A DNA stretch of 64,000 bases from Opitutaceae bacterium (GTDB taxonomy: Bacteria; Verrucomicrobiota; Verrucomicrobiia; Opitutales; Opitutaceae). Below the pieces are notes generated by a model. The model did not search any database, was not told the origin of the DNA, and was given only the letters and a program-made list of their open reading frames with translations. Location: contig JAUYAK010000099.1 in assembly GCA_030693515.1 (NCBI GenBank), positions 1 through 64,000 of the forward strand, given 5' to 3'. Positions 1 to 64,000 of the stretch are shown in pieces (position 1 is the stretch's first letter; each line of letters begins with the position of its first letter). Position numbers and translations under genes: made by a program.

Positions 1-2
1 CG

Positions 3-1637
3 CTCGCCGCCGTCGCCCTCGCCCGCCCGCAGTTCGGCCGCATCGAGGAGCCCGTCTTCGATCAGGCGCGCGAGATCCTCCTCGCGGTCGATCTCTCGCG
101 CTCGATGCTCGCGCCCGATGTGAAGCCCTCGCGCCTCGCGCGCGCCAAGCTCCTCATCCAGTCGCTGCTCGAAAAGGTCGCCGGCGAGCGCGTGGGCCTC
201 GTCGTGTTTTCCGGCACCGCGTTTTTGCAGAGCCCGCTCAGCGCCGATTACGAGATCCTGCGCGAGTTCCTGCCCGCGCTCGGCCCGGATTTCCTGCCTG
301 AGGGCGGCACGCACTACGGCGCCCTGCTCGACGCTGCGCTCGGCGCCTTCACCTCCAGCGGCGCGGCCGATCGCTTCCTCATCATCCTCAGCGACGGCGA
401 GGCGACCGACGACGAATGGAAGGCGCGGATTGAGGATCTGAAAAAGAAGGGCGTCCGCGTGATCGGCCTCGGCGTCGGCACCGCCGGCGGCGCGATGATT
501 CCCGACGGCACCGGCCAGTTCGTGAAGGACGATCGCGGCGCGGTCGTGATGTCGCGGCTGGAGAGCGGCACACTCCAGCAGATCGCCCGCGAGACCGGCG
601 GCGTCTATCGCGACGCCAGCACCTGGGTCGATCTCGCGGCGCTCGTGGAGGAGACCATCGCGACCGGCCGCAAGGGCCAGTTTGTCGAGACGCGCACGGT
701 CCGCCTCGTCGAACGTTTCCAATGGCCGCTCGCCCTCGGACTGTGGTGCCTGCTCGTGAGTTTCTACCGCGAGTTCCCCGTCCGCCCGCGCGTGCGCGAC
801 ATCGCGCTGCGCGTCGCACCCACGGCCAGCAAGGCGGCCGGGATCGCGCTCCTTTTCATTCTGACCTCTGACCTCTGTCCCCTGGCGTCGGCGGCCCGCG
901 CCGCGGAGCCCGCCCCGGTGTCCGAGACGCCCCTGCTCGGAATAATCTACGCCCGCCTCGCCGAGCAGGACCGTCTCTCCGCCCGCGACTACGCCGACAT
1001 CGCCAACGAAACCCTCCGCTGGGGCCAGCGCCTCAAGGAAGGCGGCCAGCCCGTCATCCCCGGCCCGGTGCACGATGCCATCCAGGCCGTCGATGAACTC
1101 ATCAAGACCGGATCGAAGCTGACCGACTGGACCAAGCTGAGGAAGGAACTCGAGGCCTTGCTCGAAAAGCCTGAGGACGAAAAAAAGGACGACCAACAGG
1201 ACCAGCCCGACCAAAACCAGGACCAGCAGAACCAGGATCAACAGAAGCAGGATCAGAAAAAATCCGATCAGCAGAAAAAACAGGACAAGTCCGGCCAGCA
1301 GAAATCCTCGCCACAGGATCAGTCGGACCCCGCGGATCAATCCCCGCAGGATCCCTCGCAGCAAAAGCAGGACAACCCGCCGCCGAAGCCGCAGGGCGAG
1401 TCCGCCTTTGGCGACATGGACAAGAAAGACCAGCCGCCCCCTCCGCCGCCGCCCAGCACGCAGAAAGTCGGCGGCGCCCCTGATCGCCGCGAGGATGTCA
1501 GCAATCCGGCCGACGCCGCGCTCGCGCAGCCTTTGCAGAAACTCGAACAGCTCCGCACCCAGGACTCGCCCGCGCAGCTCTTCCAACTGATGGAGGGCCC
1601 GCGGAAGGCCGAGAAAAAATCCGGCAAGAATTGGTAA
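3..1637 (+). CDS. VWA-domain membrane protein, BatB/BatC-like, 5' end outside window
   Basis: The reading frame is open from the left edge, so the true start is outside the window. A von Willebrand A domain is visible: the MIDAS motif DLSRS lies just before the first in-frame ATG at 105, followed by GGTHYG and the LSDGEATDD segment. Two hydrophobic segments follow (about residues 206-222 and 246-264 counted from ATG 105). The C-terminal third is a helical stretch and then a long Gln/Asp/Lys-rich low-complexity tail. In Bacteroides-type Bat loci, BatB is a membrane VWA protein and BatC is a TPR protein with a Q/D/K-rich tail, so this looks like a BatB-BatC fusion (inference). The next gene starts four bases after the stop. 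The role is envelope or stress related; the exact function is unknown. Confidence 0.85.
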   Translation, partial: LAAVALARPQFGRIEEPVFDQAREILLAVDLSRSMLAPDVKPSRLARAKLLIQSLLEKVAGERVGLVVFSGTAFLQSPLSADYEILREFLPALGPDFLPEGGTHYGALLDAALGAFTSSGAADRFLIILSDGEATDDEWKARIEDLKKKGVRVIGLGVGTAGGAMIPDGTGQFVKDDRGAVVMSRLESGTLQQIARETGGVYRDASTWVDLAALVEETIATGRKGQFVETRTVRLVERFQWPLALGLWCLLVSFYREFPVRPRVRDIALRVAPTASKAAGIALLFILTSDLCPLASAARAAEPAPVSETPLLGIIYARLAEQDRLSARDYADIANETLRWGQRLKEGGQPVIPGPVHDAIQAVDELIKTGSKLTDWTKLRKELEALLEKPEDEKKDDQQDQPDQNQDQQNQDQQKQDQKKSDQQKKQDKSGQQKSSPQDQSDPADQSPQDPSQQKQDNPPPKPQGESAFGDMDKKDQPPPPPPPSTQKVGGAPDRREDVSNPADAALAQPLQKLEQLRTQDSPAQLFQLMEGPRKAEKKSGKNW

Positions 1638-1641
1638 CGCC

Positions 1642-4137
1642 ATGCGCCTCGCCCGTCTCATCATCTTCCTTCTCCTCCCGCTCCTCGCCGCGCTCGCCCG
1701 CGCCCAATCCGTGCGTTGGGAACCCGCCGACTCCGGCGTGTCGCAGGCCGCCCTGCTCGTCTTTGAGGACTGCGCGCCCGACGGCGAACCGCAGCTCCCC
1801 GCGGTGCCGGGCGTCACGTTCACGCGCGTCGGCCAGAGCAGCAACACGAGCATCGTCAACGGCGCCGTCACGCGCTCGCTCGTGCTCAGCTACCTGATTC
1901 GCGCGCGGCAAAACACCCCCGTCACGATCCCCGCGTTCACGGTCCGGACGGACAAGGGTCCGCGACCGGTCGCCGCTTACAACGCCGCCGCGCCGGCCGC
2001 GCCCGTCGATTCGTTTGCCAGCGCGCGCCTCATTCCCGAGCGCACGAGCGTGTGGGCCGGCGAGGTCTTTGGCCTCGGCTACGAACTCTCCGCCGCCCGC
2101 CGCACCAACCCGCAGATCCAGCCCGTCTTCGAGTGGAACTCCGCGCCCCTGGTCGCCGAGGACTGGTCCAAGCCCGAGATCAACGACACCACGATCAGCA
2201 ACGATCGGCGCGTCGTCGTCTCCTTCCGCACCCGCGCGATCGCGCGCACGCCCAACACGCAGAAGCTCGAAGCCGCCACACATTTTCTCACCGTGCAGAC
2301 CGGCACGATCGGCTTCGGCTTCCTCTCGCAGCCGCGCATGGAGCAAGTCTCCGTGACCTCCGATCAACCCGTGATCGAGGTGCGGCCGCTCCCCGCGGCG
2401 CCGGCGGGCTTCAGCGGCGCGGTCGGCCAGTTCAAGCTCGTCTCCAAGGTCGTGCCGGAAAAGGCCGCCGTCGGCGAACCCGTCACGTGGACCCTTGAGC
2501 TCAGCGGCGGCGGCAACTGGCCCGACCTCGCGGCGCTGCCCGCGCGCGAAGTCTCCAACGATTTTCAGGTCGTGCAGCCGAAGGCGAAGCGCACGCCCGC
2601 CGAGGGCAAGCTCTTCGACGCCACGCTGAGCGAGGATGTCGTGCTCGTTCCCGCCAAGGCCGGCACCTACGCGCTCGGCCCCGTCACCTTCACCTATTTT
2701 GATCCCAAGGCCGGCGCTTACAAGACCCTCACCGCGCCCAAGACCAGGGTCACGATCACCGGGCCCGTCGCCCCGCGCTTCGCGATCACGCCCACGCCCG
2801 GGACCGACGAAACCGGCACGCCCAAGACTGACGGCAACCGCGAACCCGATACGGCCAGCGCCCCGCCGAAGAAAACCCCGGTCGCCCCGCCGCCGCCCGG
2901 CGCCATCCCCCGCGATCCGCTGCCCGGAGCCGGCAAGGCGAGCACGCCGCTGGCGGCGCGGGATTTTCTCCTGCTGCTGCTCGCACCGTTCGCGCTGGCC
3001 CTCGCGTGCTGGGCGTTCCTCGCCGCGCGCCGCGCCCACGCCACCGATCCGGCGCGCCCGCGCCGCGAAGCCCGCGAGCGGCTGGCCGCGACGATTGGGA
3101 AGATTGGGAACTCTCAGCTCTCAGCTCCGGACTCTCAGCTTCTTCTTCAGTGGCAGCACGACACCGCCGTGCTTCGGCAAGTCGCGCACGCCGCTCCTCG
3201 CGCAGAGACACTGGGCGATGGCACGTGGGCCACGCTCTGGGCCGAGGCCGACCGCGCGCTCTACGGTGTGAAAACCGAACTGCCCACCGATTGGGTGCCA
3301 CGCGCGCGCGCCGCACTCGCCGCGCAACGCGTGCCGGGCTTCAACCCGCTGCGCCTTTTCCTGCCCCGGAACCTCCTGCCGTTTGCCGCCAGCCTCGCCC
3401 TCCTCCTCGGCACGGGCGCCCTGCTGCTGCGCGCCGCCGAGCCCGCGGGCCTGGCCGCCTACCGCAAGGGCGATTTTGCCGCGGCCGAGAAGAGCTGGCG
3501 CGCCGCCGTCGCGAAAAACCCCTCCGACTGGATCGCGCGCCACAACCTCGCGCTCGCCCTCGCGCAGCAGGCGCGCGCGCCCGAGGCCGCCGCGCACAGC
3601 GCCGCCGCGTTTGTGCAGAATCCGGCGCACCCCGCCGTGCGCTGGCAGTTCCGCCACGGCAGCGAGCACACCGGCACCGCGCCCGGACCGCTCCTCGCCT
3701 TCGTCGCCCCCGCCGCCCTCCCCACCCTCGCAGAGCACCACTCGCCCGCCGTATGGCAGATGATCGCGATCGGAGCCGCCGGGCTGGCGGCCCTCGCGCT
3801 GGTCGCGCTGCTCACCCGAGCCTACGGTCTCCGCGGACGCGCTTGGATCGCCGGCTCGCTCACGGTCGCGATGCTCGCGCTGCTGGTCGCCGGCGCCGCG
3901 ATCGCCGGCTGGTCGGCCTACGGCGAAGCCGCGGACCCCGCCGCCGTGATTGTCGCGCGCGCCGGCACCCTGCGCTCGATCCCGACGGAGGCCGACACCA
4001 CACAGAAGACCACAACTCTCGCCGCCGGCAGCCTCGCGATCGCGGAAAAGGACCTGCTCGGCTGGACCCGCCTCCGCTTCGCCCACGGCCAGACCGGCTG
4101 GGTGCGCAAGGAGGAGCTGGTGCTAGTGTGGCGGTAG
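1642..4137 (+). CDS. BatD-like protein with C-terminal TPR and SH3 (BatD-BatE fusion)
   Basis: A protein of 831 aa with an N-terminal signal peptide (about residues 1-21, ending near ARAQS). A long exported beta-rich region resembles BatD (oxygen-tolerance family). A transmembrane helix follows near residue 445 and another near 585. A TPR-like segment (about 600-670, AYRKGDFAAAEKSWRAAV) comes next, then two more membrane helices and a final bacterial SH3-like domain of about 55 residues ending in GWVRKEEL. In separate-gene Bat loci the TPR plus SH3 combination is BatE, so BatD and BatE appear fused here. It follows the VWA gene by four bases and is surely cotranscribed with it. An oligonucleotide repeat (CTCTCAGCT units) interrupts the cytoplasmic part near residues 490-505. 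Confidence 0.85.
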   Translation: MRLARLIIFLLLPLLAALARAQSVRWEPADSGVSQAALLVFEDCAPDGEPQLPAVPGVTFTRVGQSSNTSIVNGAVTRSLVLSYLIRARQNTPVTIPAFTVRTDKGPRPVAAYNAAAPAAPVDSFASARLIPERTSVWAGEVFGLGYELSAARRTNPQIQPVFEWNSAPLVAEDWSKPEINDTTISNDRRVVVSFRTRAIARTPNTQKLEAATHFLTVQTGTIGFGFLSQPRMEQVSVTSDQPVIEVRPLPAAPAGFSGAVGQFKLVSKVVPEKAAVGEPVTWTLELSGGGNWPDLAALPAREVSNDFQVVQPKAKRTPAEGKLFDATLSEDVVLVPAKAGTYALGPVTFTYFDPKAGAYKTLTAPKTRVTITGPVAPRFAITPTPGTDETGTPKTDGNREPDTASAPPKKTPVAPPPPGAIPRDPLPGAGKASTPLAARDFLLLLLAPFALALACWAFLAARRAHATDPARPRREARERLAATIGKIGNSQLSAPDSQLLLQWQHDTAVLRQVAHAAPRAETLGDGTWATLWAEADRALYGVKTELPTDWVPRARAALAAQRVPGFNPLRLFLPRNLLPFAASLALLLGTGALLLRAAEPAGLAAYRKGDFAAAEKSWRAAVAKNPSDWIARHNLALALAQQARAPEAAAHSAAAFVQNPAHPAVRWQFRHGSEHTGTAPGPLLAFVAPAALPTLAEHHSPAVWQMIAIGAAGLAALALVALLTRAYGLRGRAWIAGSLTVAMLALLVAGAAIAGWSAYGEAADPAAVIVARAGTLRSIPTEADTTQKTTTLAAGSLAIAEKDLLGWTRLRFAHGQTGWVRKEELVLVWR

Positions 4138-4167
4138 GGCAGGCAGAGGAGGCGTCGAAATAGCGCC

Positions 4168-4247
4168 GTAGGAGCGCGCTTGCGCGCGATGGGATATGGC
4201 GTCGCTAGGCGACCGGCGGGCAGAATCGCCCGCAAGCGGGCTCCTAC
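4168..4247. repeat. Inverted pair of REP-like palindromes
   Basis: Two 23-base imperfect palindromes in opposite orientation (4168-4190 and 4225-4247). Each has the pattern GTAGGAGC-stem-GAT with a GC-rich hairpin core such as GCGCGCTTGCGCGC or CCCGCAAGCGGG. They are variants of the REP family that flanks the transposase at 4984. They lie between two convergent genes and could also act as a bidirectional hairpin. Confidence 0.75.
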
Positions 4248-4256
4248 CTTCCGAGC

Positions 4257-4802
4257 TCAGCACGCCGAGGTCTTTCGCACCATCCGCGCCATCGACTCCT
4301 CGGGGTTGAGGGCGGTGACGCGCGCGAGGTCCACCCACGCGAGGTCTTTCGACTCGCTTGAAATCACCAGCGGCTCCGCCGGATCGGCCTCGATCACAAA
4401 ACGCAGGTCGAAATGCCAGTGAGCCGGATCGGTCTTCCGTGTGGAAATCAAGTGACGGTCCAGATCGAAGATCGCGGGCGACACGAGCCGGAGGCGCGTG
4501 AGGCCGCTCTCCTCGTGCGCCTCGCGCAGCGCCACGGCGGCAAGGTCCGCGTCGCCATCGGCGTGGCCGCCGAGCTGGAGCCACTTGTCGAGCTTGTGGT
4601 GGTGCGTGAGCAGCGTCCGCGTGCGGTCGGCATTCACGATCCAAGCGGAGCCGGTGAGGTGGCCGGGGGCGCAGGTGCGCAGCAGGCAATCAGCGTGTTG
4701 TTCGACGAACCGGATCGTCTCACCCGTCATCGCCGCCTCGTGCGGATCGAGAGCACGCGCGGCATGGGCGCGGAGGAGGGCGAGGACAGGGGCCAATTTC
4801 AC
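4257..4802 (-). CDS. NUDIX hydrolase
   Basis: A protein of 181 aa if started at the GTG at 4802; the frame runs further upstream, but there it only translates a REP repeat. The Nudix box is visible as GHADGDADLAAVALREAHEE followed by SGL. The REAHEESGL half is canonical, while the first conserved Glu of the box is Ala, a variation I recall from this subfamily. It probably hydrolyses a nucleoside diphosphate linked to another moiety; the substrate cannot be told. It is flanked on both sides by REP palindromes and stands alone. Confidence 0.85.
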   Translation of the reverse strand: MKLAPVLALLRAHAARALDPHEAAMTGETIRFVEQHADCLLRTCAPGHLTGSAWIVNADRTRTLLTHHHKLDKWLQLGGHADGDADLAAVALREAHEESGLTRLRLVSPAIFDLDRHLISTRKTDPAHWHFDLRFVIEADPAEPLVISSESKDLAWVDLARVTALNPEESMARMVRKTSAC

Positions 4803-4830
4803 CGCGCGATGCGAAATGCGCCCAGGCAAA

Positions 4831-4973
4831 GTCGCGAGCAAACTCGCTCCCACAGGTAGGCTGCTGCACACGCGGCCACATTGGGTTTGGCCAGTGGCTT
4901 TCCTGTGGGAGCGAGCTTGCTCGCGACTCCGAGGCCTTTACTCCCACACAGTCGCGAGCAAGCTCGCTCCCAC
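4831..4973. repeat. Three REP palindromes upstream of the RAYT gene
   Basis: Near-identical 23-base REP units at 4831-4853 (minus orientation), 4905-4927 (plus) and 4951-4973 (minus). The core is GCGAGCAAGCTCGC with a conserved CTCCCAC end. The last unit ends ten bases before the transposase start codon. The same unit recurs downstream of the gene at 5530-5600. Confidence 0.95.
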
Positions 4974-4983
4974 CTCAATCCCC

Positions 4984-5508
4984 ATGGCACTCGATCCGGC
5001 CAAAGGCTACCGCGCGCTGCGGGCAGGCCGCTACTCCGAGCCCGGCCGGGAATACTTCGTGACGTTCTGCACGGGCAAACGCCGACACGGACTGACCAAC
5101 GACGCCCTCGGCCAAGAGCGGATCCGGCATTGGACGGAGGCACAGGATGACGCGGTGTGGGCGGTGCGCTGCGCGACGCTCATGCCGGACCATGTTCACC
5201 TGTTCGTCTCGTTGGGCCAGAAACTCGCACTCGGGCAGGCCATCGCACGCATAAAAGCACTCTCCGCTGCGAAGCTGCGCGACCATGAGCTTCGATGGCA
5301 GCCCGGTTACTTCGAGCACCACGTCCGACCCGAGGAGAAACGCCTGCCCTATTTTCTCTACACCTACCTCAATCCTTATCGGGCGAAGCTCATCACGCCC
5401 GAGTGCGCGTGGCCTTGGTTCGTTTGCGGGGACGATGACCGCGAGTGGTTTCTGCCGTTCCTGAATCAGGGCCTGCCGGAGCCGGCGTGGCTGGCGGATT
5501 TGCCGTGA
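4984..5508 (+). CDS. REP-associated tyrosine transposase (RAYT)
   Basis: A protein of 174 aa. The start is the ATG just after the last upstream REP; the open frame extends further upstream but only reads through repeats and antisense to the NUDIX gene. It is a Y1-transposase relative of the IS200/IS605 type: the HUH-type metal motif is MPDHVHLF (about residue 77), and the catalytic Tyr lies in the YTYLNPYRAKL segment. RAYT proteins nick and move REP palindromes in cis. The gene is framed by three REPs upstream and two downstream, the classic arrangement. The frame is intact, so the enzyme may be active. Confidence 0.93.
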   Translation: MALDPAKGYRALRAGRYSEPGREYFVTFCTGKRRHGLTNDALGQERIRHWTEAQDDAVWAVRCATLMPDHVHLFVSLGQKLALGQAIARIKALSAAKLRDHELRWQPGYFEHHVRPEEKRLPYFLYTYLNPYRAKLITPECAWPWFVCGDDDREWFLPFLNQGLPEPAWLADLP

Positions 5509-5529
5509 GCACGCCAACTGAATGCTTTT

Positions 5530-5600
5530 GTGGGAGCGAGCTTGCTCGCGACTTTTTCCTGGATTCGAGCCCGCTGAGTCGCGAGCAAGCTCGCTCCCAC
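5530..5600. repeat. Inverted REP pair downstream of the RAYT gene
   Basis: REP units at 5530-5552 (plus orientation) and 5578-5600 (minus) are separated by 25 bases. They match the upstream units almost exactly. This head-to-head pair resembles a mobile REP doublet (BIME-like). Confidence 0.95.
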
Positions 5601-5627
5601 AAGTAAGACAGCGAAAGCGCGCAGCCT

Positions 5628-6209
5628 TCACCGCGTCTCAAACCACTTCGCCTCCGGCTTCGCGCTGGCGGCGGCCTCGATTTGGGCGAAGACGTCGGGG
5701 ACGGTCGCGGCAGAGCGGAAGAGGTCCATGTTCGAGAGCTTGAAGAATTTCTCGGCGAGCATCGTGTCGAAGAGCCGCAGGAGCGGATCGTAGAAGCCGT
5801 CCTGGTTGAGGAAGACGCAGGGCTTTCGCACGACGTCGAGCTGACGCAGGGTGAGGATTTCCATGATCTCCTCGAGCGTGCCCCAGCCGCCGGGGAGTGC
5901 GACGAAGGCATCAGCGCGCGTCTCCATGAGCAGCTTGCGCTCGCGCATGGTGATGACGGTGACGAGTTCGTCGGCCGCGTCGTAGGCGAGTTCGCGGGCC
6001 TTCATGAATTCGGGGATAACACCGACGACGCGGCCGCCGCTCTGCGTGACGGCACGCGCGATCGCGCCCATCATGCCGGTCTTGCCGCCACCGTAAACGA
6101 GGCCCCAGCCGCGCGCGACGAGTTCGCGGCCCAGCTCGGCGGCGGTGGCGTAGTATTTTGGATCAAGCCGGTCGCTTGAGGCGCAATAGACGCAGAGAAG
6201 CTTGGTCAC
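5628..6209 (-). CDS. LOG-family Rossmann-fold protein (TIGR00730 type)
   Basis: A protein of 193 aa started at the GTG at 6209; upstream codons only translate the repeat at 6220. The LOG hallmark LPGGWGTLEE is present, with an N-terminal VYCASSD strand and VYGGGKTGMMG nucleotide-binding loop. The family includes cytokinin-riboside 5'-monophosphate phosphoribohydrolases, which release a nucleobase from a nucleoside monophosphate; in most bacteria the physiological substrate is not known. It is divergent from gluQ, with the repeat between them. Confidence 0.9.
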   Translation of the reverse strand: MTKLLCVYCASSDRLDPKYYATAAELGRELVARGWGLVYGGGKTGMMGAIARAVTQSGGRVVGVIPEFMKARELAYDAADELVTVITMRERKLLMETRADAFVALPGGWGTLEEIMEILTLRQLDVVRKPCVFLNQDGFYDPLLRLFDTMLAEKFFKLSNMDLFRSAATVPDVFAQIEAAASAKPEAKWFETR

Positions 6210-6219
6210 GGTTGATTTT

Positions 6220-6314
6220 AACCACGGATGATCACGGATAGACACGGATAAAATCCGCGGAGCACGATTGCAGCGCTTGGGACAATCCGTGTTCATTTGT
6301 GGCCATCTGTGGTT
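6220..6314. repeat. CCACGGAT-type inverted repeat, copy 1
   Basis: One arm carries tandem variants of ACCACGGATG / ATCACGGATA / GACACGGATA (6221-6250). The other arm carries the complementary form (ATCCGTGTTCATTTG and ATCTGTGGTT, 6285-6314). It lies between two divergent genes and contains the likely start of gluQ. A second copy follows gluQ at 7139-7216. Confidence 0.85.
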
Positions 6315-7160
6315 TCTTCCTCCGGAAAATATCGCGGCCGGCTCGCGCCGTCGCCGACCGGGCACTTGCACCTCGGGCACGCGCGCACCTTCTGGATCGC
6401 GGCGGAGCGGGCGCGCGCGGCGGGCGGCACGCTGCTGCTGCGCAACGACGACCTTGATGCGCGGCGGTTCCGGTTGGATTTCGTGGAGGCGATGCTGGAA
6501 GACCTGCGCTGGCTCGGGTTTGCTTGGGAGGAGCCCGTGATCGCGCAGAGCGCCCGGCTGCCGCGCTACCGCGCCGCGCTCGAAAAACTTTATGCGGCGG
6601 GACTCATTTTCCCCTGCACGCGCACGCGGCGCGATGTGCTCGACGCGGTGGCCGCGCCGCACGAAGGCGGGGCGGATGATGAGCCGGTTTACCCGCCGCA
6701 GTTCCGTCCGCCGGCCGACGTGCCGCTGCCGCCGCTCGGGTCGATTGTGGGCGTCAACTGGCGCTTCCGCGTGCCCGACGGCGAGGCGATCGCGTTTGCC
6801 GATGGGAAATTCGGCCCGCAGCGCGCGGTGGCGGGGCGCGACTTCGGCGATTTCCTCGTCTGGCGAAAAGACGATGTGCCGAGCTACCAGCTCTCCTGTG
6901 CGGTGGACGACGCGGAACTCGGCATCACCGAGGTCGTGCGCGGGGCCGATCTGATCAAGAGCACGTTTCGCCAGCTCTTGCTGATCAGCGCGCTGGGCCA
7001 CGCGGCGCCGGCCTACTCCCACGCGCCGCTGATGCTCGACGACCGCGGCGAGCGGCTGGCGAAGCGCCACGATGCGCTCGCGCTCCGGACGCTGCGGGAG
7101 CGGGGGATTAAGCCGGAGGAAATCATCCGGCAGTTTTCAACCACGGATGGACCCGGATAA
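6309..7160 (+). CDS. gluQ: Glutamyl-Q tRNA(Asp) synthetase
   Basis: A protein of about 283 aa that activates glutamate and attaches it to the queuosine base of tRNA(Asp). It is a truncated GluRS-like catalytic core: RGRLAPSPTGHLHLGHA carries the HIGH-type motif, and LAKRHDALAL near the C-terminus is the KMSKS-like region. The length fits GluQ (about 290-300 aa) rather than full GluRS. Start choice is uncertain: GTG at 6309 or TTG at 6297, both inside a repeat. The last residues (STTDGPG) and the TAA stop are supplied by the next repeat copy, so the gene is bounded by the same repeat on both sides. Confidence 0.88.
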   Translation: MVSSSGKYRGRLAPSPTGHLHLGHARTFWIAAERARAAGGTLLLRNDDLDARRFRLDFVEAMLEDLRWLGFAWEEPVIAQSARLPRYRAALEKLYAAGLIFPCTRTRRDVLDAVAAPHEGGADDEPVYPPQFRPPADVPLPPLGSIVGVNWRFRVPDGEAIAFADGKFGPQRAVAGRDFGDFLVWRKDDVPSYQLSCAVDDAELGITEVVRGADLIKSTFRQLLLISALGHAAPAYSHAPLMLDDRGERLAKRHDALALRTLRERGIKPEEIIRQFSTTDGPG

Positions 7161-7216
7161 ACACGGAGGGGAGCGCTTGTTTTTTTATCCGTGTCCATCC
7201 GGGTCCATCCGTGGTT
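7139..7216. repeat. CCACGGAT-type inverted repeat, copy 2
   Basis: A perfect 12-base inverted pair AACCACGGATGG (7139-7150) and CCATCCGTGGTT (7205-7216), with further complementarity inside (ACCCGGATAAACACGGA against TATCCGTGTCCATCC). It provides the gluQ stop codon and ends 11 bases before the mog start, so the hairpin lies in the mog leader. Confidence 0.9.
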
Positions 7217-7227
7217 AATTTCGTTTC

Positions 7228-7752
7228 ATGATCAAAATCGGCGTCCTCAACATCTCCGACCGCGCCAGCGCCGGCATCTACGAAGACACGCCCGGCCAGG
7301 CCTGCCTCGCCCTGTTGCGCGAGTGGCTCGCGACGCCGTTTGAGACCGACTACAAGGTCATCCCCGATGAGCGCGTGATCATCGCCGCGGAGCTGCGGCG
7401 CATGGCGGACCAGTCCGGCTGCTGCCTCGTGGTCACGACCGGCGGCACGGGCCCGGCGCCGCGCGATGTGACGCCCGAGGCCACGCGCGACGTGATCGAC
7501 AAGGAGCTGCCGGGCTTCGGCGAACTGATGCGCGCCACCTCGCTAAATTACGTGCCGACCGCGATCCTCTCGCGGCAGACGGCCGGCGTGCGCCGCCAGA
7601 CTCTCATCGTGAATCTCCCGGGCCGGCCCAAGGCCATCCGAGAAAACCTCGAAGCGGTCTTTCCCGCGATTCCCTACTGCATTGATCTCATCGGCGGGCC
7701 GCGGCTGGAGGCCAACGAGGCGGCGATGAAGGTGTTTCGGCCGAAGGCGTGA
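7228..7752 (+). CDS. mog: Molybdopterin adenylyltransferase (MogA)
   Basis: A protein of 174 aa matching the MogA/MoaB fold: N-terminal IGVLNISDRAS, the MPT-binding TTGGTGPAPRDVTPEAT loop at about residues 70-86, and a conserved LPGRPKAI segment. It adenylates molybdopterin before molybdenum insertion in molybdenum cofactor synthesis. The length and motif order fit MogA better than a MoeA domain. No other molybdenum cofactor gene is nearby. A REP-like inverted pair follows directly. Confidence 0.92.
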   Translation: MIKIGVLNISDRASAGIYEDTPGQACLALLREWLATPFETDYKVIPDERVIIAAELRRMADQSGCCLVVTTGGTGPAPRDVTPEATRDVIDKELPGFGELMRATSLNYVPTAILSRQTAGVRRQTLIVNLPGRPKAIRENLEAVFPAIPYCIDLIGGPRLEANEAAMKVFRPKA

Positions 7753-7765
7753 GAAGATTTTTGAA

Positions 7766-7838
7766 GTAGGGCGGGTCTGTGACCCGCCCTCGGTGCGGAC
7801 ACTCAGCGGCAAAAGGGCGGGTCACCGACCCGCCCTAC
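7766..7838. repeat. GGGCGGGTC palindrome pair
   Basis: Two 25-base palindromic units, 7766-7790 (AGGGCGGGTCTGTGACCCGC core) and 7814-7838 (AGGGCGGGTCACCGACCCGC core). They are arranged as an inverted pair with GTAGGG and CCCTAC outer ends, between convergent mog and the MazG-like gene. It is a third palindrome family, distinct from the RAYT-linked REPs, and could terminate both genes. Confidence 0.85.
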
Positions 7839-7844
7839 TTTGGA

Positions 7845-8219
7845 TCACAGTTCCGTGTATTTCTCCGACCGGCCCTTGGCTTTCTCGACGGGATATTTTT
7901 TCGCGTTGGCGGCCATCTTGGCGTCGATGGCGGCGGTGAGGTCGAGACCGGTGACGTTGGCGAAACCCAGCGCGTAGATGACGACATCGGCGAGTTCATC
8001 GGCGATCTTCGCGCGCTTGGCGGGATCGGCGGCGATGGCGACGGACTGCGCAGGCGTGGCCCAGAGAAAGTGCTCCATCAGTTCGCCGGTCTCGGCGGCG
8101 AGGGCCATGCTGAGGTTTTTCGGGTTGTGAAACTGTTCCCAGTCGCGCTCGCGCACAAAGGCGAGCACGCGAGCCTTGAGGTCGGCGACAGTCGTAGCGG
8201 AGTCGTGCGGTGCGCTCAT
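7845..8219 (-). CDS. MazG-like nucleotide pyrophosphohydrolase
   Basis: A protein of 124 aa of the all-alpha NTP pyrophosphatase superfamily, closest in layout to the dCTPase (RS21-C6/DCTPP1) group. The metal-binding pattern ETGELMEHFLW, followed by ADELADVVIYAL, gives the expected ExxE and ExxD pairs. It hydrolyses nucleoside triphosphates to monophosphate and pyrophosphate and serves nucleotide-pool housekeeping. It stands alone, convergent with mog. Confidence 0.9.
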   Translation of the reverse strand: MSAPHDSATTVADLKARVLAFVRERDWEQFHNPKNLSMALAAETGELMEHFLWATPAQSVAIAADPAKRAKIADELADVVIYALGFANVTGLDLTAAIDAKMAANAKKYPVEKAKGRSEKYTEL

Positions 8220-8282
8220 GCGGCGAGGCTTGGGACCGGATCAGCGTCACGCAATCTTCACGGGCACAAAAGTATTTCCGCT

Positions 8283-8299
8283 TGGCACACCGGCTGCAA
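8283..8299 (+). promoter_or_regulatory. Sigma-54 type -24/-12 promoter
   Basis: TTGGCACACCGGCTGCAA matches the sigma-54 consensus TGGCAC-N5-TTGCW with the exact GG-N10-GC spacing. Transcription would start near 8311, 15 bases before a small ORF at 8327 and about 240 bases before the Hsp20 gene. No activator gene is adjacent. A chance match is possible but the spacing and both cores fit well. Confidence 0.6.
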
Positions 8300-8326
8300 T
8301 GGACAGGATAACTCAAGATTCATCCA

Positions 8327-8460
8327 TGACCGCGTCGCTCCAACATCCCATCCGCTCCGCCGGCCCCTGCCCTATGCAGGGCCAGCAGCGCTGGGTTGCG
8401 CCGCGAGCGGTCGTTTTTTCCGTTTGGAATAAATTCACCGGCCCGGGCACCCAGAACTGA
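8327..8460 (+). CDS. Small ORF (44 aa) downstream of the sigma-54 site
   Basis: An ATG-started frame of 44 codons beginning MTASLQHPIRSAG and ending with FTGPGTQN. It has no recognisable domain. Its position straight after a good sigma-54 promoter, and the otherwise unexplained 333-base space between the MazG-like gene and the Hsp20 gene, make it a candidate. No Shine-Dalgarno is evident. It may instead be an untranslated leader. Confidence 0.3.
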
Positions 8461-8552
8461 ACCTCCGAAATCCTCGGAAACGTTCAGCCCCTGTGAAGCC
8501 CGGCGGTCATCCAGACCACCGAGGGGAGCACGTTTCCATCCCATCTCCTCCC

Positions 8553-8957
8553 ATGCACTCCATCACCTCGACCCTTCCGAGCATCACTTCGCTCAAGGCC
8601 CTCGCACCTGTCGCGTCCCCCGTGGACCCGCTGCGCGAGCCCGCCTTTGAGACGCAGGACAGCGGCGACGCCATGCGGCTGACGGTCTACATCCCCGGCG
8701 TAAGCGCCCGCGGGGTGGAAATCGAAGGCCGCGGCGCGGACCTCACTGTCACCGCGCGCAAGGAGCGCTTTGTGCGCTCCAACTTCAGCGCCCTGCACCT
8801 CGAGAGCGTGCAGCATGATTATCGGTTGCGGCTGCGGCTGGGCACGGCGTTCGACTTCGAGGCCATGACGGCCGAGATTTCGGGCGGCGTGCTGACCGTG
8901 ATCATCCCGAAGGTCGTGCGGGCGATGGAGCCGAGGCGGCTCGCCCGCGCGGCGTAG
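8553..8957 (+). CDS. Small heat-shock protein, Hsp20/alpha-crystallin family
   Basis: A protein of 134 aa. The ATG at 8553 gives a typical variable N-terminus followed by an alpha-crystallin domain (about residues 38-125): RLTVYIPGVSARGVEIEG, then DLTVTARKE, and a final GGVLTVIIPK strand. The I-x-I-like tail is weak. Such proteins are ATP-independent holdases that bind unfolding proteins. The gene may be read from the sigma-54 type promoter at 8283, which would be unusual for Hsp20, usually under sigma-32 or HrcA/CIRCE control. Confidence 0.85.
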   Translation: MHSITSTLPSITSLKALAPVASPVDPLREPAFETQDSGDAMRLTVYIPGVSARGVEIEGRGADLTVTARKERFVRSNFSALHLESVQHDYRLRLRLGTAFDFEAMTAEISGGVLTVIIPKVVRAMEPRRLARAA

Positions 8958-9071
8958 CGCGCGGCATCACTCTACCCGGTGGCGGCGGAACGCGTGCCGG
9001 CCCGAGCCCTCACGGGCCCGCGGTCGCATCGCCCCGCCGCCGCCGGGAATCCGCGGGCCATCGCCCGCGAG

Positions 9072-9104
9072 AAAGAAAAAGGCCGCGCCCTGAGGCGCGG
9101 CCTT
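9072..9104 (-). terminator. Intrinsic terminator of the MFS gene
   Basis: A perfect 9-bp stem GGCCGCGCC / GGCGCGGCC with a CTGA loop (9081-9102). Read on the minus strand it is followed by TTTTTCTTTC. It lies about 30 bases beyond the stop of the MFS transporter gene. Confidence 0.9.
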
Positions 9105-9134
9105 GAAGTGGTGAGCGAACGAACCGATCCGCGA

Positions 9135-10697
9135 CTACGTGCTCTGCTCCTCGATCTTCACGGCGCGGTAGCCGCCGATAGCCTTAAAATAGAGCAGCAT
9201 TAGCAGGTAGATGACCGCCATCGCCGCCGGGATGTAGGAATCGAACTTGAGGGTCTTGCGATCACCCGCTTGGTCCGCCGCGACGACCGCCTTCTGATTC
9301 GGGGTCTTGTCCTTGGCCTCCTTGGCCTCGGCGAGTTTCTTGCCGTCGATCGGCACGGCTTCAAAGATGCCGAGGAACTTGGAGGGCTCGGCGGCCTTCA
9401 CTTCCGCGTAGGCCGCGGGGCTGGAAGCCTGGAGGGCTTCGGCGGCGAACTTGTCCTTGCCGAAGCCAAGGCCGGGGCCGCCGATCAAGCCGGCGGAGAG
9501 CATGCCGACGCCACCCATGATCGACATGGCGACCGCACCGGAGCGCGGGAAGCGGTCCGAGACCACCGCGAGCATCGTGGGCCAGAAGAAGGTCTTGCCG
9601 ACCGCGTAGATGCCGAGGGCAACGAGCGCCATGACGAAGGTCTGCATAGTGCTCGCCATCTGGAGGCCCACGACCGCGAGAATCGAGCACACGAGCAGCA
9701 GGCCGATCGGCGAGAGCTTGAGGGTCTTTTCAATCCAGTGGGCGCAGAACCGCAGGCCAAACATGATGGCCGAAGTCCAGAGGAAGAGCGCCTTGCCTTG
9801 CTCCGAGGTAAAGAGGTTGCCGGTGATGTTCTGAATCCAGCCGTCCGTGCCGAGCTCGACCGCGCCCACCATGGCGTGCGCGATGTAGAGGAAGAACAGC
9901 AGGAACGAGCCGAACGAGAACTTGGTCACTAGGCCGACCGCGATCACAAGCACGCCGGCAATGATACGGCCAACCGTGTCAGAAACGCCAAAGGTGCCGG
10001 CGATGAACAACGATAGCAGAAAACCAACGACGAGCGCGCCGAGCAGGCCGACGTCCTTGAACATGTCGGAGAAGCTCGCACCCTTGGCGGATGCCTCGGA
10101 CTTGGGCATATGCTGGCCCATGAACATGAGGCCGTAAATCGCGGTGGGGATGAGATAGAGCGAGAGCTGAATCTGCCAGCTGAGTTTCAGCACGTCGTCC
10201 AACCACCAGCCGAGCGATACGCCGATGATCATGCCGAGCGGCCACGAAGCGTGGAGGATGTTGAGGTAGTGGGTGCGGTTGCTCGGGAAAAGAGTCGCTA
10301 CGAGCGGATTCGCCACCGCTTCGAGGGTGCCATTCGCAAACGCAAAGAGGAACATGCCCCAGAACAGGATGGTGTAGGCAGCCGGGCCACCGGCCATGAA
10401 AGTTACCACGCCCGAAATCACGTGGAGCGCAAAGGCCACAATCACGAGCGGGCCGTAACCGATTTTGTCGCAAACGACACCGCCGAGGATGATGCCGAAG
10501 CAGAATCCCGTGAATCCGGCGCCATTGAGCGCGCCGAGCTGAGTGGCCGTGAAGCCGAACTCGGCCCCCCAGTTGTCGATGATGCCACCGCGAAGGGCGA
10601 AGCCCACGCCGGCGGCGAGGATGGCCATGAAGCCGGCCCACAACAGCCGTTTGGCGTTGGGCGCGACTGCGTCGTTAACTACTTGTGCATTGCTCAT
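9135..10697 (-). CDS. MFS transporter (sugar-type)
   Basis: A protein of 520 aa with about 12 hydrophobic helices along its length, starting [20 protein letters not shown]. Loop 2-3 carries [13 protein letters not shown], the MFS signature region. A hydrophilic Ala/Lys-rich loop of about 80 residues precedes the last helix, which is unusual in length. Similar proteins in Verrucomicrobia and Planctomycetes are annotated as sugar MFS porters; the substrate is not evident. It has its own intrinsic terminator. The 241 bases upstream of the start (10698-10938) show no gene and no clear Shine-Dalgarno. Confidence 0.88.
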
Positions 10698-10938
10698 GTA
10701 TTGGAGGGGACAGGGTGGTTGAGTTGGAGGGGAAGTGGGAGGCGATAGCCAGCCGCGGCACGCTCATGCGCGTGAATCCGACGGTGGCACCGCTACGAAA
10801 CGAGGGGAAGAGTGGCGCGGAGGGGTGGAAGCAAGGCCGCCGAAGTTGAGAGGCGCACGTCCGCTCGGCAAGGGCACATTTTTGTTTAGTCGCTCACGGG
10901 ACGTGCCGATACCCGCGCCTACCCCGACCGCTGTCACG

Positions 10939-11139
10939 ATGAATCCATCCTCGTCCCAGTCCCAGACTGAGTCCGCCGCCCGCCCCGTAATCCTCGGCGT
11001 GCGCCGGGTGCCGGGCCGGCAGAACGACACGCGCCTCGTCCCGCATTTTCGTCCGCCGGCGCTGCCTGCGCTGCAATGGGCTCACGACGAGCTGCCATTC
11101 ACCGCCCATCTGGGACCGCGCCTCCGCGCCCGGCCTTGA
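10939..11139 (+). CDS. Small ORF, 66 aa, function unknown
   Basis: An ATG-started frame beginning MNPSSSQSQTESAARPV. It is rich in Pro, Arg and Ala, with LGVRRVPGRQNDTRLVPHF in the middle. No domain recognised. It lies in a gene-poor stretch with the next small ORF, in the same direction as the SYLF gene. Its codon composition resembles nearby genes but not decisively. Confidence 0.35.
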   Translation: MNPSSSQSQTESAARPVILGVRRVPGRQNDTRLVPHFRPPALPALQWAHDELPFTAHLGPRLRARP

Positions 11140-11220
11140 TTCGGGAAAAAACCTTTTTTGACCGCAGATCGCGGCACAAACGCCGCCGTCACCGGTCACT
11201 CAGCATCCCAACAACTCCCG

Positions 11221-11412
11221 ATGCATCTTCCCGTGCCCAACCTCCCGCCGCCGCCCGCGCCCTCCGCCTTTGTGCAGACGATGCCGCGCACCGACGTGCT
11301 GTGGAACCGGCCGGTCTTCCGCGCTCCGTCCCTCGATCGGCTGCACTTGCCGGCGCTGGATACCCAGCGGCTCGCGCAGGAGCTGCAGCGCATCGGTCTC
11401 GTGCGGCACTGA
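11221..11412 (+). CDS. Small ORF, 63 aa, proline-rich N-terminus
   Basis: Starts with ATG; MHLPVPNLPPPPAPSAF is followed by a possible helix RLHLPALDTQRLAQELQRIG. The amphipathic C-terminal helix makes it look more protein-like than chance. No family recognised. It is the second of two small frames between the MFS and SYLF genes. Confidence 0.4.
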   Translation: MHLPVPNLPPPPAPSAFVQTMPRTDVLWNRPVFRAPSLDRLHLPALDTQRLAQELQRIGLVRH

Positions 11413-11575
11413 GTCGCGGCCCTCCGCGCCGCCCGGGTCGCGCAGCGTCCGGCCGGAACTTCGCACGCCGCGTTTTGTCCGCGCCGGGGAGCCGTGAACA
11501 AGTGGGCGCACTCCGCGCTTTCCATTCGCGGTGACGCCTGCCTACATTCCGGCCTTTCCGTCCCTCCGCATCGCC

Positions 11576-12241
11576 ATGAAACACTTCCTGACCCTCACCC
11601 TTGCCGCGCTCCTCGGTGCCCTCGTCGCCCGCGCCGAGCCCACCCGCGCCGAACTCGTCACTCGCATCGAATCGTGCGAGGCCGTGCTCCAGGAATTGCA
11701 GGGCAAACCCGCCAAGGAAGCCTGGCAGCGCGCCAAGGCCGTCCTGATCCTCAACCAGTTCAGGGCCGGCTTCCTCATCGGCGTGAAAGACGGTTACGGC
11801 GTCATCATGGTCAAAAAGGCCGACGGCCGCTGGAGCCTCCCCGTCCTCGTCAATGCCGGCGAAGCCAGCCTCGGCCTCCAACTCGGTGCCAGTGCGGTCG
11901 AGAGCGTTTTCATCATCACTGACGATCAGGTGCCGCGCCGCCTCTTCACCAACCGCTTCAACGTCGGCGTGGACGCCAAGGCCGTCGCCGGTCCGCACGC
12001 CTCGCAGAGCGAAGCCACCAACGTCGAGATCCTCCGCACGCCCCTCCTCGCCTATACCAAGTCCACCGGGCTATTCGCCGGCGCGACCGTCAAGGCCGGC
12101 CACATCTCCCGCAACGATTCCGCCAACTACACGCTCTACGATACGCGCTACACCCTGCCCGAGCTGCTCTACAGCGACTGGGTCACGCCGCCGAAGGAAG
12201 TGCAGCCGCTGATGGCGCTGATGCAGAAGCTCGCGCCTTGA
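11576..12241 (+). CDS. SYLF-domain (Ysc84-type) lipid-binding protein, exported
   Basis: A protein of 221 aa with a signal peptide (MKHFLTLTLAALLGALVARA). The mature part matches the SYLF/Ysc84 domain: a helical N-part, AKAVLILNQFRAGFLIG, then GYGVIMVKKADGRWSLPVLV and a glycine-rich beta region. SYLF domains bind phosphoinositide-type lipids in eukaryotes; bacterial members are periplasmic or outer-membrane associated with no settled role. Single gene, own direction. Confidence 0.88.
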   Translation: MKHFLTLTLAALLGALVARAEPTRAELVTRIESCEAVLQELQGKPAKEAWQRAKAVLILNQFRAGFLIGVKDGYGVIMVKKADGRWSLPVLVNAGEASLGLQLGASAVESVFIITDDQVPRRLFTNRFNVGVDAKAVAGPHASQSEATNVEILRTPLLAYTKSTGLFAGATVKAGHISRNDSANYTLYDTRYTLPELLYSDWVTPPKEVQPLMALMQKLAP

Positions 12242-12362
12242 TTGCGAAGCGCGTGGACCCCGCGCGCCTGACGCCGCATCGGTTCGTAGACAGCAGACCC
12301 GGCATAAGCCGGCGCAAGTTCGTCCTTTCATCTTTCGGGCCCCGGCTCTCAACTCGGTGCCC

Positions 12363-12779
12363 ATGAGCGCGCTGATTTCCGGCTTCCACCACGTCTGCAT
12401 CAAGACCCGCAACTGGGAGCGCACGATGGTGTTCTACCGCGACACCCTCGGCTTCACCGAGAAGATCGCATGGCAGCTCCGCGGCACCGACCGCCGCGCC
12501 GTGATGCTCGACACCGGCGACGGCAACTACGTGGAGGTCTTCGAGGACCCCGACTACACGCCCTCGCCCCACGGCTCCGTGATCCACTTTGCCCTGCGCA
12601 CCGCGCGCCTTGATGAAGTCGCAGCGCGCGTGCGCGCCGCCGGCGCCACCATCACCATCGAGCCCAAGGACGTCACCCTCGCCACCACCAACGGCGCGGG
12701 TCCCGTGCCCATCCGGATATTTTTCTGCGAAGGCCCGAGCGGCGAAGTGATCGAGTTTTTCCAAAACACGATCACGTGA
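12363..12779 (+). CDS. VOC-family protein (glyoxalase-like)
   Basis: A protein of 138 aa. ATG 12363 is preferred over the GTG six bases upstream. Two beta-alpha-beta-beta-beta modules are visible, with likely metal ligands His in GFHHVCIKT, Glu in YVEVFED, His in VIHFALRT and Glu in EVIEFFQ. VOC enzymes are metal-dependent lyases, dioxygenases or resistance proteins; which of these cannot be decided here. It stands alone. Confidence 0.85.
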   Translation: MSALISGFHHVCIKTRNWERTMVFYRDTLGFTEKIAWQLRGTDRRAVMLDTGDGNYVEVFEDPDYTPSPHGSVIHFALRTARLDEVAARVRAAGATITIEPKDVTLATTNGAGPVPIRIFFCEGPSGEVIEFFQNTIT

Positions 12780-12889
12780 GGCAGCGAGGCTTCATCCCGT
12801 GGGTTTGGTTTTGATGGAGACGCGGCGCCCTCGCCGCGTGGGCTGCCACCACCGAACCACGAAACGCCCTCGCGTCACCGTCCGGACGC

Positions 12890-14083
12890 CTATCGCCCCA
12901 TCCGCGCGTTGAACTGCGCGATCAGTTCCGTGTGCTCACGCGCCTCCGTGCCGTTGGCATGCAGCAAGCCGCCGGCAAACGGCGGCTGTTCCCCCGGCCC
13001 ATCTTCCCACCGCGCCCACGCGTAGCCCACCACCGCGGGATTCCGCTCCAGCCGCGCCAACCCGGCCCGTGCCCGCCGCAGCATCCGCTCGAGCGTCGTC
13101 AGCCGCCCCACGCGCCCACCTGCGAGCGGCCGCTGAAACTCCGCGGCCGCCCACCCCACGTCGCCCGCGATCACCGGCTGGACGGGATTCGCCGCCGCCG
13201 GCAGTTCGCGCCAGTCCACCAGCGCGACATCCACCGCGGGAAACACCATCTCCGCCGCCACGTGGGCTCCCGCGCGACCGAGGCTCCGCGCGCCGAGCAC
13301 GAGGTGGTGCGGATCGGCCGCGCGCACCGCCGCACCGACCGCGGTGAAATACCGGCGCGCAAATTCCCGAGTCCACCGCGCGTCGTCGCGCAGATAGCCG
13401 CGCGTCGCGATGCCCTGGTCGGCGCGCGTCAGCGCGCGCACGACCTCCTTGTTCGCAATCGCGGCGCCCCAGGCCTGCGCCAGCGCATCGAGCCGGCCGC
13501 CATGCAGCGCGAGGGCAAACTCCCACGCCGCGTGATACACCGCGAAACCCGGCTCCAGGCTCAGGCACTGCTGCAGCAACCCGGGCCGCCCGCCCGCGAC
13601 CGCCTGCGGCCACTCGAGCGCCGCATCCCCCACCCAGCCGATCAGCGCCCGCTCGCTCGCGAGTGGCGCGCACACCTCGGCTGCGCGGGCGAGCGCCCGC
13701 CGCGGCCACTCGGGGTCGAAGACGTCCGGCAAGCGCAATCCGGGCCCCGCCAGCGCGCGACCGGCCGCCACAAAGTCCACCGCCGCCAGAAACGGCAGCC
13801 CGTCGTCGCGCCCCGCGCCGTCCGCGGCGCCGAGCCCCACCGCGTTGAAGCCCCAGGCCCGCAGCCGCGCCGCCGGATCGGGCGGCCATTCAGCGTCGCT
13901 GCCGGCGGGCGCCGCGCGCACACCATGCACCCCGCACAGAAAAAAAAACCGCCCCTCCGGATCGAGCAGCCGCCAGCGCCCGCCCGCCTCCTGCGCCACG
14001 TGAAAATAGCCCTCCGCCCCGCGCCGCGGGCCCGCGCGCCCGCCCGCGTCGCGGACCGGCGTGGGTTCGACGGACGGCGGCAT
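12890..14083 (-). CDS. Agarase-like TIM-barrel protein, function uncertain
   Basis: A protein of 397 aa without a clear signal peptide. It shares a visible block with the second agarase-like protein of the window (39275-40735): RYFTAVGAAVRAADPHHLVL here against EYYGIVGPAMRRHDPHHLVF there. It also has a RFFFLCGVHGVR start region (the usual family opening is 'GH-F-x-LGVN') and a WARWEDGPGEQPPFAGGLL end. Where such glycosidases usually carry catalytic Glu (after VIAG and in the GWVGDAALEW region) there is Asp or no obvious acid, so activity is doubtful. It is adjacent to a small LapA-like membrane protein. Confidence 0.7.
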   Translation of the reverse strand: MPPSVEPTPVRDAGGRAGPRRGAEGYFHVAQEAGGRWRLLDPEGRFFFLCGVHGVRAAPAGSDAEWPPDPAARLRAWGFNAVGLGAADGAGRDDGLPFLAAVDFVAAGRALAGPGLRLPDVFDPEWPRRALARAAEVCAPLASERALIGWVGDAALEWPQAVAGGRPGLLQQCLSLEPGFAVYHAAWEFALALHGGRLDALAQAWGAAIANKEVVRALTRADQGIATRGYLRDDARWTREFARRYFTAVGAAVRAADPHHLVLGARSLGRAGAHVAAEMVFPAVDVALVDWRELPAAANPVQPVIAGDVGWAAAEFQRPLAGGRVGRLTTLERMLRRARAGLARLERNPAVVGYAWARWEDGPGEQPPFAGGLLHANGTEAREHTELIAQFNARMGR

Positions 14084-14092
14084 CGGGCGCGT

Positions 14093-14338
14093 CTACTTCG
14101 AGCCGCCGCCGTTTTTCTTGGCGCCCTTGCCGCCCACCGCGAGCACCGTGCCGCCGAGCACGCCCACCGCGAAGACCCCGAAATAGATCAGCGCGGCCGA
14201 GGTGCGCACCGGCGCCTTCTCCGTGAACCCCGCGATCGGGAACCGAAAATCGATCGTGTGCGTGTTGCTCATGCCCACGTAGAGCATCACGAAAAAGATC
14301 GCGAGAAACACGATGGTCTTGACGACAGCTTTGATCAT
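14093..14338 (-). CDS. Small LapA/DUF1049-like membrane protein
   Basis: A protein of 81 aa with two transmembrane helices: residues 5-23 (VVKTIVFLAIFFVMLYVGM) and about 47-68. Between them lies NTHTIDFRFP, the short beta segment typical of the LapA/DUF1049 domain. The tail is Lys/Gly-rich. LapA-domain proteins are inner-membrane proteins, in E. coli linked to lipopolysaccharide assembly. It is upstream of, and probably cotranscribed with, the agarase-like gene. Confidence 0.75.
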   Translation of the reverse strand: MIKAVVKTIVFLAIFFVMLYVGMSNTHTIDFRFPIAGFTEKAPVRTSAALIYFGVFAVGVLGGTVLAVGGKGAKKNGGGSK

Positions 14339-14417
14339 GGCGGTGACGCGGTGGGTGGGTTGACCGAGGTGCTAAGGCCCGCCCTCGCGCGCCGCAAATG
14401 GAAACGGGCGGGATAAA

Positions 14418-14499
14418 CCCAGGTTGATCCGAACATGCTTTCGGCTGGGGCTCACGCTCTCCCCAGCCAGCGCGTTGAGGTCAACGCGCGCCACCTGGG
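14418..14499. repeat. Cloverleaf-like multi-hairpin element
   Basis: A 7-bp outer stem CCCAGGT (14418-14424) and ACCTGGG (14493-14499) encloses three hairpins: CCGAA/TTCGG (14429-14444), CTGGGG/CCCCAG (14445-14466) and the near-perfect palindrome CGCGTTGAGGTCAACGCG (14471-14488). It begins one base past the stop of the metallo-beta-lactamase gene. It may act as a terminator or be a mobile palindromic repeat. It is not a tRNA: the loop sizes and lack of conserved tRNA bases exclude that. Confidence 0.7.
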
Positions 14500-14500
14500 C

Positions 14501-15436
14501 TCAAGCTTTTTTCTCGGTCAGCTCGTCGTAGGCTGTCGCCAGGTTGCCGCCGAGACGGTTCGGGAGCGGCTGATGGAAATCGGGGAAGCCCGGCAGATTT
14601 TCGAGCGCCACGATCTTTTCCTTCGGCTCGCCCGCGGCGATTTTCTTCTTCGTGTAGTCGAGCACGGCCGTGAGGTAGTCACGCAGCACAAGCAGCTCGG
14701 CCGGTTTTCCGACCGGCATGAATTTCGCGCCAGCGTGGCCGAAGATCACGAGGGTGTCGGCCGGGAACGCCTTGGCCACGGCCTCGAGCACGGTGATCCA
14801 GCCTTGGATGCGGCCGCCGGAGCCGCGGTCGATCACGGGGTAGATGCGGTTGAAGCCGAGGTCGCCCATGTGGATCACGTTGGCTTTCTCGAAGTGCGTG
14901 ACGATGTCGCCCTTCGTGTGCGCGGCGCCGTGATATTTCGCGGAAATCGTCTCACTCCCCACCTCCATGCGCCACGTGGTCGCGAAGGTGGTGTCGGCGT
15001 AGGCCTGCTTGTCGAGCGTGCCGGCGCGCTCGGCGGCGGCGCGCTGGAGCGCGGGCACGTTGGCATGCGCGACGATCTTTTTCGTCTCGGGCTGAAAGAC
15101 TTGGTTGCCGCCCGTGTGGTCACCGTGGTGATGGGAGTTGACGAGCACGTCGAGCTTGCGGCCGGCGCGGCCGGGCAAGCCGGAGAGAAAGAGCGGCGCG
15201 GTGTCGGCGAACTGCGTGTCAACGGCGGCAAGCGCATCCTTCGACGCGAGGTAGCCGATGCTGCCGCCGCGCGCGGTGAAGACGCCGACGTCGCGGCGCA
15301 GAAGTTTGAACTCGGGGGTGGCAGGGGCGGGCGCACCTTTCGCGCCTTTGGCGGCCTGAGCGAAAGCCGCCGGACGGGCGAGCAAGCCCGCGGCGGTGAG
15401 GAGTGAGGAACGGACAACGAAATCGCGACGATTCAT
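14501..15436 (-). CDS. Tat-exported MBL-fold metallohydrolase
   Basis: A protein of 311 aa. ATG 15436 gives a twin-arginine signal (MNRRDFVVRSSLLTAAGLLA); the open frame extends much further upstream but without protein-like content. The zinc-binding HHHGDHTGG motif is at about residues 102-110; HGAAHTKGD, MGDLGFNR and GHAG supply the later ligands. It is an exported metallo-beta-lactamase-fold hydrolase; substrates in this fold range from beta-lactams to lactones and cannot be called. It is divergent from the Gfo/Idh gene. Confidence 0.9.
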   Translation of the reverse strand: MNRRDFVVRSSLLTAAGLLARPAAFAQAAKGAKGAPAPATPEFKLLRRDVGVFTARGGSIGYLASKDALAAVDTQFADTAPLFLSGLPGRAGRKLDVLVNSHHHGDHTGGNQVFQPETKKIVAHANVPALQRAAAERAGTLDKQAYADTTFATTWRMEVGSETISAKYHGAAHTKGDIVTHFEKANVIHMGDLGFNRIYPVIDRGSGGRIQGWITVLEAVAKAFPADTLVIFGHAGAKFMPVGKPAELLVLRDYLTAVLDYTKKKIAAGEPKEKIVALENLPGFPDFHQPLPNRLGGNLATAYDELTEKKA

Positions 15437-15565
15437 GGGGAGGAGGGGTTGGGGGACGGCGCCTAGCAACACGGCTCCGCGCCCGATTCGCAATCGTTTC
15501 CTCGCGCCACATCCGCGGGTCGCGCGCGGCCTTGCCGCCGGGTCGCGCGCGGGCAAGGTGGCGCC

Positions 15566-16624
15566 ATGAATCGCTCCCTGTTTCACCGGAGGCTGGCGCG
15601 GTGCGCCGTCGTTTTCGTTTTTCTCTTCACCGTAGCGGCCGGCTTTGCCGCCGAACCTGCGCCGCGCCGGCTCGGCGTCGGCCTCTATGGCGCCAACGGC
15701 CACCAGCTCACCGCCGCCAAACTCGCGAGCCACCCGCACGCGCGACTCGTCGCCGCCGCCGCGCTGCCCGCGGCGCGCGTGCCGGAAGGCGTGCGGCGCC
15801 ACGCCACGCTCGAGGAGCTGCTCGCGGACCCGGAGGTCGAGCTGGTGTCGCTCTGCTCGCCGCGGCGCGCCGATCAGGCGCGCGACGCCATCCGCTGCCT
15901 CGAAGCCGGCAAGCACGTCTACGCGGAGAAGCCGTCCGCGCTCACCGAGGCCGATCTCGACCGCATCCTCGCGGCGGCGCGACGCGCGGGGAAGCAGTTC
16001 CACGAGATGGCCGGCACCGCGTTTGCCCCCCACTACGCTATCATGCGCCGGCTCGTGCGGGAGGGCGCAGTGGGCGAGGTGGTGCAGATTTTTGTGCAGA
16101 AAAGCTACCGCTACGGCGCCGCGCGCCCGCAAGACGAGGCGCTCGACGGCGGGATGTTTTTGCAGGCCGGCATCCACGCCGCGCGCCTCATCGAGCATGT
16201 CGGCGGCGTGCGCCTCCGCTCCCTCGCCGGCTGGGAGACCGCGTTTGGCAAACCGCCCGGTCAGGAAGGCGAAGGCAAGTCCGCCGCCGCCGCGCAGGCT
16301 CTGCTCGAAAACGGCGGCCTCGCCACGGTGATCATCAATTACCTCAACCCGCCCGGCACATCGCTCCCGCACGGCAACGAGACCCTGCGCATCTTCGGCA
16401 CCAAGGGCTTTGTCGAGTCGGTGGACGGCGGCCAGCGCACGCGCCTCGTGACCGCCGGAAAAATCGTCGAACCGCTCGAACGCGTGCCGGCGCTGGACTA
16501 CTTCGACGCCGTCGCGGCGCACCTCGCCCGTGGCGAACCGCTGCCCCTCACGCTCGACGAGGAGCTGCACCCGCTCCGCCAGCTCCTGCGGGCCAAGGAG
16601 GCGCTGCGCGCCGGCGCACGGTGA
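15566..16624 (+). CDS. Exported Gfo/Idh/MocA-type oxidoreductase
   Basis: A protein of 352 aa with a signal peptide (about 1-29, ending GFAAEP). The NAD(P)-binding fold begins GVGLYGANGHQL. The family catalytic motif appears as YAEKPSALT, with the DGGMFLQAGIH segment where a conserved Asp-x3-His pair often occurs. Gfo/Idh/MocA enzymes oxidise or reduce sugars and inositols. Secreted members are common in PVC bacteria. It is the last core-like gene before the accessory island. Confidence 0.87.
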   Translation: MNRSLFHRRLARCAVVFVFLFTVAAGFAAEPAPRRLGVGLYGANGHQLTAAKLASHPHARLVAAAALPAARVPEGVRRHATLEELLADPEVELVSLCSPRRADQARDAIRCLEAGKHVYAEKPSALTEADLDRILAAARRAGKQFHEMAGTAFAPHYAIMRRLVREGAVGEVVQIFVQKSYRYGAARPQDEALDGGMFLQAGIHAARLIEHVGGVRLRSLAGWETAFGKPPGQEGEGKSAAAAQALLENGGLATVIINYLNPPGTSLPHGNETLRIFGTKGFVESVDGGQRTRLVTAGKIVEPLERVPALDYFDAVAAHLARGEPLPLTLDEELHPLRQLLRAKEALRAGAR

Positions 16625-16889
16625 ACGCGCACGAGCCTACTGGTGCCCCCGGGCGGATCGAGAGGCGATACAAGTGAGCCTAATAAGTGGACTATATGGA
16701 ATTTTACCAGAGGGAAACCCGATCTATGCCTGCCCAACGTCCGGAATGATTGAGGCAAATCTGAGGAGGGCGGTGCTGATCGTCTCGTTAGGGCACCTTC
16801 CATTTGGCTATTTGGCTCACGCCCACAAGCGAAGCGTCGCACAACTCTCACCAGCGACGCATGCCGAAATTCTTCTCCTGCCCCGGATG
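16625..16889. other. Gene-free junction stretch before the island
   Basis: 265 bases between two genes on opposite strands (convergent). It has more A+T-rich patches (for example GTGGACTATATGGAATTTTA near 16690) than the flanks. Short frames exist on both strands but none resembles a protein. It may hold the left edge of the accessory region; no repeat matching the right side was found. Confidence 0.3.
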
Positions 16890-17270
16890 TCAGTTTGCAT
16901 CGTCGGGCGAGTCGGCCTCATCCCCATCTCTCCAGTGACACGAAACGACTCTGCCTTCCGATACGATAAAATGCGCCCGGCACTTCACCTTGCGCGCGAC
17001 GGACGGGCTGATCGTCGGATACCCATGGCGCCCCCGCCGCAGTTTCCATCGGGGACGGGTGGTCGGCAGGAGATTCAGATAGACAATATCTCGGCAGCCA
17101 CACGGACAGACAAACGCCGCGGCCCATTCTTGCCCGCCTTCGCCTTGCACGAAGACGGTATCCGGGTGCCAAGCGTCCGGCCAGTCAGCTACCAGCTCAA
17201 CGCGGAGGAAATGTGGCGGTGCCGCGAAGAGTTCACGGAAACTGGGAAACCAGTTCGGGAAAAATCTCAT
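16890..17270 (-). CDS. DUF6527-type protein of the ubiquitin-like cassette
   Basis: A protein of 126 aa. Start ATG 17270 overlaps the stop of the JAB-E1 gene by four bases (ATGA); a further upstream in-frame start at 17282 would add four residues. It carries a likely metal site: CPCGC (Cys55, 57, 59), then KCRAHF (Cys97, His100) and GRVVSCHW. PRW and TISPSV are the other conserved-looking blocks. This pattern fits DUF6527, a family found next to bacterial E1/E2/JAB genes. Its molecular role is unknown; a substrate-recruiting or RING-like job is only a guess. Confidence 0.8.
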   Translation of the reverse strand: MRFFPNWFPSFRELFAAPPHFLRVELVADWPDAWHPDTVFVQGEGGQEWAAAFVCPCGCRDIVYLNLLPTTRPRWKLRRGRHGYPTISPSVARKVKCRAHFIVSEGRVVSCHWRDGDEADSPDDAN

Positions 17271-18649
17271 GTAGACGGCCAAGCCAGATCGAGCAACGGA
17301 CTCCGATCACCAAGTCCGACGCGGCGATTCAGGAACGGACACACAGCGGGGAAGGAACGCGATTCGGCGTAGCCGCCGGAGAGATTGAAGAGCACCGCAT
17401 CGACGTCGTCGTTGGATTCGTAACGAAATGGATGCACCCGCGCCAAGAAATCATTCACCGCGAGCGACGCGTAGAGGCCGTTCACACTGGACACGGCCGG
17501 GCTATCGACCTGAACGTTGCGAAGATATCCGACTCGCCGCTGTTTTTCGTATTCGACGGGGTCGCTGCGAAAAAGGCTGTCGGCATTGATCGCGTCGACG
17601 CTGATTACACCCCGGCTCAGCAAGCTCGATTCGCCCGGTTGCAGATAGTGGCAGCCGCCCCCGACGTAGTCGATGCCGCCCTTCTTGTCCGCGTCCAGTC
17701 GCACGCCGACATCGAAATACGGGAGGCAGTAGAACGTCGCAATGCGGTTGAGCAGCTCGCGGCCGTCGGCCGAATCCAGGCAGCCGAACAATACGTCACA
17801 GCCCGCCAAACAGTCGATCACTGGTTGATGGCGCAGATCGCTCCGGACGGCGCGCACCGTGGTGCTGTAGCCCATCGCCTCGACGGCGCGCTTGAGCACC
17901 TCCACCTTCGGCCGCTGCGCGTCGGCGTCCGCGCGGGTGCTGTTGATAATGCGGTTAAGGTTCTTCGCCTGAATCACGTCGGGGTCGACGAGGACGAGTC
18001 CACCGACGCCGAGGCGGGCCAACATCTCCACCACCCAGCTCCCTGTTCCGGAGCAGCCCGCGACACCGATCCGAAGTGACTTGAGGATTCGCACCGTGCC
18101 CGGGCCGAAGGCCTGCACGTTACGCAGGTCCGCCTCGCTCGTGGTGATCTCGCGGTCTTGATCGAAAAAATCGACATCGCCGCCCGCAACCGCGACCCTA
18201 TCAAGGGCAAGAAAATCGCCCGCCGGCCCCACCACCCGGCCAAAGATTTTTCCGCCGGGCAACACGACGGCGCTGCCGTGGGGCACGTAACCGTTGGTCC
18301 AGCCGGATAACGCCCCGAAAAGCTCGGCGTCAGATTGATCGTCCTGGCGGGAATACTCGGCGAAACCGCCGGGATGACTGTGGATTTTCACGACCGCGCA
18401 GTCTTCGCGCATGGCCGTTTCGAAAAGTGGCAGACCCAAGCGGGTCGGCCATTGCAATAGGTCCGGTCGGCGAATCGAACAGGCGTGGTCGGGGATCGGC
18501 AGGATCTGGCGAACGCAGAGCGCGGTGACGTCCTCGCCCCGGTGCAGACCGCAGAGCAACAGGGCCACGGATTCCAAACCGTCGCCGGGAAAAAGGTGCG
18601 CCCTGAGCGAATTCCAGTGCGCACCCGAGATGCGAAGGTGGTAGCGCAT
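17267..18649 (-). CDS. JAB (JAMM) peptidase fused to ThiF/E1-like adenylyltransferase
   Basis: A protein of 460 aa; ATG 18649 is chosen because upstream codons overlap the preceding gene. Residues 1-150 are a JAB/JAMM domain with the full motif: Glu26, HSH at 90-92, then PGGFAEY, Ser100 and Asp103, exactly the HSHx7SxxD pattern, so deconjugase activity is likely. Residues 185-460 are an E1/ThiF/MoeB domain: nucleotide loop GVAGCSGTGSW (195-205), VDPDVIQAKNLNR with the conserved Asp, Asn and Arg, and Lys248. Possible thioester cysteines are Cys308 and Cys333. It starts five bases after the Ubl-E2 gene. It would activate the Ubl with ATP, while the JAB part trims or removes it. Confidence 0.92.
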   Translation of the reverse strand: MRYHLRISGAHWNSLRAHLFPGDGLESVALLLCGLHRGEDVTALCVRQILPIPDHACSIRRPDLLQWPTRLGLPLFETAMREDCAVVKIHSHPGGFAEYSRQDDQSDAELFGALSGWTNGYVPHGSAVVLPGGKIFGRVVGPAGDFLALDRVAVAGGDVDFFDQDREITTSEADLRNVQAFGPGTVRILKSLRIGVAGCSGTGSWVVEMLARLGVGGLVLVDPDVIQAKNLNRIINSTRADADAQRPKVEVLKRAVEAMGYSTTVRAVRSDLRHQPVIDCLAGCDVLFGCLDSADGRELLNRIATFYCLPYFDVGVRLDADKKGGIDYVGGGCHYLQPGESSLLSRGVISVDAINADSLFRSDPVEYEKQRRVGYLRNVQVDSPAVSSVNGLYASLAVNDFLARVHPFRYESNDDVDAVLFNLSGGYAESRSFPAVCPFLNRRVGLGDRSPLLDLAWPST

Positions 18650-18654
18650 CGGCG

Positions 18655-19383
18655 TCACGCCGCCTTCGGAAACTCCCGCTCGAGCCAGTGACGGACCAGC
18701 GAGAGGTGGGTGAGCACGCTGAACTCGCCGGGAACCCAGGGATTTTGCGGAGTGTAGTGGCGCGACCAACGCTGGAACGATTGCCCGTCGAGCAGTTGCG
18801 TCGACTCCGTCGCCGCGATGGCTTTGCCGTCGCTGCGCACCAGCGCCGGGAAGAAATACACCATGTCGAGTTGCTCGACCGGGTAGTTCTGGGAAATACG
18901 GATCGCCACCGCGGTGGTCTCGACGCGATACCCGTGCGGAAGCGGATAACGGTGAACGAGGAGCCACATGGCCCCGCCTTCGACAATCGTTTCCCACGGC
19001 AGACCGAGGGTATCGAGTCCCTCGACATCTTCCGACGGCAGGACGGCGTTGCGCCGCAGCGCCGGCTCCTCGCCCTCGGTTTGGTCCTTCGGCATGACCA
19101 TGAACCGCTCGACGCCGGGTTCGGTCAAGTCGACGACGTCCTTGAGTTCGATGGTCACCGTCCCCTTGCCTTTCTTCATCGTGAGGAGCCAGTTTTCGGG
19201 CGGCACCTTGCCGGTGATGGTCAGGATTTCGCGGCCGGTGAGTTTTTCCTGATCGGTGGTAAACGTCTCCTTGCCGACGCGAAACTTGTAGCGTTTGGCC
19301 TTGGGCACGGGTTTCCCGGCTTTGGCGTATTCCTCAAGGTCGATGATGTCGTCGCTGGGGGACGGAGTTTTTGAACTATTCAT
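18655..19383 (-). CDS. Ubiquitin-like domain fused to a prokaryotic E2-like domain
   Basis: A protein of 242 aa from ATG 19383. After a charged, disordered N-terminus, residues 30-98 look like one multiubiquitin-type beta-grasp domain (RYKFRVGKETFTTDQEKLTG, then LTITGKVPPENW, ending MVMPK). Residues 114-240 resemble the Prok-E2_E family: LPWETIVEGGAMWLLVHRYP, YPVEQLDMVYFFPAL, DGQSFQRWSRH and a WxPGxxSxxTHL end. Two oddities stand out: the whole protein has no cysteine, so it cannot form a standard E2 thioester, and it has no C-terminal Gly-Gly. It is first in the operon with JAB-E1 and DUF6527. Confidence 0.85.
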   Translation of the reverse strand: MNSSKTPSPSDDIIDLEEYAKAGKPVPKAKRYKFRVGKETFTTDQEKLTGREILTITGKVPPENWLLTMKKGKGTVTIELKDVVDLTEPGVERFMVMPKDQTEGEEPALRRNAVLPSEDVEGLDTLGLPWETIVEGGAMWLLVHRYPLPHGYRVETTAVAIRISQNYPVEQLDMVYFFPALVRSDGKAIAATESTQLLDGQSFQRWSRHYTPQNPWVPGEFSVLTHLSLVRHWLEREFPKAA

Positions 19384-19486
19384 GTGGTTTGTATTCTTGG
19401 TTTGGTTTGAGCCGTGGTGGCGTCGACATGAATAGCCGAGGCGTGACATCTCGCCGACATCGAGCCAGGTTTCCCCGGCAAGACCG
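19384..19486. promoter_or_regulatory. Shared divergent promoter region
   Basis: 103 bases separate the start codons of the Ubl-E2 operon (minus) and the sigma-factor operon (plus). Both promoters must lie here. The T/G-rich run TTCTTGGTTTGGTTTGAGCC is the only notable feature. No recognisable -35/-10 pair of the housekeeping type is clear, which would fit control by the adjacent sigma factor (inference). Confidence 0.4.
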
Positions 19487-20161
19487 ATGGAACCGCAACC
19501 GGCATTCCGCGCGCCCGAGGACGCCGTCGACACCTATGACGACGTGGAGCTGTTTGTCCGCATCGCGGACCGCGAACGGGACGAAGCCGATGCCGACGCC
19601 GCTTTCACGATTTTCTTCGAGCGGCATGCAGAGTTTCTGCGCCGCTGCTGCGTCAAATATCATTACGACCATACCGCTCTGGGGGATCAGGATGTCGTGA
19701 CGCGGGCCATGTGCGCCATCTACCGCGGAGAGGCGGTCTTTGCGCCCCCGGCGCGGGCATCGAGCGAGACCGTCCGCGCGCACTTGCGGAAGTGGCTGAT
19801 TCAGGTGGCGCGCAACCAGTTTTACGGGGAGATTCGCAAGCTGCGTTTCGATCAAAACGTCGTCCCGTTGGAGCCCGACACCGACGCGCCTGTCACGCCG
19901 GAGATATACAGGGATGATGAACCGCTCCCTTCCCCTGAAGAACGCACCCGTATCCTGCAATTCCGGGATCAGTTAAAGCCCGTCGACCAAATCATTTTCG
20001 ACCGCTCGATTCCGTATTATGACCGTGTCACTGGAACGTTCAATGTGCCGCCCAAAGTGGCACAGGACATCGCGGCCGAGGTCGGCAAGAACGTAGTCGC
20101 CGTGCGCAAGCGGCGGGAACGAATGATGACCGCCCTCAAGACGGCGATGACTGCCGGTTGA
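19487..20161 (+). CDS. ECF-like RNA polymerase sigma factor
   Basis: A protein of 224 aa. Residues about 20-110 fit a sigma-2 region (FFERHAEFLRRCCVKYH, then HLRKWLIQVARNQFYGEIRK). The C-terminal part, VAQDIAAEVGKNVVAVRKRRERMMTAL, fits a sigma-4 helix-turn-helix. It is larger than most ECF factors because of an insert between the two. It is transcribed away from the Ubl operon and heads an operon with a small protein and an ImmA/IrrE peptidase. It probably directs transcription of one or both arms. Confidence 0.75.
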   Translation: MEPQPAFRAPEDAVDTYDDVELFVRIADRERDEADADAAFTIFFERHAEFLRRCCVKYHYDHTALGDQDVVTRAMCAIYRGEAVFAPPARASSETVRAHLRKWLIQVARNQFYGEIRKLRFDQNVVPLEPDTDAPVTPEIYRDDEPLPSPEERTRILQFRDQLKPVDQIIFDRSIPYYDRVTGTFNVPPKVAQDIAAEVGKNVVAVRKRRERMMTALKTAMTAG

Positions 20162-20173
20162 TGCATTTTTGCC

Positions 20174-20530
20174 ATGGCTAAGAAAAAAAACCTCACCGAT
20201 CACGAAGTGGCCCGCGCGGCCTACCATACCCTGAAGGACGAGGGCTTGGTGCCGCCGCAGTCGGCGGACGAGATTGCAGCGTTGGAGGGCGAGTTTGGTG
20301 TCTATCCCAAACCCAAGGTGAGCGCCGCCAGCGTGCTGAAGATGGCCAAGGGAGAGGCACCGATGCCGGAGATTGCGGCGGGGACTCCTTTTCCTGAGCT
20401 GAAAAGTAAGATCAAAGAAGAACTCGGTCTGGCGGCGCGCAAGGGCGGCGACATTTCGGCCGAGGTGTGGGCGAAAATGAAAACCGATCGGGCAAAAGCA
20501 CAGCATGAACGGTCCAAGCAAAGAGTCTAG
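20174..20530 (+). CDS. Small protein between sigma factor and ImmA/IrrE peptidase
   Basis: A protein of 118 aa, Lys/Ala/Glu-rich and probably helical, starting MAKKKNLTDHEVARAAYHTL. The segment ADEIAALEGEFGVYPKPKVS may be a flexible linker. It starts 12 bases after the sigma gene and its end overlaps the peptidase gene by 26 bases, so the three are translationally linked. No family recognised. By analogy with ImmA/ImmR it could be the peptidase substrate or an anti-sigma factor; that is inference only. Confidence 0.65.
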   Translation: MAKKKNLTDHEVARAAYHTLKDEGLVPPQSADEIAALEGEFGVYPKPKVSAASVLKMAKGEAPMPEIAAGTPFPELKSKIKEELGLAARKGGDISAEVWAKMKTDRAKAQHERSKQRV

Positions 20531-21395
20531 TCCGTCGATTGCCTCGGGCCGTCGCCAGTTCCTGATCGATCTCGCCGAGTCAACCGCCGACGACTACTGC
20601 GGGGGACAGCCGCAGGTGGACCCGGCGGGCATTTTGGATGAAAATGACGTCACGATCAGCTACGACGACTACGGCCCTTTCTTCGACGGCATGCTGCATC
20701 ACGAAGCGGGGACCTTCCACGTCTACTGTAACGAACACCGGTGCGGCTCCCGGCAGGAAGGCCGAGCCCGGTTCACCTTGGCGCACGAACTCGCGCATTT
20801 TCTGATTCCGGAACACAACGCCGCTTTGCGCAGTGGAGTGGCGCCGCACCACCCCTCATTCTGCAACAAGGCCAATGCGAAGCTCTACGTCGAAGTGGAG
20901 GCGGATTTCTTTGCGTCCCGCGTGTTGATGCCGGAAGTCCGCTTCCAAGAAGTGTCGCACCGGTGCGGGTCAGGATTGGGCGCCATGCGCAGGACGGCGA
21001 ATGAACTCGGAACGTCGCTGCAGAGCACGGCCCGCCGGTTCGTCGACTCGCCGACCCACCCATGTGCGTTCGTCGTCTGGCGCGATGGCAAGGAACCGTG
21101 GTTCGGGGTGTCGGCTGCGCTGCGGAAATACGGATTCATCTTCGTCAAGCGGCGATCCTCACTGGCGGAGGGTTCGGCGACGGCCGTAGCCTTGGGCGAG
21201 CCGGTGCGGTCAGTGCCGGAAATACGGGAGAGCGTCTCCTTGATGTCGCTATGGTTCTCCGGCGTGTTCGACGGAAGCGACCGCGATGTCGCGGTCAGAG
21301 AGGAGGCCATGAAAACGGCGTATGGGACCATTACGTGGCTGTCGGTCAATCCCGCGTCGCTGGCTAGGCTCAAAACGCTGGATCAAGTCAGTTAG
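20505..21395 (+). CDS. ImmA/IrrE-family metallopeptidase
   Basis: A protein of 296 aa. The zinc-binding motif is FTLAHELAHFLIPEH (about residues 91-105), and the third ligand lies in EVEADFFASRVLMP, the standard ImmA/IrrE signature. The C-terminal 120 residues have no recognised fold. Family members cleave repressors (ImmA on ImmR, IrrE/PprI on DdrO) in response to DNA damage or phage. Here the likely target is the co-encoded 118-aa protein or the sigma factor. The following 224 bases (21396-21619) hold no gene that I can support. Confidence 0.88.
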   Translation: MNGPSKESSPSIASGRRQFLIDLAESTADDYCGGQPQVDPAGILDENDVTISYDDYGPFFDGMLHHEAGTFHVYCNEHRCGSRQEGRARFTLAHELAHFLIPEHNAALRSGVAPHHPSFCNKANAKLYVEVEADFFASRVLMPEVRFQEVSHRCGSGLGAMRRTANELGTSLQSTARRFVDSPTHPCAFVVWRDGKEPWFGVSAALRKYGFIFVKRRSSLAEGSATAVALGEPVRSVPEIRESVSLMSLWFSGVFDGSDRDVAVREEAMKTAYGTITWLSVNPASLARLKTLDQVS

Positions 21396-21619
21396 GAAGA
21401 CGGGCACGTGGATTAGACCGGAGGCCGCACTTGAAAGCGGATGGCCAACTTACGAAGCTGGGCCACGGTAGCGCGTAGGGGTCTCCTCCTCCCACACACA
21501 CAGCATTTCGGAACGTGGCGACGACCTTGTAGTCAACCGAACGTCCCGCAGCGGTTGGCCGCCGCTGAAAGGTTCCAAGTACCGTAGTTTTCGCGCTTTA
21601 GCCGGAAGCGTAATTTGCG

Positions 21620-24600
21620 TCACACCGCGATTCGCGTGCGCGCCGATTTCTTGGCACCGGTGCGCACGGCGACGGTGATGTTGGTTTTCTCCACAGGCGC
21701 CTCGATCGGGACAGCAGATTCTCCAGGCGGCCCCTCTTCCGTATCGGCGGCCAGCCCGGTCGAACTCTGATTTTTGTTGAGGTCGAGGGCCTGCACGAGT
21801 TCCGCCTGCCGGGCGACCACCTCGCGAAACCGCGACTCATGCTCGAAGGGCAAGCCCATCAGCGCCGACATTTCCGTGATATTTTGCCGCGTGCGTGCGA
21901 GTCCTTCCCGAGCATTCGTGATCCGTTCCTCGATCGACCGCGCCGCGTGCTCCAGCGAACTGATGACGCCGAGCGGGTTGCCCGAGACATTCGCGTCGTA
22001 GGACATCGCGCCGCGCAACGTGACTTTCTCCTGCACGAATGGCCGAAACTCCAACCGGAACCCGGCAAAATTTCCCAGCTCCACGGGACCGCGCGCAGAT
22101 TTCTGGCGGTCCACCAGCCCGATCAGCATCGCGCCGGCCTCCGCACGTTCCTCGTAGGTGCGCCCAACCAGCATAATTTTGAAGTTCTCACCACGCGTAT
22201 CGACCCGTTGCCGCAGGTCGGACTCATGCGCGGTCACGGCCTGCTCCAGCCGGCGCACGTCTTCTTCCATCATGTGCAGCCGGCGGCGGGCGTTGTATTG
22301 GTCCTCGTCGTGCTGGCCACGCAGCCGCGAGAGCCGCATGACCTCGGAATCGATCTTGGCTTTCTCGATGACGAGTGGGTTGCCAGACGCGATGGCCTTC
22401 ACTTCCGCATAGGTGAGCGCGGGCGAGTCGAGATCCTCGATGCGCCGCGCGGTGCATTCCCCGGTCATGATTTGCTGGATGAACTTCGCCTTCGTTTCGA
22501 GCGTTTGCCACATGTAGGCGTCGAAACTCCCGGCCGTGACGTAGCGCAGCACCCGGACCACGGCGTTGGAATTGCCCTGCCGCATAATCCTGCCCTCGCG
22601 TTGCTCGATGTCGGACGGCCGCCACGGCGCGTCGAGGTGATGCAGCGCGACGAGCTTCGTCTGCACGTTCATGCCCGCGCCCATTTTCTGCGTCGAACCC
22701 ACGAGAATGCGGATTCGACCCGCGCGCACATCTTTGAAGAGCGCGGTTTTCGCCGCGTCGCTGTCGTGGTCCTGGATAAAAGAGATTTCCGGCGCAGGCA
22801 CCCCGGCGACTACAAGCTTGGCCTTGAGCTCGTCATAGACCGAGAACACGTGGCCACCACTCTTCGGTGTGGAGAGATCGCAGAACACGAGTTGGGTGAG
22901 ACGCTGCTCCTTGGTCTCCTGCCACACAGCGAAGATTTCGCGGACGGCGTGGTTCACCTTGAATTCGGGATTGTCTGGCATCGATCCGAGCACGAGCCGC
23001 AAATCGAGCGCCGCTTTGCGGCCCTCGCCGGTGATTTTCAGCATATTGTCTTCCCACGGTGGCACGTGGTTGGTTTTCAATCGCGCCGCGCGGTCCGCGA
23101 GAGTGCTGACGAGCGCGGTCAATTGCGGCGTAGCCTTCGCCGTCACCACGCGCGCCTTGCCGCCGTCGAGCGCAGGCACCGGCAGCTTGAGCATGTCCGC
23201 CGTCTGAATATCCGCTGTCTGGCGGAAAATGTGCATCAGCTCCGGCACGTTCACGAACCGCGCGAAGCGCGTGTTGAGCCGGTAGCCGGCGCCGTCGGGG
23301 GCGAGTTCGAGCGCGCAGACCGATTCGCCAAAAGTCGCGGCCCACGAATCGAAATGCTGGAGTCGGCGTTGCAGGAGCGCGTCCATTTGGAGAAAACGCT
23401 GCAACGTGAACATCTCCGCCATCGTGTTGGTCACCGGCGTGCCCGTGGCGAACACCACGCCGCTGCCATCGTTGAGCCGCTGCACGTGCTGCACTTTTAG
23501 AAACATGTCGAAGGCCCGCTCCGAGGCGGTCTGCGGCAGCCCGGCTACACGCGTCATCTTTGAGATGTAGAACAAATTCTTGTAGGCGTGCGCTTCGTCC
23601 ACGAACAACCGATCCACCCCCAGCTCCTCGAACGTGAGGGTGTTGTCCTTGCGGTGATCGGCGGCGAGATTCTTGAGTTTGAATTGCAGCCGCTTTTTTG
23701 CGACCTCCAGTTGCTTCACGATCCGGCTGTTCGACTCGCCGGATGTTTCCCGGATGCACGCCTCCAGCTCGATGAGTTGATCCTCGAAAAATTTCTTCTG
23801 CGCCGCCGTGGAAAGCGGCAGCCGTTCAAACCCAGAATGCGTCACGATGACGGCGTCCCAATTGTTGGTCGCGATCCGGCCCATCAGCTCGCGCCGGCGC
23901 GAACTCTCGAAATCCGCTTTTCCCGCCACGAGAATGTTCGCATTGGGATAAAGCGTGAGCAGTTCGCCGGAAAACTGCCCGAGCATGTGATTCGGCACGA
24001 CGAACATCGGCTTCCGTGCGAGGCCCAGACGTTTCAATTCCATCGCCGCCGCGACCATCGTGTAGGTTTTTCCGGCACCGACGACGTGAGCGAGAAGCGC
24101 GTTGGGCGTCTGGAGAATCCGCCACACGCCCGCTTTTTGATGCGGACCGAGGACGATCGCGGGACTGGCACCAGGCAGCGAGAGGTGATCGCCGTTAAAC
24201 GTTCGCAGCCGCAGGCAATTGAACTCGCGGTTGTAGGCCGCCACGAGGCGCTCACGCCGGGCGTCGTCTTCCCAAATCCATTCGGCGAACCGGTCCTTGA
24301 TTTTCTGCTGCTTTTCGCGGGCGGCCTCCGTAGCCTTGGCGTTGACGGTGGCTTTGCCCTCGTCGTCGTAGTCGTAGATCGTCGGCGTGCGCAGGTTCAG
24401 CGCGCCCTCGATCAGCTCGTTCGCCGGAGCGCGCTCCGTGCCCCATTCGGTGCGGTTCGCCACGCCGGTCTTCACAAAATGCTCCGCCTCGACAGTCCAG
24501 AGGCCGACCTGCGGCACGTGGACCACGCGCACTCCGTCCGAATTGGCCGGCACGCGGAGAAGCTTGCGGGCGAACAGGGCGATGTCGTCGGCCGGAATCC

Positions 24601-26797
24601 ACACCGCGCCGAGCCGCGCATCGACTTCGCTCGCCTTGAGGTCCGGCGGCTGGACAGCCCGCAACGCCTCGGCATTTTCGCGAAAACGCGCATCGCGTTT
24701 CGCCGCCTTTTCGGCGACAGCCAATTTTTCCCGCACGTTGCCGGAGAGGTAATCGTCCTCTGTCTCCCATTTTTTATTCTCGGGATTGAGAAAAATCGCG
24801 CCGCGCAACTCCGGCAGAAACTCCGCCGGGGGCTTGCCGACCAGTTCACCGATCCGTTCCAGATCGACCCGGGCGCGCTCGTTGAGCGTTACCACGAGCG
24901 CCTCCTTTGCCGTCTCGACGCGCTCGACTGGCAATTTTCGCTGAATAGTCCGCTCGCGAAAAACGGCGGTCTTCGCCGCCGTGCCGGCGTCCTCGTCGTA
25001 GTTTTCGAGCGACAGGAGCAACGGCAGGTCGGGATCGCCCACGAACGCGCGCATGTTGGCGGTTTCCGACACCGGCCCGAATTGGCCGGTGAACTGGTCG
25101 TAAGCCTGATTCAGCCGGAACCGCGCAGATTCGATTTCGAACTCGCTCCGATCCTCGACCTGGACTTGCAGGCAGGTCCGGGCCGCGTCTCGCACGCGGA
25201 TCATCCCGCGCACCCGCCGCGCCGTTTGCGCCGGCACGTCGGTGAGCACCACGAGTTCGTCTCCCTCGCGTCGCGCCAGACCACCGCCGCCCGCCTCGGT
25301 GAGCACATACGCACCGGGTTTGACGCCGGGCGGCGCGGGCATCGCCTGACGAAACGTCATCGCCTGCGCGGCCGTGAGCGGTTGATAGAGCTTCGGCGGG
25401 AGTTTCGCGAACGCTGACGCCATCGCCTCGCCCAAGTCGCGCCCGTCGTCCACGAGCGACGGCTCGGAGCGCCCATACAGGCCGTGCTCCAGAAGTTCCA
25501 AGCGGCCCAGCATCAGGTGGGGATGCCGGTGAAAATACTCGTTCACCGGAGCCGTCTCCCCGTTGCCGAGGTCGAACGGTTTGCTCTCCAGCCACGTCGG
25601 CCCGGCGGGTGGTTCGCCGGAAATCCGTTTTCGTAGGATGATGATGTCCGTCGTGACCCGAGTGTTCGCGTTCTTTTGAAACGCGGTATTGGGCAGCCGG
25701 ACGGCGCCGACCAGATCAGCCTCCTTCGCGATGACCTCGCGCACCGCGGGGGCCAGCTTGTCCATCGTGCCGCGCGTGGTGATGAACACGACCAAACCGC
25801 CCGGCCGCACCCGCGCGAGCGAGGCAGGGAAATAATAATCGTGGATGTGGAATTTGCGCGGGTTAAACTTTGCGTCGAACGGCGCGTAGTCACCAAACGG
25901 CACGTTGGAGATCGCGAGGTCGAAATGATTCGTCGGCAGCGTGGCGTCCTCGAAGGCCTGCGCCCGGATGTCGGCGTCAGGGTAGAGCGCCTTGGCCAGC
26001 CGCGCGGTCAGTGGGTCGATCTCGACCGCAGTGATCGGTGACCGGCCGCGCATGTCGTCGGGCATGAGACCGACAAAATGTCCGAGCCCGCAGGCCGGCT
26101 CGAGAACGCGGCCGTGCGCGAAGCCGAGCCAGGTGAGCGCGGCATACATGGACTTGATGACGAGCGGAGCGGTGTAGTGCGAATTGAGCACCGTCGCACG
26201 CGCCGAGCGGTATTCGTCAGGCAAGAGGAATTCCTTGAGCGTCGCCTGCTCAGTTTTCCATTTCGGCGCTTCGTCAACCGTGGCAAACGCCTGCGGTAAA
26301 CCGCCCCAGCCGGAGTATTGCACGAGCACCGCCTTTTCCTCCGCCGTAGATGGCCGGGATTCCTCCTCGATCACGCGCAGCAATTGAATCGCAGCAACAT
26401 TGCGCTCGAATTTCTGGCGCGGCGAGCCGTCGCCGAGGCGGTCGGCATCGGTGATGCGATAACAATTTCCGTTGAGCGGCCCGGCTATTCCGGCGACTCC
26501 GCCGGGAGAAGCAGATATTTCTCCCGGACCAGTTCCCACGCCTGATCGTGTGCCTGCTGCGGTGTCAGCCCCTGCCGTTGAAAGTCCCGCAGCAGGGGAA
26601 TCATCTCTCCCGTGGTCTGCTCCTGCGCTTCCAGCAGAGCCTCCTGCAATTTCCCCTGCGCCTCCAGTTCGCGCACCAGCCGCGGGCAATGTTCCCGCCA
26701 ATGGGCTTCCGCCATCCGTCCGTATGCCAGGAGTCCGCTCATGCGTTAGCTCGGAAAAGAAATCGAGCTGGTCGTCGTTGGGTCTTTTCTGCGCCAT
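21620..26797 (-). CDS. N6-adenine methylase / SNF2-like helicase giant protein
   Basis: A protein of 1725 aa. After a short N-terminus and a Gly/Ala-rich linker (about 20-105, where a second gene overlaps), residues 110-390 form a class-I methyltransferase: motif I VLEPACGLGHF near 233 and motif IV NVPF near 298, an NPPY variant. The C-terminal half is an SF2/SNF2-type ATPase: Walker A HVVGAGKTYT near 904, VDEAHAYKN near 1064, FATGTPVTNT, and motif VI QREGRIMRQG near 1399. Such methylase-helicase fusions are carried by plasmids and integrative conjugative elements and are thought to protect incoming DNA. It is third in the relaxase operon and starts three bases after the preceding stop. Confidence 0.9.
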   Translation of the reverse strand: MAQKRPNDDQLDFFSELTHERTPGIRTDGGSPLAGTLPAAGARTGGAGEIAGGSAGSAGADHGRDDSPAAGLSTAGADTAAGTRSGVGTGPGEISASPGGVAGIAGPLNGNCYRITDADRLGDGSPRQKFERNVAAIQLLRVIEEESRPSTAEEKAVLVQYSGWGGLPQAFATVDEAPKWKTEQATLKEFLLPDEYRSARATVLNSHYTAPLVIKSMYAALTWLGFAHGRVLEPACGLGHFVGLMPDDMRGRSPITAVEIDPLTARLAKALYPDADIRAQAFEDATLPTNHFDLAISNVPFGDYAPFDAKFNPRKFHIHDYYFPASLARVRPGGLVVFITTRGTMDKLAPAVREVIAKEADLVGAVRLPNTAFQKNANTRVTTDIIILRKRISGEPPAGPTWLESKPFDLGNGETAPVNEYFHRHPHLMLGRLELLEHGLYGRSEPSLVDDGRDLGEAMASAFAKLPPKLYQPLTAAQAMTFRQAMPAPPGVKPGAYVLTEAGGGGLARREGDELVVLTDVPAQTARRVRGMIRVRDAARTCLQVQVEDRSEFEIESARFRLNQAYDQFTGQFGPVSETANMRAFVGDPDLPLLLSLENYDEDAGTAAKTAVFRERTIQRKLPVERVETAKEALVVTLNERARVDLERIGELVGKPPAEFLPELRGAIFLNPENKKWETEDDYLSGNVREKLAVAEKAAKRDARFRENAEALRAVQPPDLKASEVDARLGAVWIPADDIALFARKLLRVPANSDGVRVVHVPQVGLWTVEAEHFVKTGVANRTEWGTERAPANELIEGALNLRTPTIYDYDDEGKATVNAKATEAAREKQQKIKDRFAEWIWEDDARRERLVAAYNREFNCLRLRTFNGDHLSLPGASPAIVLGPHQKAGVWRILQTPNALLAHVVGAGKTYTMVAAAMELKRLGLARKPMFVVPNHMLGQFSGELLTLYPNANILVAGKADFESSRRRELMGRIATNNWDAVIVTHSGFERLPLSTAAQKKFFEDQLIELEACIRETSGESNSRIVKQLEVAKKRLQFKLKNLAADHRKDNTLTFEELGVDRLFVDEAHAYKNLFYISKMTRVAGLPQTASERAFDMFLKVQHVQRLNDGSGVVFATGTPVTNTMAEMFTLQRFLQMDALLQRRLQHFDSWAATFGESVCALELAPDGAGYRLNTRFARFVNVPELMHIFRQTADIQTADMLKLPVPALDGGKARVVTAKATPQLTALVSTLADRAARLKTNHVPPWEDNMLKITGEGRKAALDLRLVLGSMPDNPEFKVNHAVREIFAVWQETKEQRLTQLVFCDLSTPKSGGHVFSVYDELKAKLVVAGVPAPEISFIQDHDSDAAKTALFKDVRAGRIRILVGSTQKMGAGMNVQTKLVALHHLDAPWRPSDIEQREGRIMRQGNSNAVVRVLRYVTAGSFDAYMWQTLETKAKFIQQIMTGECTARRIEDLDSPALTYAEVKAIASGNPLVIEKAKIDSEVMRLSRLRGQHDEDQYNARRRLHMMEEDVRRLEQAVTAHESDLRQRVDTRGENFKIMLVGRTYEERAEAGAMLIGLVDRQKSARGPVELGNFAGFRLEFRPFVQEKVTLRGAMSYDANVSGNPLGVISSLEHAARSIEERITNAREGLARTRQNITEMSALMGLPFEHESRFREVVARQAELVQALDLNKNQSSTGLAADTEEGPPGESAVPIEAPVEKTNITVAVRTGAKKSARTRIAV
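26485..26742 (-). CDS. Nested 85-aa gene overlapping the methylase-helicase start
   Basis: A second reading frame on the same strand encodes MSGLLAYGRMAEAHWREHCP and continues as a charged, helical protein (RELEAQGKLQEALLEAQEQT, ending LLLPAESPE). Its composition is strongly protein-like, while the overlapping part of the large protein is low-complexity Gly/Ala/Thr, the usual sign that the smaller frame is the selected one. I recall similar short proteins from conjugative elements, without known function. Either both frames are used or the large protein starts differently. Confidence 0.6.
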   Translation of the reverse strand: MSGLLAYGRMAEAHWREHCPRLVRELEAQGKLQEALLEAQEQTTGEMIPLLRDFQRQGLTPQQAHDQAWELVREKYLLLPAESPE

Positions 26798-26800
26798 GCG

Positions 26801-27151
26801 TCATGAGGATTCAATCGCGATTCGACGCACGATCGGTCCAGGCCGCGCGCTCGGGCGCTGGCCGTTGACGCGCAGTTGGACGAGCCGCACCTCGTCCAAC
26901 GCGTCGCGCACGGCCGCGAGTAGTTTGCCCTCGACCGTGATGACCGTCTTTTCCGTTTTGATTTCCAAGCACTCGGGATCGCCGCCCACGAGTTCCCAGC
27001 GTTTCAATTCCTTCACTGGAAAAGAAACCGTTCGGTCGGCCAGAATGAAGCGCACGACATCCGAAGTCTTGCCCTCCGGCTTCACTTCGCCCCACGGCGG
27101 CTCCGGCACCGGACCGAGCGGGTCTTTGGCAGGGTTCTGCTTGATGCTCAT
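26801..27151 (-). CDS. Hypothetical protein in the relaxase operon
   Basis: A protein of 116 aa starting MSIKQNPAKDPLGPVPEPPW. The middle part reads as a compact beta domain (VVRFILADRTVSFPVKELKRW, then CLEIKTEKTVITVEGKLLAA) followed by a helix and an Arg-rich tail. Its start overlaps the relaxase stop by four bases (ATGA), and its stop lies three bases before the methylase-helicase start. No family recognised. A longer frame in another register (26811-27194) is less protein-like and is rejected. Confidence 0.75.
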   Translation of the reverse strand: MSIKQNPAKDPLGPVPEPPWGEVKPEGKTSDVVRFILADRTVSFPVKELKRWELVGGDPECLEIKTEKTVITVEGKLLAAVRDALDEVRLVQLRVNGQRPSARPGPIVRRIAIESS

Positions 27152-29784
27152 GGCGACACTCGGGACCCGCTCGGCGACGCAGGGCGCAAGCCACGCCCCG
27201 GTGATTCCGACGGCGAGGCCGTCGGTGAGTTCATTTCCAAAACCAATTTCCGGTCGCCGGTGTGCATCATCGCCTCACGGGCTTCTATGCGGTCGGTGGT
27301 ATAGATCGCCTGGCTTTCGCGGAAACGGGAATTGGAGACGTAGGCTTGCTTGAGGTTCCCGGCGGCAATGCCGGCCTCAGCCATAATCAACAGCCCCCGG
27401 TCCACCGTTTTTCCCTGAGCTGCGTGCGAGGTCGTCGCGTAACCGTGGGTGAACTGCCGGAATCCGGGCGGAATCTCCCGCCCGTCTTTCAACGCAATCG
27501 CTCCCTTGTCCGTAAAACCAGCGACCTCGACCAGATCGCCGTTGCGGAGTTTCGACTTCTTCTGGTTCCCCCGCAACAGTAGCCGGTCGCCGACCGCCAC
27601 GTCGACGTCACGCATCAGCCCGACATCGAATCCGCTCGCCCGCCGCGGACTAAACAGGGTGCGTCCGCCGTCCTCGAATTGGACGGTGAGCACCTCGGGA
27701 TCGCGGGCCACGACCGTGAGGCACTCGCCCTTCGCCCAGTTGCCGGAGGAACGGTGAAACAACAGCACCTGCCCCGGCTGGTAGTTGTCGAGGTCGCGCA
27801 TCTGCGCCTTGGTCCATTGCAAGGAAAACATCGCGGACATCCGGCGCTCTCCTTCGGCGAGCAACCCGGCGGCGCGCATCTGTTGGCGCACCTCGCCGTT
27901 GAACGCGTGGATTTCGTCCCACACCGGCGAGATCGCGAGACAGCTCTGACCGCCACGCACGGTGGTGACGTAGTCCGCCGCCGCCGCACGAAAGAGGGCG
28001 GCTTGGTCGGAGTTTTCACGCACCGCGCCGAGCTTCACGAAATGATTGAACGCCCCGAACGCCTCGCCCTTCGCGAGCAGCGCCACGGCGGCACGATAGC
28101 GCGGCGATCGCTGGCGCCGGATTTTCGTCAATCGGAACACCGGCACTTCCGCGAATTTCTGGAGGCAGCGCAGCGCGTCGCCGGCCTCCACCGAAGAATG
28201 CTGCTTCGTGTCGCCGACCAGCACGAGCCGGTTGCCGTTGGCGTGGGCCAGCCGGCACAGGTCGCGCATCTGGCGCACCGACACCAGTCCCGCCTCATCG
28301 ACCAACAACACGCGGTCGCGGACGTGACGTTGCAGCGATTCGTTCACGAGCAATTGCTGCAACGTGTCGGCCTCCGGTGTCAGTTCGCGCCGAAGCACGT
28401 CGGCCGCACCCGAGGAAGGCGCGCACCCGAACACGCGGCCACCGGCCTGTTGGATACCCGCGACCACGGCCTGAAGGCACGTGGTCTTCCCTGTGCCGGC
28501 ATCGCCGGCGAGCACGGTCACGCGGGAGCGTGACGCCAGGAGCCCAGCCACGGCCTCGCGTTGATCCTCGGCCAGCGTCGATTCCGCCGGATGCCGGCCG
28601 AGATACCCGCAGCTCTTTCGGCCCGCCCCGGCCCATGCGACGAACTCTTCCTCCGCTTTCGCGCCGTCGCGCGAAGCCACTTCGTCACCCGCCACCCGTA
28701 ACTCTCCGGACGCGACCCGTGAGCCCAACTCCACCCGCAGGTCCGAAACCCCGACGTGACCCCGGCCGAACACGAGTGCCTCGCGCAGCAGGTCACGCGT
28801 CGCCACGACAGATTTTCGCTCGAAGACGTGGGCCTCGGCGGCGGCCAGCACTTCGCCCGGCTTCGCCGCCGGCCGATCCGCTGGCTTGCCTTGCGTGGCC
28901 GCAATCACCGCCCGGATCGTCGCCAAATCCGCTCCGGCACGCACTTCCCAGCCAGCTTTCAATTCTGCGGCGGTCGCGTGCCGCTTTGCTGCCCGCGACT
29001 CCAAGGTGATCGTCTGCAAGTCGTCCTGACTCATCGTCCCGCGTTCTGCCGCGATCGCTAGGATTTGCTTACGGCGTTCGCTGAATTCTCCGCGCAGGCG
29101 CTCAGGAAACCCCTTGATCGTAAACCCGATGGTGCGCTGTCGCTCCAGTTCGTAGCCGGCCGTCTGCATCCGCGCGGCCAATCGGTTGTAGCAAACCTCA
29201 CGAAAGAAACCCTGATGCCGGAGAAACCCGAACGGCTGCACGCCCTTCCAGCGTTTCTCCACGGGATCATACGTGACGTTCAGGACGCACATGTGGGTGT
29301 GCAATTGCGGGTCGAGCGCGCGGCTTGTGTCGTGCGTGACAACGGCGGCAACTAGGTTGCCGGTCGTCCGGTCCTCGTTTTTCCCGCCGACCCTCACGCG
29401 CGTCGCCGTCACCGCTTCGATTTCGCGCATCGTCTCCTGCACCGCGTCGCGCCACCAGCTTTCGATGCGCCGGTCGCTACCCACGTAGAGAGCGATTGAG
29501 ACATCCTTGGGCGCGGAGATTTGGCCGAAATAGCACACCCGCCGTGCGCCTCCCTTGTCCCGCACTCCCAGCTTTTCATCCGTCGCGGGATGCCTGCCTG
29601 CACACAATCGCTCCAAGGCCACTAACTCACACGAGCCGTTCAAACCGAGTCGAGCGGCACCCTGACCAAACCACTCCATTTCAACCTGACCGCTTTCCGT
29701 GAGATAGTCACCCACCTTCAAATGCTCCCGGAAATAATTCACGGCAGCACTTACCCGCTTACATGGTTTATCGAATCTGACCAC
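27148..29784 (-). CDS. MobF-family relaxase (TrwC/TraI type)
   Basis: A protein of about 878 aa from the GTG at 29784; a TTG at 29796 is the alternative. The N-terminal relaxase domain has candidate catalytic tyrosines (AVNYF, GDYL) near residues 17-27 and the three-His metal site: THDTSR, then DPQLHTHMCVLN. The C-terminal part is a RecD-like helicase with Walker A LAGDAGTGKTTCLQ and LLVDEAGLVS. MobF relaxases nick oriT, stay bound to the 5' end and unwind the strand to be transferred. The gene reads away from the oriT candidate at 29797-30088. Confidence 0.93.
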   Translation of the reverse strand: MVRFDKPCKRVSAAVNYFREHLKVGDYLTESGQVEMEWFGQGAARLGLNGSCELVALERLCAGRHPATDEKLGVRDKGGARRVCYFGQISAPKDVSIALYVGSDRRIESWWRDAVQETMREIEAVTATRVRVGGKNEDRTTGNLVAAVVTHDTSRALDPQLHTHMCVLNVTYDPVEKRWKGVQPFGFLRHQGFFREVCYNRLAARMQTAGYELERQRTIGFTIKGFPERLRGEFSERRKQILAIAAERGTMSQDDLQTITLESRAAKRHATAAELKAGWEVRAGADLATIRAVIAATQGKPADRPAAKPGEVLAAAEAHVFERKSVVATRDLLREALVFGRGHVGVSDLRVELGSRVASGELRVAGDEVASRDGAKAEEEFVAWAGAGRKSCGYLGRHPAESTLAEDQREAVAGLLASRSRVTVLAGDAGTGKTTCLQAVVAGIQQAGGRVFGCAPSSGAADVLRRELTPEADTLQQLLVNESLQRHVRDRVLLVDEAGLVSVRQMRDLCRLAHANGNRLVLVGDTKQHSSVEAGDALRCLQKFAEVPVFRLTKIRRQRSPRYRAAVALLAKGEAFGAFNHFVKLGAVRENSDQAALFRAAAADYVTTVRGGQSCLAISPVWDEIHAFNGEVRQQMRAAGLLAEGERRMSAMFSLQWTKAQMRDLDNYQPGQVLLFHRSSGNWAKGECLTVVARDPEVLTVQFEDGGRTLFSPRRASGFDVGLMRDVDVAVGDRLLLRGNQKKSKLRNGDLVEVAGFTDKGAIALKDGREIPPGFRQFTHGYATTSHAAQGKTVDRGLLIMAEAGIAAGNLKQAYVSNSRFRESQAIYTTDRIEAREAMMHTGDRKLVLEMNSPTASPSESPGRGLRPASPSGSRVSP

Positions 29785-29796
29785 GCCTGCTATCAA

Positions 29797-30088
29797 TCAT
29801 AAACCCATAACAAAAACCAGCCTAAACCCATAACAATCAGCTCTCATCAGTCCGCTTGATCACATTTTTATTCCCCAATTTTGATGAAAGACTAAGTCCA
29901 ACTGGAACGCAGACTAAGCATCCGCCTTGAACCTATCATCTCTGGAATACTCGACACCCCACCCCTAACGTCCGTTAGGTCCAAGTCCGGCGAAGCGCCA
30001 CTACATCACTACTCCGCCACTACTTCATCGCCACTACGGCTTGGGTAAACCCATAGGTTTTTGATTTACTTAAACCCATAAATAAACG
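29797..30088. other. Candidate oriT / divergent regulatory region
   Basis: This 292-base, A+T-richer, gene-free stretch separates the relaxase from the TraK-like gene. It holds four copies of an AAACCCATA repeat (29801, 29824, 30047 and 30072), the inverted repeat CCTAAC-GTCC-GTTAGG (29964-29979), and three GCCACTAC units with a related ATCACTAC (29996-30037). Iterons, an inverted repeat and a position between relaxase and accessory genes are the hallmarks of a transfer origin. The repeats beside each start codon may also be operators for autoregulation. The nick site is not identified. Confidence 0.55.
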
Positions 30089-30484
30089 ATGATCGGGCTT
30101 GTGATCGAAACGCCCGAACTATTCGCCCGTCTGCTCGACGACGCCCGGCGCTACGACCCGACCGCCCACACGCGGGGCCTCCTCGCGCCTTATCGCGAAG
30201 TGCTCCTGCTCCAACGGGCCAAGTATATGAGCTACGAGCAAATCGCGGCCACGCTCACGCGGCATGGGCTCAAGGTTTCGCCCGCGGGAGTCGGCGTTTA
30301 TTGCCGGCGCACGTTCGACAAAGCCGAGATCGAACGAATACGGCGGCACCTGACGGTGGAGGCGGCGACCAGCGCCGCGCCACGCTCCACAACACCACGA
30401 TCGGTGCTACCGCCACTCGCTACGCCAAGCGTCACGGCCACACCAGGCAAACGCGGTCCGAAAATCGCCCGCGACAACTACTGA
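30089..30484 (+). CDS. TraK-like oriT-binding accessory protein (putative)
   Basis: A protein of 131 aa starting MIGLVIETPELFARLLDDAR. The central YMSYEQIAATLTRHGLKVSP, followed by VGVYCRRTF, reads as a helix-turn-helix. The tail is Pro/Thr/Arg-rich. Size, position next to the oriT candidate and the following ParA-like and coiled-coil genes match the RP4 traK-traL-traM order. TraK of RP4 binds and bends oriT. The family assignment rests mainly on context. Confidence 0.65.
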   Translation: MIGLVIETPELFARLLDDARRYDPTAHTRGLLAPYREVLLLQRAKYMSYEQIAATLTRHGLKVSPAGVGVYCRRTFDKAEIERIRRHLTVEAATSAAPRSTTPRSVLPPLATPSVTATPGKRGPKIARDNY

Positions 30485-30496
30485 TTTCACAAACCC

Positions 30497-31204
30497 ATGC
30501 ACGAACCCACCAAACGCATTATTCTCTGGCCGCAAGACAAGGGCGGCATCGGCAAGAGCTTCGTCGCCGCCCTCATCTATGACTACCTCACCGACGAGCG
30601 GGTCCGGCTCAAATGCTTCGACCTCGACCACGCGAATTCCACGTTCAACCGGCTAGTCCCCGAGGCCGAGTTCATCGACACCGACGTCGCCGCCGACAAG
30701 CTCTGCACGCTGGACCGAATCGTGGACGCCACCAAGCAAGCCGACACGGTGCTCGTGGACAATCGTGCCACCGGCGGCAGCAAGGTGATCGCCTATTTGG
30801 ACGAATCCCGGCTCCCGCAGCTCCAACACGAACTCGACTGCGCCCTCGTCTTTGTCCTGATCGCCACCGACGACAAGGACGCGAATTCGCAGATCGCGGA
30901 TTTGCTCGATGCCTATGCGACGCGCGTGCGCTGGCTCGTGGTGCGCAATCTGCGCGACAGCGACAGCCTGACACTTTTTGGGCAGAGCAACTCCCGCAAG
31001 CGGCTCCAGGAACTCGGGGCCATCGAGGTCGATGTGCCGTGCCTCGCGGAGGTGACGCGCAACCGGTTGCAAGAGGCGAATCTCACCATCGGTCGCGGGC
31101 GCACATCGGACGCCCTTCCGCTGCTCGACCGTTCCCGCTGCATCCGTTTCCACGAACGCATGGTAGGGGAATTCACGAAGGCCCGCGCGCTGTTGATCGG
31201 ATGA
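30497..31204 (+). CDS. ParA/TraL-like P-loop ATPase
   Basis: A protein of 235 aa with a deviant Walker A motif QDKGGIGKSFVAALI at residues 13-27 (KGGxGKS, as in ParA/MinD ATPases). CFDLDHANST and TVLVDNRATGG act as Walker A' and B equivalents. RP4 TraL is of similar size and type and lies in the same gene order. It could position the relaxosome or the element DNA. Its stop overlaps the next start by four bases. Confidence 0.8.
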   Translation: MHEPTKRIILWPQDKGGIGKSFVAALIYDYLTDERVRLKCFDLDHANSTFNRLVPEAEFIDTDVAADKLCTLDRIVDATKQADTVLVDNRATGGSKVIAYLDESRLPQLQHELDCALVFVLIATDDKDANSQIADLLDAYATRVRWLVVRNLRDSDSLTLFGQSNSRKRLQELGAIEVDVPCLAEVTRNRLQEANLTIGRGRTSDALPLLDRSRCIRFHERMVGEFTKARALLIG

Positions 31205-31674
31205 AACCCGAAGACCTGCTCAATCCCGAGAATTTTCCCGAAGAGCTGAAATGGGTGCCGGCCCACTACCGGCTCCATCCCAGCGATCCGGTCTATCTGC
31301 TGATCGCGTGGCACTGGCAGCGGGTCAAGAAGTCCGAGGATTCGTTGGGGAACGCGATCACGGAGTTGAAGGCCGCCCTCGACGGCCGGCTCACCGAGCT
31401 CAAGGCGACGGCGGAGAAAATCGCGGGCGTCAACACCGCCTTGGGACAAGTCCAGGAGACTCTGTCGAAGAAGCCGGCTATGCTGGGCCAGGAACTTGAA
31501 GCTCAGCTCAAGCAGCCAGTCGCGGCCGCCGTCGCCCAACTGCAAGTGTTGGAAAAATCGCTGGCGCCCGTGGCGAACTCGTTTCAAACGGCGCAGCGCC
31601 GGCAGATGCTATCCGTGCTCTTGATTGGCGTGGCGTTCGGATTGGTCTCCGCTGCGATCCTGTTTCACTCGTGA
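31201..31674 (+). CDS. TraM-like coiled-coil membrane protein (putative)
   Basis: A protein of 157 aa. Residues about 45-130 are heptad-rich (LGNAITELKAALDGRLTELK and onwards) and predicted coiled coil. One transmembrane helix lies at the C-terminus (MLSVLLIGVAFGLVSAAILF). It overlaps both neighbours by four bases. Size and place match TraM of RP4-type transfer regions; the sequence alone would not prove it. Confidence 0.65.
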   Translation: MKPEDLLNPENFPEELKWVPAHYRLHPSDPVYLLIAWHWQRVKKSEDSLGNAITELKAALDGRLTELKATAEKIAGVNTALGQVQETLSKKPAMLGQELEAQLKQPVAAAVAQLQVLEKSLAPVANSFQTAQRRQMLSVLLIGVAFGLVSAAILFHS

Positions 31675-33167
31675 AACCCAGCCCCTATGCGCTGGCCGTG
31701 GCGTGCGCGATTCTTGCCGCGGCGAGTCGGCTCTTCGCGTCCGCCTCGCTCGGATATTGGCTGGCCGTCCTGATGCTGGGCGTCGGCCTTTGGATTGTCT
31801 TCGGCGCACTTGCCCGAGCTGATGACGCCGACCGGAAATCAGTCCTCCGCCTGTGGGGTCTCACGTGGTCGCGTGACGAGGCGTGCTGCCATTTCTTCGT
31901 CACGGGCGCGACGGGCACGGGCAAGACGGCGCGCGCGGTGGTGCCGATCGTTCATGGCTTGCGCTCGACGCTGCCCTCAACGGGCATCCTCGCGATCGAC
32001 TCAAAAGGTGCGCTCTGGAAACCGCTGGCCGCGATGGCGCGCGGTCTCGGCCAAGAAAAAAGTCTGCGGCTGATCCGGGTGCGCCCGTCGCACATTCCGG
32101 TCGAGGAGTGGAAGGCTCCGTTGCGCCTAAATCTGCTCGCCGATCCCGACGTGCCGTGGGGCACCTATGCCAAACTCATCGTCGATACGGCCACGGCATC
32201 AGGTCAGCGCGGCGGGCAGGCGTTCTTCAAAGAGTCCGCCCGCGACGTGATGACCCATGCGATGCAGGCCCTCGCCGCCGCCAACCTCGACGTCACGCTG
32301 TCCAACGTCCATGACCTGATTTGTATTTCCACGGATCTGGCGCAGGTGCTCGCACGTCTCGCGGAGCGGCCGAGCCGCGCGTCGGAAATCGAACTGCAGT
32401 ATTTCAAGGACTTCGCCGGCCAGCCCCCGGAGCAGAAAAGCGGCACCGTCTCAACGGTCGCCAATTTTCTCCGTCCCTACACCGCCCCCGACATCGCCGA
32501 GGTATTCTGTTCGGTGGAACCTAACTTTTCTTTCGCCGAGGTCGATGAAGGCCGGCTCATCTGCCTGTCGATTCCGCAGACCTATCAGGCCGAGCGTCGC
32601 TACCTGAATCTCATGGCGAAGCAGTTGTTTTTCCTCCACGCCTTCCGACGGTTCGATCTCGAGCTAGACGAATTGCACCGTCGCAACCTGATCGTGCTCG
32701 TCCTCGACGAGGGGCAGAAAACCACTCTCGTTTCAGAAGACGGTTTCGCCGACCACGCCGCCGTGGACGAATTGCGCGAGGCGGGCGTGTGTTTGATTTC
32801 AGCGACCCAGACCCCGCTCTCGCTCTACGCAGCGTTCGAAACCGAGCGGAAGGCCGATGTCTTCATGGCCAATCTCCGAACGCAGGTTCACTTTCGCGCC
32901 GCCGACGAAAAAGGGGCGAAGATCGTTTCGGAAAAGATGGGCGGTCGCGAAATGCGAAAATACAGCGGCGGCATCAGCGGCGGTCGCACGTCGCGCAATT
33001 GGCAGATGATCGATGAACCGTGGTTCAAGCCCGTCAGTCTTCAGGCCATGCCGGAGGGAACGGCCGTGATTCGGCATCCCCGGCGCACGGGCAAGCCGCT
33101 GTTACGGAAATTGCCTTTCACCTCGTTTACTCAGGCCAACGATTTTCAGACGGAGCCAAAGCAATAA
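31671..33167 (+). CDS. Type IV coupling protein (VirD4/TraD type)
   Basis: A protein of 498 aa from a GTG that overlaps the previous stop (GTGA). Two N-terminal transmembrane helices lie within residues 5-50. Walker A is FVTGATGTGKTARA (about 77-90), Walker B is LIVLVLDEGQKT (near 345). The C-terminal SATQTPLSLY region fits the TraG/TraD recognition family. Coupling proteins pump the relaxase-bound strand into the secretion channel. No channel genes are nearby, so a helper must provide them. Confidence 0.88.
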   Translation: MKPSPYALAVACAILAAASRLFASASLGYWLAVLMLGVGLWIVFGALARADDADRKSVLRLWGLTWSRDEACCHFFVTGATGTGKTARAVVPIVHGLRSTLPSTGILAIDSKGALWKPLAAMARGLGQEKSLRLIRVRPSHIPVEEWKAPLRLNLLADPDVPWGTYAKLIVDTATASGQRGGQAFFKESARDVMTHAMQALAAANLDVTLSNVHDLICISTDLAQVLARLAERPSRASEIELQYFKDFAGQPPEQKSGTVSTVANFLRPYTAPDIAEVFCSVEPNFSFAEVDEGRLICLSIPQTYQAERRYLNLMAKQLFFLHAFRRFDLELDELHRRNLIVLVLDEGQKTTLVSEDGFADHAAVDELREAGVCLISATQTPLSLYAAFETERKADVFMANLRTQVHFRAADEKGAKIVSEKMGGREMRKYSGGISGGRTSRNWQMIDEPWFKPVSLQAMPEGTAVIRHPRRTGKPLLRKLPFTSFTQANDFQTEPKQ

Positions 33168-33184
33168 CGGGTATCGGAACGGTT

Positions 33185-33493
33185 TCAGTTTCTCGACGGA
33201 TCGACCGCCGGGAATGTCGCGAAGTGGGAGCACCGCGCGCCGCGCTTTCGCGTTGAACGCCGGACATCTCGAGCGGCCTTGCGTAGCTTTACCGGCCAAT
33301 CGATCGCTTCCAGATAATCCTCGACCAAGCCCGCCGCATCCCGTCGCCGAAGCGTGTGGATGAGCAGCGCTACGACATCGGGAGCTTGGGCGCCCATCTT
33401 TCGGACGAGCAGACGCACTGCGGTTAAAAAGGCGGAGTAGTCATCCGCCGGAAGAGCCAACGACAATTGCACGAGGCGAGAGCGATGAGTCAT
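33185..33493 (-). CDS. Hypothetical protein, 102 aa
   Basis: ATG 33493 (MTHRSRLVQLSLALPADDYS); an upstream GTG at 33529 would add 12 residues. Helical pattern with an Arg/Lys-rich C-terminus (KLRKAARDVRRSTRKRGARC), suggesting nucleic-acid binding at most. It is convergent with the coupling-protein gene and may be the last island gene. No family recognised. Confidence 0.5.
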   Translation of the reverse strand: MTHRSRLVQLSLALPADDYSAFLTAVRLLVRKMGAQAPDVVALLIHTLRRRDAAGLVEDYLEAIDWPVKLRKAARDVRRSTRKRGARCSHFATFPAVDPSRN

Positions 33494-33673
33494 GATACAT
33501 CGAATCTGAGCGTTTGTGATTTTTGCCACTGCCCCGGCCGGACGGCAATTGCACGTGATACTGGACGGGATTTTTTCAAAAATGCGGCGCGGTCACGCGC
33601 CCATTGAAACTGACCACGCCAGTCTACATCTTTAGACTTGCCATGTCTTTGCGATATCCCGGAATTTCTTGGT

Positions 33674-34585
33674 TCAAAGCTGTCGCACGACTGGCCGAAA
33701 CGCCTTCGGCGGCGCACCGAACATCCGACTGAATTGGACCGTGAGATGGCTGTGATCGGCGAAGCCCGTCGCGTAGGCAATTTCTCCGATCGTGCGCGTG
33801 CCGGTTTCGATCAGCGTCCGCGCCCGCCATAGCCGCGACCGCAGGATGTATTGCTCCGGCGTCAACCCCGTGGTCACCTTGAAGATCATCGTAAAATGGC
33901 TGACGCTGAGCCGCGCTTCGCGCGCGAGCGCAGGAATCGTGATTTTGTCCGCGAGGTTGCTCTCGATGAAGTCGCACACGCGGGCCTTCGACTCCGGCCC
34001 AAGGATCACCGAACCTTCCGACTGCCGGTGCAGAACGTTCGCCTTGGCCTTCAGGATGCGCGTGGCGAGAAATGCGCCGTGGGCGAGTAGTTCAACGCTG
34101 TTATGCGGTTCGGCCGACTTGCACCGCACTTCAAGGTCCAACAACAATCCGCCGATCAACGTATCGCAAAGAGTGTAGGCCGAAAACGGATCGAGTGCCG
34201 GGACCAGCGGGAGTGAAGCCGCCGCACCCTGCGCCCAGATCAGTGACGCGTGGATCACGACCATTCCGGCCCGACGTCTCCACCCGATCGAGTGGGCCGT
34301 GCCGGGCGGAAGAATGAGAATCTGGTTCTCACCCCCAGCCCACGTCGGCGCCTTGCCGTTCGCGCCACGCTCATTGACCTCCCACATGGCCGATTTGAAG
34401 GCGCACAGGATCTGAAATTCCGGGTGGCTGCATTCCGGCCAGAAATTCGGCTCCTGCGAGTCACAGAATACGCAGATTTCGGAGCTGCGGGCCGCGACGC
34501 GACGGCACGTGCGGACCGCCGGCGGAAGCCCGGCAGGTCCAATGAATGACGAGGTGGAAGGCGAAGCGCCCGTTTGTTCGGCCAT
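33674..34585 (-). CDS. AraC-family transcriptional regulator
   Basis: A protein of 303 aa. The N-terminal half is cupin-like (ILILPPGTAHSIGWR). The C-terminal 100 residues are the double helix-turn-helix: ITIPALAREARLSVSHFTMI, FKVTTGLTPEQYIL, and IGEIAYATGFADHSHLTVQF, a classic AraC signature. It precedes the long minus-strand polysaccharide gene array but is itself read away from it; control of the array by a sugar ligand is a reasonable inference. Confidence 0.92.
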   Translation of the reverse strand: MAEQTGASPSTSSFIGPAGLPPAVRTCRRVAARSSEICVFCDSQEPNFWPECSHPEFQILCAFKSAMWEVNERGANGKAPTWAGGENQILILPPGTAHSIGWRRRAGMVVIHASLIWAQGAAASLPLVPALDPFSAYTLCDTLIGGLLLDLEVRCKSAEPHNSVELLAHGAFLATRILKAKANVLHRQSEGSVILGPESKARVCDFIESNLADKITIPALAREARLSVSHFTMIFKVTTGLTPEQYILRSRLWRARTLIETGTRTIGEIAYATGFADHSHLTVQFSRMFGAPPKAFRPVVRQL

Positions 34586-34726
34586 AGCCGCGGATCACAC
34601 CGCGGGCTCGTGAATGGCGCGCGGCATGTGAATTCCTCAGCATAGGCATCCGACTGAAACCGTGCTTTGATTTATCCCTGAAATACTTTGTGAGTGCGAA
34701 CGACACGGTGAATTTTGCGATTTCTT

Positions 34727-35407
34727 CTAATACGCACTGACTGCATCGACCGCTGCTTTGACTTGCTGACCTGCCGCGCAGACCAGCGGCAGGAGCAAAT
34801 CCTCCGCGCGCAGATACGCGTTCGCCTCTGGGGTGCAAAGCACCACGGTGTTTGCTCCGGCTTGCCGCAGGTCAGTCGTGATGCGCACCCATTCCGCGCG
34901 ACAAACCTCCGGGTCCATTTCTTCCGCCAAGCAGCTCCGAATCCATACCCGGTCGGTGGCGGAAGGGAAAATCGGTTCGACGCCCGCAGCGATTAGACAC
35001 CGTGTCCACATCCTCTCCTCACTGGCCGTGCGCGTCCCAACCACACCGGTCGAACCGAGGCCCATTTTTGCGAGCGTTTTGGCTGTCAGGTGCCCGACAT
35101 GGCACAAAGGCAAATCGGCCTCTGCGGCAACCTCGCTGGCAACCACATGGAGCGTCGATGATCCGAGCAGCAACAGGTGCGCTCCCGCCGCCTTGAGGTT
35201 TCGGGCGGCGGCGAGAATATGCGCCTTGGCACTTTTCGCTTCGCTTGCGGAGTCGAGCCCGCCGAGCCGGCTAACGTCGAGGTGATGCGCGACCACATAA
35301 GCAGAGGCACCTGGGCCCCGTCGACGTCGCATTTCTCGGTGCAACTCTTCCAAGTAGAATAGCGCCTCCGGCGTATCTGGCCCAGTGATGAGTCCGATAC
35401 ATTTCAT
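34727..35407 (-). CDS. Aspartate/glutamate racemase-family protein, one catalytic Cys missing
   Basis: A protein of 226 aa of the Asp/Glu/hydantoin racemase fold: MKCIGLITG start, LLLGSSTLHVVA, and NTVVLCTPEANAYL. The family uses a Cys pair. The second Cys (VLCTPE) is kept, while the first position reads Ser (GSSTLH), so ordinary two-base racemisation is unlikely and a lyase or single-Cys role is possible. Its start overlaps the stop of the chimeric sulfatase by four bases. Confidence 0.8.
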   Translation of the reverse strand: MKCIGLITGPDTPEALFYLEELHREMRRRRGPGASAYVVAHHLDVSRLGGLDSASEAKSAKAHILAAARNLKAAGAHLLLLGSSTLHVVASEVAAEADLPLCHVGHLTAKTLAKMGLGSTGVVGTRTASEERMWTRCLIAAGVEPIFPSATDRVWIRSCLAEEMDPEVCRAEWVRITTDLRQAGANTVVLCTPEANAYLRAEDLLLPLVCAAGQQVKAAVDAVSAY

Positions 35408-36030
35408 GTCGCGTCACCGCATGCGTCGATGAAATTGTAGATGCTGTCTTCGCTGACGATTCCGAGAAAGACCATGCCGCGCGCGTTCGCCGTCTCAATG
35501 ATTCGCGCCATACGTGTGGCATGAACAGGTTCGAGCGAACTACCCTCACGGCAACCATGCACGTCCCCGAAACACTGCTCTTGGAAGAAGATACGGATGA
35601 CCGCGCACGGCGTAGCCGCCCAGAGCAGGTCGTAGAGCGGCATGTCCCAGTAGAGCGCCCGGGGCGCGAGGGTGCCGCCGCGCAGGAGCGGCAGCGGATT
35701 CACGCCATCGATTGAATATTCCGCCGACGCGGAGGCCCCGGCGGCGGCGAAGAGCGTGGGCGGCCAGTCCGCCACATGCACGGGTGTCGGCTCCACGGTG
35801 CCGGCGCGAATCTGCCCGGGCCAGCGCACGATGCAGGGCACCCGGAGGCCGCCTTCATACGCAGTGCCTATGCCGGCGCGCAGCGGGGCGTTGTCCCACT
35901 GCTCCTCGTTCACGTGCAGCTTCGTGGGCCAGCCCTGGTCGTCCGTGAGGATGAAGAGGATATTGGGCCTGCGCTCCTGCGCGTGGGCGACGGAAGCGAG
36001 GAGGAGAGACAATAGAACGAGGGCTTTCAT
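35404..36030 (-). pseudogene. Sulfatase remnant, internally deleted and chimeric
   Basis: A 208-aa open frame. A signal peptide and sulfatase start (RRPNILFILTDDQGW) run straight into a late sulfatase segment (KLHVNEEQWDNAPLRAG, then YEGGLRVPCIVRWPG). The whole active-site region with the CxPxR motif is missing. After RALYWDMPLYDLLWAATPCA the sulfatase stops, and about 60 unrelated residues (ending DSIYNFIDACGDAT) complete the frame, whose TGA overlaps the racemase start. It looks like two fused deletions. It cannot be an active sulfatase. Confidence 0.85.
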
Positions 36031-36033
36031 GGA

Positions 36034-36249
36034 TCAGACAGAATCCAGTCCGCGCATCGTCCCGGTGCTGGTGGCGAACTTGTCCGCTTCGAGGCCCCTG
36101 GGCTGGAGCATCGAGACGAAAAGATTTGGCAGCGGGTAGTTGCGTTCGCGATCGACGGCGAAGTGCTGGCCGTGGCAAAAGCCGCCGCCGGCGAGGATCA
36201 CGGGCGGCTTCGTGGTGACGTGGGTGTTCGCGTTGCCTATTTGTCGCAT
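36034..36249 (-). pseudogene. C-terminal fragment of a DUF1552 protein
   Basis: 71 residues matching the end of DUF1552 proteins: [20 protein letters not shown], then [20 protein letters not shown] and the closing [11 protein letters not shown]1552 proteins are normally over 400 aa, so about 85 per cent is gone. The fragment overlaps the end of the next sulfatase by 13 bases, so the deletion joint lies near 36250. It is followed by the chimeric sulfatase three bases later. Confidence 0.8.
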
Positions 36250-37694
36250 GGCAAGGGAAAGCGGGCGTTCAACCGGTGCGCCTCGGCCATGTAACGGCGC
36301 AGGCGCTCGATGACGAGTGGCTGTTCGGCGGCGACGTTGCGGGTCTCGCCGAGATCGGCGGTGAGGTTGAACAACTCGAAGCTCTCTTGCTCACCGGCCT
36401 TGGCGAAGGTGTGGATCGCTTTCCAGTCGCCAGCGCGCACGGCTTGGCGCGGCGTGCCCTCGCTGAACTCCCAATAAAAATACTCGTGCTCCGCCTGGCC
36501 GGGACGGTCGAACAAGGTCGACACGAGAGACACGCCGTCGATGGCCGCCGGAGCCTTCGCGCCGCCGAGTTCGGCGAGCGTCGGCAGGATGTCCCACGCG
36601 GCGAACGGCGCGTCCACCAACCGGCCCGCCGTTATGCGACCGGGCCAGCGCGCGATCATCGGCACGCGGATGCCGCCTTCGTAGAGATCGCGCTTCACGC
36701 CGCGCAGCCCGCCGTGGCTGCGGAAAAATTCCGGATCGTGCCCGCCCTCGACGTGCGGGCCGTTGTCGCTCGTGAACATCACCAGCGTGTTGTCGGCGAT
36801 CCCAAGTTCATCAAGCAGTCGCAGCAACTCGCCGACCTGCCGGTCGAGCCGCGTGACCATCGCGGCGAACGTCGCGAGGGGACGCGCCTGCGCGGCGTAG
36901 CCGCCGGGCGCGGCATCCGGTCCGTAGTTGGCCTCCCCACCCCACTCCGGGAATTTTCTTCCCGGGAAAGGCTTTTCCGGAAACTTGCCCTTGAACTGCG
37001 CGAGGATCTCGTCGTCGGGCGCGGCCAGTTCGGCGTGCGGGATCGGCGACGCGACGAACAGGAAGAAGGGTTTCGCACGGTTTGCGCGTATGAAGTCCAG
37101 CGTCGCCGCGTGGAGCACGTCGGGTGCATAAGTCGTCGTGGCGTGCATGTCATTGCCCGGCAGAAAAACTTGCCGGCGCCCTTCCCATAGATACGGCGGA
37201 TAATAGCGGTGAGCGAAGCGCTGGCAGTTGTAGCCGAAGAAACGGTCGAAACCCTGCGCCAGCGGATCACCCTCGCTGCCGACGAAGCCGAGACCCCATT
37301 TGCCAATCGCGCCCGACACGTAGCCGGCGGGGCGCAACACCTCCGGAATCGTGTTCGCTGATGCCGGCAGCGGTTCCTGGCCTTCCGGGAAAATTTCGGC
37401 GTTGCCGCGCACCGGCGTGTGGCCCGTGTGCTGGCCCGTCAGCAGCGCCGAGCGCGACGGCGCACAGACGGTATTGCCGGAGTAGAAGCTCGTGAAACGC
37501 AGCCCCTCGCGCGCCATGCGGTCGATGTTCGGCGTCGCGAACTTCTTCTGACCGTAGCAACCGAGATCGCCGTAGCCGAGATCGTCCGCGAGGATATAGA
37601 TGATGTTGGGCGGTCGCGCAGTCGCGGCTGGCGCGGCGGCGGAACAAAACCCGGTCAAGGCAAGCAACCGGAGAATGCGCAGAGTCGTTTTCAT
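36237..37694 (-). CDS. Secreted sulfatase (formylglycine type)
   Basis: A protein of 485 aa with a signal peptide ([20 protein letters not shown]). An ATG at 37736 that overlaps the upstream stop is an alternative start, but it places a long tail before the signal. Metal ligands come from [15 protein letters not shown]; the modification motif is CAPSR in [14 protein letters not shown], to be converted to formylglycine by a sulfatase-maturing enzyme not in this window. [12 protein letters not shown] supplies the second metal site. It is an arylsulfatase A-like enzyme for sulfated glycans. Confidence 0.92.
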
Positions 37695-37732
37695 CGAGAG
37701 GGTCGGCAGGGATTCGCGGAATGGAGTAAGGT

Positions 37733-39211
37733 TCATTTTTTGGCGGGCGTGCCGGTGTAGACCGTCTGCATTTGCTTTTCCCAGTAGGCGATGACCTCCG
37801 GCGACTCGGGCGTGCGGCCCTGATCGGCGCTGTCCTCGATCCACTTTTCCAGCGTCGCGCTCAGGCGGCGGCGGATGGCCTGATGCTCCGGCGAGGGTGA
37901 GGCGGCGAGGTTGTGGATCTCGTGGGGATCGGTCTCGAGATCGTAGAGTTCCTCGGCGGGCCGGTGCGGGGCGAGCAGCACCTCCTGGATCGGATCGAGT
38001 TTCCCCTCAACGTGCAGGCGCTTCATCAGCGCGATCATGGGATACATCGTCTCCTTGTATTTGTTGGGCTGGAGAAATGGGCGCTCCGGCATGAAATTCC
38101 GGATGTAGCGGTAACGCGCATCGCGCACGGTCCGGATGCGGTCAACGGTCTCGTCGCAACGGTCGCGCGCGCCGAAGGCGAACTCGCGCGGCGGCGCGGC
38201 GCGGTCGCCGAGAAACGCGCGCCCTTGCATCGCGGGCGGCACCGGCGCGCCAGCGAGCGCGAGCGTCGTGGCGGAGAGATCGATCGCCTCGATGATACGG
38301 TCGCTCACGGTCCCAGCCGCGAAGCCGGCGGGCGCGGGCAGGCCCTTCGGCCAGCGAATCAGCAGCGGAATGCGCAGGCCACTCTCGTAGCACCACTGTT
38401 TGCCCCGCACATTCGCGCCGCCGTGATCGCCCATGAAAATGACGACAGTGTTGTCCGCGAGGCCGTCGCGTTCGAGCTGAGCGAGCACTTCGCCGATCTT
38501 CCGGTCGAGTTCCGAGGCGGAATCGAGGTAGTTAGCCCAGTCCGCGCGCGCCTCCGGGTGATCGGGATAGTAGGGCGGCAGGACGATCTTGGCCGGATCG
38601 GCCCGCACGGGTGCGGAGAACGCGCGGTGCTTGGCCAGCATGGCCGAGTATTCGCGGTGGGTTTCCTGGAAATTAACCTGCGCGTAGAACGGTTGGCGGG
38701 ATTTCAAATCGGTCCACTGGTCGGCGTCGAAGGGTTTGCCTTTGTAGCTAAAATTCCAGTCGGTCTTGCCGCTGCCCGCGAAATCAACCGGGGCGGGCAG
38801 ACTGCGGATGTTGGCGGTGAAATAGCCGGCGGCGCGCAACCAGTCGGTGAGCACGCGCACTCCGGCGGGCAGAGCGTAACCGTCGTCGCGATGCGAGCGA
38901 TGCTGGTGCGCACCGATGGTGGTCTGATACATGCCGGTCATGAACGCGGAGCGGCTCGCCGAGCAGACGGGCGCAGTGGTGAAGGCGCGCGTGAACCTCA
39001 TGCCTTCGGCAGCCAGGCGATCAAGGTTGGGGGTCCAGACCTGCGTCGCGCCGTAGCAGCCAAGGTCCGGACTGAGGTCCTCACCGATCAGCCAGAGGAT
39101 GTTGGGGCGCGCGGGCGGACGCGCGATGGAGTCCGCCGCCCTCGTAAGAGGGCTGAGGACGATGGCGATCAGCGCGACCGCGGCCGAAAGTTTCTTGAAA
39201 TTGCGACTCAT
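37733..39211 (-). CDS. Secreted sulfatase with CSASR active site
   Basis: A protein of 492 aa with a signal peptide (about 1-25). Metal ligand strand is ILWLIGEDLSPDLGCYG. The modification motif reads CSASR instead of the usual CxPxR, a variant seen in some bacterial sulfatases. FMGDHGGANVRGKQW provides the later metal site, and the ELYDLETDPHEIHNLA end is typical. The layout resembles heparan N-sulfatase-like members. It is upstream of the CAPSR sulfatase. Confidence 0.9.
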   Translation of the reverse strand: MSRNFKKLSAAVALIAIVLSPLTRAADSIARPPARPNILWLIGEDLSPDLGCYGATQVWTPNLDRLAAEGMRFTRAFTTAPVCSASRSAFMTGMYQTTIGAHQHRSHRDDGYALPAGVRVLTDWLRAAGYFTANIRSLPAPVDFAGSGKTDWNFSYKGKPFDADQWTDLKSRQPFYAQVNFQETHREYSAMLAKHRAFSAPVRADPAKIVLPPYYPDHPEARADWANYLDSASELDRKIGEVLAQLERDGLADNTVVIFMGDHGGANVRGKQWCYESGLRIPLLIRWPKGLPAPAGFAAGTVSDRIIEAIDLSATTLALAGAPVPPAMQGRAFLGDRAAPPREFAFGARDRCDETVDRIRTVRDARYRYIRNFMPERPFLQPNKYKETMYPMIALMKRLHVEGKLDPIQEVLLAPHRPAEELYDLETDPHEIHNLAASPSPEHQAIRRRLSATLEKWIEDSADQGRTPESPEVIAYWEKQMQTVYTGTPAKK

Positions 39212-39274
39212 GAGAGGAGGAGTTTTGCGCCGAATTTCATTGGGCGAGGTTCGTCCACGGTTGAGTTCATACGT

Positions 39275-40735
39275 TCAGGGTCGGTCACGAATCGTTTGCC
39301 CGGAAGGCGGACTCGTTGTTTCCCGGCTTCGGTTCTCAGCCCGGGCGAAAACGTCCCGTCGGATCGCGACACTGGCGCGTGTGGTCGCGGCGACAAGTTC
39401 AACATAGGGCGTGCTGTCGTCGCGCAGCAGGCCTAGCTTGATCGCGCCGCGCCGGTCGGCGAAGCGGTCGATATACTGGCAACGCATGTAACCGACGATA
39501 TACGCGCACGCGAACGCCTCGCGCATGAACCGCTCCGTGGCGGCCGCAGCCTCCGCCTCGTTCGCCCGCAGATGATAAGGCCAGATCGAGCGCGGGTAGC
39601 GCGCGGAGGGAAATCCGATCTGGTGATCGCAGATCATGATCGGTTTGCCAGAGAGCGCATGCAGCTCGGCGAATTCGTCGCGCGGAAAAATATCGCCGGG
39701 CGTGTAGATCGGGATGTAGCCGTCGCCAGGCTGGACGGCGATGGCATCGACGTGCGGCACGGCGGCAGCGAGGACTTGCGAAGGGATGTCGCCCAGCAGG
39801 TATTTCTCGCCGAAGACGAGATGATGCGGATCGTGCCGGCGCATCGCGGGGCCGACGATCCCGTAATACTCCCGCGCGATCAGCCCGAGAAAAACTTCGT
39901 CGTCGCGCGCGACTTCGTAGCGGTTGAGATCCACGCCGGCAAAATCGGCGCCGGGCAGGTCGGCGAAAGATTGAAGCGACAGGCCGTAGGCGCGATTGAC
40001 GCGCGCGAGATCGCCGCCGTGGCGCTCGCCCAGGAAGCGCGCATAGCGTTGCTTCCCGGCGGCGGTGGCGGCGAGTTTGCGAATCTCCGACACCCAGTCG
40101 GTCTGGCGAAACACGCGGGTCTTGCGCACATCCCACGTCGGCGTGTCGGTCCAGTAATAGGCGATGAGATTCTTGTTATCGCGGTGCTCGCGGCAGAAGG
40201 CCTCGACGTCGCGCTCCAGCCGCGCGACGACGGCGGGATCGAACACGTCGGGAAATTCCCAAGCGCCGGGTTCGCCGGGCGGCCGTTTGTATTTGGCGGT
40301 GGCCACGAAATCGCGGCCCGCGAAATACGGCCGCACGCGCCGCAGCGGCTCGACGCCTTCGTCGACGGTGTTGAGTCCCCAGGCATCGAAGTAGCGCAGG
40401 ACTTCGGCGGCATACTTCTCCCAATCCCCGCCGTAGCGCGTCCGAAAAAGATCCGGCTCATCGGGGCCGTGGGATTTCACGGCGTTAAGGTGGTTGACGC
40501 CCAGCGCGACAAAGCCGTGCCCGGCGGGCGTGACGAGGAGCGTCCGGCCGTTGAACGATTCGAGATGAAACCAGCCAGTCGCGCGGCCCTTCAGGTTTGT
40601 CCAGCCTCCGAACGCGTCGAGCGATGGTGCGTGGGCGGCTGGTTCAGCCGCCGCGCCGGACAGCGCGGCCGTGGCCAAGGCGAGCAAGCTGACAAAGGAG
40701 GACTTCAAGCGAGATGTCAGTATTGAGCGATTCAT
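39275..40735 (-). CDS. Secreted agarase-like glycoside hydrolase
   Basis: A protein of 486 aa with a signal peptide (about 1-30, ending SGAAAEP). TIM-barrel features of agarase-like enzymes: FVALGVNHLNAVKSHGPDE, FDAWGLNTVDEG, YYWTDTPTWD, HDPHHLVFGEKYL and KPIMICDHQIGFPSARYP. The exact family (GH50- or GH86-like, or neither) is not certain. Its homologue at 12890 lacks a signal. It lies between a sulfatase and a serine hydrolase, consistent with breakdown of a sulfated galactan or similar polymer. Confidence 0.8.
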   Translation of the reverse strand: MNRSILTSRLKSSFVSLLALATAALSGAAAEPAAHAPSLDAFGGWTNLKGRATGWFHLESFNGRTLLVTPAGHGFVALGVNHLNAVKSHGPDEPDLFRTRYGGDWEKYAAEVLRYFDAWGLNTVDEGVEPLRRVRPYFAGRDFVATAKYKRPPGEPGAWEFPDVFDPAVVARLERDVEAFCREHRDNKNLIAYYWTDTPTWDVRKTRVFRQTDWVSEIRKLAATAAGKQRYARFLGERHGGDLARVNRAYGLSLQSFADLPGADFAGVDLNRYEVARDDEVFLGLIAREYYGIVGPAMRRHDPHHLVFGEKYLLGDIPSQVLAAAVPHVDAIAVQPGDGYIPIYTPGDIFPRDEFAELHALSGKPIMICDHQIGFPSARYPRSIWPYHLRANEAEAAAATERFMREAFACAYIVGYMRCQYIDRFADRRGAIKLGLLRDDSTPYVELVAATTRASVAIRRDVFARAENRSRETTSPPSGQTIRDRP

Positions 40736-40748
40736 TGGTTGCGTCCGA

Positions 40749-42080
40749 CTATCGCCCTTCGGACACCGAGGCTTCGAGCAGGGCGGCGTATGCGAGACGC
40801 TTGAAGTCGGCCCGTTCCGTCAGGTGGTTGAATGGTGCGATTTGGGTCATGAGGATGCCGATGAGTTCATTTTTTGGGTCCACCCAGAAATACGTGTTGA
40901 AACTGCCGCCCCAGGAAAACGTCCCCACCGACGCGAGGTCTTCGCTTTTTCCCCGCTCCGTCAGCACGCCGAGCCCGTAGCCGAATCCGTCGCCGTGCCC
41001 GCCGAACGGAATGCGGAGATCGCCGATTTGGTTTTCCGTCATTCGCCGCACCGAATCCTTTCGCACCAGCCGGATGCCGTCCCGTTCGCCGCCGCTGAGC
41101 AGCAGTTGCAGGAAGCGGGCGTAGTCGGGCGCAGTCGAAACCAGGCCCGACCCTCCCGAGAAAAACTTTCCCCCGCCCGCATACGGGAAGGCGGGCGAGA
41201 AGGTCATCTTCGCGGCGGTCAGGCCCGCTTCAGGCACCGGTTGAAGCGAGCCGTCCGCGCCGCTGGTGAACAACGCCGCCAGGCGATCGCGCTTGGCCGC
41301 GGGTAGGACGAAGTGCGTGTCCTTCATCCCGAGCGGTCGAAAAATGCGCTCGCCGCAAAACTCGTCCAGCGACCGGCCTGAAATCGCCTCCACGACGCGC
41401 CCGAGCACATCGGTCGACATACCGTAGTCCCAAGCGACGCCCGGGTTAAACTTGAGCGGCAGCGCCGCCAGTCGCTTCACGCGGTCGGCCATCGTTTCGG
41501 CGGTCGGCATGAACACGTCGGCCACGGCGGCTTTCCCGTAAAGCTCGTCCAGTCCCGGCGGCCCCGAGCGTCCATACGTGAGGCCCGCGGTGTGCGACAG
41601 CAAATCGTGAATCGTGATCTCCCGGTGCGCGGGCACGCGCGCGTAGTTTTCGCCGCTAGAGGCGCCGCCTTCCGTTTTGGACAGCACCACGGGCTTCGTG
41701 AATTCAGGGAGATATCTTGAGACGGGATCGGCCAGCCGGAGCCGGCCCTCCTCCACCAGCATCATCGCCGCGACGCTCGTCACGGCCTTGGTCATCGACG
41801 CGATGCGGAAAATCGTGTCAGGCGCCATCGGCCGGCCCGCGGCGACGTCGCTCTGGCCGATGGCGGACACGTAGGCCGTCTTGCCGTGCCGCGCGATCAG
41901 GACGACGGCGCCGGCGATGCGCTTGCGCTCAACTTCCTCCCGGAAATACGTGTCAATGGCCTTCAGCCGCGAGGAGGAAAGGCCGACCTCTTCCGGGCGG
42001 ACTGGCACCCGTTCGTCCGCCCACGCATCAAGTGGCGTGGCGAGCAACAAGAGCAATGCGGCGGGATGCGTGATTTTCAT
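40749..42080 (-). CDS. Secreted serine hydrolase, beta-lactamase/esterase family
   Basis: A protein of 443 aa with a signal peptide (about 1-21). The class-C/EstB-type catalytic motif SxxK is IASMTKAVTSV; the YxN equivalent is in AWDYGMSTDVLG, with Met in place of Asn. GFGYGLGVL and the KxG-like FSWGGSFNTYFWVDP close the fold. In sugar-degradation arrays such enzymes usually act as esterases. The start overlaps the stop of the DUF1080 chimera by four bases. Confidence 0.9.
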   Translation of the reverse strand: MKITHPAALLLLLATPLDAWADERVPVRPEEVGLSSSRLKAIDTYFREEVERKRIAGAVVLIARHGKTAYVSAIGQSDVAAGRPMAPDTIFRIASMTKAVTSVAAMMLVEEGRLRLADPVSRYLPEFTKPVVLSKTEGGASSGENYARVPAHREITIHDLLSHTAGLTYGRSGPPGLDELYGKAAVADVFMPTAETMADRVKRLAALPLKFNPGVAWDYGMSTDVLGRVVEAISGRSLDEFCGERIFRPLGMKDTHFVLPAAKRDRLAALFTSGADGSLQPVPEAGLTAAKMTFSPAFPYAGGGKFFSGGSGLVSTAPDYARFLQLLLSGGERDGIRLVRKDSVRRMTENQIGDLRIPFGGHGDGFGYGLGVLTERGKSEDLASVGTFSWGGSFNTYFWVDPKNELIGILMTQIAPFNHLTERADFKRLAYAALLEASVSEGR

Positions 42081-42730
42081 TTCAGTGTTTCCAGATACGA
42101 AATCAGATCGGAAAATTCCTGCGGCGTCAGACAGGCTTGCAGCCCGTCCTGCATCAGCGACCGATCGCTCACGCGGCGTCCCTTAGTGGCTGGCTTGGCC
42201 AGCGTCTGTTTCCGGGCGCTCACGTCGAGCGGCACAATTTCCGTTTCGGTTTCGCTCGCGACAAAGCCCGCGACTTTTCCGATGTCCTTGGTTTCGAGAA
42301 TCGTGAGCCTGAATTCGTCAGCGCGGAAATCGTCGGGCGCCGTCAGGTCGGAGAACAGCGACGGAAACGCGGTCTCCTTCGCCGTGAGCGTGACCTCGCC
42401 GTCGAACAAGAGTCGCTCCCCGGCCCGGCCAGACACCGAGAGGAGCAGGGCGATGCAGAGCGCGAAATCGGCGACCTCGCCGCCCTGCCTAAAGATGAAC
42501 GTATTTTTCAGGAGCCGCTGGCCAGCGGCGATTTCGCCGGTGATCGCGCCGTCCTCGACGCGCCACCACTCGGGTTTGCCATCCCAGCCGGCGAGAGTTT
42601 TGCCGTCGAAGATGGATTCTGCGACGGGCGCGGCGGCGCAGGTGGAAACGGGGAGCACGGCGGAGAGGAGGAGCGTGAGCGCGAGCCCGAGCGTGGAAAC
42701 GGCGCGACTGGCAGATGATGACGAGTGCAT
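42077..42730 (-). pseudogene. DUF1080 start joined to a heme-binding protein end
   Basis: A 217-aa open frame from ATG 42730 with a signal peptide. Residues about 38-85 are the beginning of a DUF1080 (3-keto-disaccharide hydrolase-like) domain: IFDGKTLAGWDG, then WWRVEDGAITGE and NTFIFRQGGEVADFAL. The fold then breaks off. The last 100 residues, ending SLMQDGLQACLTPQEFSDLI, match the C-terminus of PVC-type heme-binding (CxxCH) proteins, without their heme motif. Both halves are incomplete, so this looks like an internal deletion spanning two genes. Confidence 0.75.
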
Positions 42731-42843
42731 GCAAATGGGAACGTGACCGTTCCCTGCAGCGTGAGCACGCGGCTGAGGCCGCCGGGACGGCAGCGAGTTG
42801 GGCGGTGCAGGCGCGGAGGCACATGAAAGGAAGGGTGTCACGA

Positions 42844-45800
42844 TCACGGAGTTGTCCCGTTACGACGTGCCGTCGCCTCGTCCGAATCGTTGCGCGCCTT
42901 CGCCGGCTGCTCAGAGGTATGCAGGAGCGTGCGATTGTCCGCGTTGTTCCAAGTGAACGTCGGGCCTTCCCGTGCTTCGATGGCTACGTTGCGCAGTTCG
43001 ATGCCGTCGAGGTTCTGACCGTGCAGGCCGAGCTTCGCAGAACCGGTGACATGCTCGAAAGTGATGCCGCGCACGGGCTGCTCGACCAGGCCGCAGAGAT
43101 AGGCGAAGCGGCCCTTGGGGTTCTCGATGGCGATGTTTTTGAAATGAATGTCGCGGAAGATCGGCGTTCCCGGCGTGAGCGGCGCGGCGATGTCAGGCGT
43201 GCCGAAATCGCGGTAGTAGAACAAATCAATGGTCAGCGGCCCGCGGTTGTAGGGTTTGTCCTCGAAGCTGGTGTTCGTGTAGGTGCAGTTTTCGATCACG
43301 ATGTCCTCGACGACGGCGCCGAGGCGTTCGCGGTTGGATTTGATGTTCGCGAGGCTCGCGGCGTTGCGAAACACGCAGTCGCGCACGCGGACATGGCGGA
43401 TGCCGCCGCAGGTTTCGCTCCCGATGGCCAAACCAAGCGGGTGCGCGCCGGGAGCGAACGAGGCGTCGAAGACGCAGTCACGGACGGTGATGTTTTCGCA
43501 GGAGCGCTGGCGACGCGGCTGGGTGGCGGAGACACGGCCAGCCTTGATCGCGATGGAGTCGTCCTGATTGGCGAACGTGCAGCCGACGATTAGCACGTCG
43601 CGCGAGGAGTCGGGGTTTAGGCCGTCGCCGTTCGTGCCACGGGCGGTGGACATCTTGCGGAACGTGAGACCGGAGAAAACCGCGCGATCGACGTAGACAG
43701 CGTGGGTGTTCCAGGCGGGCGGATCGTCGAGCGTAAGGCCTTGGACGAGGATGTCGGCGCAGTCGGTGAAGCGCAGAATGCGTGGACGCGGTGCGGTGGT
43801 GTGCGGCCACCAGCTCTCGCCGTTGCCGTGGATAACGCCGCCGCCCGTGAGCACGAGATTCTTCACGCGGTGGGCGGTGATGAGGCCGAACTGCTCGACG
43901 CTGATTTCGCCGTCGGGGCCGGTGAGCGTGATTTTCTCGGAGGGATAGTGCCCGACACTGCGCGGCAGAAACTTCAACGTGGCGCCGCTGGCGATCTCGA
44001 TGGTGATGTCGCTCTTCAGCGCGAGATGATCGACGGAATACGTGCCGGGCGGGATCAGCACGGTGCCACCGGGCGGGCAGGCGGCGATAGCTGCCTGGAT
44101 GGCGGCGGTGTCCTTGGCGATGCCGTCGCCGCGGGCGCCGAGCGTGCGGACATCCAGGACCGGGCCGGCGGATTTGGTCAAGACAACGACGGGATCGGAT
44201 TCATCCGACGAGAGGCCTGGCGTGCTGCGGCTGCGCACGGCGAGACGGTGCAGGCGGTCGGGGGTCAGATTCTGGACGGTGAAGCTGAGGCGTGTCGTCT
44301 CGCCCACGAGCCGTCCGTCGCACAAAATCTCATAGGCGGTGATGTCCGCCCCGCCTGTCGGCCGATCCCAGAGCAGCACGGCGGTTGTCGCCGTGCGCGC
44401 CAGCGGAGGCGCGGAGAGATTCACCGGCGCGAGCAATGGAGCGGCAGCGGGGAAAATCTTTCCGGCGGCGATCGCCGGGCCGCCCGGCGCACGGCGGAAA
44501 TCGCCGATCGAGGCACCGACAAATTTTGGATCGGCCTCGACGCTCCGGGTTTCCTTGCGAAACGCCGCGCGATAGGCGGCAAAATCGTAGGCCCTGCCGC
44601 CGATCCGCCACTTCATGCCGGCGGCTTCGGGGCTGAAATAGAGATTGTCGTCGAGATCGAAGCCCGGCGAATCGAAGGGCGCGGCGTTTTCGTCGAATGT
44701 CATTCCGCCCGGTGCCGCCGTGCGGCTCGCGAAGATATTTTCCCTCATGGTCAGCCGCCGGATTTGCACGAGGCGCGGTTGGCCGCCCGCTTCCTTGTGC
44801 CCACCGCTGCCCGTGCGGAAAAGATGGCCCGGGTGGTCGGAGTTCCACAGGAAAACATTGTTGGTCAGCCGCACGTCTTCGGGTTGCGATTCGCTGCCCG
44901 TTTGGACGCTGACAATGCTGACCGGCTTGGCGCGACTGGGATTGACCGGACCGAGAAACCGGGAGTGCTCGACCGTGACGAAGGGGACTTGGATGATCAG
45001 CGAACTACTGCCCGAGGTCGGTTCGTCCCGCGAGAAGTGGCGCCGAATCATCACGTGGTGCGCCGTATGGCCGGCGACAAGTGCACCACCGCGATTGCCG
45101 TAAGTCACGTTGTCCTCGAGCAGGACGTTGCTCCCGGTCGTGATGTCGAAGCCCTGCTCGGGGTTGTTGAACGAGATGTTTCGGCGAAGAACGAAATCGG
45201 ACCCGGCGGGATTGTGGCCGGAGTCCATGTGGATGACGATGCCGTCGTTGCTGCGGAGATCGGACACGATGCAGTTTTGCACGGTGCAATGGTTGACCTT
45301 GGGCTCACCGGCCGAGCCGTGCATGAGGATGCCGTTGTTGCCGGCGCGCGTGACGGTGCAGCCATCCACGAGCACATAACTGGACTGCTTGATGACGATT
45401 CCAGAACCCCGTGAATCAGCCACATCGATGCGGAGAATCTCGATGTGGGCGCTGTCCACGAGGCAACGGACGCCGCCCTCGCCCCGGCGCACGTCGAAAT
45501 CCTGCACGATCACATGCCGCTTGCCGCTAAGCATGACGCCGATTCCAGCCGTGCCCTCCTGCGCGATGACCGGCTTGGCGCCCGCGCCAAACGCGCCGTA
45601 GGTGATTTTGGCGTCGGCGCTGCCGCTGGAGGAAACGGTGAGCGTCCCGTTTTTCCAAGTGTCGCCGCGCTGGAACAGGATGCTGTCGCCGGGCGCGAAC
45701 GTGGCGGCGCCGACCTTGGCGAGCGTGCGCCACGCTGTCGCCTGCGCGGTGCCGGAGCCGGCGTCGTCGCCGGAGGACGAGACGTAGTAGGTGGCGGCCC

Positions 45801-45924
45801 AAACCGGATTGGGAAAAAGCGCGGCGCCGCCGAGCCCGACGAGCAAGCAGAGGCTGGCCGGAAAAATTCGGCGGCGCGGAATCCGGGCAGTTGACGACGC
45901 GTTTGAGAAAGTCAGCGAAGGCAT
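42844..45924 (-). CDS. Bimodular secreted protein: beta-helix + Fn3 + GH28 polygalacturonase
   Basis: A protein of 1026 aa with a long signal peptide (about 1-43). Residues 44-460 form a right-handed beta-helix of the pectate-lyase/DUF1565 type (TYYVSSSGDDAGSGTAQATA start, many GNNGILMHG-like turns). A fibronectin III-like domain follows (about 500-595), then a GH28 domain (600-1000). GH28 catalytic motifs are present: NGDGLNPDSSRD near 761, NQDDSIAIK near 783, HPLGLAIGSE near 828 and IKSNRERLG near 860. It hydrolyses galacturonan or rhamnogalacturonan-type chains. The Fn3-GH28 part is paralogous to the gene at 53477. Confidence 0.92.
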   Translation of the reverse strand: MPSLTFSNASSTARIPRRRIFPASLCLLVGLGGAALFPNPVWAATYYVSSSGDDAGSGTAQATAWRTLAKVGAATFAPGDSILFQRGDTWKNGTLTVSSSGSADAKITYGAFGAGAKPVIAQEGTAGIGVMLSGKRHVIVQDFDVRRGEGGVRCLVDSAHIEILRIDVADSRGSGIVIKQSSYVLVDGCTVTRAGNNGILMHGSAGEPKVNHCTVQNCIVSDLRSNDGIVIHMDSGHNPAGSDFVLRRNISFNNPEQGFDITTGSNVLLEDNVTYGNRGGALVAGHTAHHVMIRRHFSRDEPTSGSSSLIIQVPFVTVEHSRFLGPVNPSRAKPVSIVSVQTGSESQPEDVRLTNNVFLWNSDHPGHLFRTGSGGHKEAGGQPRLVQIRRLTMRENIFASRTAAPGGMTFDENAAPFDSPGFDLDDNLYFSPEAAGMKWRIGGRAYDFAAYRAAFRKETRSVEADPKFVGASIGDFRRAPGGPAIAAGKIFPAAAPLLAPVNLSAPPLARTATTAVLLWDRPTGGADITAYEILCDGRLVGETTRLSFTVQNLTPDRLHRLAVRSRSTPGLSSDESDPVVVLTKSAGPVLDVRTLGARGDGIAKDTAAIQAAIAACPPGGTVLIPPGTYSVDHLALKSDITIEIASGATLKFLPRSVGHYPSEKITLTGPDGEISVEQFGLITAHRVKNLVLTGGGVIHGNGESWWPHTTAPRPRILRFTDCADILVQGLTLDDPPAWNTHAVYVDRAVFSGLTFRKMSTARGTNGDGLNPDSSRDVLIVGCTFANQDDSIAIKAGRVSATQPRRQRSCENITVRDCVFDASFAPGAHPLGLAIGSETCGGIRHVRVRDCVFRNAASLANIKSNRERLGAVVEDIVIENCTYTNTSFEDKPYNRGPLTIDLFYYRDFGTPDIAAPLTPGTPIFRDIHFKNIAIENPKGRFAYLCGLVEQPVRGITFEHVTGSAKLGLHGQNLDGIELRNVAIEAREGPTFTWNNADNRTLLHTSEQPAKARNDSDEATARRNGTTP

Positions 45925-45984
45925 GAATTATATTTTCCCGGGCGAATTTCGCGACGGCGTCATGGGATCCCGAAAAGGCACGGG

Positions 45985-46893
45985 CTACTTTTTTTCCGCC
46001 GGCTTCAAGCCAGCCGCGATGAAATCCCAGACGCGACGTTCCGTGTGGTGGGTCTTCATATTGATGCCGTGGCCGGAATCGGGGACGACGATGAGTTCGT
46101 GGGGGATTTTCAGCTTGGCCAGATGGGCGCACCATTCGAGGTTCGGCGCGTAGTTCGCGTCCTTGTTGCCGACCACCACCATGAGCCGGACCTTCGGGGC
46201 TTCCTTGCGCGCGGCGTAGAGGGTGGCGTTGTCCCAAGTGTTGTCCTTCGGATCGATGAGTTTGGATTCGCCGCGGCCGCCCGCGCCGGTCTCGGACATG
46301 GACTTTTCGCGCTGATGTCCGCCCGACATGGCGACGCCGGTGCCGATCAGTTCGGGATGACGGAAAATGATCCGCCCCGTGCCGCGGCCACCCATCGAAT
46401 GGCCGAGCATCACGCGACCCTCGGGCGCGGCGACGGTGCGGTAGGTCCGGTCGATGTGCGCGACCAGTTCGAGAAATCCGGTTCCGCCCTTCGAGTCCGC
46501 CGTGTCGATGTAGTTCGGGTTGCCGCCGTTCACGACGACGAAGAAGGCGGCCGGATAGTCGGCGGAGGTCAGCATGGGTTTCATCGACGGATAACCCTGC
46601 ACGCCCCTGCCCTCGTTGCCGCCGCCGCCGTGCAGGTAGTAGATCACGGGGAAGCGCCGGTTCTTCGCGTCCGGCGCATCGTAGCCGCGCGGGAGGGCGA
46701 CGAAGTAGCCGATATCGGTCTTGTTCGCCTTGCTGAAAAAAGTGCCGTGGACCAGCGCGGGGTCGGCCGTGATGGTCGGCGGCACGACGTTGACCCATTT
46801 GGCGGGGCCGGCGACGGGCGGAGTCGCATCCTCCTGGGCAAACAGGACTGAAGCCAAGAGTAGAGAGGCTATGAGAAAGCAATAGGGTTTCAT
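45985..46893 (-). CDS. Secreted esterase, alpha/beta hydrolase (enterochelin/feruloyl-esterase type)
   Basis: A protein of 302 aa with a signal peptide (MKPYCFLIASLLLASVLFAQ). Fold landmarks: FPVIYYLHGGGGNEG oxyanion region, nucleophile in VMLGHSMGGRGTG, Asp in VVVGNKDANYAP and His in VVPDSGHGINM. It resembles the Esterase D / feruloyl esterase group that removes acyl decorations from polysaccharides. Its start overlaps the stop of a 35-aa remnant by four bases. Confidence 0.9.
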   Translation of the reverse strand: MKPYCFLIASLLLASVLFAQEDATPPVAGPAKWVNVVPPTITADPALVHGTFFSKANKTDIGYFVALPRGYDAPDAKNRRFPVIYYLHGGGGNEGRGVQGYPSMKPMLTSADYPAAFFVVVNGGNPNYIDTADSKGGTGFLELVAHIDRTYRTVAAPEGRVMLGHSMGGRGTGRIIFRHPELIGTGVAMSGGHQREKSMSETGAGGRGESKLIDPKDNTWDNATLYAARKEAPKVRLMVVVGNKDANYAPNLEWCAHLAKLKIPHELIVVPDSGHGINMKTHHTERRVWDFIAAGLKPAEKK

Positions 46894-46997
46894 GGACGGA
46901 TGGAGCCGGGCTGACTGAATTGCGAAGCATGGGTGGCGGCACGGGCCGGCTGGGCGAACGCGGCGGCGGCGAGCGAGAGAAGGCGGAATGCTTTCAT
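46890..46997 (-). pseudogene. Orphan signal-peptide ORF, 35 aa
   Basis: The frame starts with an ATGA overlap on the upstream esterase stop (46994-46997) and ends with an ATGA overlap on the downstream esterase start (46890-46893). It encodes MKAFRLLSLAAAAFAQPARA, a perfect export signal, and then only 15 more residues. The most economical reading is a secreted protein whose whole mature part has been deleted. A genuine coupled small peptide is the alternative. Confidence 0.6.
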
Positions 46998-47857
46998 GGC
47001 GATGGAGCGCGCGCGCCCGCAGCGGGCGGTTGGCGCACGAGATCGAGATACGCCGTCGCGTAGCGTTTCCCGAACTCGCGGTAGGAGGCGGCGTCGAAGT
47101 GGAGTTTGTCGCCGCGGTCAGTCAGTCCTTCGGCGCTGACGAACGCGGTGTGCGGCACGCTGACAGGCAGGTCGCGCAACGTCTGGTCGAACTGTCGTTG
47201 GAATTCATCCCACGGCCGGCCGGCGAAATTTCCCAACTGGCCCGCAATGAACGGCGCGGCCGGCGCGTGCAGCTCGGCGCGCAGGCGCGCGATGAGGTCG
47301 GCGAGTTTGGCGGCGTAGGCGGGCGCGAGATCGCGCTTCGCATCGGACTCGCCCTGATGCCAGAGGATGCCTTTCAGCGTGCCGGCCGGCAGCGCCAGCT
47401 CTGCGCGGCGGAGCGCGTCGTCCCACGGATGGGTTTTCGTCACGGAATCGGATGCGCCGGGTTGCCAGGCAGCGATGCGGCTGCCACCGACCGCGCACGG
47501 GATGAGCCCGATGGTCACGCCGGGCGTGGCCTCCGCGATTTCGAGGCCGAACGTCCGACCGAGGCCCACGCCCGCGATGGTCTTGTCGAAGTGGATGGGA
47601 TCGACGGCGGGCACCCACTCGCCGGCTTTGTTCAGCGTGAGCACGCGCGGGTGCGGCACTTTGTCCTGCGCTTCCACGGCGCCGCGGCCCGCCATGTTGG
47701 ACTGGCCGATGAGCAGGAATAGATGGAAGTTCTCCTTGGGTGGGAGCGGGGCTGATTGGGCGAACATCGCGGCGGCGACAAAGCCAAACACGACGGCGAA
47801 CCATGCGCGCGACAACGACCGACGTGGAGCAGCCAGGGTGGTTCTGATTCTCGTCAT
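46994..47857 (-). CDS. Sialate O-acetylesterase-type SGNH hydrolase
   Basis: A protein of 287 aa from ATG 47857 (an ATG at 47881 is possible). Signal peptide to about residue 34. The SGNH block I is FLLIGQSNMAGRG, followed by IPCAVGGSRI (Gly), WHQGESDA (block III) and LHFDAASYREFG supplying the Asp/His pair. Members remove acetyl groups from carbohydrates such as sialic acids or plant and algal glycans. It is coupled to the 35-aa remnant. Confidence 0.9.
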   Translation of the reverse strand: MTRIRTTLAAPRRSLSRAWFAVVFGFVAAAMFAQSAPLPPKENFHLFLLIGQSNMAGRGAVEAQDKVPHPRVLTLNKAGEWVPAVDPIHFDKTIAGVGLGRTFGLEIAEATPGVTIGLIPCAVGGSRIAAWQPGASDSVTKTHPWDDALRRAELALPAGTLKGILWHQGESDAKRDLAPAYAAKLADLIARLRAELHAPAAPFIAGQLGNFAGRPWDEFQRQFDQTLRDLPVSVPHTAFVSAEGLTDRGDKLHFDAASYREFGKRYATAYLDLVRQPPAAGARAPSP

Positions 47858-47930
47858 AGGATACGAACTTGCCGGAGGCATCGTCGGATGACGAGCCGAG
47901 GCAGTGAATCGCGCACCCGTTTCGGCGCGG

Positions 47931-48953
47931 TCACTTTGTCCCGGTCAGCCGCGCGACCAGCAAATCCTCAAACGCGCCGAGATTTTTCCACGAGGTGGCC
48001 ACGGACATTTTTTTCGCCGCCGGATCGATCAGGGTGAAGCCGGCGTCCGTCACGCGGAGGCCGAGCGTCTCCATGTTGCAGAGTGACTGATCGAAGGCGA
48101 GATAGACGGCCACGGCGTCGAACAGGGTCGTGCTGCGGAATTCCGCCTGGGGGTCGTCCGGACCTTTTTTCTGTGCCAGCCAGATGCGGTAGTTCTCCAT
48201 GATGGCGATTGCCACCGGGTCTTTGGAATCGCGGATTTTGCGATATTTTTCTCCGGCCAGTTGGACCAGATCGCAGGTGTCGAGCGGCGTAATGGTCATC
48301 TCCCACGAGGCGGTGAACGCCTTCTGGCACGCCGGCGGATCGGCCCTCACGTTCCACTCGGCCACCGGGGTCTGCTTGCCGCCATAGCCGACATGCACGC
48401 TGCCATACATGCCGACGAAGCGCGCCCGCCCGGCGATGCGCGGCTCGCGGGCGAGGGCTGCTGCGACGTTGGGCGTCGGACCGACGGCGATGATCGTGAT
48501 CGGTTCGGGCGACCGCATGATCAGGTCGATCATCGCCTGCACACCGTCGCGATGAACTTTGCCGGGATACCGGGCCAGTTCGTAGTCCTTGACCCAGCCG
48601 GCCTGGCGCTCTGGCGCGGGGGACTTGGCCGCATCGACCCCGAGTCCGACCGGAATGTCGCTGCGCCCGACCCGCTGCAGGAATTTCGCGAGCAGCTTCG
48701 CGCGGTATTCCGGGAGGCCGTGATCGCCGAGCGCCAGCTTCAAATCCAGCTCGGGCGATCTCAGCAGAAAACCCAGCGCCCAGGTATCGTCGATATCACC
48801 GCCGATGTCGGTGCTGAGAATGACGGGAATCATTTTTGCGATGGCCGCGGTTTGCGCCAGGCCCGGTGTCGCCACGGAAACAGCGAGCGCGAGCAGGCCG
48901 ACGGCGAGGCCAATCGTGCGGCGACCGGGAGGGAATGAGGGATTTGGTTTCAT
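47931..48953 (-). CDS. Exported nucleoside hydrolase (IUNH family)
   Basis: A protein of 340 aa. ATG 48953 begins a signal peptide (MKPNPSFPPGRRTIGLAVGL). The calcium-binding Asp cluster is VILSTDIGGDIDDTWAL near residue 45. TIIAVGPTPNVAAAL and AEWNVRADPPACQ follow as expected. It cleaves nucleosides to base and ribose. It is directly upstream of ribokinase and a ribose-type ABC transporter gene set, which gives a coherent nucleoside-ribose salvage path: periplasmic cleavage, uptake, phosphorylation. Confidence 0.88.
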   Translation of the reverse strand: MKPNPSFPPGRRTIGLAVGLLALAVSVATPGLAQTAAIAKMIPVILSTDIGGDIDDTWALGFLLRSPELDLKLALGDHGLPEYRAKLLAKFLQRVGRSDIPVGLGVDAAKSPAPERQAGWVKDYELARYPGKVHRDGVQAMIDLIMRSPEPITIIAVGPTPNVAAALAREPRIAGRARFVGMYGSVHVGYGGKQTPVAEWNVRADPPACQKAFTASWEMTITPLDTCDLVQLAGEKYRKIRDSKDPVAIAIMENYRIWLAQKKGPDDPQAEFRSTTLFDAVAVYLAFDQSLCNMETLGLRVTDAGFTLIDPAAKKMSVATSWKNLGAFEDLLVARLTGTK

Positions 48954-48989
48954 AGATTTCGTGATCACTTTGGTTTCACCTGACGAAAT

Positions 48990-49976
48990 TCACGTGTGGC
49001 TGCCTCCACGCGGGTCAGGCCGCTGGCGCGAGGCGGCCTCGACGACCGCGCGCGCGGGCATGGCGGCTTGAGCGCCGGGCGCGAGGGTCGACAGCGCGGC
49101 GGCAACGTTGGCGTGACGCAACGTCTCGTCCCAGTCGGAGCCCTCGGCAAGCCGGGTGGCGAGGACGCCGGCAAAGGTGTCGCCGGCCCCAACGGTATCG
49201 CGCGGCTGCACGGGGTGCGTGGGCACAGACTGCGTCTCGGCCGCGCTGAAGCGCAGGGTTGGCTCGCTACCCTGCGTCACGACGAGGTGGCGCACGCCCT
49301 TCGTGGCGAGCAGCGTCTGGCGCGCATCGCCGGTCAGGCCGGTCAGCGCGTCGGGGGTGTGGCCGAAGCAGGCGGCGCATTCGTGTTCGTTCAACACGAC
49401 GACATCGAGCGGCTGCACGCCCCAGGGAAAGTCGGCACGGACGGGCGAGGCGTTGAGGATGGAGCGCACACGGTGTTGTGCGGCCCAGCGCAGAGCGGCG
49501 ACCGCAGCCACGAGCGGTGACTCGAGCTGGGTGACAACCGCGCCGGGGCGCGGCAGCATACGATCGAGCGCGGCCGTTACCGCGGCCGCATCGAGCCGGC
49601 CGTTGGCCCCGGCATGGACAACGATGAGATTTTCGGCCGCAGCGTTGACGACCACTTGGGCGCTGCCGGTCGGCACACCGGGCACGGTGGCCACACCGGC
49701 GGGATCGATGCCCTCGTGGTGCAGGTGCTCGCGATAGAGGCGGCCCTCGGCGTCGTCACCGACGGTGCCAATCATGGACACGCGGGCGCCGTGCCGGGCG
49801 GCGGCGACGGCTTGATTGGCACCTTTGCCACCGAATTCGCGCTGGGCGCCGGTAGCGAGGACGGTGTGACCGGGCCGGGGAAGCTCGGGCACCTGCCAGA
49901 TGAAATCGACGTTCAACGTGCCGACCACAGCCACGACGGCGGGTTGCGAAAGCGGAGAATTGATCGGGTGCGTCAT
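48990..49976 (-). CDS. rbsK: Ribokinase (PfkB family)
   Basis: A protein of 328 aa. N-terminal VVGTLNVDFIWQVPELPRPG, sugar-binding FGGKGANQAVAAARHGA (PfkB motif 1) and the catalytic/anion-hole motif DTVGAGDTFAGVLATRL (motif 2) are all intact. It phosphorylates ribose at O5 with ATP. It lies nine bases downstream of the permease gene in a kinase-permease-ATPase-binding protein run, so it is part of the transporter operon. Confidence 0.93.
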   Translation of the reverse strand: MTHPINSPLSQPAVVAVVGTLNVDFIWQVPELPRPGHTVLATGAQREFGGKGANQAVAAARHGARVSMIGTVGDDAEGRLYREHLHHEGIDPAGVATVPGVPTGSAQVVVNAAAENLIVVHAGANGRLDAAAVTAALDRMLPRPGAVVTQLESPLVAAVAALRWAAQHRVRSILNASPVRADFPWGVQPLDVVVLNEHECAACFGHTPDALTGLTGDARQTLLATKGVRHLVVTQGSEPTLRFSAAETQSVPTHPVQPRDTVGAGDTFAGVLATRLAEGSDWDETLRHANVAAALSTLAPGAQAAMPARAVVEAASRQRPDPRGGSHT

Positions 49977-49985
49977 GGGCGTGGC

Positions 49986-50948
49986 TCAGGCGGCCAGTCG
50001 CATCCGGCGGGCGGCGAGGCGGGCACGCACGGCCTCGGCACCAACAGCACCGACGATCACGATACCGGTGGCGACGCGCTTCATGGGCTCGGAGACGCCG
50101 AGATGCGCGAGCCCGGCTTCCAGGGTGGCGATGATCAGCACGCCGATAAAAGTCGCGAGCATCGAGCCGCGGCCGCCCATCAGGCTCGTGCCGCCGATCA
50201 CCGCCGCGGCGATGGCGGACAGCTCGATGCCGGAGCCCGCGTTCGGATCCGCCGCGCCGAGCCGCGCCACATGGCAGAGGCCGGCGAGTCCGGCCAGGCC
50301 ACCCGCCAGGGCAAACACGATGGCCCGGATGCGCGAAGGTGAAATGCCGACCAGCCTTGCCGCCTCGGCGTTGGTGCCGACCGCAACCATCTGCCGGCCG
50401 AGCACGGTGCGCGTGAGGACGAATTGCGCTCCGATGGTCAGACCAGCGGCGAGCAGAAACGCCCCGGAAAGTCCGAGTCCCGCGACGGAATCCTGCAGCC
50501 AGCCGAGTTTCTCGCCGAGGTATTTGGTCTGCGAGCCGGTCACGAGATAGGCCGCGCCGCGGGCGGCCTCCAGCACGCCGAGTGTCACGATGAAGGACGG
50601 CATGAGCAGCACGTTGACGAGCGTGCCATTGAGCAGGCCGCAGCCGAGTGCGGCAGTCAGCGCCGCGCCGAACGCGACCCCGACTGACAGGTTGTGGTCG
50701 GCGACGCACCAGCCGAACACCGCTCCGGCGACGGCGGAGACCGAGCCGACGGACAGGTCGATGCCGCCGGCGATGAGCACGAACGTCATGCCGAGCGCGG
50801 CGAGCGCGAGGGCGGGGATGCGGTTGGTTATCGTCTGCAGCGTCGCCACCGACCAGAAGTGGTCGCTGAGCACACCGAACAGGCCGGCGAGTGCGGCGAG
50901 CAGCAGCGCGAGGAACAGAAACTCGGAGTAGTGGCGGAGGCGGGGCAC
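49986..50948 (-). CDS. rbsC: Ribose-type ABC transporter permease
   Basis: A protein of 320 aa from the GTG at 50948, which sits five bases after the ATPase stop; longer starts would overlap that gene. About eight to ten membrane helices. The signature of the RbsC/XylH branch is clear: TFVLIAGGIDLSVGSVSAVA, NAEAARLVGISPSRIRAIVF, and AAVIGGTSLMGGRGSMLATF. Substrate is probably ribose or a related pentose, judged from the adjacent ribokinase. Confidence 0.92.
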   Translation of the reverse strand: MPRLRHYSEFLFLALLLAALAGLFGVLSDHFWSVATLQTITNRIPALALAALGMTFVLIAGGIDLSVGSVSAVAGAVFGWCVADHNLSVGVAFGAALTAALGCGLLNGTLVNVLLMPSFIVTLGVLEAARGAAYLVTGSQTKYLGEKLGWLQDSVAGLGLSGAFLLAAGLTIGAQFVLTRTVLGRQMVAVGTNAEAARLVGISPSRIRAIVFALAGGLAGLAGLCHVARLGAADPNAGSGIELSAIAAAVIGGTSLMGGRGSMLATFIGVLIIATLEAGLAHLGVSEPMKRVATGIVIVGAVGAEAVRARLAARRMRLAA

Positions 50949-50953
50949 GAAGG

Positions 50954-52474
50954 TCAGTTGTTGGGAAACGGAGCGGTCGCGAATTCGCGGAAGGCCGCCG
51001 TCGTGAAGGCCGCCGGGTTCAGGGTGGCCGCGGTGAATTCGCCGGCGACCACGCCGCGCGACAGCACGATCACCCGGTCGCAGAGGGCGGCGAGTTCGTC
51101 GTAGTCGCTCGAGGCCACGAGCAGGGCCGCGCCGGCCTCCGCTCGTTCGCGCAGCAAGGCATGGATGCCGCGCCGGGCGGAGACGTCCACGCCACGGGTC
51201 GGCTCGTCCAGCAGCCACACGCGCACCTCGCGCCCGAGCCAGCGGCCGATCACGACTTTCTGCTGGTTGCCGCCACTCAGCTCGACAATGGGCTGTTCCG
51301 GGCCGGCGCAGCGGACCTGCAGCGCGGCGATGACACGGTCCGCCGCCGCCGCTTCGTCGCCACGATCAATCACCACGAGTCCGCGGGTGGGCAGGCGGGC
51401 GATGCTGGCGTTGACGACCACGCTGAGCGGGCCAAACAGGCCGTGGTGCTTGCGGTCCTCCGGGATGAAGGCCAGGCCGCGTTGCACCGCGGCGCGGGTC
51501 GAGGTCGGATGAAAGGGCGCGGCGTCCGCGTCGAGGAGAATCGAGCCTCCGTCCAGCGGGTCGGCGCCGAAGATGGCGCGCAGCAACTCCGTGCGCCCGG
51601 CGCCGACGAGTCCGCCGAGGCCGACGATCTCGCCGGACCGCACTTCGAGCGAGACGCTGCGCACGACGTGGCCGGCGCTAATGTCGCGCAACCGCAGCAC
51701 GGGTTCGCCGGGCGTCGGAGCGCGGGCGGCGGTGATCGCGGCGGCAGCGGCTCCGGCCATGAGTTCGACCAGCTCCTGATGGGAGGTCGTGCGCGCCGGG
51801 CGCGTGGCCACGAGCCGGCCATCGCGAAGGACACTGACGCGGTCGGCGAGGCCGGCGATCTCGTCGAGCCGGTGGCTGATGTAGAGGATCGAGACATCCC
51901 TCGCGCGCAGGTCGCGGAGCAGGGCGAAGAGCGTTTCCGTCTCGGCGCCGGTCAACGCGGCCGTCGGCTCGTCGAGGATGAGCACCCGGCATTCCTGCGC
52001 GAGGCCGGCGGCGATCTCGATCAGTTGCTGGTGGCCGACACCCAAGGCGGAAGCCGGCGTGTCAGGATCGAGCGTGCCCAGCCCGACGCGATCCAGGGCG
52101 GCGCGGGCGCGTTCGTGCAGGCGTCGGATGTCGAGCAATCCGCCGAAACGCGCCGGCAGGTCGCCGAGAAACAGGTTCTCCGCCACCGAGAGCGTGGGCA
52201 GCACGCTGAGTTCTTGCAGCACCATGACGACGCCCGCGGCGTGCGCGGCGCGGCGGTCGACCGGGCGGTAGTCGCGGCCGTCAAGCTTGAGTCCGCCCGC
52301 GGCGCGCGGGAGGAGCCCGGCGAGGATCTTCGAGAAGGTGGACTTGCCCGCGCCATTGCTACCGACAAGCGCATGGATCTCGCCGGGCGCCAGGGCGAAA
52401 TCGAGTTCGCGGAGGACGACGTTGGCGCCAAAGGATTTTCGCAGGGCGCTGACGTGGAGTCGGTCGGCGGGCAC
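50954..52474 (-). CDS. rbsA: Ribose-type ABC transporter ATP-binding protein
   Basis: A protein of 506 aa with two tandem ABC domains. The first has Walker A GSNGAGKSTFSK, signature LGVGHQQLIEIAAGL and Walker B LILDEPTAALT. The second lacks a clear Walker A (LGGLVGAGRTELLRA is the degenerate form) but has signature LSGGNQQKVVIGRWLG and LLDEPTRGVDV. This asymmetric pair is normal for RbsA/MglA proteins. Confidence 0.93.
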   Translation of the reverse strand: MPADRLHVSALRKSFGANVVLRELDFALAPGEIHALVGSNGAGKSTFSKILAGLLPRAAGGLKLDGRDYRPVDRRAAHAAGVVMVLQELSVLPTLSVAENLFLGDLPARFGGLLDIRRLHERARAALDRVGLGTLDPDTPASALGVGHQQLIEIAAGLAQECRVLILDEPTAALTGAETETLFALLRDLRARDVSILYISHRLDEIAGLADRVSVLRDGRLVATRPARTTSHQELVELMAGAAAAAITAARAPTPGEPVLRLRDISAGHVVRSVSLEVRSGEIVGLGGLVGAGRTELLRAIFGADPLDGGSILLDADAAPFHPTSTRAAVQRGLAFIPEDRKHHGLFGPLSVVVNASIARLPTRGLVVIDRGDEAAAADRVIAALQVRCAGPEQPIVELSGGNQQKVVIGRWLGREVRVWLLDEPTRGVDVSARRGIHALLRERAEAGAALLVASSDYDELAALCDRVIVLSRGVVAGEFTAATLNPAAFTTAAFREFATAPFPNN

Positions 52475-52496
52475 GGCGGGACGGGATCGCGCGGAC

Positions 52497-53456
52497 TCAG
52501 CGGGTCACGACGTCGACCGGCGTGGCGCGATCGGCGGTCTGTTTCGTTTTGAGCGCCACCAGGGCGACCTCGATGCCGAAGACGGCGAGCCGGTCGGCAT
52601 GCTGGTCGGCGGTGGCGATGACGGCCCCGGAGGCGAGGAGAGGTTGGACGGCCTTGATGTTGTCGAAGCCCGCGACGAGCACGCGCCCCTCGCGACCCGC
52701 GGCGCGGATCGCGGCGACGGCACCGAGGGCCATGTTGTCGTTGCCACAGAAGATGGCCTTGAGATCGGCGTGCGCGTTGAGGAGGGCGGAGGCGACGGTG
52801 CTGGCGCGCTCCATCTCCCACTGGCCGCTCTGGGTGGAGACGAGCTTGAGCTTTGCCTCCTTGATGGCGTCCTCGAAACCAAGGCGGCGCTGGCGGCCGT
52901 TGTCCGCGGTGGGAATGCCCTCGATGATGGCGACGGCGTCGCCGGGCGCGAGCCGGGCAGCGACGATGCGGCCGACGGCAACGGCGCCCGCGCGATTGTC
53001 GGGTCCGACGAAGGGCACCGCGAGACCGGCGTCCTTGAGCGCGGCGGGGTCTAGGCGGTTGTCGATGTTGATGATCGCAATGCCGGCCGCGGCGGCCCGC
53101 TTGAGCACGGGCACGAGGGCCTTGGAATCGGCGGGGGCGATCACGATCGCATCCACGCGCATCGCGACCATCTGCTCGACGAGCGAGACCTGCTCGCCGA
53201 GGTCGGTCTCGTTCTTGATGCCATTGACGATAAGGTCGTAGCCGGCCGCGTGGTCGCGTTGGTGGGCCTTCGCACCCGCGGCCATGGTGCCGAAGAACTC
53301 GTTGGCAAGGGACTTCATGACCAGGGCGACGCGGGGCTTGGCGGGCGCCGCGGAGGTGGCGACAGCGGAGTCAGAACGCGAGCAGGCGGCGCCCAAAAGA
53401 CACGCGAGCGTGGCGGCGATTGCAAAGGCAAGGGACGGACGAGGGAGGAGGCGCAT
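52497..53456 (-). CDS. rbsB: Ribose-type ABC transporter substrate-binding lipoprotein
   Basis: A protein of 319 aa from ATG 53456; the open frame extends upstream as antisense-type noise. Lipobox LGAACSRSDS puts the mature N-terminal Cys near residue 25. The periplasmic-binding fold follows the RbsB pattern: VALVMKSLANEFFGTMAAGA, IVIAPADSKALVPVL, INIDNRLD, IFCGNDNMALGAV and VAGFDNIKAVQPLL. It captures the sugar for the RbsAC membrane complex. It is first of the four transporter genes. Confidence 0.92.
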   Translation of the reverse strand: MRLLPRPSLAFAIAATLACLLGAACSRSDSAVATSAAPAKPRVALVMKSLANEFFGTMAAGAKAHQRDHAAGYDLIVNGIKNETDLGEQVSLVEQMVAMRVDAIVIAPADSKALVPVLKRAAAAGIAIINIDNRLDPAALKDAGLAVPFVGPDNRAGAVAVGRIVAARLAPGDAVAIIEGIPTADNGRQRRLGFEDAIKEAKLKLVSTQSGQWEMERASTVASALLNAHADLKAIFCGNDNMALGAVAAIRAAGREGRVLVAGFDNIKAVQPLLASGAVIATADQHADRLAVFGIEVALVALKTKQTADRATPVDVVTR

Positions 53457-53476
53457 AGATTGATCGGGCGTGCCAC

Positions 53477-55168
53477 TCACGGAACCGCCTTCCTTCCTGC
53501 CGCCGACGCACCGGGCCGAATCGTCCGGTTCCGGGTATTGATCCATTCGAGCGCCGGACCCTCTTGCGCGGTGATGGCGACACCGCTCAGTTCGACGCCG
53601 TCGAGATTCTGTCCGTGGAAGCCCGTTTTCGCCGAGCCCGTGACATTCTCGAACGTGATGTTCCGCGCCGGTTGTTCGGCGAGGCCGCACAGGTAGGCGA
53701 ACCGGCCTTTCGGATTTTCGATCGTGATATTCTTGAAATGGATGTCGCGAAAAACGGGCGTGGCGGGTGTCAGCGGTGCCACGGAGTCCGGCAGACTGGT
53801 CAGGCGATAATAGAACAAGTCGAACGTGAGCGGGGCGCGGTTCCATGGCTCGTCGCCGAAGACGGAGTTGATGTAGACGCAGTTCTCGACGCGGATGTCT
53901 TCGACGACGGCGCCGGGACGTTCGCGGTTCGCCTTGAGGTTCATCACGCTGGCGGCGTTGCGAAACACACAATCGCGCACGAGAACGTGGCGCACGCCGC
54001 CGCACGTCTCGCTGCCGACGGCAAAGCCCAGCGGATGCGCGCCTGGCGTGAGCGTGCCGTCGACGAGACAGTCGCGAATCGTGATGTTTTCGCAAGAGCG
54101 CTGGCGGCGCGGCTGCTGCTCCGACACGCGCCCGGATTTGATCGCGATGGAGTCGTCCTGGTTGGCAAACGTGCAGCCGACGATCAGGATGTCGCGCGAC
54201 GAATCGGGATTGAGGCCGTCGCCGTTGGCGCCGCGTGCAGTGGAGACCTTGCGAAACTTCACCTGGGAAAACACGGCGCGATCGACGTAAACGACGTGGG
54301 TGTTCCACGCCGGCGAATCGTCGAGCGTGATGTCCTGCACGAAGACATCGGAACACGCGATGAACTTGAGCACGCGCGGCCGGGGCGCGTCGCGGTGCGG
54401 CCACCACGATTCGCCATTGGCACGCACGACTCCGTTGCCCGTGATCGTGAGGCGATCGGCCCGCACCGCGGAGATGAGGGCGAAATTTGGATGGCAAAGC
54501 TCACCGTCGGGTCCGGGCAGCATGACCCTGGTCTCGGGATAACTCCCCTCGCCCCGCCCGAGAAACTGCAGCGTCGCGCCGGTCGCCAGCTCGAACGACA
54601 TGTCGCTTTTCAAATCGAGGTGGTCGACGAGATACACGCCGGGCGGGATCAGCACCGTGCCGCCCGGCGTGCAGGCGGCGATGGCGTGCTGGATTGCCGC
54701 AGTGTCCTTCGTGACGCCATCGCCGCGGGCGCCGTGTTCGCGCACGTTGAAAACCTTTCCCGCCGGCTTCGTCTGCACGCCAATCGGGTCGGACGGTGGC
54801 GACGAACGGCCATCCAAACCACGGCTGCGCACGGTGAGGCGATGCATCCGGCCCGGAGTAAGGTTTCGCGCTGTGAAGCTGAGGCGCATGGTTTCGCCGG
54901 CCAGTTCGCCATCGCAGAAGACTTGATAGGAAGCGATGCCCTCGCCACCCGCGGGGCGATCCCAGGTGAGCACGGCGGTCGTGGCCGTGCGCGCGAGTGG
55001 CGGCGTCTCCAGACCAACGGGCGCGGGCAGCGACCGGTTAGCGGCCGGCGCGGCGCCGAGTGTGGCCTCGCTTGCCCAGATGAAAGCGCCGACGCAGAGG
55101 AGCGCCGGAAGGCGAAGCGTGGCGGGCCTTATCGCCCGGAAGACTGTCAGGATGCGCGCGGGGGTCAT
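53477..55168 (-). CDS. Secreted GH28 polygalacturonase with N-terminal Fn3
   Basis: A protein of 563 aa. ATG 55168 overlaps the upstream stop (ATGA). Signal peptide to about residue 40, an Fn3-like domain (PPLARTATTAVLTWDRPAGG), then GH28: NGDGLNPDSSRD near 314, NQDDSIAIKSGR near 336, HPLGFAVGSETCGG near 383 and LKANRERPG near 412, where the family RIK-type segment is slightly changed. It is very similar along its whole length to the C-terminal part of the bimodular protein at 42844, so one arose from the other by duplication. Confidence 0.92.
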   Translation of the reverse strand: MTPARILTVFRAIRPATLRLPALLCVGAFIWASEATLGAAPAANRSLPAPVGLETPPLARTATTAVLTWDRPAGGEGIASYQVFCDGELAGETMRLSFTARNLTPGRMHRLTVRSRGLDGRSSPPSDPIGVQTKPAGKVFNVREHGARGDGVTKDTAAIQHAIAACTPGGTVLIPPGVYLVDHLDLKSDMSFELATGATLQFLGRGEGSYPETRVMLPGPDGELCHPNFALISAVRADRLTITGNGVVRANGESWWPHRDAPRPRVLKFIACSDVFVQDITLDDSPAWNTHVVYVDRAVFSQVKFRKVSTARGANGDGLNPDSSRDILIVGCTFANQDDSIAIKSGRVSEQQPRRQRSCENITIRDCLVDGTLTPGAHPLGFAVGSETCGGVRHVLVRDCVFRNAASVMNLKANRERPGAVVEDIRVENCVYINSVFGDEPWNRAPLTFDLFYYRLTSLPDSVAPLTPATPVFRDIHFKNITIENPKGRFAYLCGLAEQPARNITFENVTGSAKTGFHGQNLDGVELSGVAITAQEGPALEWINTRNRTIRPGASAAGRKAVP

Positions 55169-55935
55169 CGTGTGTTCATGAGCAGCGCGGCCGTGGCCTC
55201 GGGCTGGAGCAGCATCGGGAAGTGGGTCGCCTCCATGATGTGCACGGGCCAGCCGCGCTCCCGGGCGCGCACGGTCGAAAACCAAAAAGTGTCGTCCTCG
55301 GGGCGGCGGCCTTTCGCCACGGTGAGGATGACGGTCCCGGGAACTTTCGCGGCCGCGGGATTCTTCAGAGCGATGGTTTCGGTGAAGGTCTTGAACGGAT
55401 GCGGCACGAGGTGCGGGACGGGCGAGCCGGGTTTGACTTCCGGACGGATGAGGAAGCCGTCTTTGAGATTCTTCATGTCCTGCGTGTCGGGCCGGCGCGT
55501 GGAGAGGAGACTCTCGCCGTCCAGCGGCACGAAGGCGTCGAGATAAACCAGGCGGCGGATGCGATCGGGTATGCGCTCGGCAACGCCGGCGATCACGAAG
55601 CCGGCGTAGCTATGGCCGAGCAAGATCACGTCGCGCAGATCCTCGAAGAGGATGAAATTGACGATGTCGGCGATGTGCGTGCCGAGGCCGATTTCGGCGG
55701 TGGCCGTATGGAAATGTTCACCGAGACCACTCAGGGACGGGCGGTGAATCTTCCACCCTTTCGCCTCCATGAGCGCGGCGACCTGCTTGAACTGCCAGCC
55801 TCCGCCGGAGGCGCCGTGGACGAGGACCATCACTGGTTGCGCAGGGAGGTTGGCGGGCGACCCGCCGGGATCGGCCGCGCAAAGCTGCGAGGCGGCGAGT
55901 GCAACGATGAGGAGAAAACTCAAGTGTGCCTTCAT
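55165..55935 (-). CDS. Exported alpha/beta hydrolase (esterase/salicylate-esterase-like)
   Basis: A protein of 256 aa from ATG 55935 with a signal peptide (MKAHLSFLLIVALAASQLCA). MVLVHGASGGGWQFK forms the oxyanion hole, the nucleophile is in VILLGHSYAGFVIA, and the His is in IMEATHFPMLLQP. The architecture resembles plant-type methyl-esterase/hydroxynitrile-lyase relatives, common in bacteria. Within this array it may demethylate uronic acids or release aromatic esters (inference). Confidence 0.87.
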   Translation of the reverse strand: MKAHLSFLLIVALAASQLCAADPGGSPANLPAQPVMVLVHGASGGGWQFKQVAALMEAKGWKIHRPSLSGLGEHFHTATAEIGLGTHIADIVNFILFEDLRDVILLGHSYAGFVIAGVAERIPDRIRRLVYLDAFVPLDGESLLSTRRPDTQDMKNLKDGFLIRPEVKPGSPVPHLVPHPFKTFTETIALKNPAAAKVPGTVILTVAKGRRPEDDTFWFSTVRARERGWPVHIMEATHFPMLLQPEATAALLMNTR

Positions 55936-55957
55936 ATTCGTTTTGCCGTCGTTCCGC

Positions 55958-56764
55958 TCATTTCTTCCCCCGCACTCTTTCCAGAAGCGCACGACCTAGT
56001 GCGATTGCTTCGGGAGTTTGCCGGTGCCCAACGCCGGGCCAGGTTTTGAATTCCACGGCAAAGCCGAGCGCGACCAATTGTTCGGTAAAACGTCGCGCGC
56101 CTGCGATGCGTGGCGGCGTGCCGAGTGGACCGCCGGTGCCTTGGTCGTCTTCTCCGCAACTGACAGCGAAGGGGATGTGTTTGGCCGCAGGGTTGATCCG
56201 ATCCTCGCCGTCGAGCCTCGCCCAGGAGCCGCCCGAGTGCGCCGAGACGGCTGCGACGAGTTCCGGATGACGGAAGGCGTAGCGATGGCAGAACTGGGCG
56301 CCGGCCGAGAACCCGTGCAGAAAAATCTTCGGGTGCAGGTTCCAGTCCTTGCGGATCTGCGCGATCAGTTCCGCGAACTTCGCTTCGTGGGCCGGGCCGC
56401 TCATCTGAAAAATGTCGCGCGGCATCGCGGCTGGGCGTGGACCAGCGGGATCGCGCTTGGGCTGCTCGAAACTGGGACCCAGCACGATCACGTCGTCGAA
56501 GTCGGTCGCCCACGCCGCGATTCCGGCGGCACCTTTGCCCGTCCCGCCCGCTCCGTGGACACCGACCACGAGCCAGTAGGCTTTTCCGGCGACGGCATTC
56601 TCAGTCGGCGTGTAAAGCCAGTGCGTCAGGCCATTCGCATCGGGCAACGCCGTTTCGCCGGCGTGGAGAAAACCGGGAAAAAAGGAGAGAAGGCTGACAG
56701 CGACAGCGAACCCCAGCAAACGGGGGTTCACCAAAGGACGGGACGGGGCGACCGATCGGATCAT
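55958..56764 (-). CDS. Exported PHB-depolymerase/feruloyl-esterase-like hydrolase
   Basis: A protein of 268 aa. ATG 56764 places a hydrophobic export signal at residues 14-37. VGVHGAGGTGKG is the oxyanion loop, FLHGFSAGAQFCHRYA holds the nucleophile Ser, CGEDDQGTGG the Asp region and WPGVGHRQTPEA the His. Layout is that of the LpqC/poly(3-hydroxybutyrate)-depolymerase-like esterases. It lies 22 bases upstream of the next hydrolase gene and reads in the same run. Confidence 0.85.
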   Translation of the reverse strand: MIRSVAPSRPLVNPRLLGFAVAVSLLSFFPGFLHAGETALPDANGLTHWLYTPTENAVAGKAYWLVVGVHGAGGTGKGAAGIAAWATDFDDVIVLGPSFEQPKRDPAGPRPAAMPRDIFQMSGPAHEAKFAELIAQIRKDWNLHPKIFLHGFSAGAQFCHRYAFRHPELVAAVSAHSGGSWARLDGEDRINPAAKHIPFAVSCGEDDQGTGGPLGTPPRIAGARRFTEQLVALGFAVEFKTWPGVGHRQTPEAIALGRALLERVRGKK

Positions 56765-56814
56765 CGCTGAGGATGGCTCGGTTGCATCGGGACGGCGCGG
56801 AGGAGACGGCGGGC

Positions 56815-57912
56815 CTACGGTCGACATTCGACTTCGGTTTCCCGCCAATCTCCGCCGGACCCGCTCCGCACCCGGAGGATCGCGCGGCGCGCCGTGGCGG
56901 CGCGGACCTCGAAGCGTCCCGTTGCCAGATCGTAGTCAACGCGCCCAACCCGATCAATCGAGTCGAGGACCACCTCGAAGCGGGCGGTCTTCAAATAGCC
57001 GGCGACCACGAACGCACCGCGCTCCGGCAGAACCGGCGGAGTGCGATGCGTGCGCAGGAACTGCTCGCCGGTGCGGGTGCGAAAGGCCAACTGTTCCTTC
57101 GTCTCGTTGGCATTGTGCAGGCGGTTGTCACCGACACCCGCCTGCTCGTGATAGTTAACCAACGCGCCGCGACCCGCACCATGCGCCGCGCCCACCCACA
57201 GCCGGGCGTGCATCACGGGCACACGCGCGTCGTCCGAACCGTGAAACACCAGAGTCGGCGTAAGGAGGTTGCCGACGGTGGTGAGTCCGCCGCGGCTGCG
57301 GTAGGCCTCCGGGTTCGTCTCCGGCGAGCCGCCGATCCAGGGTGGACGCCCCTTCGGGTCCTTGCCGTCGATGCCTTCGAGTTCGTCGCGAAATTCACCC
57401 TTGCTGTCGAAGGTGTGCCAGAGCGCGTAGTCGCTGATGCCATAATACGCGCGCGCGGCGGCGAAGGTGTCGGGAAACTTGCCGAGCAGCGCGAACACAT
57501 TGCCGCCGCCGCCACTGCCACCGGAGAGGAACACGATTTCCGGCGACACGATGCGGTCGCGGTAGTGGCGGCGGGCAAACTCGACGGCATCGACCACGTC
57601 CTGCAGCTCCCAGCCGTTGCAGTCCGGCTGGCCGGTCGCGTCGCCGCGACCGCGCATTTCGGGAGAGATGACGAAGTAATTCTTCGCCAAAGGATCAGGG
57701 ACGTCATCCGTGTGTGGTTTCTTCACGCCGCCATGCCAACCGTGCATATTCACAAGCAAGACGCCGGTCGGGGCGGCACACTCGAAACGCGCGAAGAGCC
57801 GGAGCTTCGGGTCGACGTTGCCCGGGTATTCGCGGTATTCGAGCAGCGGCGCCGGGGCAGCGGCGGTGACAAGCGAGGCAAAGAGCAACAAGGCCGAGTG
57901 ACGAATGGGCAT
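56815..57912 (-). CDS. Exported alpha/beta hydrolase, S9-peptidase-like
   Basis: A protein of 365 aa with a signal peptide (MPIRHSALLLFASLVTAAAP). VLLVNMHGWHGGV is the oxyanion region, the nucleophile is in VFLSGGSGGGGNVFALL, the Asp in LVFHGSDDARVPV and the His candidate in NYHEQAGVGDNR. A C-terminal beta domain of about 70 residues follows. The domain order suggests a carbohydrate acyl esterase rather than a peptidase; the substrate is open. Confidence 0.82.
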   Translation of the reverse strand: MPIRHSALLLFASLVTAAAPAPLLEYREYPGNVDPKLRLFARFECAAPTGVLLVNMHGWHGGVKKPHTDDVPDPLAKNYFVISPEMRGRGDATGQPDCNGWELQDVVDAVEFARRHYRDRIVSPEIVFLSGGSGGGGNVFALLGKFPDTFAAARAYYGISDYALWHTFDSKGEFRDELEGIDGKDPKGRPPWIGGSPETNPEAYRSRGGLTTVGNLLTPTLVFHGSDDARVPVMHARLWVGAAHGAGRGALVNYHEQAGVGDNRLHNANETKEQLAFRTRTGEQFLRTHRTPPVLPERGAFVVAGYLKTARFEVVLDSIDRVGRVDYDLATGRFEVRAATARRAILRVRSGSGGDWRETEVECRP

Positions 57913-57934
57913 GGGAGATGGCGAAGCTGAAGGA

Positions 57935-59398
<1,464 letters not shown>

Positions 59399-59451
59399 GA
59401 GTGGGGGCGGAAAGTTGAGAGCTGAGAGTTGAGAGGAAGACCCGAGGGCGA

Positions 59452-62400
59452 TCAGCGACGCATCACGGACTCGTCGAAGTTGAGAAGGGCGTGGGCAACG
59501 GTGGCGCTCGCGGCGAGATCGAGTGCGGGGAGCGTGGCATCGGTTTTGGTGTCACCGAAATTCAAGAACGCGGCCGTGGCCGCAGGATCGGCGGTGAAGC
59601 TGGCGAGCTGCTCGGCGTAGAGGGCGCAGAGAAGGTCGATTTCTTTGGCATCGGCGGGGCGTCCGGTCACGAGGCGGAAAGCCCAAGCGAGGCGGTCGGA
59701 GAGGGTGGCGCCGCCTTCCTTGAGCATGCGTTGGCCGATGAAACGGGCGGCTTCGACGATCTGGACGTCATTGAGGAGCGCGAGGGCTTGGAGGGGCGTG
59801 CTCGTGCTCTGGCGGCGGACGGTGCAGACGTTGCGCTCAGCGGCGTCGAACATCGCCATGACGGGCGGCGGCACGGTGCGCTTCCAAAACGTGTAGAGGC
59901 TGCGGCGGTGGAGGTCGTCGCCGGTGCCTTGGTTGTATTTGGGCTTTTGCATCGCGATCAATTCCCAAAGTCCGGGTCGTTGGTAGGGGCGGACGCTTGG
60001 GCCACCGATTTTTTCGACGAGGAGGCCGCTGGCGGCGAGGGATTGGTCGCGGAGCATCTCGGCGGTGAGGCGGCGGGCGGGCCCGCGGGCGAGGAGCTGG
60101 TTTTGCGGGTCGCGGGCGAGAAGTTCAGGTGAGGCGCGGGACGACTGCCGATACGTGGCAGAGAGCGCGATCTGGCGGAGGGTGCGCTTTACGTCCCAGC
60201 CGTGCGTCGCGAAATCGTGAGCGAGCCAATCGAGCAGTTCGGGATGCGTCGGGAGAGCGCCCTGAAGGCCGAAGTTGTCGGAGGTTTCGACGAGGCCGGT
60301 GCCGAACATCTGTTGCCAGAGACGGTTGACGGTGACGCGGGCGAAGAGCGGATTTTCGGAGGCGGTGAGCCAGCGCGCGAGGCCGAGGCGGTTGCGCGGG
60401 GCGGCTTTCGGGAAGGGTGGGAGCGCACGGGGCGTGTCGGCGGTGACGCGCTCGCCGGGAGAGTCGTAGGCGCCGCGTTGGAGAATGTAGGCGGGCTTGG
60501 GCGTGCTGAGTTCCGACATGACCATCGCTTCGGGGAGCGGCGTGACGAGGGCGTTTTGCGCTTCGCAGACAGCGCGGAGGGCGAGCGCGACATCGCGCGT
60601 GGGCGCGTGGACGAGCGAGGTGAAGTAGTCGAAGAGACCGTCGTGTTGGGCAGCGGAAAGTTGCGCCGGTGGAGTGGCCCACGCCGTCAAGAGATCCGTG
60701 CGGCCGGCGAGGTGAGCGGACTCGAGCGGAGTAAGGGCGCGGCCGAAAACGGCGAGGTCGCGCACGCGGCCGCCCTTGAAACCGTTGTCCTGATAACGGA
60801 AACCGACGGTGAGGTCTGGTTGCGTGCCGGCGTAGGTGATGTCCTTGAAGAGCCCATCGCGGATGACGTCGACGGCTGCGAGTTGACCGTTGATGTAGAG
60901 GCGAGCGCCAGATGCGCGGCTGGAGCCGTCGTAGGTCGCGGTGAGGTGAACCCACTCGCCGGACTTGAGCGCGGCGCGGGTGGTGATTTTGAGCGAGGCG
61001 CCGGGCCAGAGGTAGTGGAGGCCGAAGGAAACGCGGCCGTTTTCGAGGAGGATTTCGTAGCCGCGGCTGCCGGCGTCGACGGGGGCCTTCGTGTGGTGGA
61101 GAACGACGCTGCGCACGGCGGTGGTCGGGGGCGTTTGAATCCAGACGCCGAGGGAGAAAGTGTTGGTGCGCTTGAAGTGACCGACGTCGGGGAAGGTGAA
61201 ACCGTTTTCACCGTCAAGCTCGGCCGCGGGACCGCGAGTGGTGGCGCCGAAACGAGGCGACTCGATGGCTTTTCCGGGACGGCCGGGTTCGATCGTGTTG
61301 GCGACTTGGGAGATCGTGCTCGCGGGTTTGTCCTTGGTCGCCGGGATGGCGACTTCGTGGACAGCGTCGAGCCGATAGGTGGCGACGAGACCGGCGAGTG
61401 TAGTGGGCGCGGCGGGTTTCTGCGTGAGCCATTGCACGAAAGCTGCGCTGGCGGCGTTGCGGGCGTCCGCGAGTGCTTCCTCGGCGGCGGCGGCCTGCGT
61501 GGAGAGGTTGGCGAGTTGGCGGTCCTCCTCGTCGGTGGTGAGGAGCATCGTCGGGACGGGCATCGAGTCGGCCATGCCCTTGAACGTAATCTGACCCGCT
61601 TCATCGATGTTCTGGAAGAACGCGAAGAGCGAGTAGTAGTCGCGCTGCGTGATCGGGTCGAACTTGTGGTCGTGGCAGCGCGCGCATTCGAAGGTGAGGC
61701 CGAGGAACGCGGTGCCGAAGGTGTTCACGCGGTCGGCAACGTAGGCGACGCGGTATTCCTCTTCGACGATGCCGCCCTCTTCGTTTTGATTGTGGAGACG
61801 GTTGAAGGCGGTCGCGAGGCGTTGCTCTTTGGTGGCGTTAGGCAACAGGTCCCCGGCGAGTTGCCACGTCACGAATTGATCGAAGGGGAGATTTTCGTTG
61901 AAGGCCTTGATTACCCAATCGCGGTAGGCCCACATGGCGCGAGGGCGGTCCATCTGGTAACCGTGAGTGTCTGCAAAACGGGCGAAGTCCAGCCAGTCGG
62001 TGGCCATGCGCTCTCCGTAATGTGGAGAGGCGAGGAGGCGGTCGACGAGATTGGCGAAGGCGGAGTGCGAATCGCGGATTGAATCGGATTCGAAGGCCGT
62101 GATTTCGGCGGGCGTAGGCGGGAGGCCGGTGAGATCGAAGGTGACGCGGCGGATGAGACGGGCGCGGTCGGCTTCGCGAGCCGGAGCAAGTCCGGCGCGG
62201 GCCAAGGCCGACGTGACGAATGCGTCGATGTGAGGACGCGGCGCTGCGTTTCCCAGCCCGATCGCGGGTGGTGCAGGTTTGCTGAGCGGAGCAAACGCCC
62301 AGTGTGTGCCCCAACTTGCTCCTTCGTCGATCCAGCGCTTGAGCATATCCACTTGGGAGGGCGTCACGGTCTTGTGCGACTTCAGCGGCGGCATCCGCTC

Positions 62401-62682
62401 CTCGGGATCGGCGGACGTGATCCGGGCGATAAGCTCGCTCTTCACGGCGTGGCCGGGAACAATCACATCGAGCGCGGAATCGCGCACATCGAGCCGCAGG
62501 TCCGCCTTTCGCCGCGGGGCATCCGGGCCGTGGCAGGAAAAGCAATTGTCGGCCAAAACAGGAAGTATCTCGCGGCTGAAGTTGACCTTGCCTGGCATCT
62601 CAGCCCCGATCTTGCTCCACGGTGAAGCCGCCAAGGCCAGCATCGCCAACGGCGCTGTTCCGAGCAATGAGCGTCGGCGCAT
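59452..62682 (-). CDS. PSD1-type cytochrome protein (PSCyt1, DUF1549, LamG, DUF1553)
   Basis: A protein of 1076 aa from ATG 62682 (MRRRSLLGTAPLAMLALAAS, a signal-like start). Order of parts: cytochrome-like heme motif NCFSCHGPD near residues 46-54, DUF1549 (about 155-390, AFVTSALARAGLAPA to FAFFQNIDE), a LamG/concanavalin-like insert (about 530-680, ENGFTFPDVGHFKRTNTFSL), and DUF1553 (PLFARVTVNRLWQQMFGTGL to the C-terminus). It probably forms an exported redox complex with the DUF1501 partner during polysaccharide use; no activity is proven. Confidence 0.92.
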   Translation of the reverse strand: MRRRSLLGTAPLAMLALAASPWSKIGAEMPGKVNFSREILPVLADNCFSCHGPDAPRRKADLRLDVRDSALDVIVPGHAVKSELIARITSADPEERMPPLKSHKTVTPSQVDMLKRWIDEGASWGTHWAFAPLSKPAPPAIGLGNAAPRPHIDAFVTSALARAGLAPAREADRARLIRRVTFDLTGLPPTPAEITAFESDSIRDSHSAFANLVDRLLASPHYGERMATDWLDFARFADTHGYQMDRPRAMWAYRDWVIKAFNENLPFDQFVTWQLAGDLLPNATKEQRLATAFNRLHNQNEEGGIVEEEYRVAYVADRVNTFGTAFLGLTFECARCHDHKFDPITQRDYYSLFAFFQNIDEAGQITFKGMADSMPVPTMLLTTDEEDRQLANLSTQAAAAEEALADARNAASAAFVQWLTQKPAAPTTLAGLVATYRLDAVHEVAIPATKDKPASTISQVANTIEPGRPGKAIESPRFGATTRGPAAELDGENGFTFPDVGHFKRTNTFSLGVWIQTPPTTAVRSVVLHHTKAPVDAGSRGYEILLENGRVSFGLHYLWPGASLKITTRAALKSGEWVHLTATYDGSSRASGARLYINGQLAAVDVIRDGLFKDITYAGTQPDLTVGFRYQDNGFKGGRVRDLAVFGRALTPLESAHLAGRTDLLTAWATPPAQLSAAQHDGLFDYFTSLVHAPTRDVALALRAVCEAQNALVTPLPEAMVMSELSTPKPAYILQRGAYDSPGERVTADTPRALPPFPKAAPRNRLGLARWLTASENPLFARVTVNRLWQQMFGTGLVETSDNFGLQGALPTHPELLDWLAHDFATHGWDVKRTLRQIALSATYRQSSRASPELLARDPQNQLLARGPARRLTAEMLRDQSLAASGLLVEKIGGPSVRPYQRPGLWELIAMQKPKYNQGTGDDLHRRSLYTFWKRTVPPPVMAMFDAAERNVCTVRRQSTSTPLQALALLNDVQIVEAARFIGQRMLKEGGATLSDRLAWAFRLVTGRPADAKEIDLLCALYAEQLASFTADPAATAAFLNFGDTKTDATLPALDLAASATVAHALLNFDESVMRR

Positions 62683-62823
62683 AGATTGGTCAGAGTTTGG
62701 AGCGGAACGAACGGATGATTTGGCCTGGCTTCGAGAGGCCGTGATCGCCCGAAAGAAACCCATCCGTGTGAAACGGAGTCGTGTTAAGACCGTCGAGGGA
62801 GAGCAAATTGCAGCCGGGACGAT

Positions 62824-62859
62824 CCGCCCACAGGTCAAGGATTGTGACGATGTGGGCGG
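62824..62859 (-). terminator. Possible hairpin after the TonB-dependent receptor gene
   Basis: CCGCCCACA (62824-62832) and TGTGGGCGG (62851-62859) can pair over 9 bases, a few bases past the receptor stop on the minus strand. There is no T-run after it, so a factor-independent terminator is uncertain. The remaining space up to 62683 shows no gene. Confidence 0.3.
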
Positions 62860-62866
62860 AGGCGGA

Positions 62867-64000
62867 TCAGAGATCGAATGTCGCGCTCAGGATGAACTGC
62901 CGCGGCGCGATGATGCGGTATTGGTAGATTTGGCCGGTCACCAGGGCGTTGATCGGCTGAAGCCGGCCGCCCTCATTGATGTTCCTCACGTTGAGTTGAA
63001 ACGCGGCGCCGATTTTTCTCTGCCACAGCCGGGTGCGGTAGGAAATCCCCGCATCCGCATAAGTGTGCCCTTTGTCATAGACCGAGCGCGTTACGTCATA
63101 AGTCCGGTAGATGCCGCCGGCATCCGGATCGCCGAGAAATCCAATCGAGGCCTTGCTCTCATAGCGAGCCGCCGCGGTCAGGGCGACGCCCCGCAGGATC
63201 GAGTGGTTGGTGATTCCAGAAAGGCGGAAGGTCGTGGCCAGATTCGCCCGGTAGCGACGGACTTGGGGACGCGCGAGGCCTTGCAAGGCTTGTGCCGTCT
63301 GGAGCGCACCGAGCACGGCCCGGTTGAATTGGGCGCGCTGGGTCTCGTTGACGGTATACATCCGGTCGAACCACAGTTGGCCGGTGCGCGGATCGACGAC
63401 CTTCTCCCAGAAGGGCAGCCGTTGCTGGACGTAGACGGATACATTGGGACCCATCCGCGTATTGATCGTCTGCTGTTCGGTGAAGTTGGCTGTCAGAGTC
63501 AGGGAATTCACCGGATTGAAATGTAGTTCAATCTCGTGCCCGCGGCCCAAGATGTCGTCCGTCTCGGTGCGGGCGATGGTGCGGAATTCATCGAGGTCGA
63601 TCGGGGCGATGCCCATGAGCGTGGTCAGTTGGGATTCGAGCTGCGCGGGCGTGATGCCGGGATTCGCGGCGGTGAGCCAGTCCGTCGCCTGCACCTGCAG
63701 GCCGTAGAAGACGCCGCCGGCATTGCCGAAGAAGTCGAGCGCCAAGGCGGCGGCCGCGATACTGCTCGAGGGACCGCCGCGCGAATTCAACGTCATGGTC
63801 TCGTATTTGTTCACCTTGAGGTAGAGTTTCCCGTCAAACAGGTTGAGCGAGAAACCGTAATCCTTCCCCTCACCCTTGGGATCCGGCACGAATTTCAGGA
63901 AGACATTCTGCGCCGGGGCCGCCGGCAGAAAGCTGTCGGATATGTTGTAGTGCATGTTGAGCCCCCGTGCGGCTTGGGCGAGGAACCGGGTAAGTCCGGT
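62867..64000 (-). CDS. TonB-dependent receptor, C-terminal part (gene continues past window)
   Basis: At least 377 residues; the frame is still open at the right edge, with GLNMHYNISDSFLPAAP near the start of the visible part. It has a beta-barrel pattern of alternating strands (ALTAAARYESKASIG, AGISYRTRLWQRKIGAAF, LNVRNINEGGRLQPIN) and ends PRQFILSATFDL, an aromatic-rich final strand as in outer-membrane receptors. The plug domain and TonB box are outside the window. It probably imports oligosaccharides for the array that follows downstream of it. Confidence 0.9.
   Translation of the reverse strand, partial: TGLTRFLAQAARGLNMHYNISDSFLPAAPAQNVFLKFVPDPKGEGKDYGFSLNLFDGKLYLKVNKYETMTLNSRGGPSSSIAAAALALDFFGNAGGVFYGLQVQATDWLTAANPGITPAQLESQLTTLMGIAPIDLDEFRTIARTETDDILGRGHEIELHFNPVNSLTLTANFTEQQTINTRMGPNVSVYVQQRLPFWEKVVDPRTGQLWFDRMYTVNETQRAQFNRAVLGALQTAQALQGLARPQVRRYRANLATTFRLSGITNHSILRGVALTAAARYESKASIGFLGDPDAGGIYRTYDVTRSVYDKGHTYADAGISYRTRLWQRKIGAAFQLNVRNINEGGRLQPINALVTGQIYQYRIIAPRQFILSATFDL

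Follow-up and report, generated by a model that had tools for sequence, protein, structure and literature searches.

A Bub (bacterial ubiquitin-like) operon was located at positions 16890-19383 of the window, i.e. the whole 64,000-nucleotide stretch of Opitutaceae DNA that was analysed. By analogy with known immune switches, there is about an even chance that its expression is controlled by a divergent sigma factor, a small protein acting as anti-sigma factor and a protease. This triad of genes, which lies outside 16890-19383, is of greater interest than the cassette itself.

The cassette is a Bub operon

As stated in the preliminary description, three genes occupy 16890-19383; all of them are on the minus strand. 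The bubAB gene (18655-19383, ATG start) codes for a protein of 242 residues in which a Ubl domain (residues ∼32-104, with Gly104 at its C-terminus) is fused to an E2 domain (105-242). The bubCD gene (17267-18649, ATG start, 460 residues) codes for an N-terminal JAB/JAMM peptidase followed by a ThiF/E1 adenylating domain. The last gene (16890-17282; TTG start, or ATG four codons further on; 130 residues) codes for a BubE-like DUF6527 protein, DUF6527 and BubE being presumably two names for the same protein. The gap between the bubAB stop and bubCD is 5 nt and the DUF6527 gene overlaps bubCD by 16 nt. Pfam detected Multi_ubiq (E 7.7e-9) and Prok-E2_E (E 4.4e-35) in BubAB, Prok-JAB (3e-7) and ThiF (1.6e-28) in BubCD, these values being those of longer mechanical open reading frames (292 and 576 residues, respectively), and DUF6527 (E 3.8e-19) in the third protein. 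The nearest structures in the PDB are those of Citrobacter Bub proteins, BubAB matching BubB (E 2e-27) and BubA (E 4.5e-5), and residues 15-456 of BubCD matching BubCD 9ea4 (E 7e-71). By these Pfam and PDB matches, the Ubl conjugation and deconjugation cassette proposed earlier is confirmed and is of the Bub kind. The E-values, the PDB matches and residues conserved across as many as 95 aligned loci rule out chance as the origin of the three-gene cassette. Taken jointly, its assignment as a Bub operon and the serine (oxyester) chemistry described below are probable. The 80 loci compared were the best of 409 relatives by likeness to the window's BubCD and not a random sample; the best three were titled Pontiellaceae, Verrucomicrobiia and Pelagicoccus, which makes the verrucomicrobial origin suggested in the preliminary description plausible.

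Active-site residues and proposed chemistry

The JAB-E1 fusion had been credited with complete JAMM and nucleotide-binding motifs, and all the residues are present: E26, H90, H92, S100 and D103 in the JAMM site, and the GxSGTGS motif from G198 together with R233, K248 and D285 in the E1 domain. The JAMM residues are kept in 95/95 aligned loci and those of the E1 motifs in 94-95 of the 95. Ser342, which we assume to lie near the site of the usual catalytic cysteine of E1 enzymes, is aligned with Ser in 85, Thr in 9 and Gly in 1 of the 95 loci, the glycine belonging to a Planctomycetes E1 (L018). The whole BubAB protein contains no cysteine, ruling out a Cys-type E2, and its E2 domain carries the block QRWSRH with Ser207 and His209. 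Each of the residues Q, W, S, R and H of Q-x-WSRH was found in 94/94 E2 domains, and among these no cysteine is conserved at ≥90%.

The DUF6527 protein contains Cys59, Cys61, Cys63, Ser94, Cys101 and His104 (CPCGC...PS...C..HF). In its relatives the serine, the histidine and three cysteines were present in 91/91 and the fourth cysteine in 90. Of the Cys/His metal site described previously the cysteine cluster stands, whereas the histidine is possibly catalytic and not a metal ligand, since an invariant serine goes with it in all the relatives. The protein is a candidate second deconjugating or maturing peptidase. Its AlphaFold2 model consists mainly of strands (mean pLDDT 83); a fold search of the PDB with this model gave no match below E 0.8, and a profile search of the PDB gave no useful match. 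Oxyester chemistry in Bub and a Ser-His peptidase role for BubE have reportedly been described by Ye et al. (NSMB 2026). In the proposed cycle, the E1 domain would adenylate Gly104 of the Ubl, which would then be handed via Ser342 of E1 and Ser207 of E2 to the target, through oxyesters and not thioesters, and would be taken off the target by JAB and/or DUF6527.

The Ubl-E2 fusion and its proposed maturation

The fusion layout, previously regarded as little described, is not new. Ubl and E2 are fused in 44 of the 94 classifiable Bub loci, so that a special verrucomicrobial fusion was rejected. For this count, two of 96 loci were dropped (L006, no Ubl found; L055, no E2 or Ubl found, the match beginning at base 136 of the locus), and two fragments that belong to the window itself (L001, L002) were set aside. 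Both JAB-E1 and Ubl-E2 are listed in the type 6e row and in the text of Iyer et al. 2006 (PMC1779556), and the structures of Citrobacter BubCD, BubB and BubA have been solved. The window's cassette adds another example to the Bub operons, in a layout known before.

The Ubl of the window is of the Multi_ubiq type ending in Gly, and its G104 aligns with the C-terminus of BubA. Split BubA proteins end exactly at (E/D/N)G in 36/50 cases and carry a tail of 2-10 residues in the other 14/50, and all 44 fusions extend beyond such a glycine. As one C-terminal glycine is common to fused and split BubA, the fusion looks like a pro-Ubl needing a cut. Cleavage of BubAB behind Gly104, for which the JAB domain and DUF6527 are the two candidates, would yield mature Ubl and E2 in equal amounts. 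Nearly half of the Bub operons examined are natural Ubl-E2 fusions and would need this cut after the invariant glycine.

A divergent sigma factor, small protein and M78 peptidase

The bub operon is separated by a 103-bp intergenic region (19384-19486, start codon to start codon), where the promoters of the operon and of the sigma gene are expected, from three plus-strand genes. These code for an ECF-like sigma-70 factor (19487-20161, 224 residues), a small protein (20174-20530, 118 residues) which by conserved position and motif is a candidate anti-sigma factor or cleavage substrate, and a CapP-like M78 (ImmA/IrrE) metallopeptidase (20505-21395, 296 residues). The preliminary description had made no link to these genes at 19487-21395.

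The 224-residue protein belongs to the sigma-70 family, its single-protein NCBIfam score against TIGR02937 (E 9.7e-7, 28.6 bits) lying under the curated cut-off of 42.9; it had no match in Pfam. A profile of 33 such proteins matched SigW in the PDB (E 1.6e-15), and its positions 12-221, nearly the full length, align with the RNA polymerase sigma-E factor 1or7. The predicted model (pLDDT 85, pTM 0.55) is compatible with this assignment, 8 of its 10 best Foldseek matches being ECF sigma factors, with a best E of just 2e-3 and TM-scores of 0.26-0.32 by query. Aligned with its 20 positional counterparts at other loci, the small protein shows an invariant G24 and P28. It matched no known anti-sigma family in Pfam or NCBIfam and nothing relevant in a profile search of the PDB; no HTH family was matched by the 118- or the 224-residue protein in Pfam, NCBIfam or PADLOC. 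In some of the small proteins (L062, L067, L095) the C-terminal region may resemble SocA/Panacea proteins; the one copy scanned with Pfam (L116) gave no match. The peptidase was matched by PADLOC capP (E 1.1e-40) and Pfam Peptidase_M78 (E 9.1e-9), and its HExxH motif reads HELAH.

Distribution of the triad

A tblastn search of plasmids with the window's sigma protein gave no match, and profiles were therefore used. Among 79 Bub loci, which come from several phyla, 41 have a divergent neighbour of the sigma type; the count was the same with two anchors, L065 being counted in one run only and L088 only in the other. The small-protein and CapP matches were both present at just 17 of these 41 loci, some of which carry other genes in that place, e.g. 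a helicase. A CapH-like neighbour was found at 6/79 loci and a CapP-like gene without sigma at 10/79. TIGR02937 recognized, at E ≤0.01, 28 of 34 divergent neighbours chosen by size from 49 unclassified ones, window included (the 15 left out were L018, L022, L030, L036, L037, L039, L047, L048, L049, L052, L068, L078, L088, L097 and L098). Five neighbours judged not to be sigma-like (L029, L044, L051, L058 and L074) were kept out of the sigma profile and are all still within the 28/34 count.

When the phylum to which L041 belongs was scanned (395 genomes), the profile of the small protein detected 15 places, 14 adjoining a sigma gene and 13 a CapP-like gene; at 5 of the 15, the triad adjoins no recognised immune operon, as judged by gene layout. 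In the window's phylum, all 6 places detected (window included) lie between sigma-type and CapP-like genes and 5 of the 6 are divergent to a Bub or Bub-like operon. The same kind of triad also adjoins CBASS operons and one Bil-like operon. The 41/79 and 17/41 counts are partly circular, since the sigma and small-protein models come partly from the same loci; the TIGR02937 test and the two phylum scans are more independent, but the small-protein model contains G387 (= L041), the window and L004 (= G018), and the sigma model contains the window, L003, L004 and L009 (G018, G075).

A proposed switch and its rivals

In resting cells the small protein would hold the divergent sigma factor. Upon activation, the CapP-like peptidase would cut the small protein, and the sigma factor would transcribe bub and its own gene; the output of Bub would be a stress response or phage defence. 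To our knowledge, the release of a sigma factor by an M78 protease would be new among such switches; the sigma genes or the fusions may have been described by Gong et al. 2025 or Ye et al. 2026. Elsewhere, the CapP signal is ssDNA, CapH being cut by ssDNA-activated CapP according to PMC13373217, and a type III CRISPR precedent with protease, anti-sigma CalpT and sigma CalpS is given in PMC12751052. No significant inverted repeat was found in the window's intergenic region (p 0.15 in a simple test), which is not among the 11 of 50 intergenic regions with p<0.03 (40 shuffles each). A divergent GTGACA...TGTCAC, a motif picked after viewing the sequences, occurs in 10/50 regions vs 0.08 expected from shuffles. 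All 10 loci carry Bacteroidota-type titles, and 8 further loci had the motif in L116 only, whose contig equals that of L095 in length and is apparently the same one. It is absent from the window, whose intergenic region displays no clear paired promoter motif.

That the divergent genes are merely part of a mobile element, without control of bub, is improbable. Conjugation-type genes do lie near the triad on the element, and at a third of the places in the L041 phylum (5/15) it stands without a recognised immune operon, but its sigma-type gene is divergent to Bub across several phyla and five of the six small-protein places of the window's phylum face a Bub or Bub-like operon. It is also rather unlikely, though less so, that the small protein and the peptidase act like CapH+CapP, with a DNA-binding repressor, the sigma-like protein being a degenerate accessory. 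The CapH-like neighbours and the CapP-like genes without sigma mentioned above agree with such a repressor, as does an Abditibacteriota small protein that looks helix-turn-helix-like by eye while matching no HTH family; against it, the sigma profile can be aligned nearly end to end to ECF factors of known structure, and no HTH family matches the small protein of the window.

Two further alternatives concern the operon itself. An E2 part reduced to a catalytically dead RWD-like binding domain, Ubl being transferred to targets by E1 alone, has little probability: no cysteine is conserved across the 94 E2 domains, but an invariant Ser and His within Q-x-WSRH would hardly be required for mere binding, and the oxyester chemistry reportedly described by Ye et al. 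speaks against it. The Cys-less domain was taken as inactive by Iyer et al. 2006 (PMC1779556, section 14). The phage-defence role previously deduced from kinship with Bub-like systems was weakened, as the 2026 paper PMC13373217 states that phage protection by Bub has yet to be demonstrated, and raises the stress alternative; addiction is mentioned by Iyer et al. 2006 (PMC1779556). That the operon regulates host proteins in general stress or in the manner of an addiction system, with no anti-phage role, is a real possibility, if the less likely one: the same kind of triad adjoins CBASS operons and one Bil-like operon, and the setting is mobile, with a BubAB relative in 90 plasmid records and conjugation-type genes adjoining the window's copy. 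A phage origin was unsupported, tblastn of BubCD against 50,697 phage records giving no match at E 1e-5. Our literature search found no report on Bub targets and role.

If the proposed sigma/anti-sigma/protease switch is true, it would be common to several ubiquitin-like and cGAS-like immune operons, whose expression would then be coupled to proteolytic cleavage of a sigma inhibitor, and the triad would be a direct handle to induce Bub and then seek its targets and role. It may also explain some of the Bub operons without a named controller in PMC13373217, which number 266/544 if the two groups of that paper, with 219 and 59 members, are distinct.

Comparison with known systems

Bil (BilABCD) has the same set of Ubl, E2, E1 and JAB peptidase as the window. 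Its components are four separate proteins with a Cys E2; in the window, by contrast, Ubl-E2 and JAB-E1 are fused, the E2 lacks cysteine and a DUF6527 protein is present, and membership in Bil was rejected on account of the Cys-less E2 and the fused proteins. Type II CBASS associates a CD-NTase with an E2-E1 fusion (Cap2) and was rejected too, no CD-NTase match being found among the 7 proteins scanned; the 25 PADLOC matches listed of 31 are in the E1 domain only. In the Craspase system Csx29/Csx30, Csx30 and a sigma factor form a protease-linked immune switch. Like the proposed triad, Calp (CalpL/CalpT/CalpS; PMC12751052) combines a protease, a sigma inhibitor and a sigma factor as an immune switch. 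The protease is Lon-SAVED in Calp or TPR-CHAT in Csx29, whereas it is an M78 peptidase in the window, and the small proteins are likened by proposed role.

In PMC13373217, the controllers CapH+CapP and CapK+CapS adjoin Bub and CBASS operons. The window shares with them the CapP-type M78 peptidase; a sigma factor and a small protein stand in place of the repressor, and the peptidase is found without an adjoining HTH repressor CapH. The passages covered of that paper mention anti-sigma-like proteins but not a sigma-factor controller. Type 6e of Iyer, Burroughs and Aravind 2006 (PMC1779556) comprises PolyUbl or Ubl, a separate or fused E2-like domain, JAB-E1 and a metal-binding protein, which is the window's set with the same fusions; in its Table 1, the Ubl is fused to the E2-like domain in some species. 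The type 6e signature is C-x3-C-x(35-38)-H-x2-C, vs C-x3-C...C-x2-H in the window's DUF6527, and the text contains no word beginning with Verrucomicrob- and no mention of sigma. Beside the Citrobacter freundii plasmid copy (L017), the sigma, small-protein and CapP profiles gave no match; this copy has Ubl and E2 in one gene of 362 codons, fused as in the window, with two Ubl domains found vs one in the window. The Ubl, E2 and JAB-E1 of the window are homologous to those of Citrobacter Bub (PDB 9ea4, 9ea5, 9ea8, 9eae, 9eav; multi-ubiquitin chain 9d59), and both systems have WSRH in the E2 domain and the JAB-E1 fusion.

The cassette is a Bub operon

Three closely spaced genes run on the minus strand from 19383 to 16890. 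They encode a 242-aa protein with Multi_ubiq and Prok-E2_E domains (BubAB, 18655-19383), next a 460-aa protein with Prok-JAB and ThiF domains (BubCD, 17267-18649) and third a 130-aa DUF6527 protein (16890-17282). These domain matches bear out the Ubl-E2 fusion, the JAB-E1 fusion and the DUF6527 gene of the preliminary description. In a search of all PDB sequences, the top match of the E2 part was Citrobacter BubB (E 2e-27) and that of the JAB-E1 protein was Citrobacter BubCD (7e-71, query residues 15-456). For the Ubl part, a multi-ubiquitin protein gave the best match (9d59, 1.1e-6) and Citrobacter BubA another (9ea8, 4.5e-5), in both cases to the C-terminal domain. Since the best PDB matches are Citrobacter Bub proteins, the cassette is, as judged from its sequence, a genuine Bub operon, i.e. 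of an already known type. The same operon type figures as row 6e in Table 1 of PMC1779556 (2006), which notes that certain species have the Ubl joined to an E2-like domain. Of the 544 Bub operons tallied in PMC13373217, CapW or CapH+CapP accompanies 219 and CapK+CapS 59; according to that source, phage protection by Bub has not been demonstrated.

The cassette adjoins genes for a large (1725-aa) SNF2/methyltransferase-like protein, a TrwC relaxase-helicase and a T4SS coupling-type protein (21620-33167). BubAB relatives were found on 90 plasmid records, and the titles of related BubCD loci are spread over many bacterial phyla.

Active-site residues

In an alignment of 95 BubCD proteins, the complete JAMM and nucleotide-binding motifs claimed earlier are conserved: no JAMM residue varies, and those of the E1 motif vary little or not at all. 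The E2 part, as carried in the window, is cysteine-less: BubAB contains zero cysteines. Among 94 aligned E2 sequences, many relatives have a Cys, none conserved at at least 90%, and Q, W, S, R and H of a Q-x-WSRH block are all invariant (94/94). In the E1, Ser342 sits in a PGxSSL stretch, which we take, from the ThiF/E1 layout, to be the usual place of the catalytic Cys; this position is Ser in 85/95, Thr in 9/95 and Gly in 1/95. The DUF6527 proteins share an invariant Ser, His and three Cys (91/91). As modelled by AlphaFold2 (mean pLDDT 83), DUF6527 consists of strands with hardly any helix, and comparison with solved structures gave no fold match (best E 0.8). The conserved E1, E2 and DUF6527 residues fit the chemistry by oxyesters and the peptidase of Ser-His type that Ye et al. 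2026 reportedly describe in their abstract.

The fused gene as a probable pro-Ubl

Architecture could be classified at 94 of 96 loci. BubA and BubB are separate in 50/94 and fused in 44/94, with one Ubl domain found in 39 fusions, two in 3 and three in 2. The last Ubl domain ends with (E/D/N)G in 94/94 loci, and Gly104 of the window BubAB is this conserved closing Gly. Separate BubA stops at that Gly in 36/50 and 2-10 residues beyond in 14/50; in all 44 fusions the chain runs on from it into the E2. The Gly end of separate BubA and the read-through in fusions therefore suggest that the fused gene codes for a pro-Ubl. Eukaryotic ubiquitin-ribosomal-protein genes likewise encode a pro-Ubl. The cutter of the fused Bub protein is likely the JAB domain or the DUF6527 protein. 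PDB chain 9d59 stops at the Gly matching Gly104 and a Citrobacter freundii plasmid copy carries Ubl and E2 within a single 362-aa gene; the structurally studied Citrobacter system may therefore itself be a natural fusion.

A sigma-type triad divergent from bub

Across 103 bp from bub, a divergent triad encodes a 224-aa sigma-like protein (19487-20161), a 118-aa small protein (20174-20530) and a 296-aa M78 peptidase (20505-21395; PADLOC capP match, E 1.1e-40). The sigma-like protein had no Pfam match and, taken singly, a weak sigma match (28.6 bits, cut-off 42.9). The ECF model was matched at E 0.01 or better by 28 of 34 proteins in the sigma position, picked by size from 49 unclassified divergent neighbours, and a profile of 33 sigma-type proteins matched SigW in the PDB (E 1.6e-15). 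Of the ten fold matches that scored highest for the model of the window's sigma-like protein, 8 are ECF sigma factors (best E 2e-3, none below 0.001, low TM-scores). The novelty, if any, would be this sigma-type controller beside bub.

At 79 GTDB-collection loci with BubB found, searched with profiles built partly from these loci, the divergent neighbour was sigma-type in 41, CapP-like without sigma in 10, CapH-like in 6 and other in 19, three loci being too short. Within the 41, the small protein was matched in 24, a CapP-like protein in 20 and both in 17. In the window's phylum (387 genomes), 6 places in 5 genomes match the small-protein profile, the window among them. With longer flanks, each of the other 5 proved, like the window, to be bordered by a sigma match and, on the opposite side, by a CapP-like match; a Bub or Bub-like operon is divergent at 5/6. 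The phylum of L041, a locus titled as a Bacteroidia MAG, has 15 such places in 395 genomes, with sigma at 14 and CapP-like at 13. There the divergent operon is Bub or Bub-like at 4/15 (L100, L116, L117, L120; no E2 profile match in L117 and L120). The same kind of triad adjoins CBASS at 4/15 (L118, L119, L122, L126) and one Bil-like operon (1/15, L115), in which a YukD-type Ubl and a JAB scored above and ThiF below cut-off and no E2 was recognised. No immune operon was recognised, by gene layout alone, at L121, L123, L124, L125 and L127; one weak small-protein match (L114/L128) is without sigma.

At the Robbsia and Abditibacteriota Bub loci L016 (811-4233) and L019 (835-4272), the gene after those for sigma and the small protein is annotated as an ATP-dependent/PcrA-type helicase and takes the place of the M78 peptidase. 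At L013 (3321-4757) and L088 (5671-6138), the next gene begins MTSEVVVMN..GVALA-DSA-TV, a start reminiscent, by eye, of an Ntn-hydrolase/proteasome-like protease; the L013 copy had no Pfam match over cut-off. In L062 (5560-6375), L067 (5536-6381) and L095 (5552-6400), the small protein is joined to a longer C-terminal part, presumably resembling SocA/Panacea; Pfam gives no family in the L116 copy. In the Bub-like locus L117 (4742-5942), the JAB-E1 fusion gives way to a DUF6791 protein plus a short protein that matches BubCD; compare the domain that Iyer et al. 2006 (PMC1779556) describe in place of JAB.

A proposed switch

Oppositely facing GTGACA/TGTCAC pairs, a motif picked only after looking at the sequences, occur in 10/50 intergenic regions versus 0.08 expected. 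They would agree with promoter sharing at some Bacteroidota loci. The window intergenic region has no such pair; the divergent region upstream of bub in L041 has it twice. The simplest reading of the window triad is that the small protein would be cut by the M78 protease and the sigma factor would then start bub, following the logic of CapP, which is ssDNA-activated and cuts CapH (PMC13373217), and of Calp, in which a protease cuts the anti-sigma factor CalpT and releases CalpS (PMC12751052).
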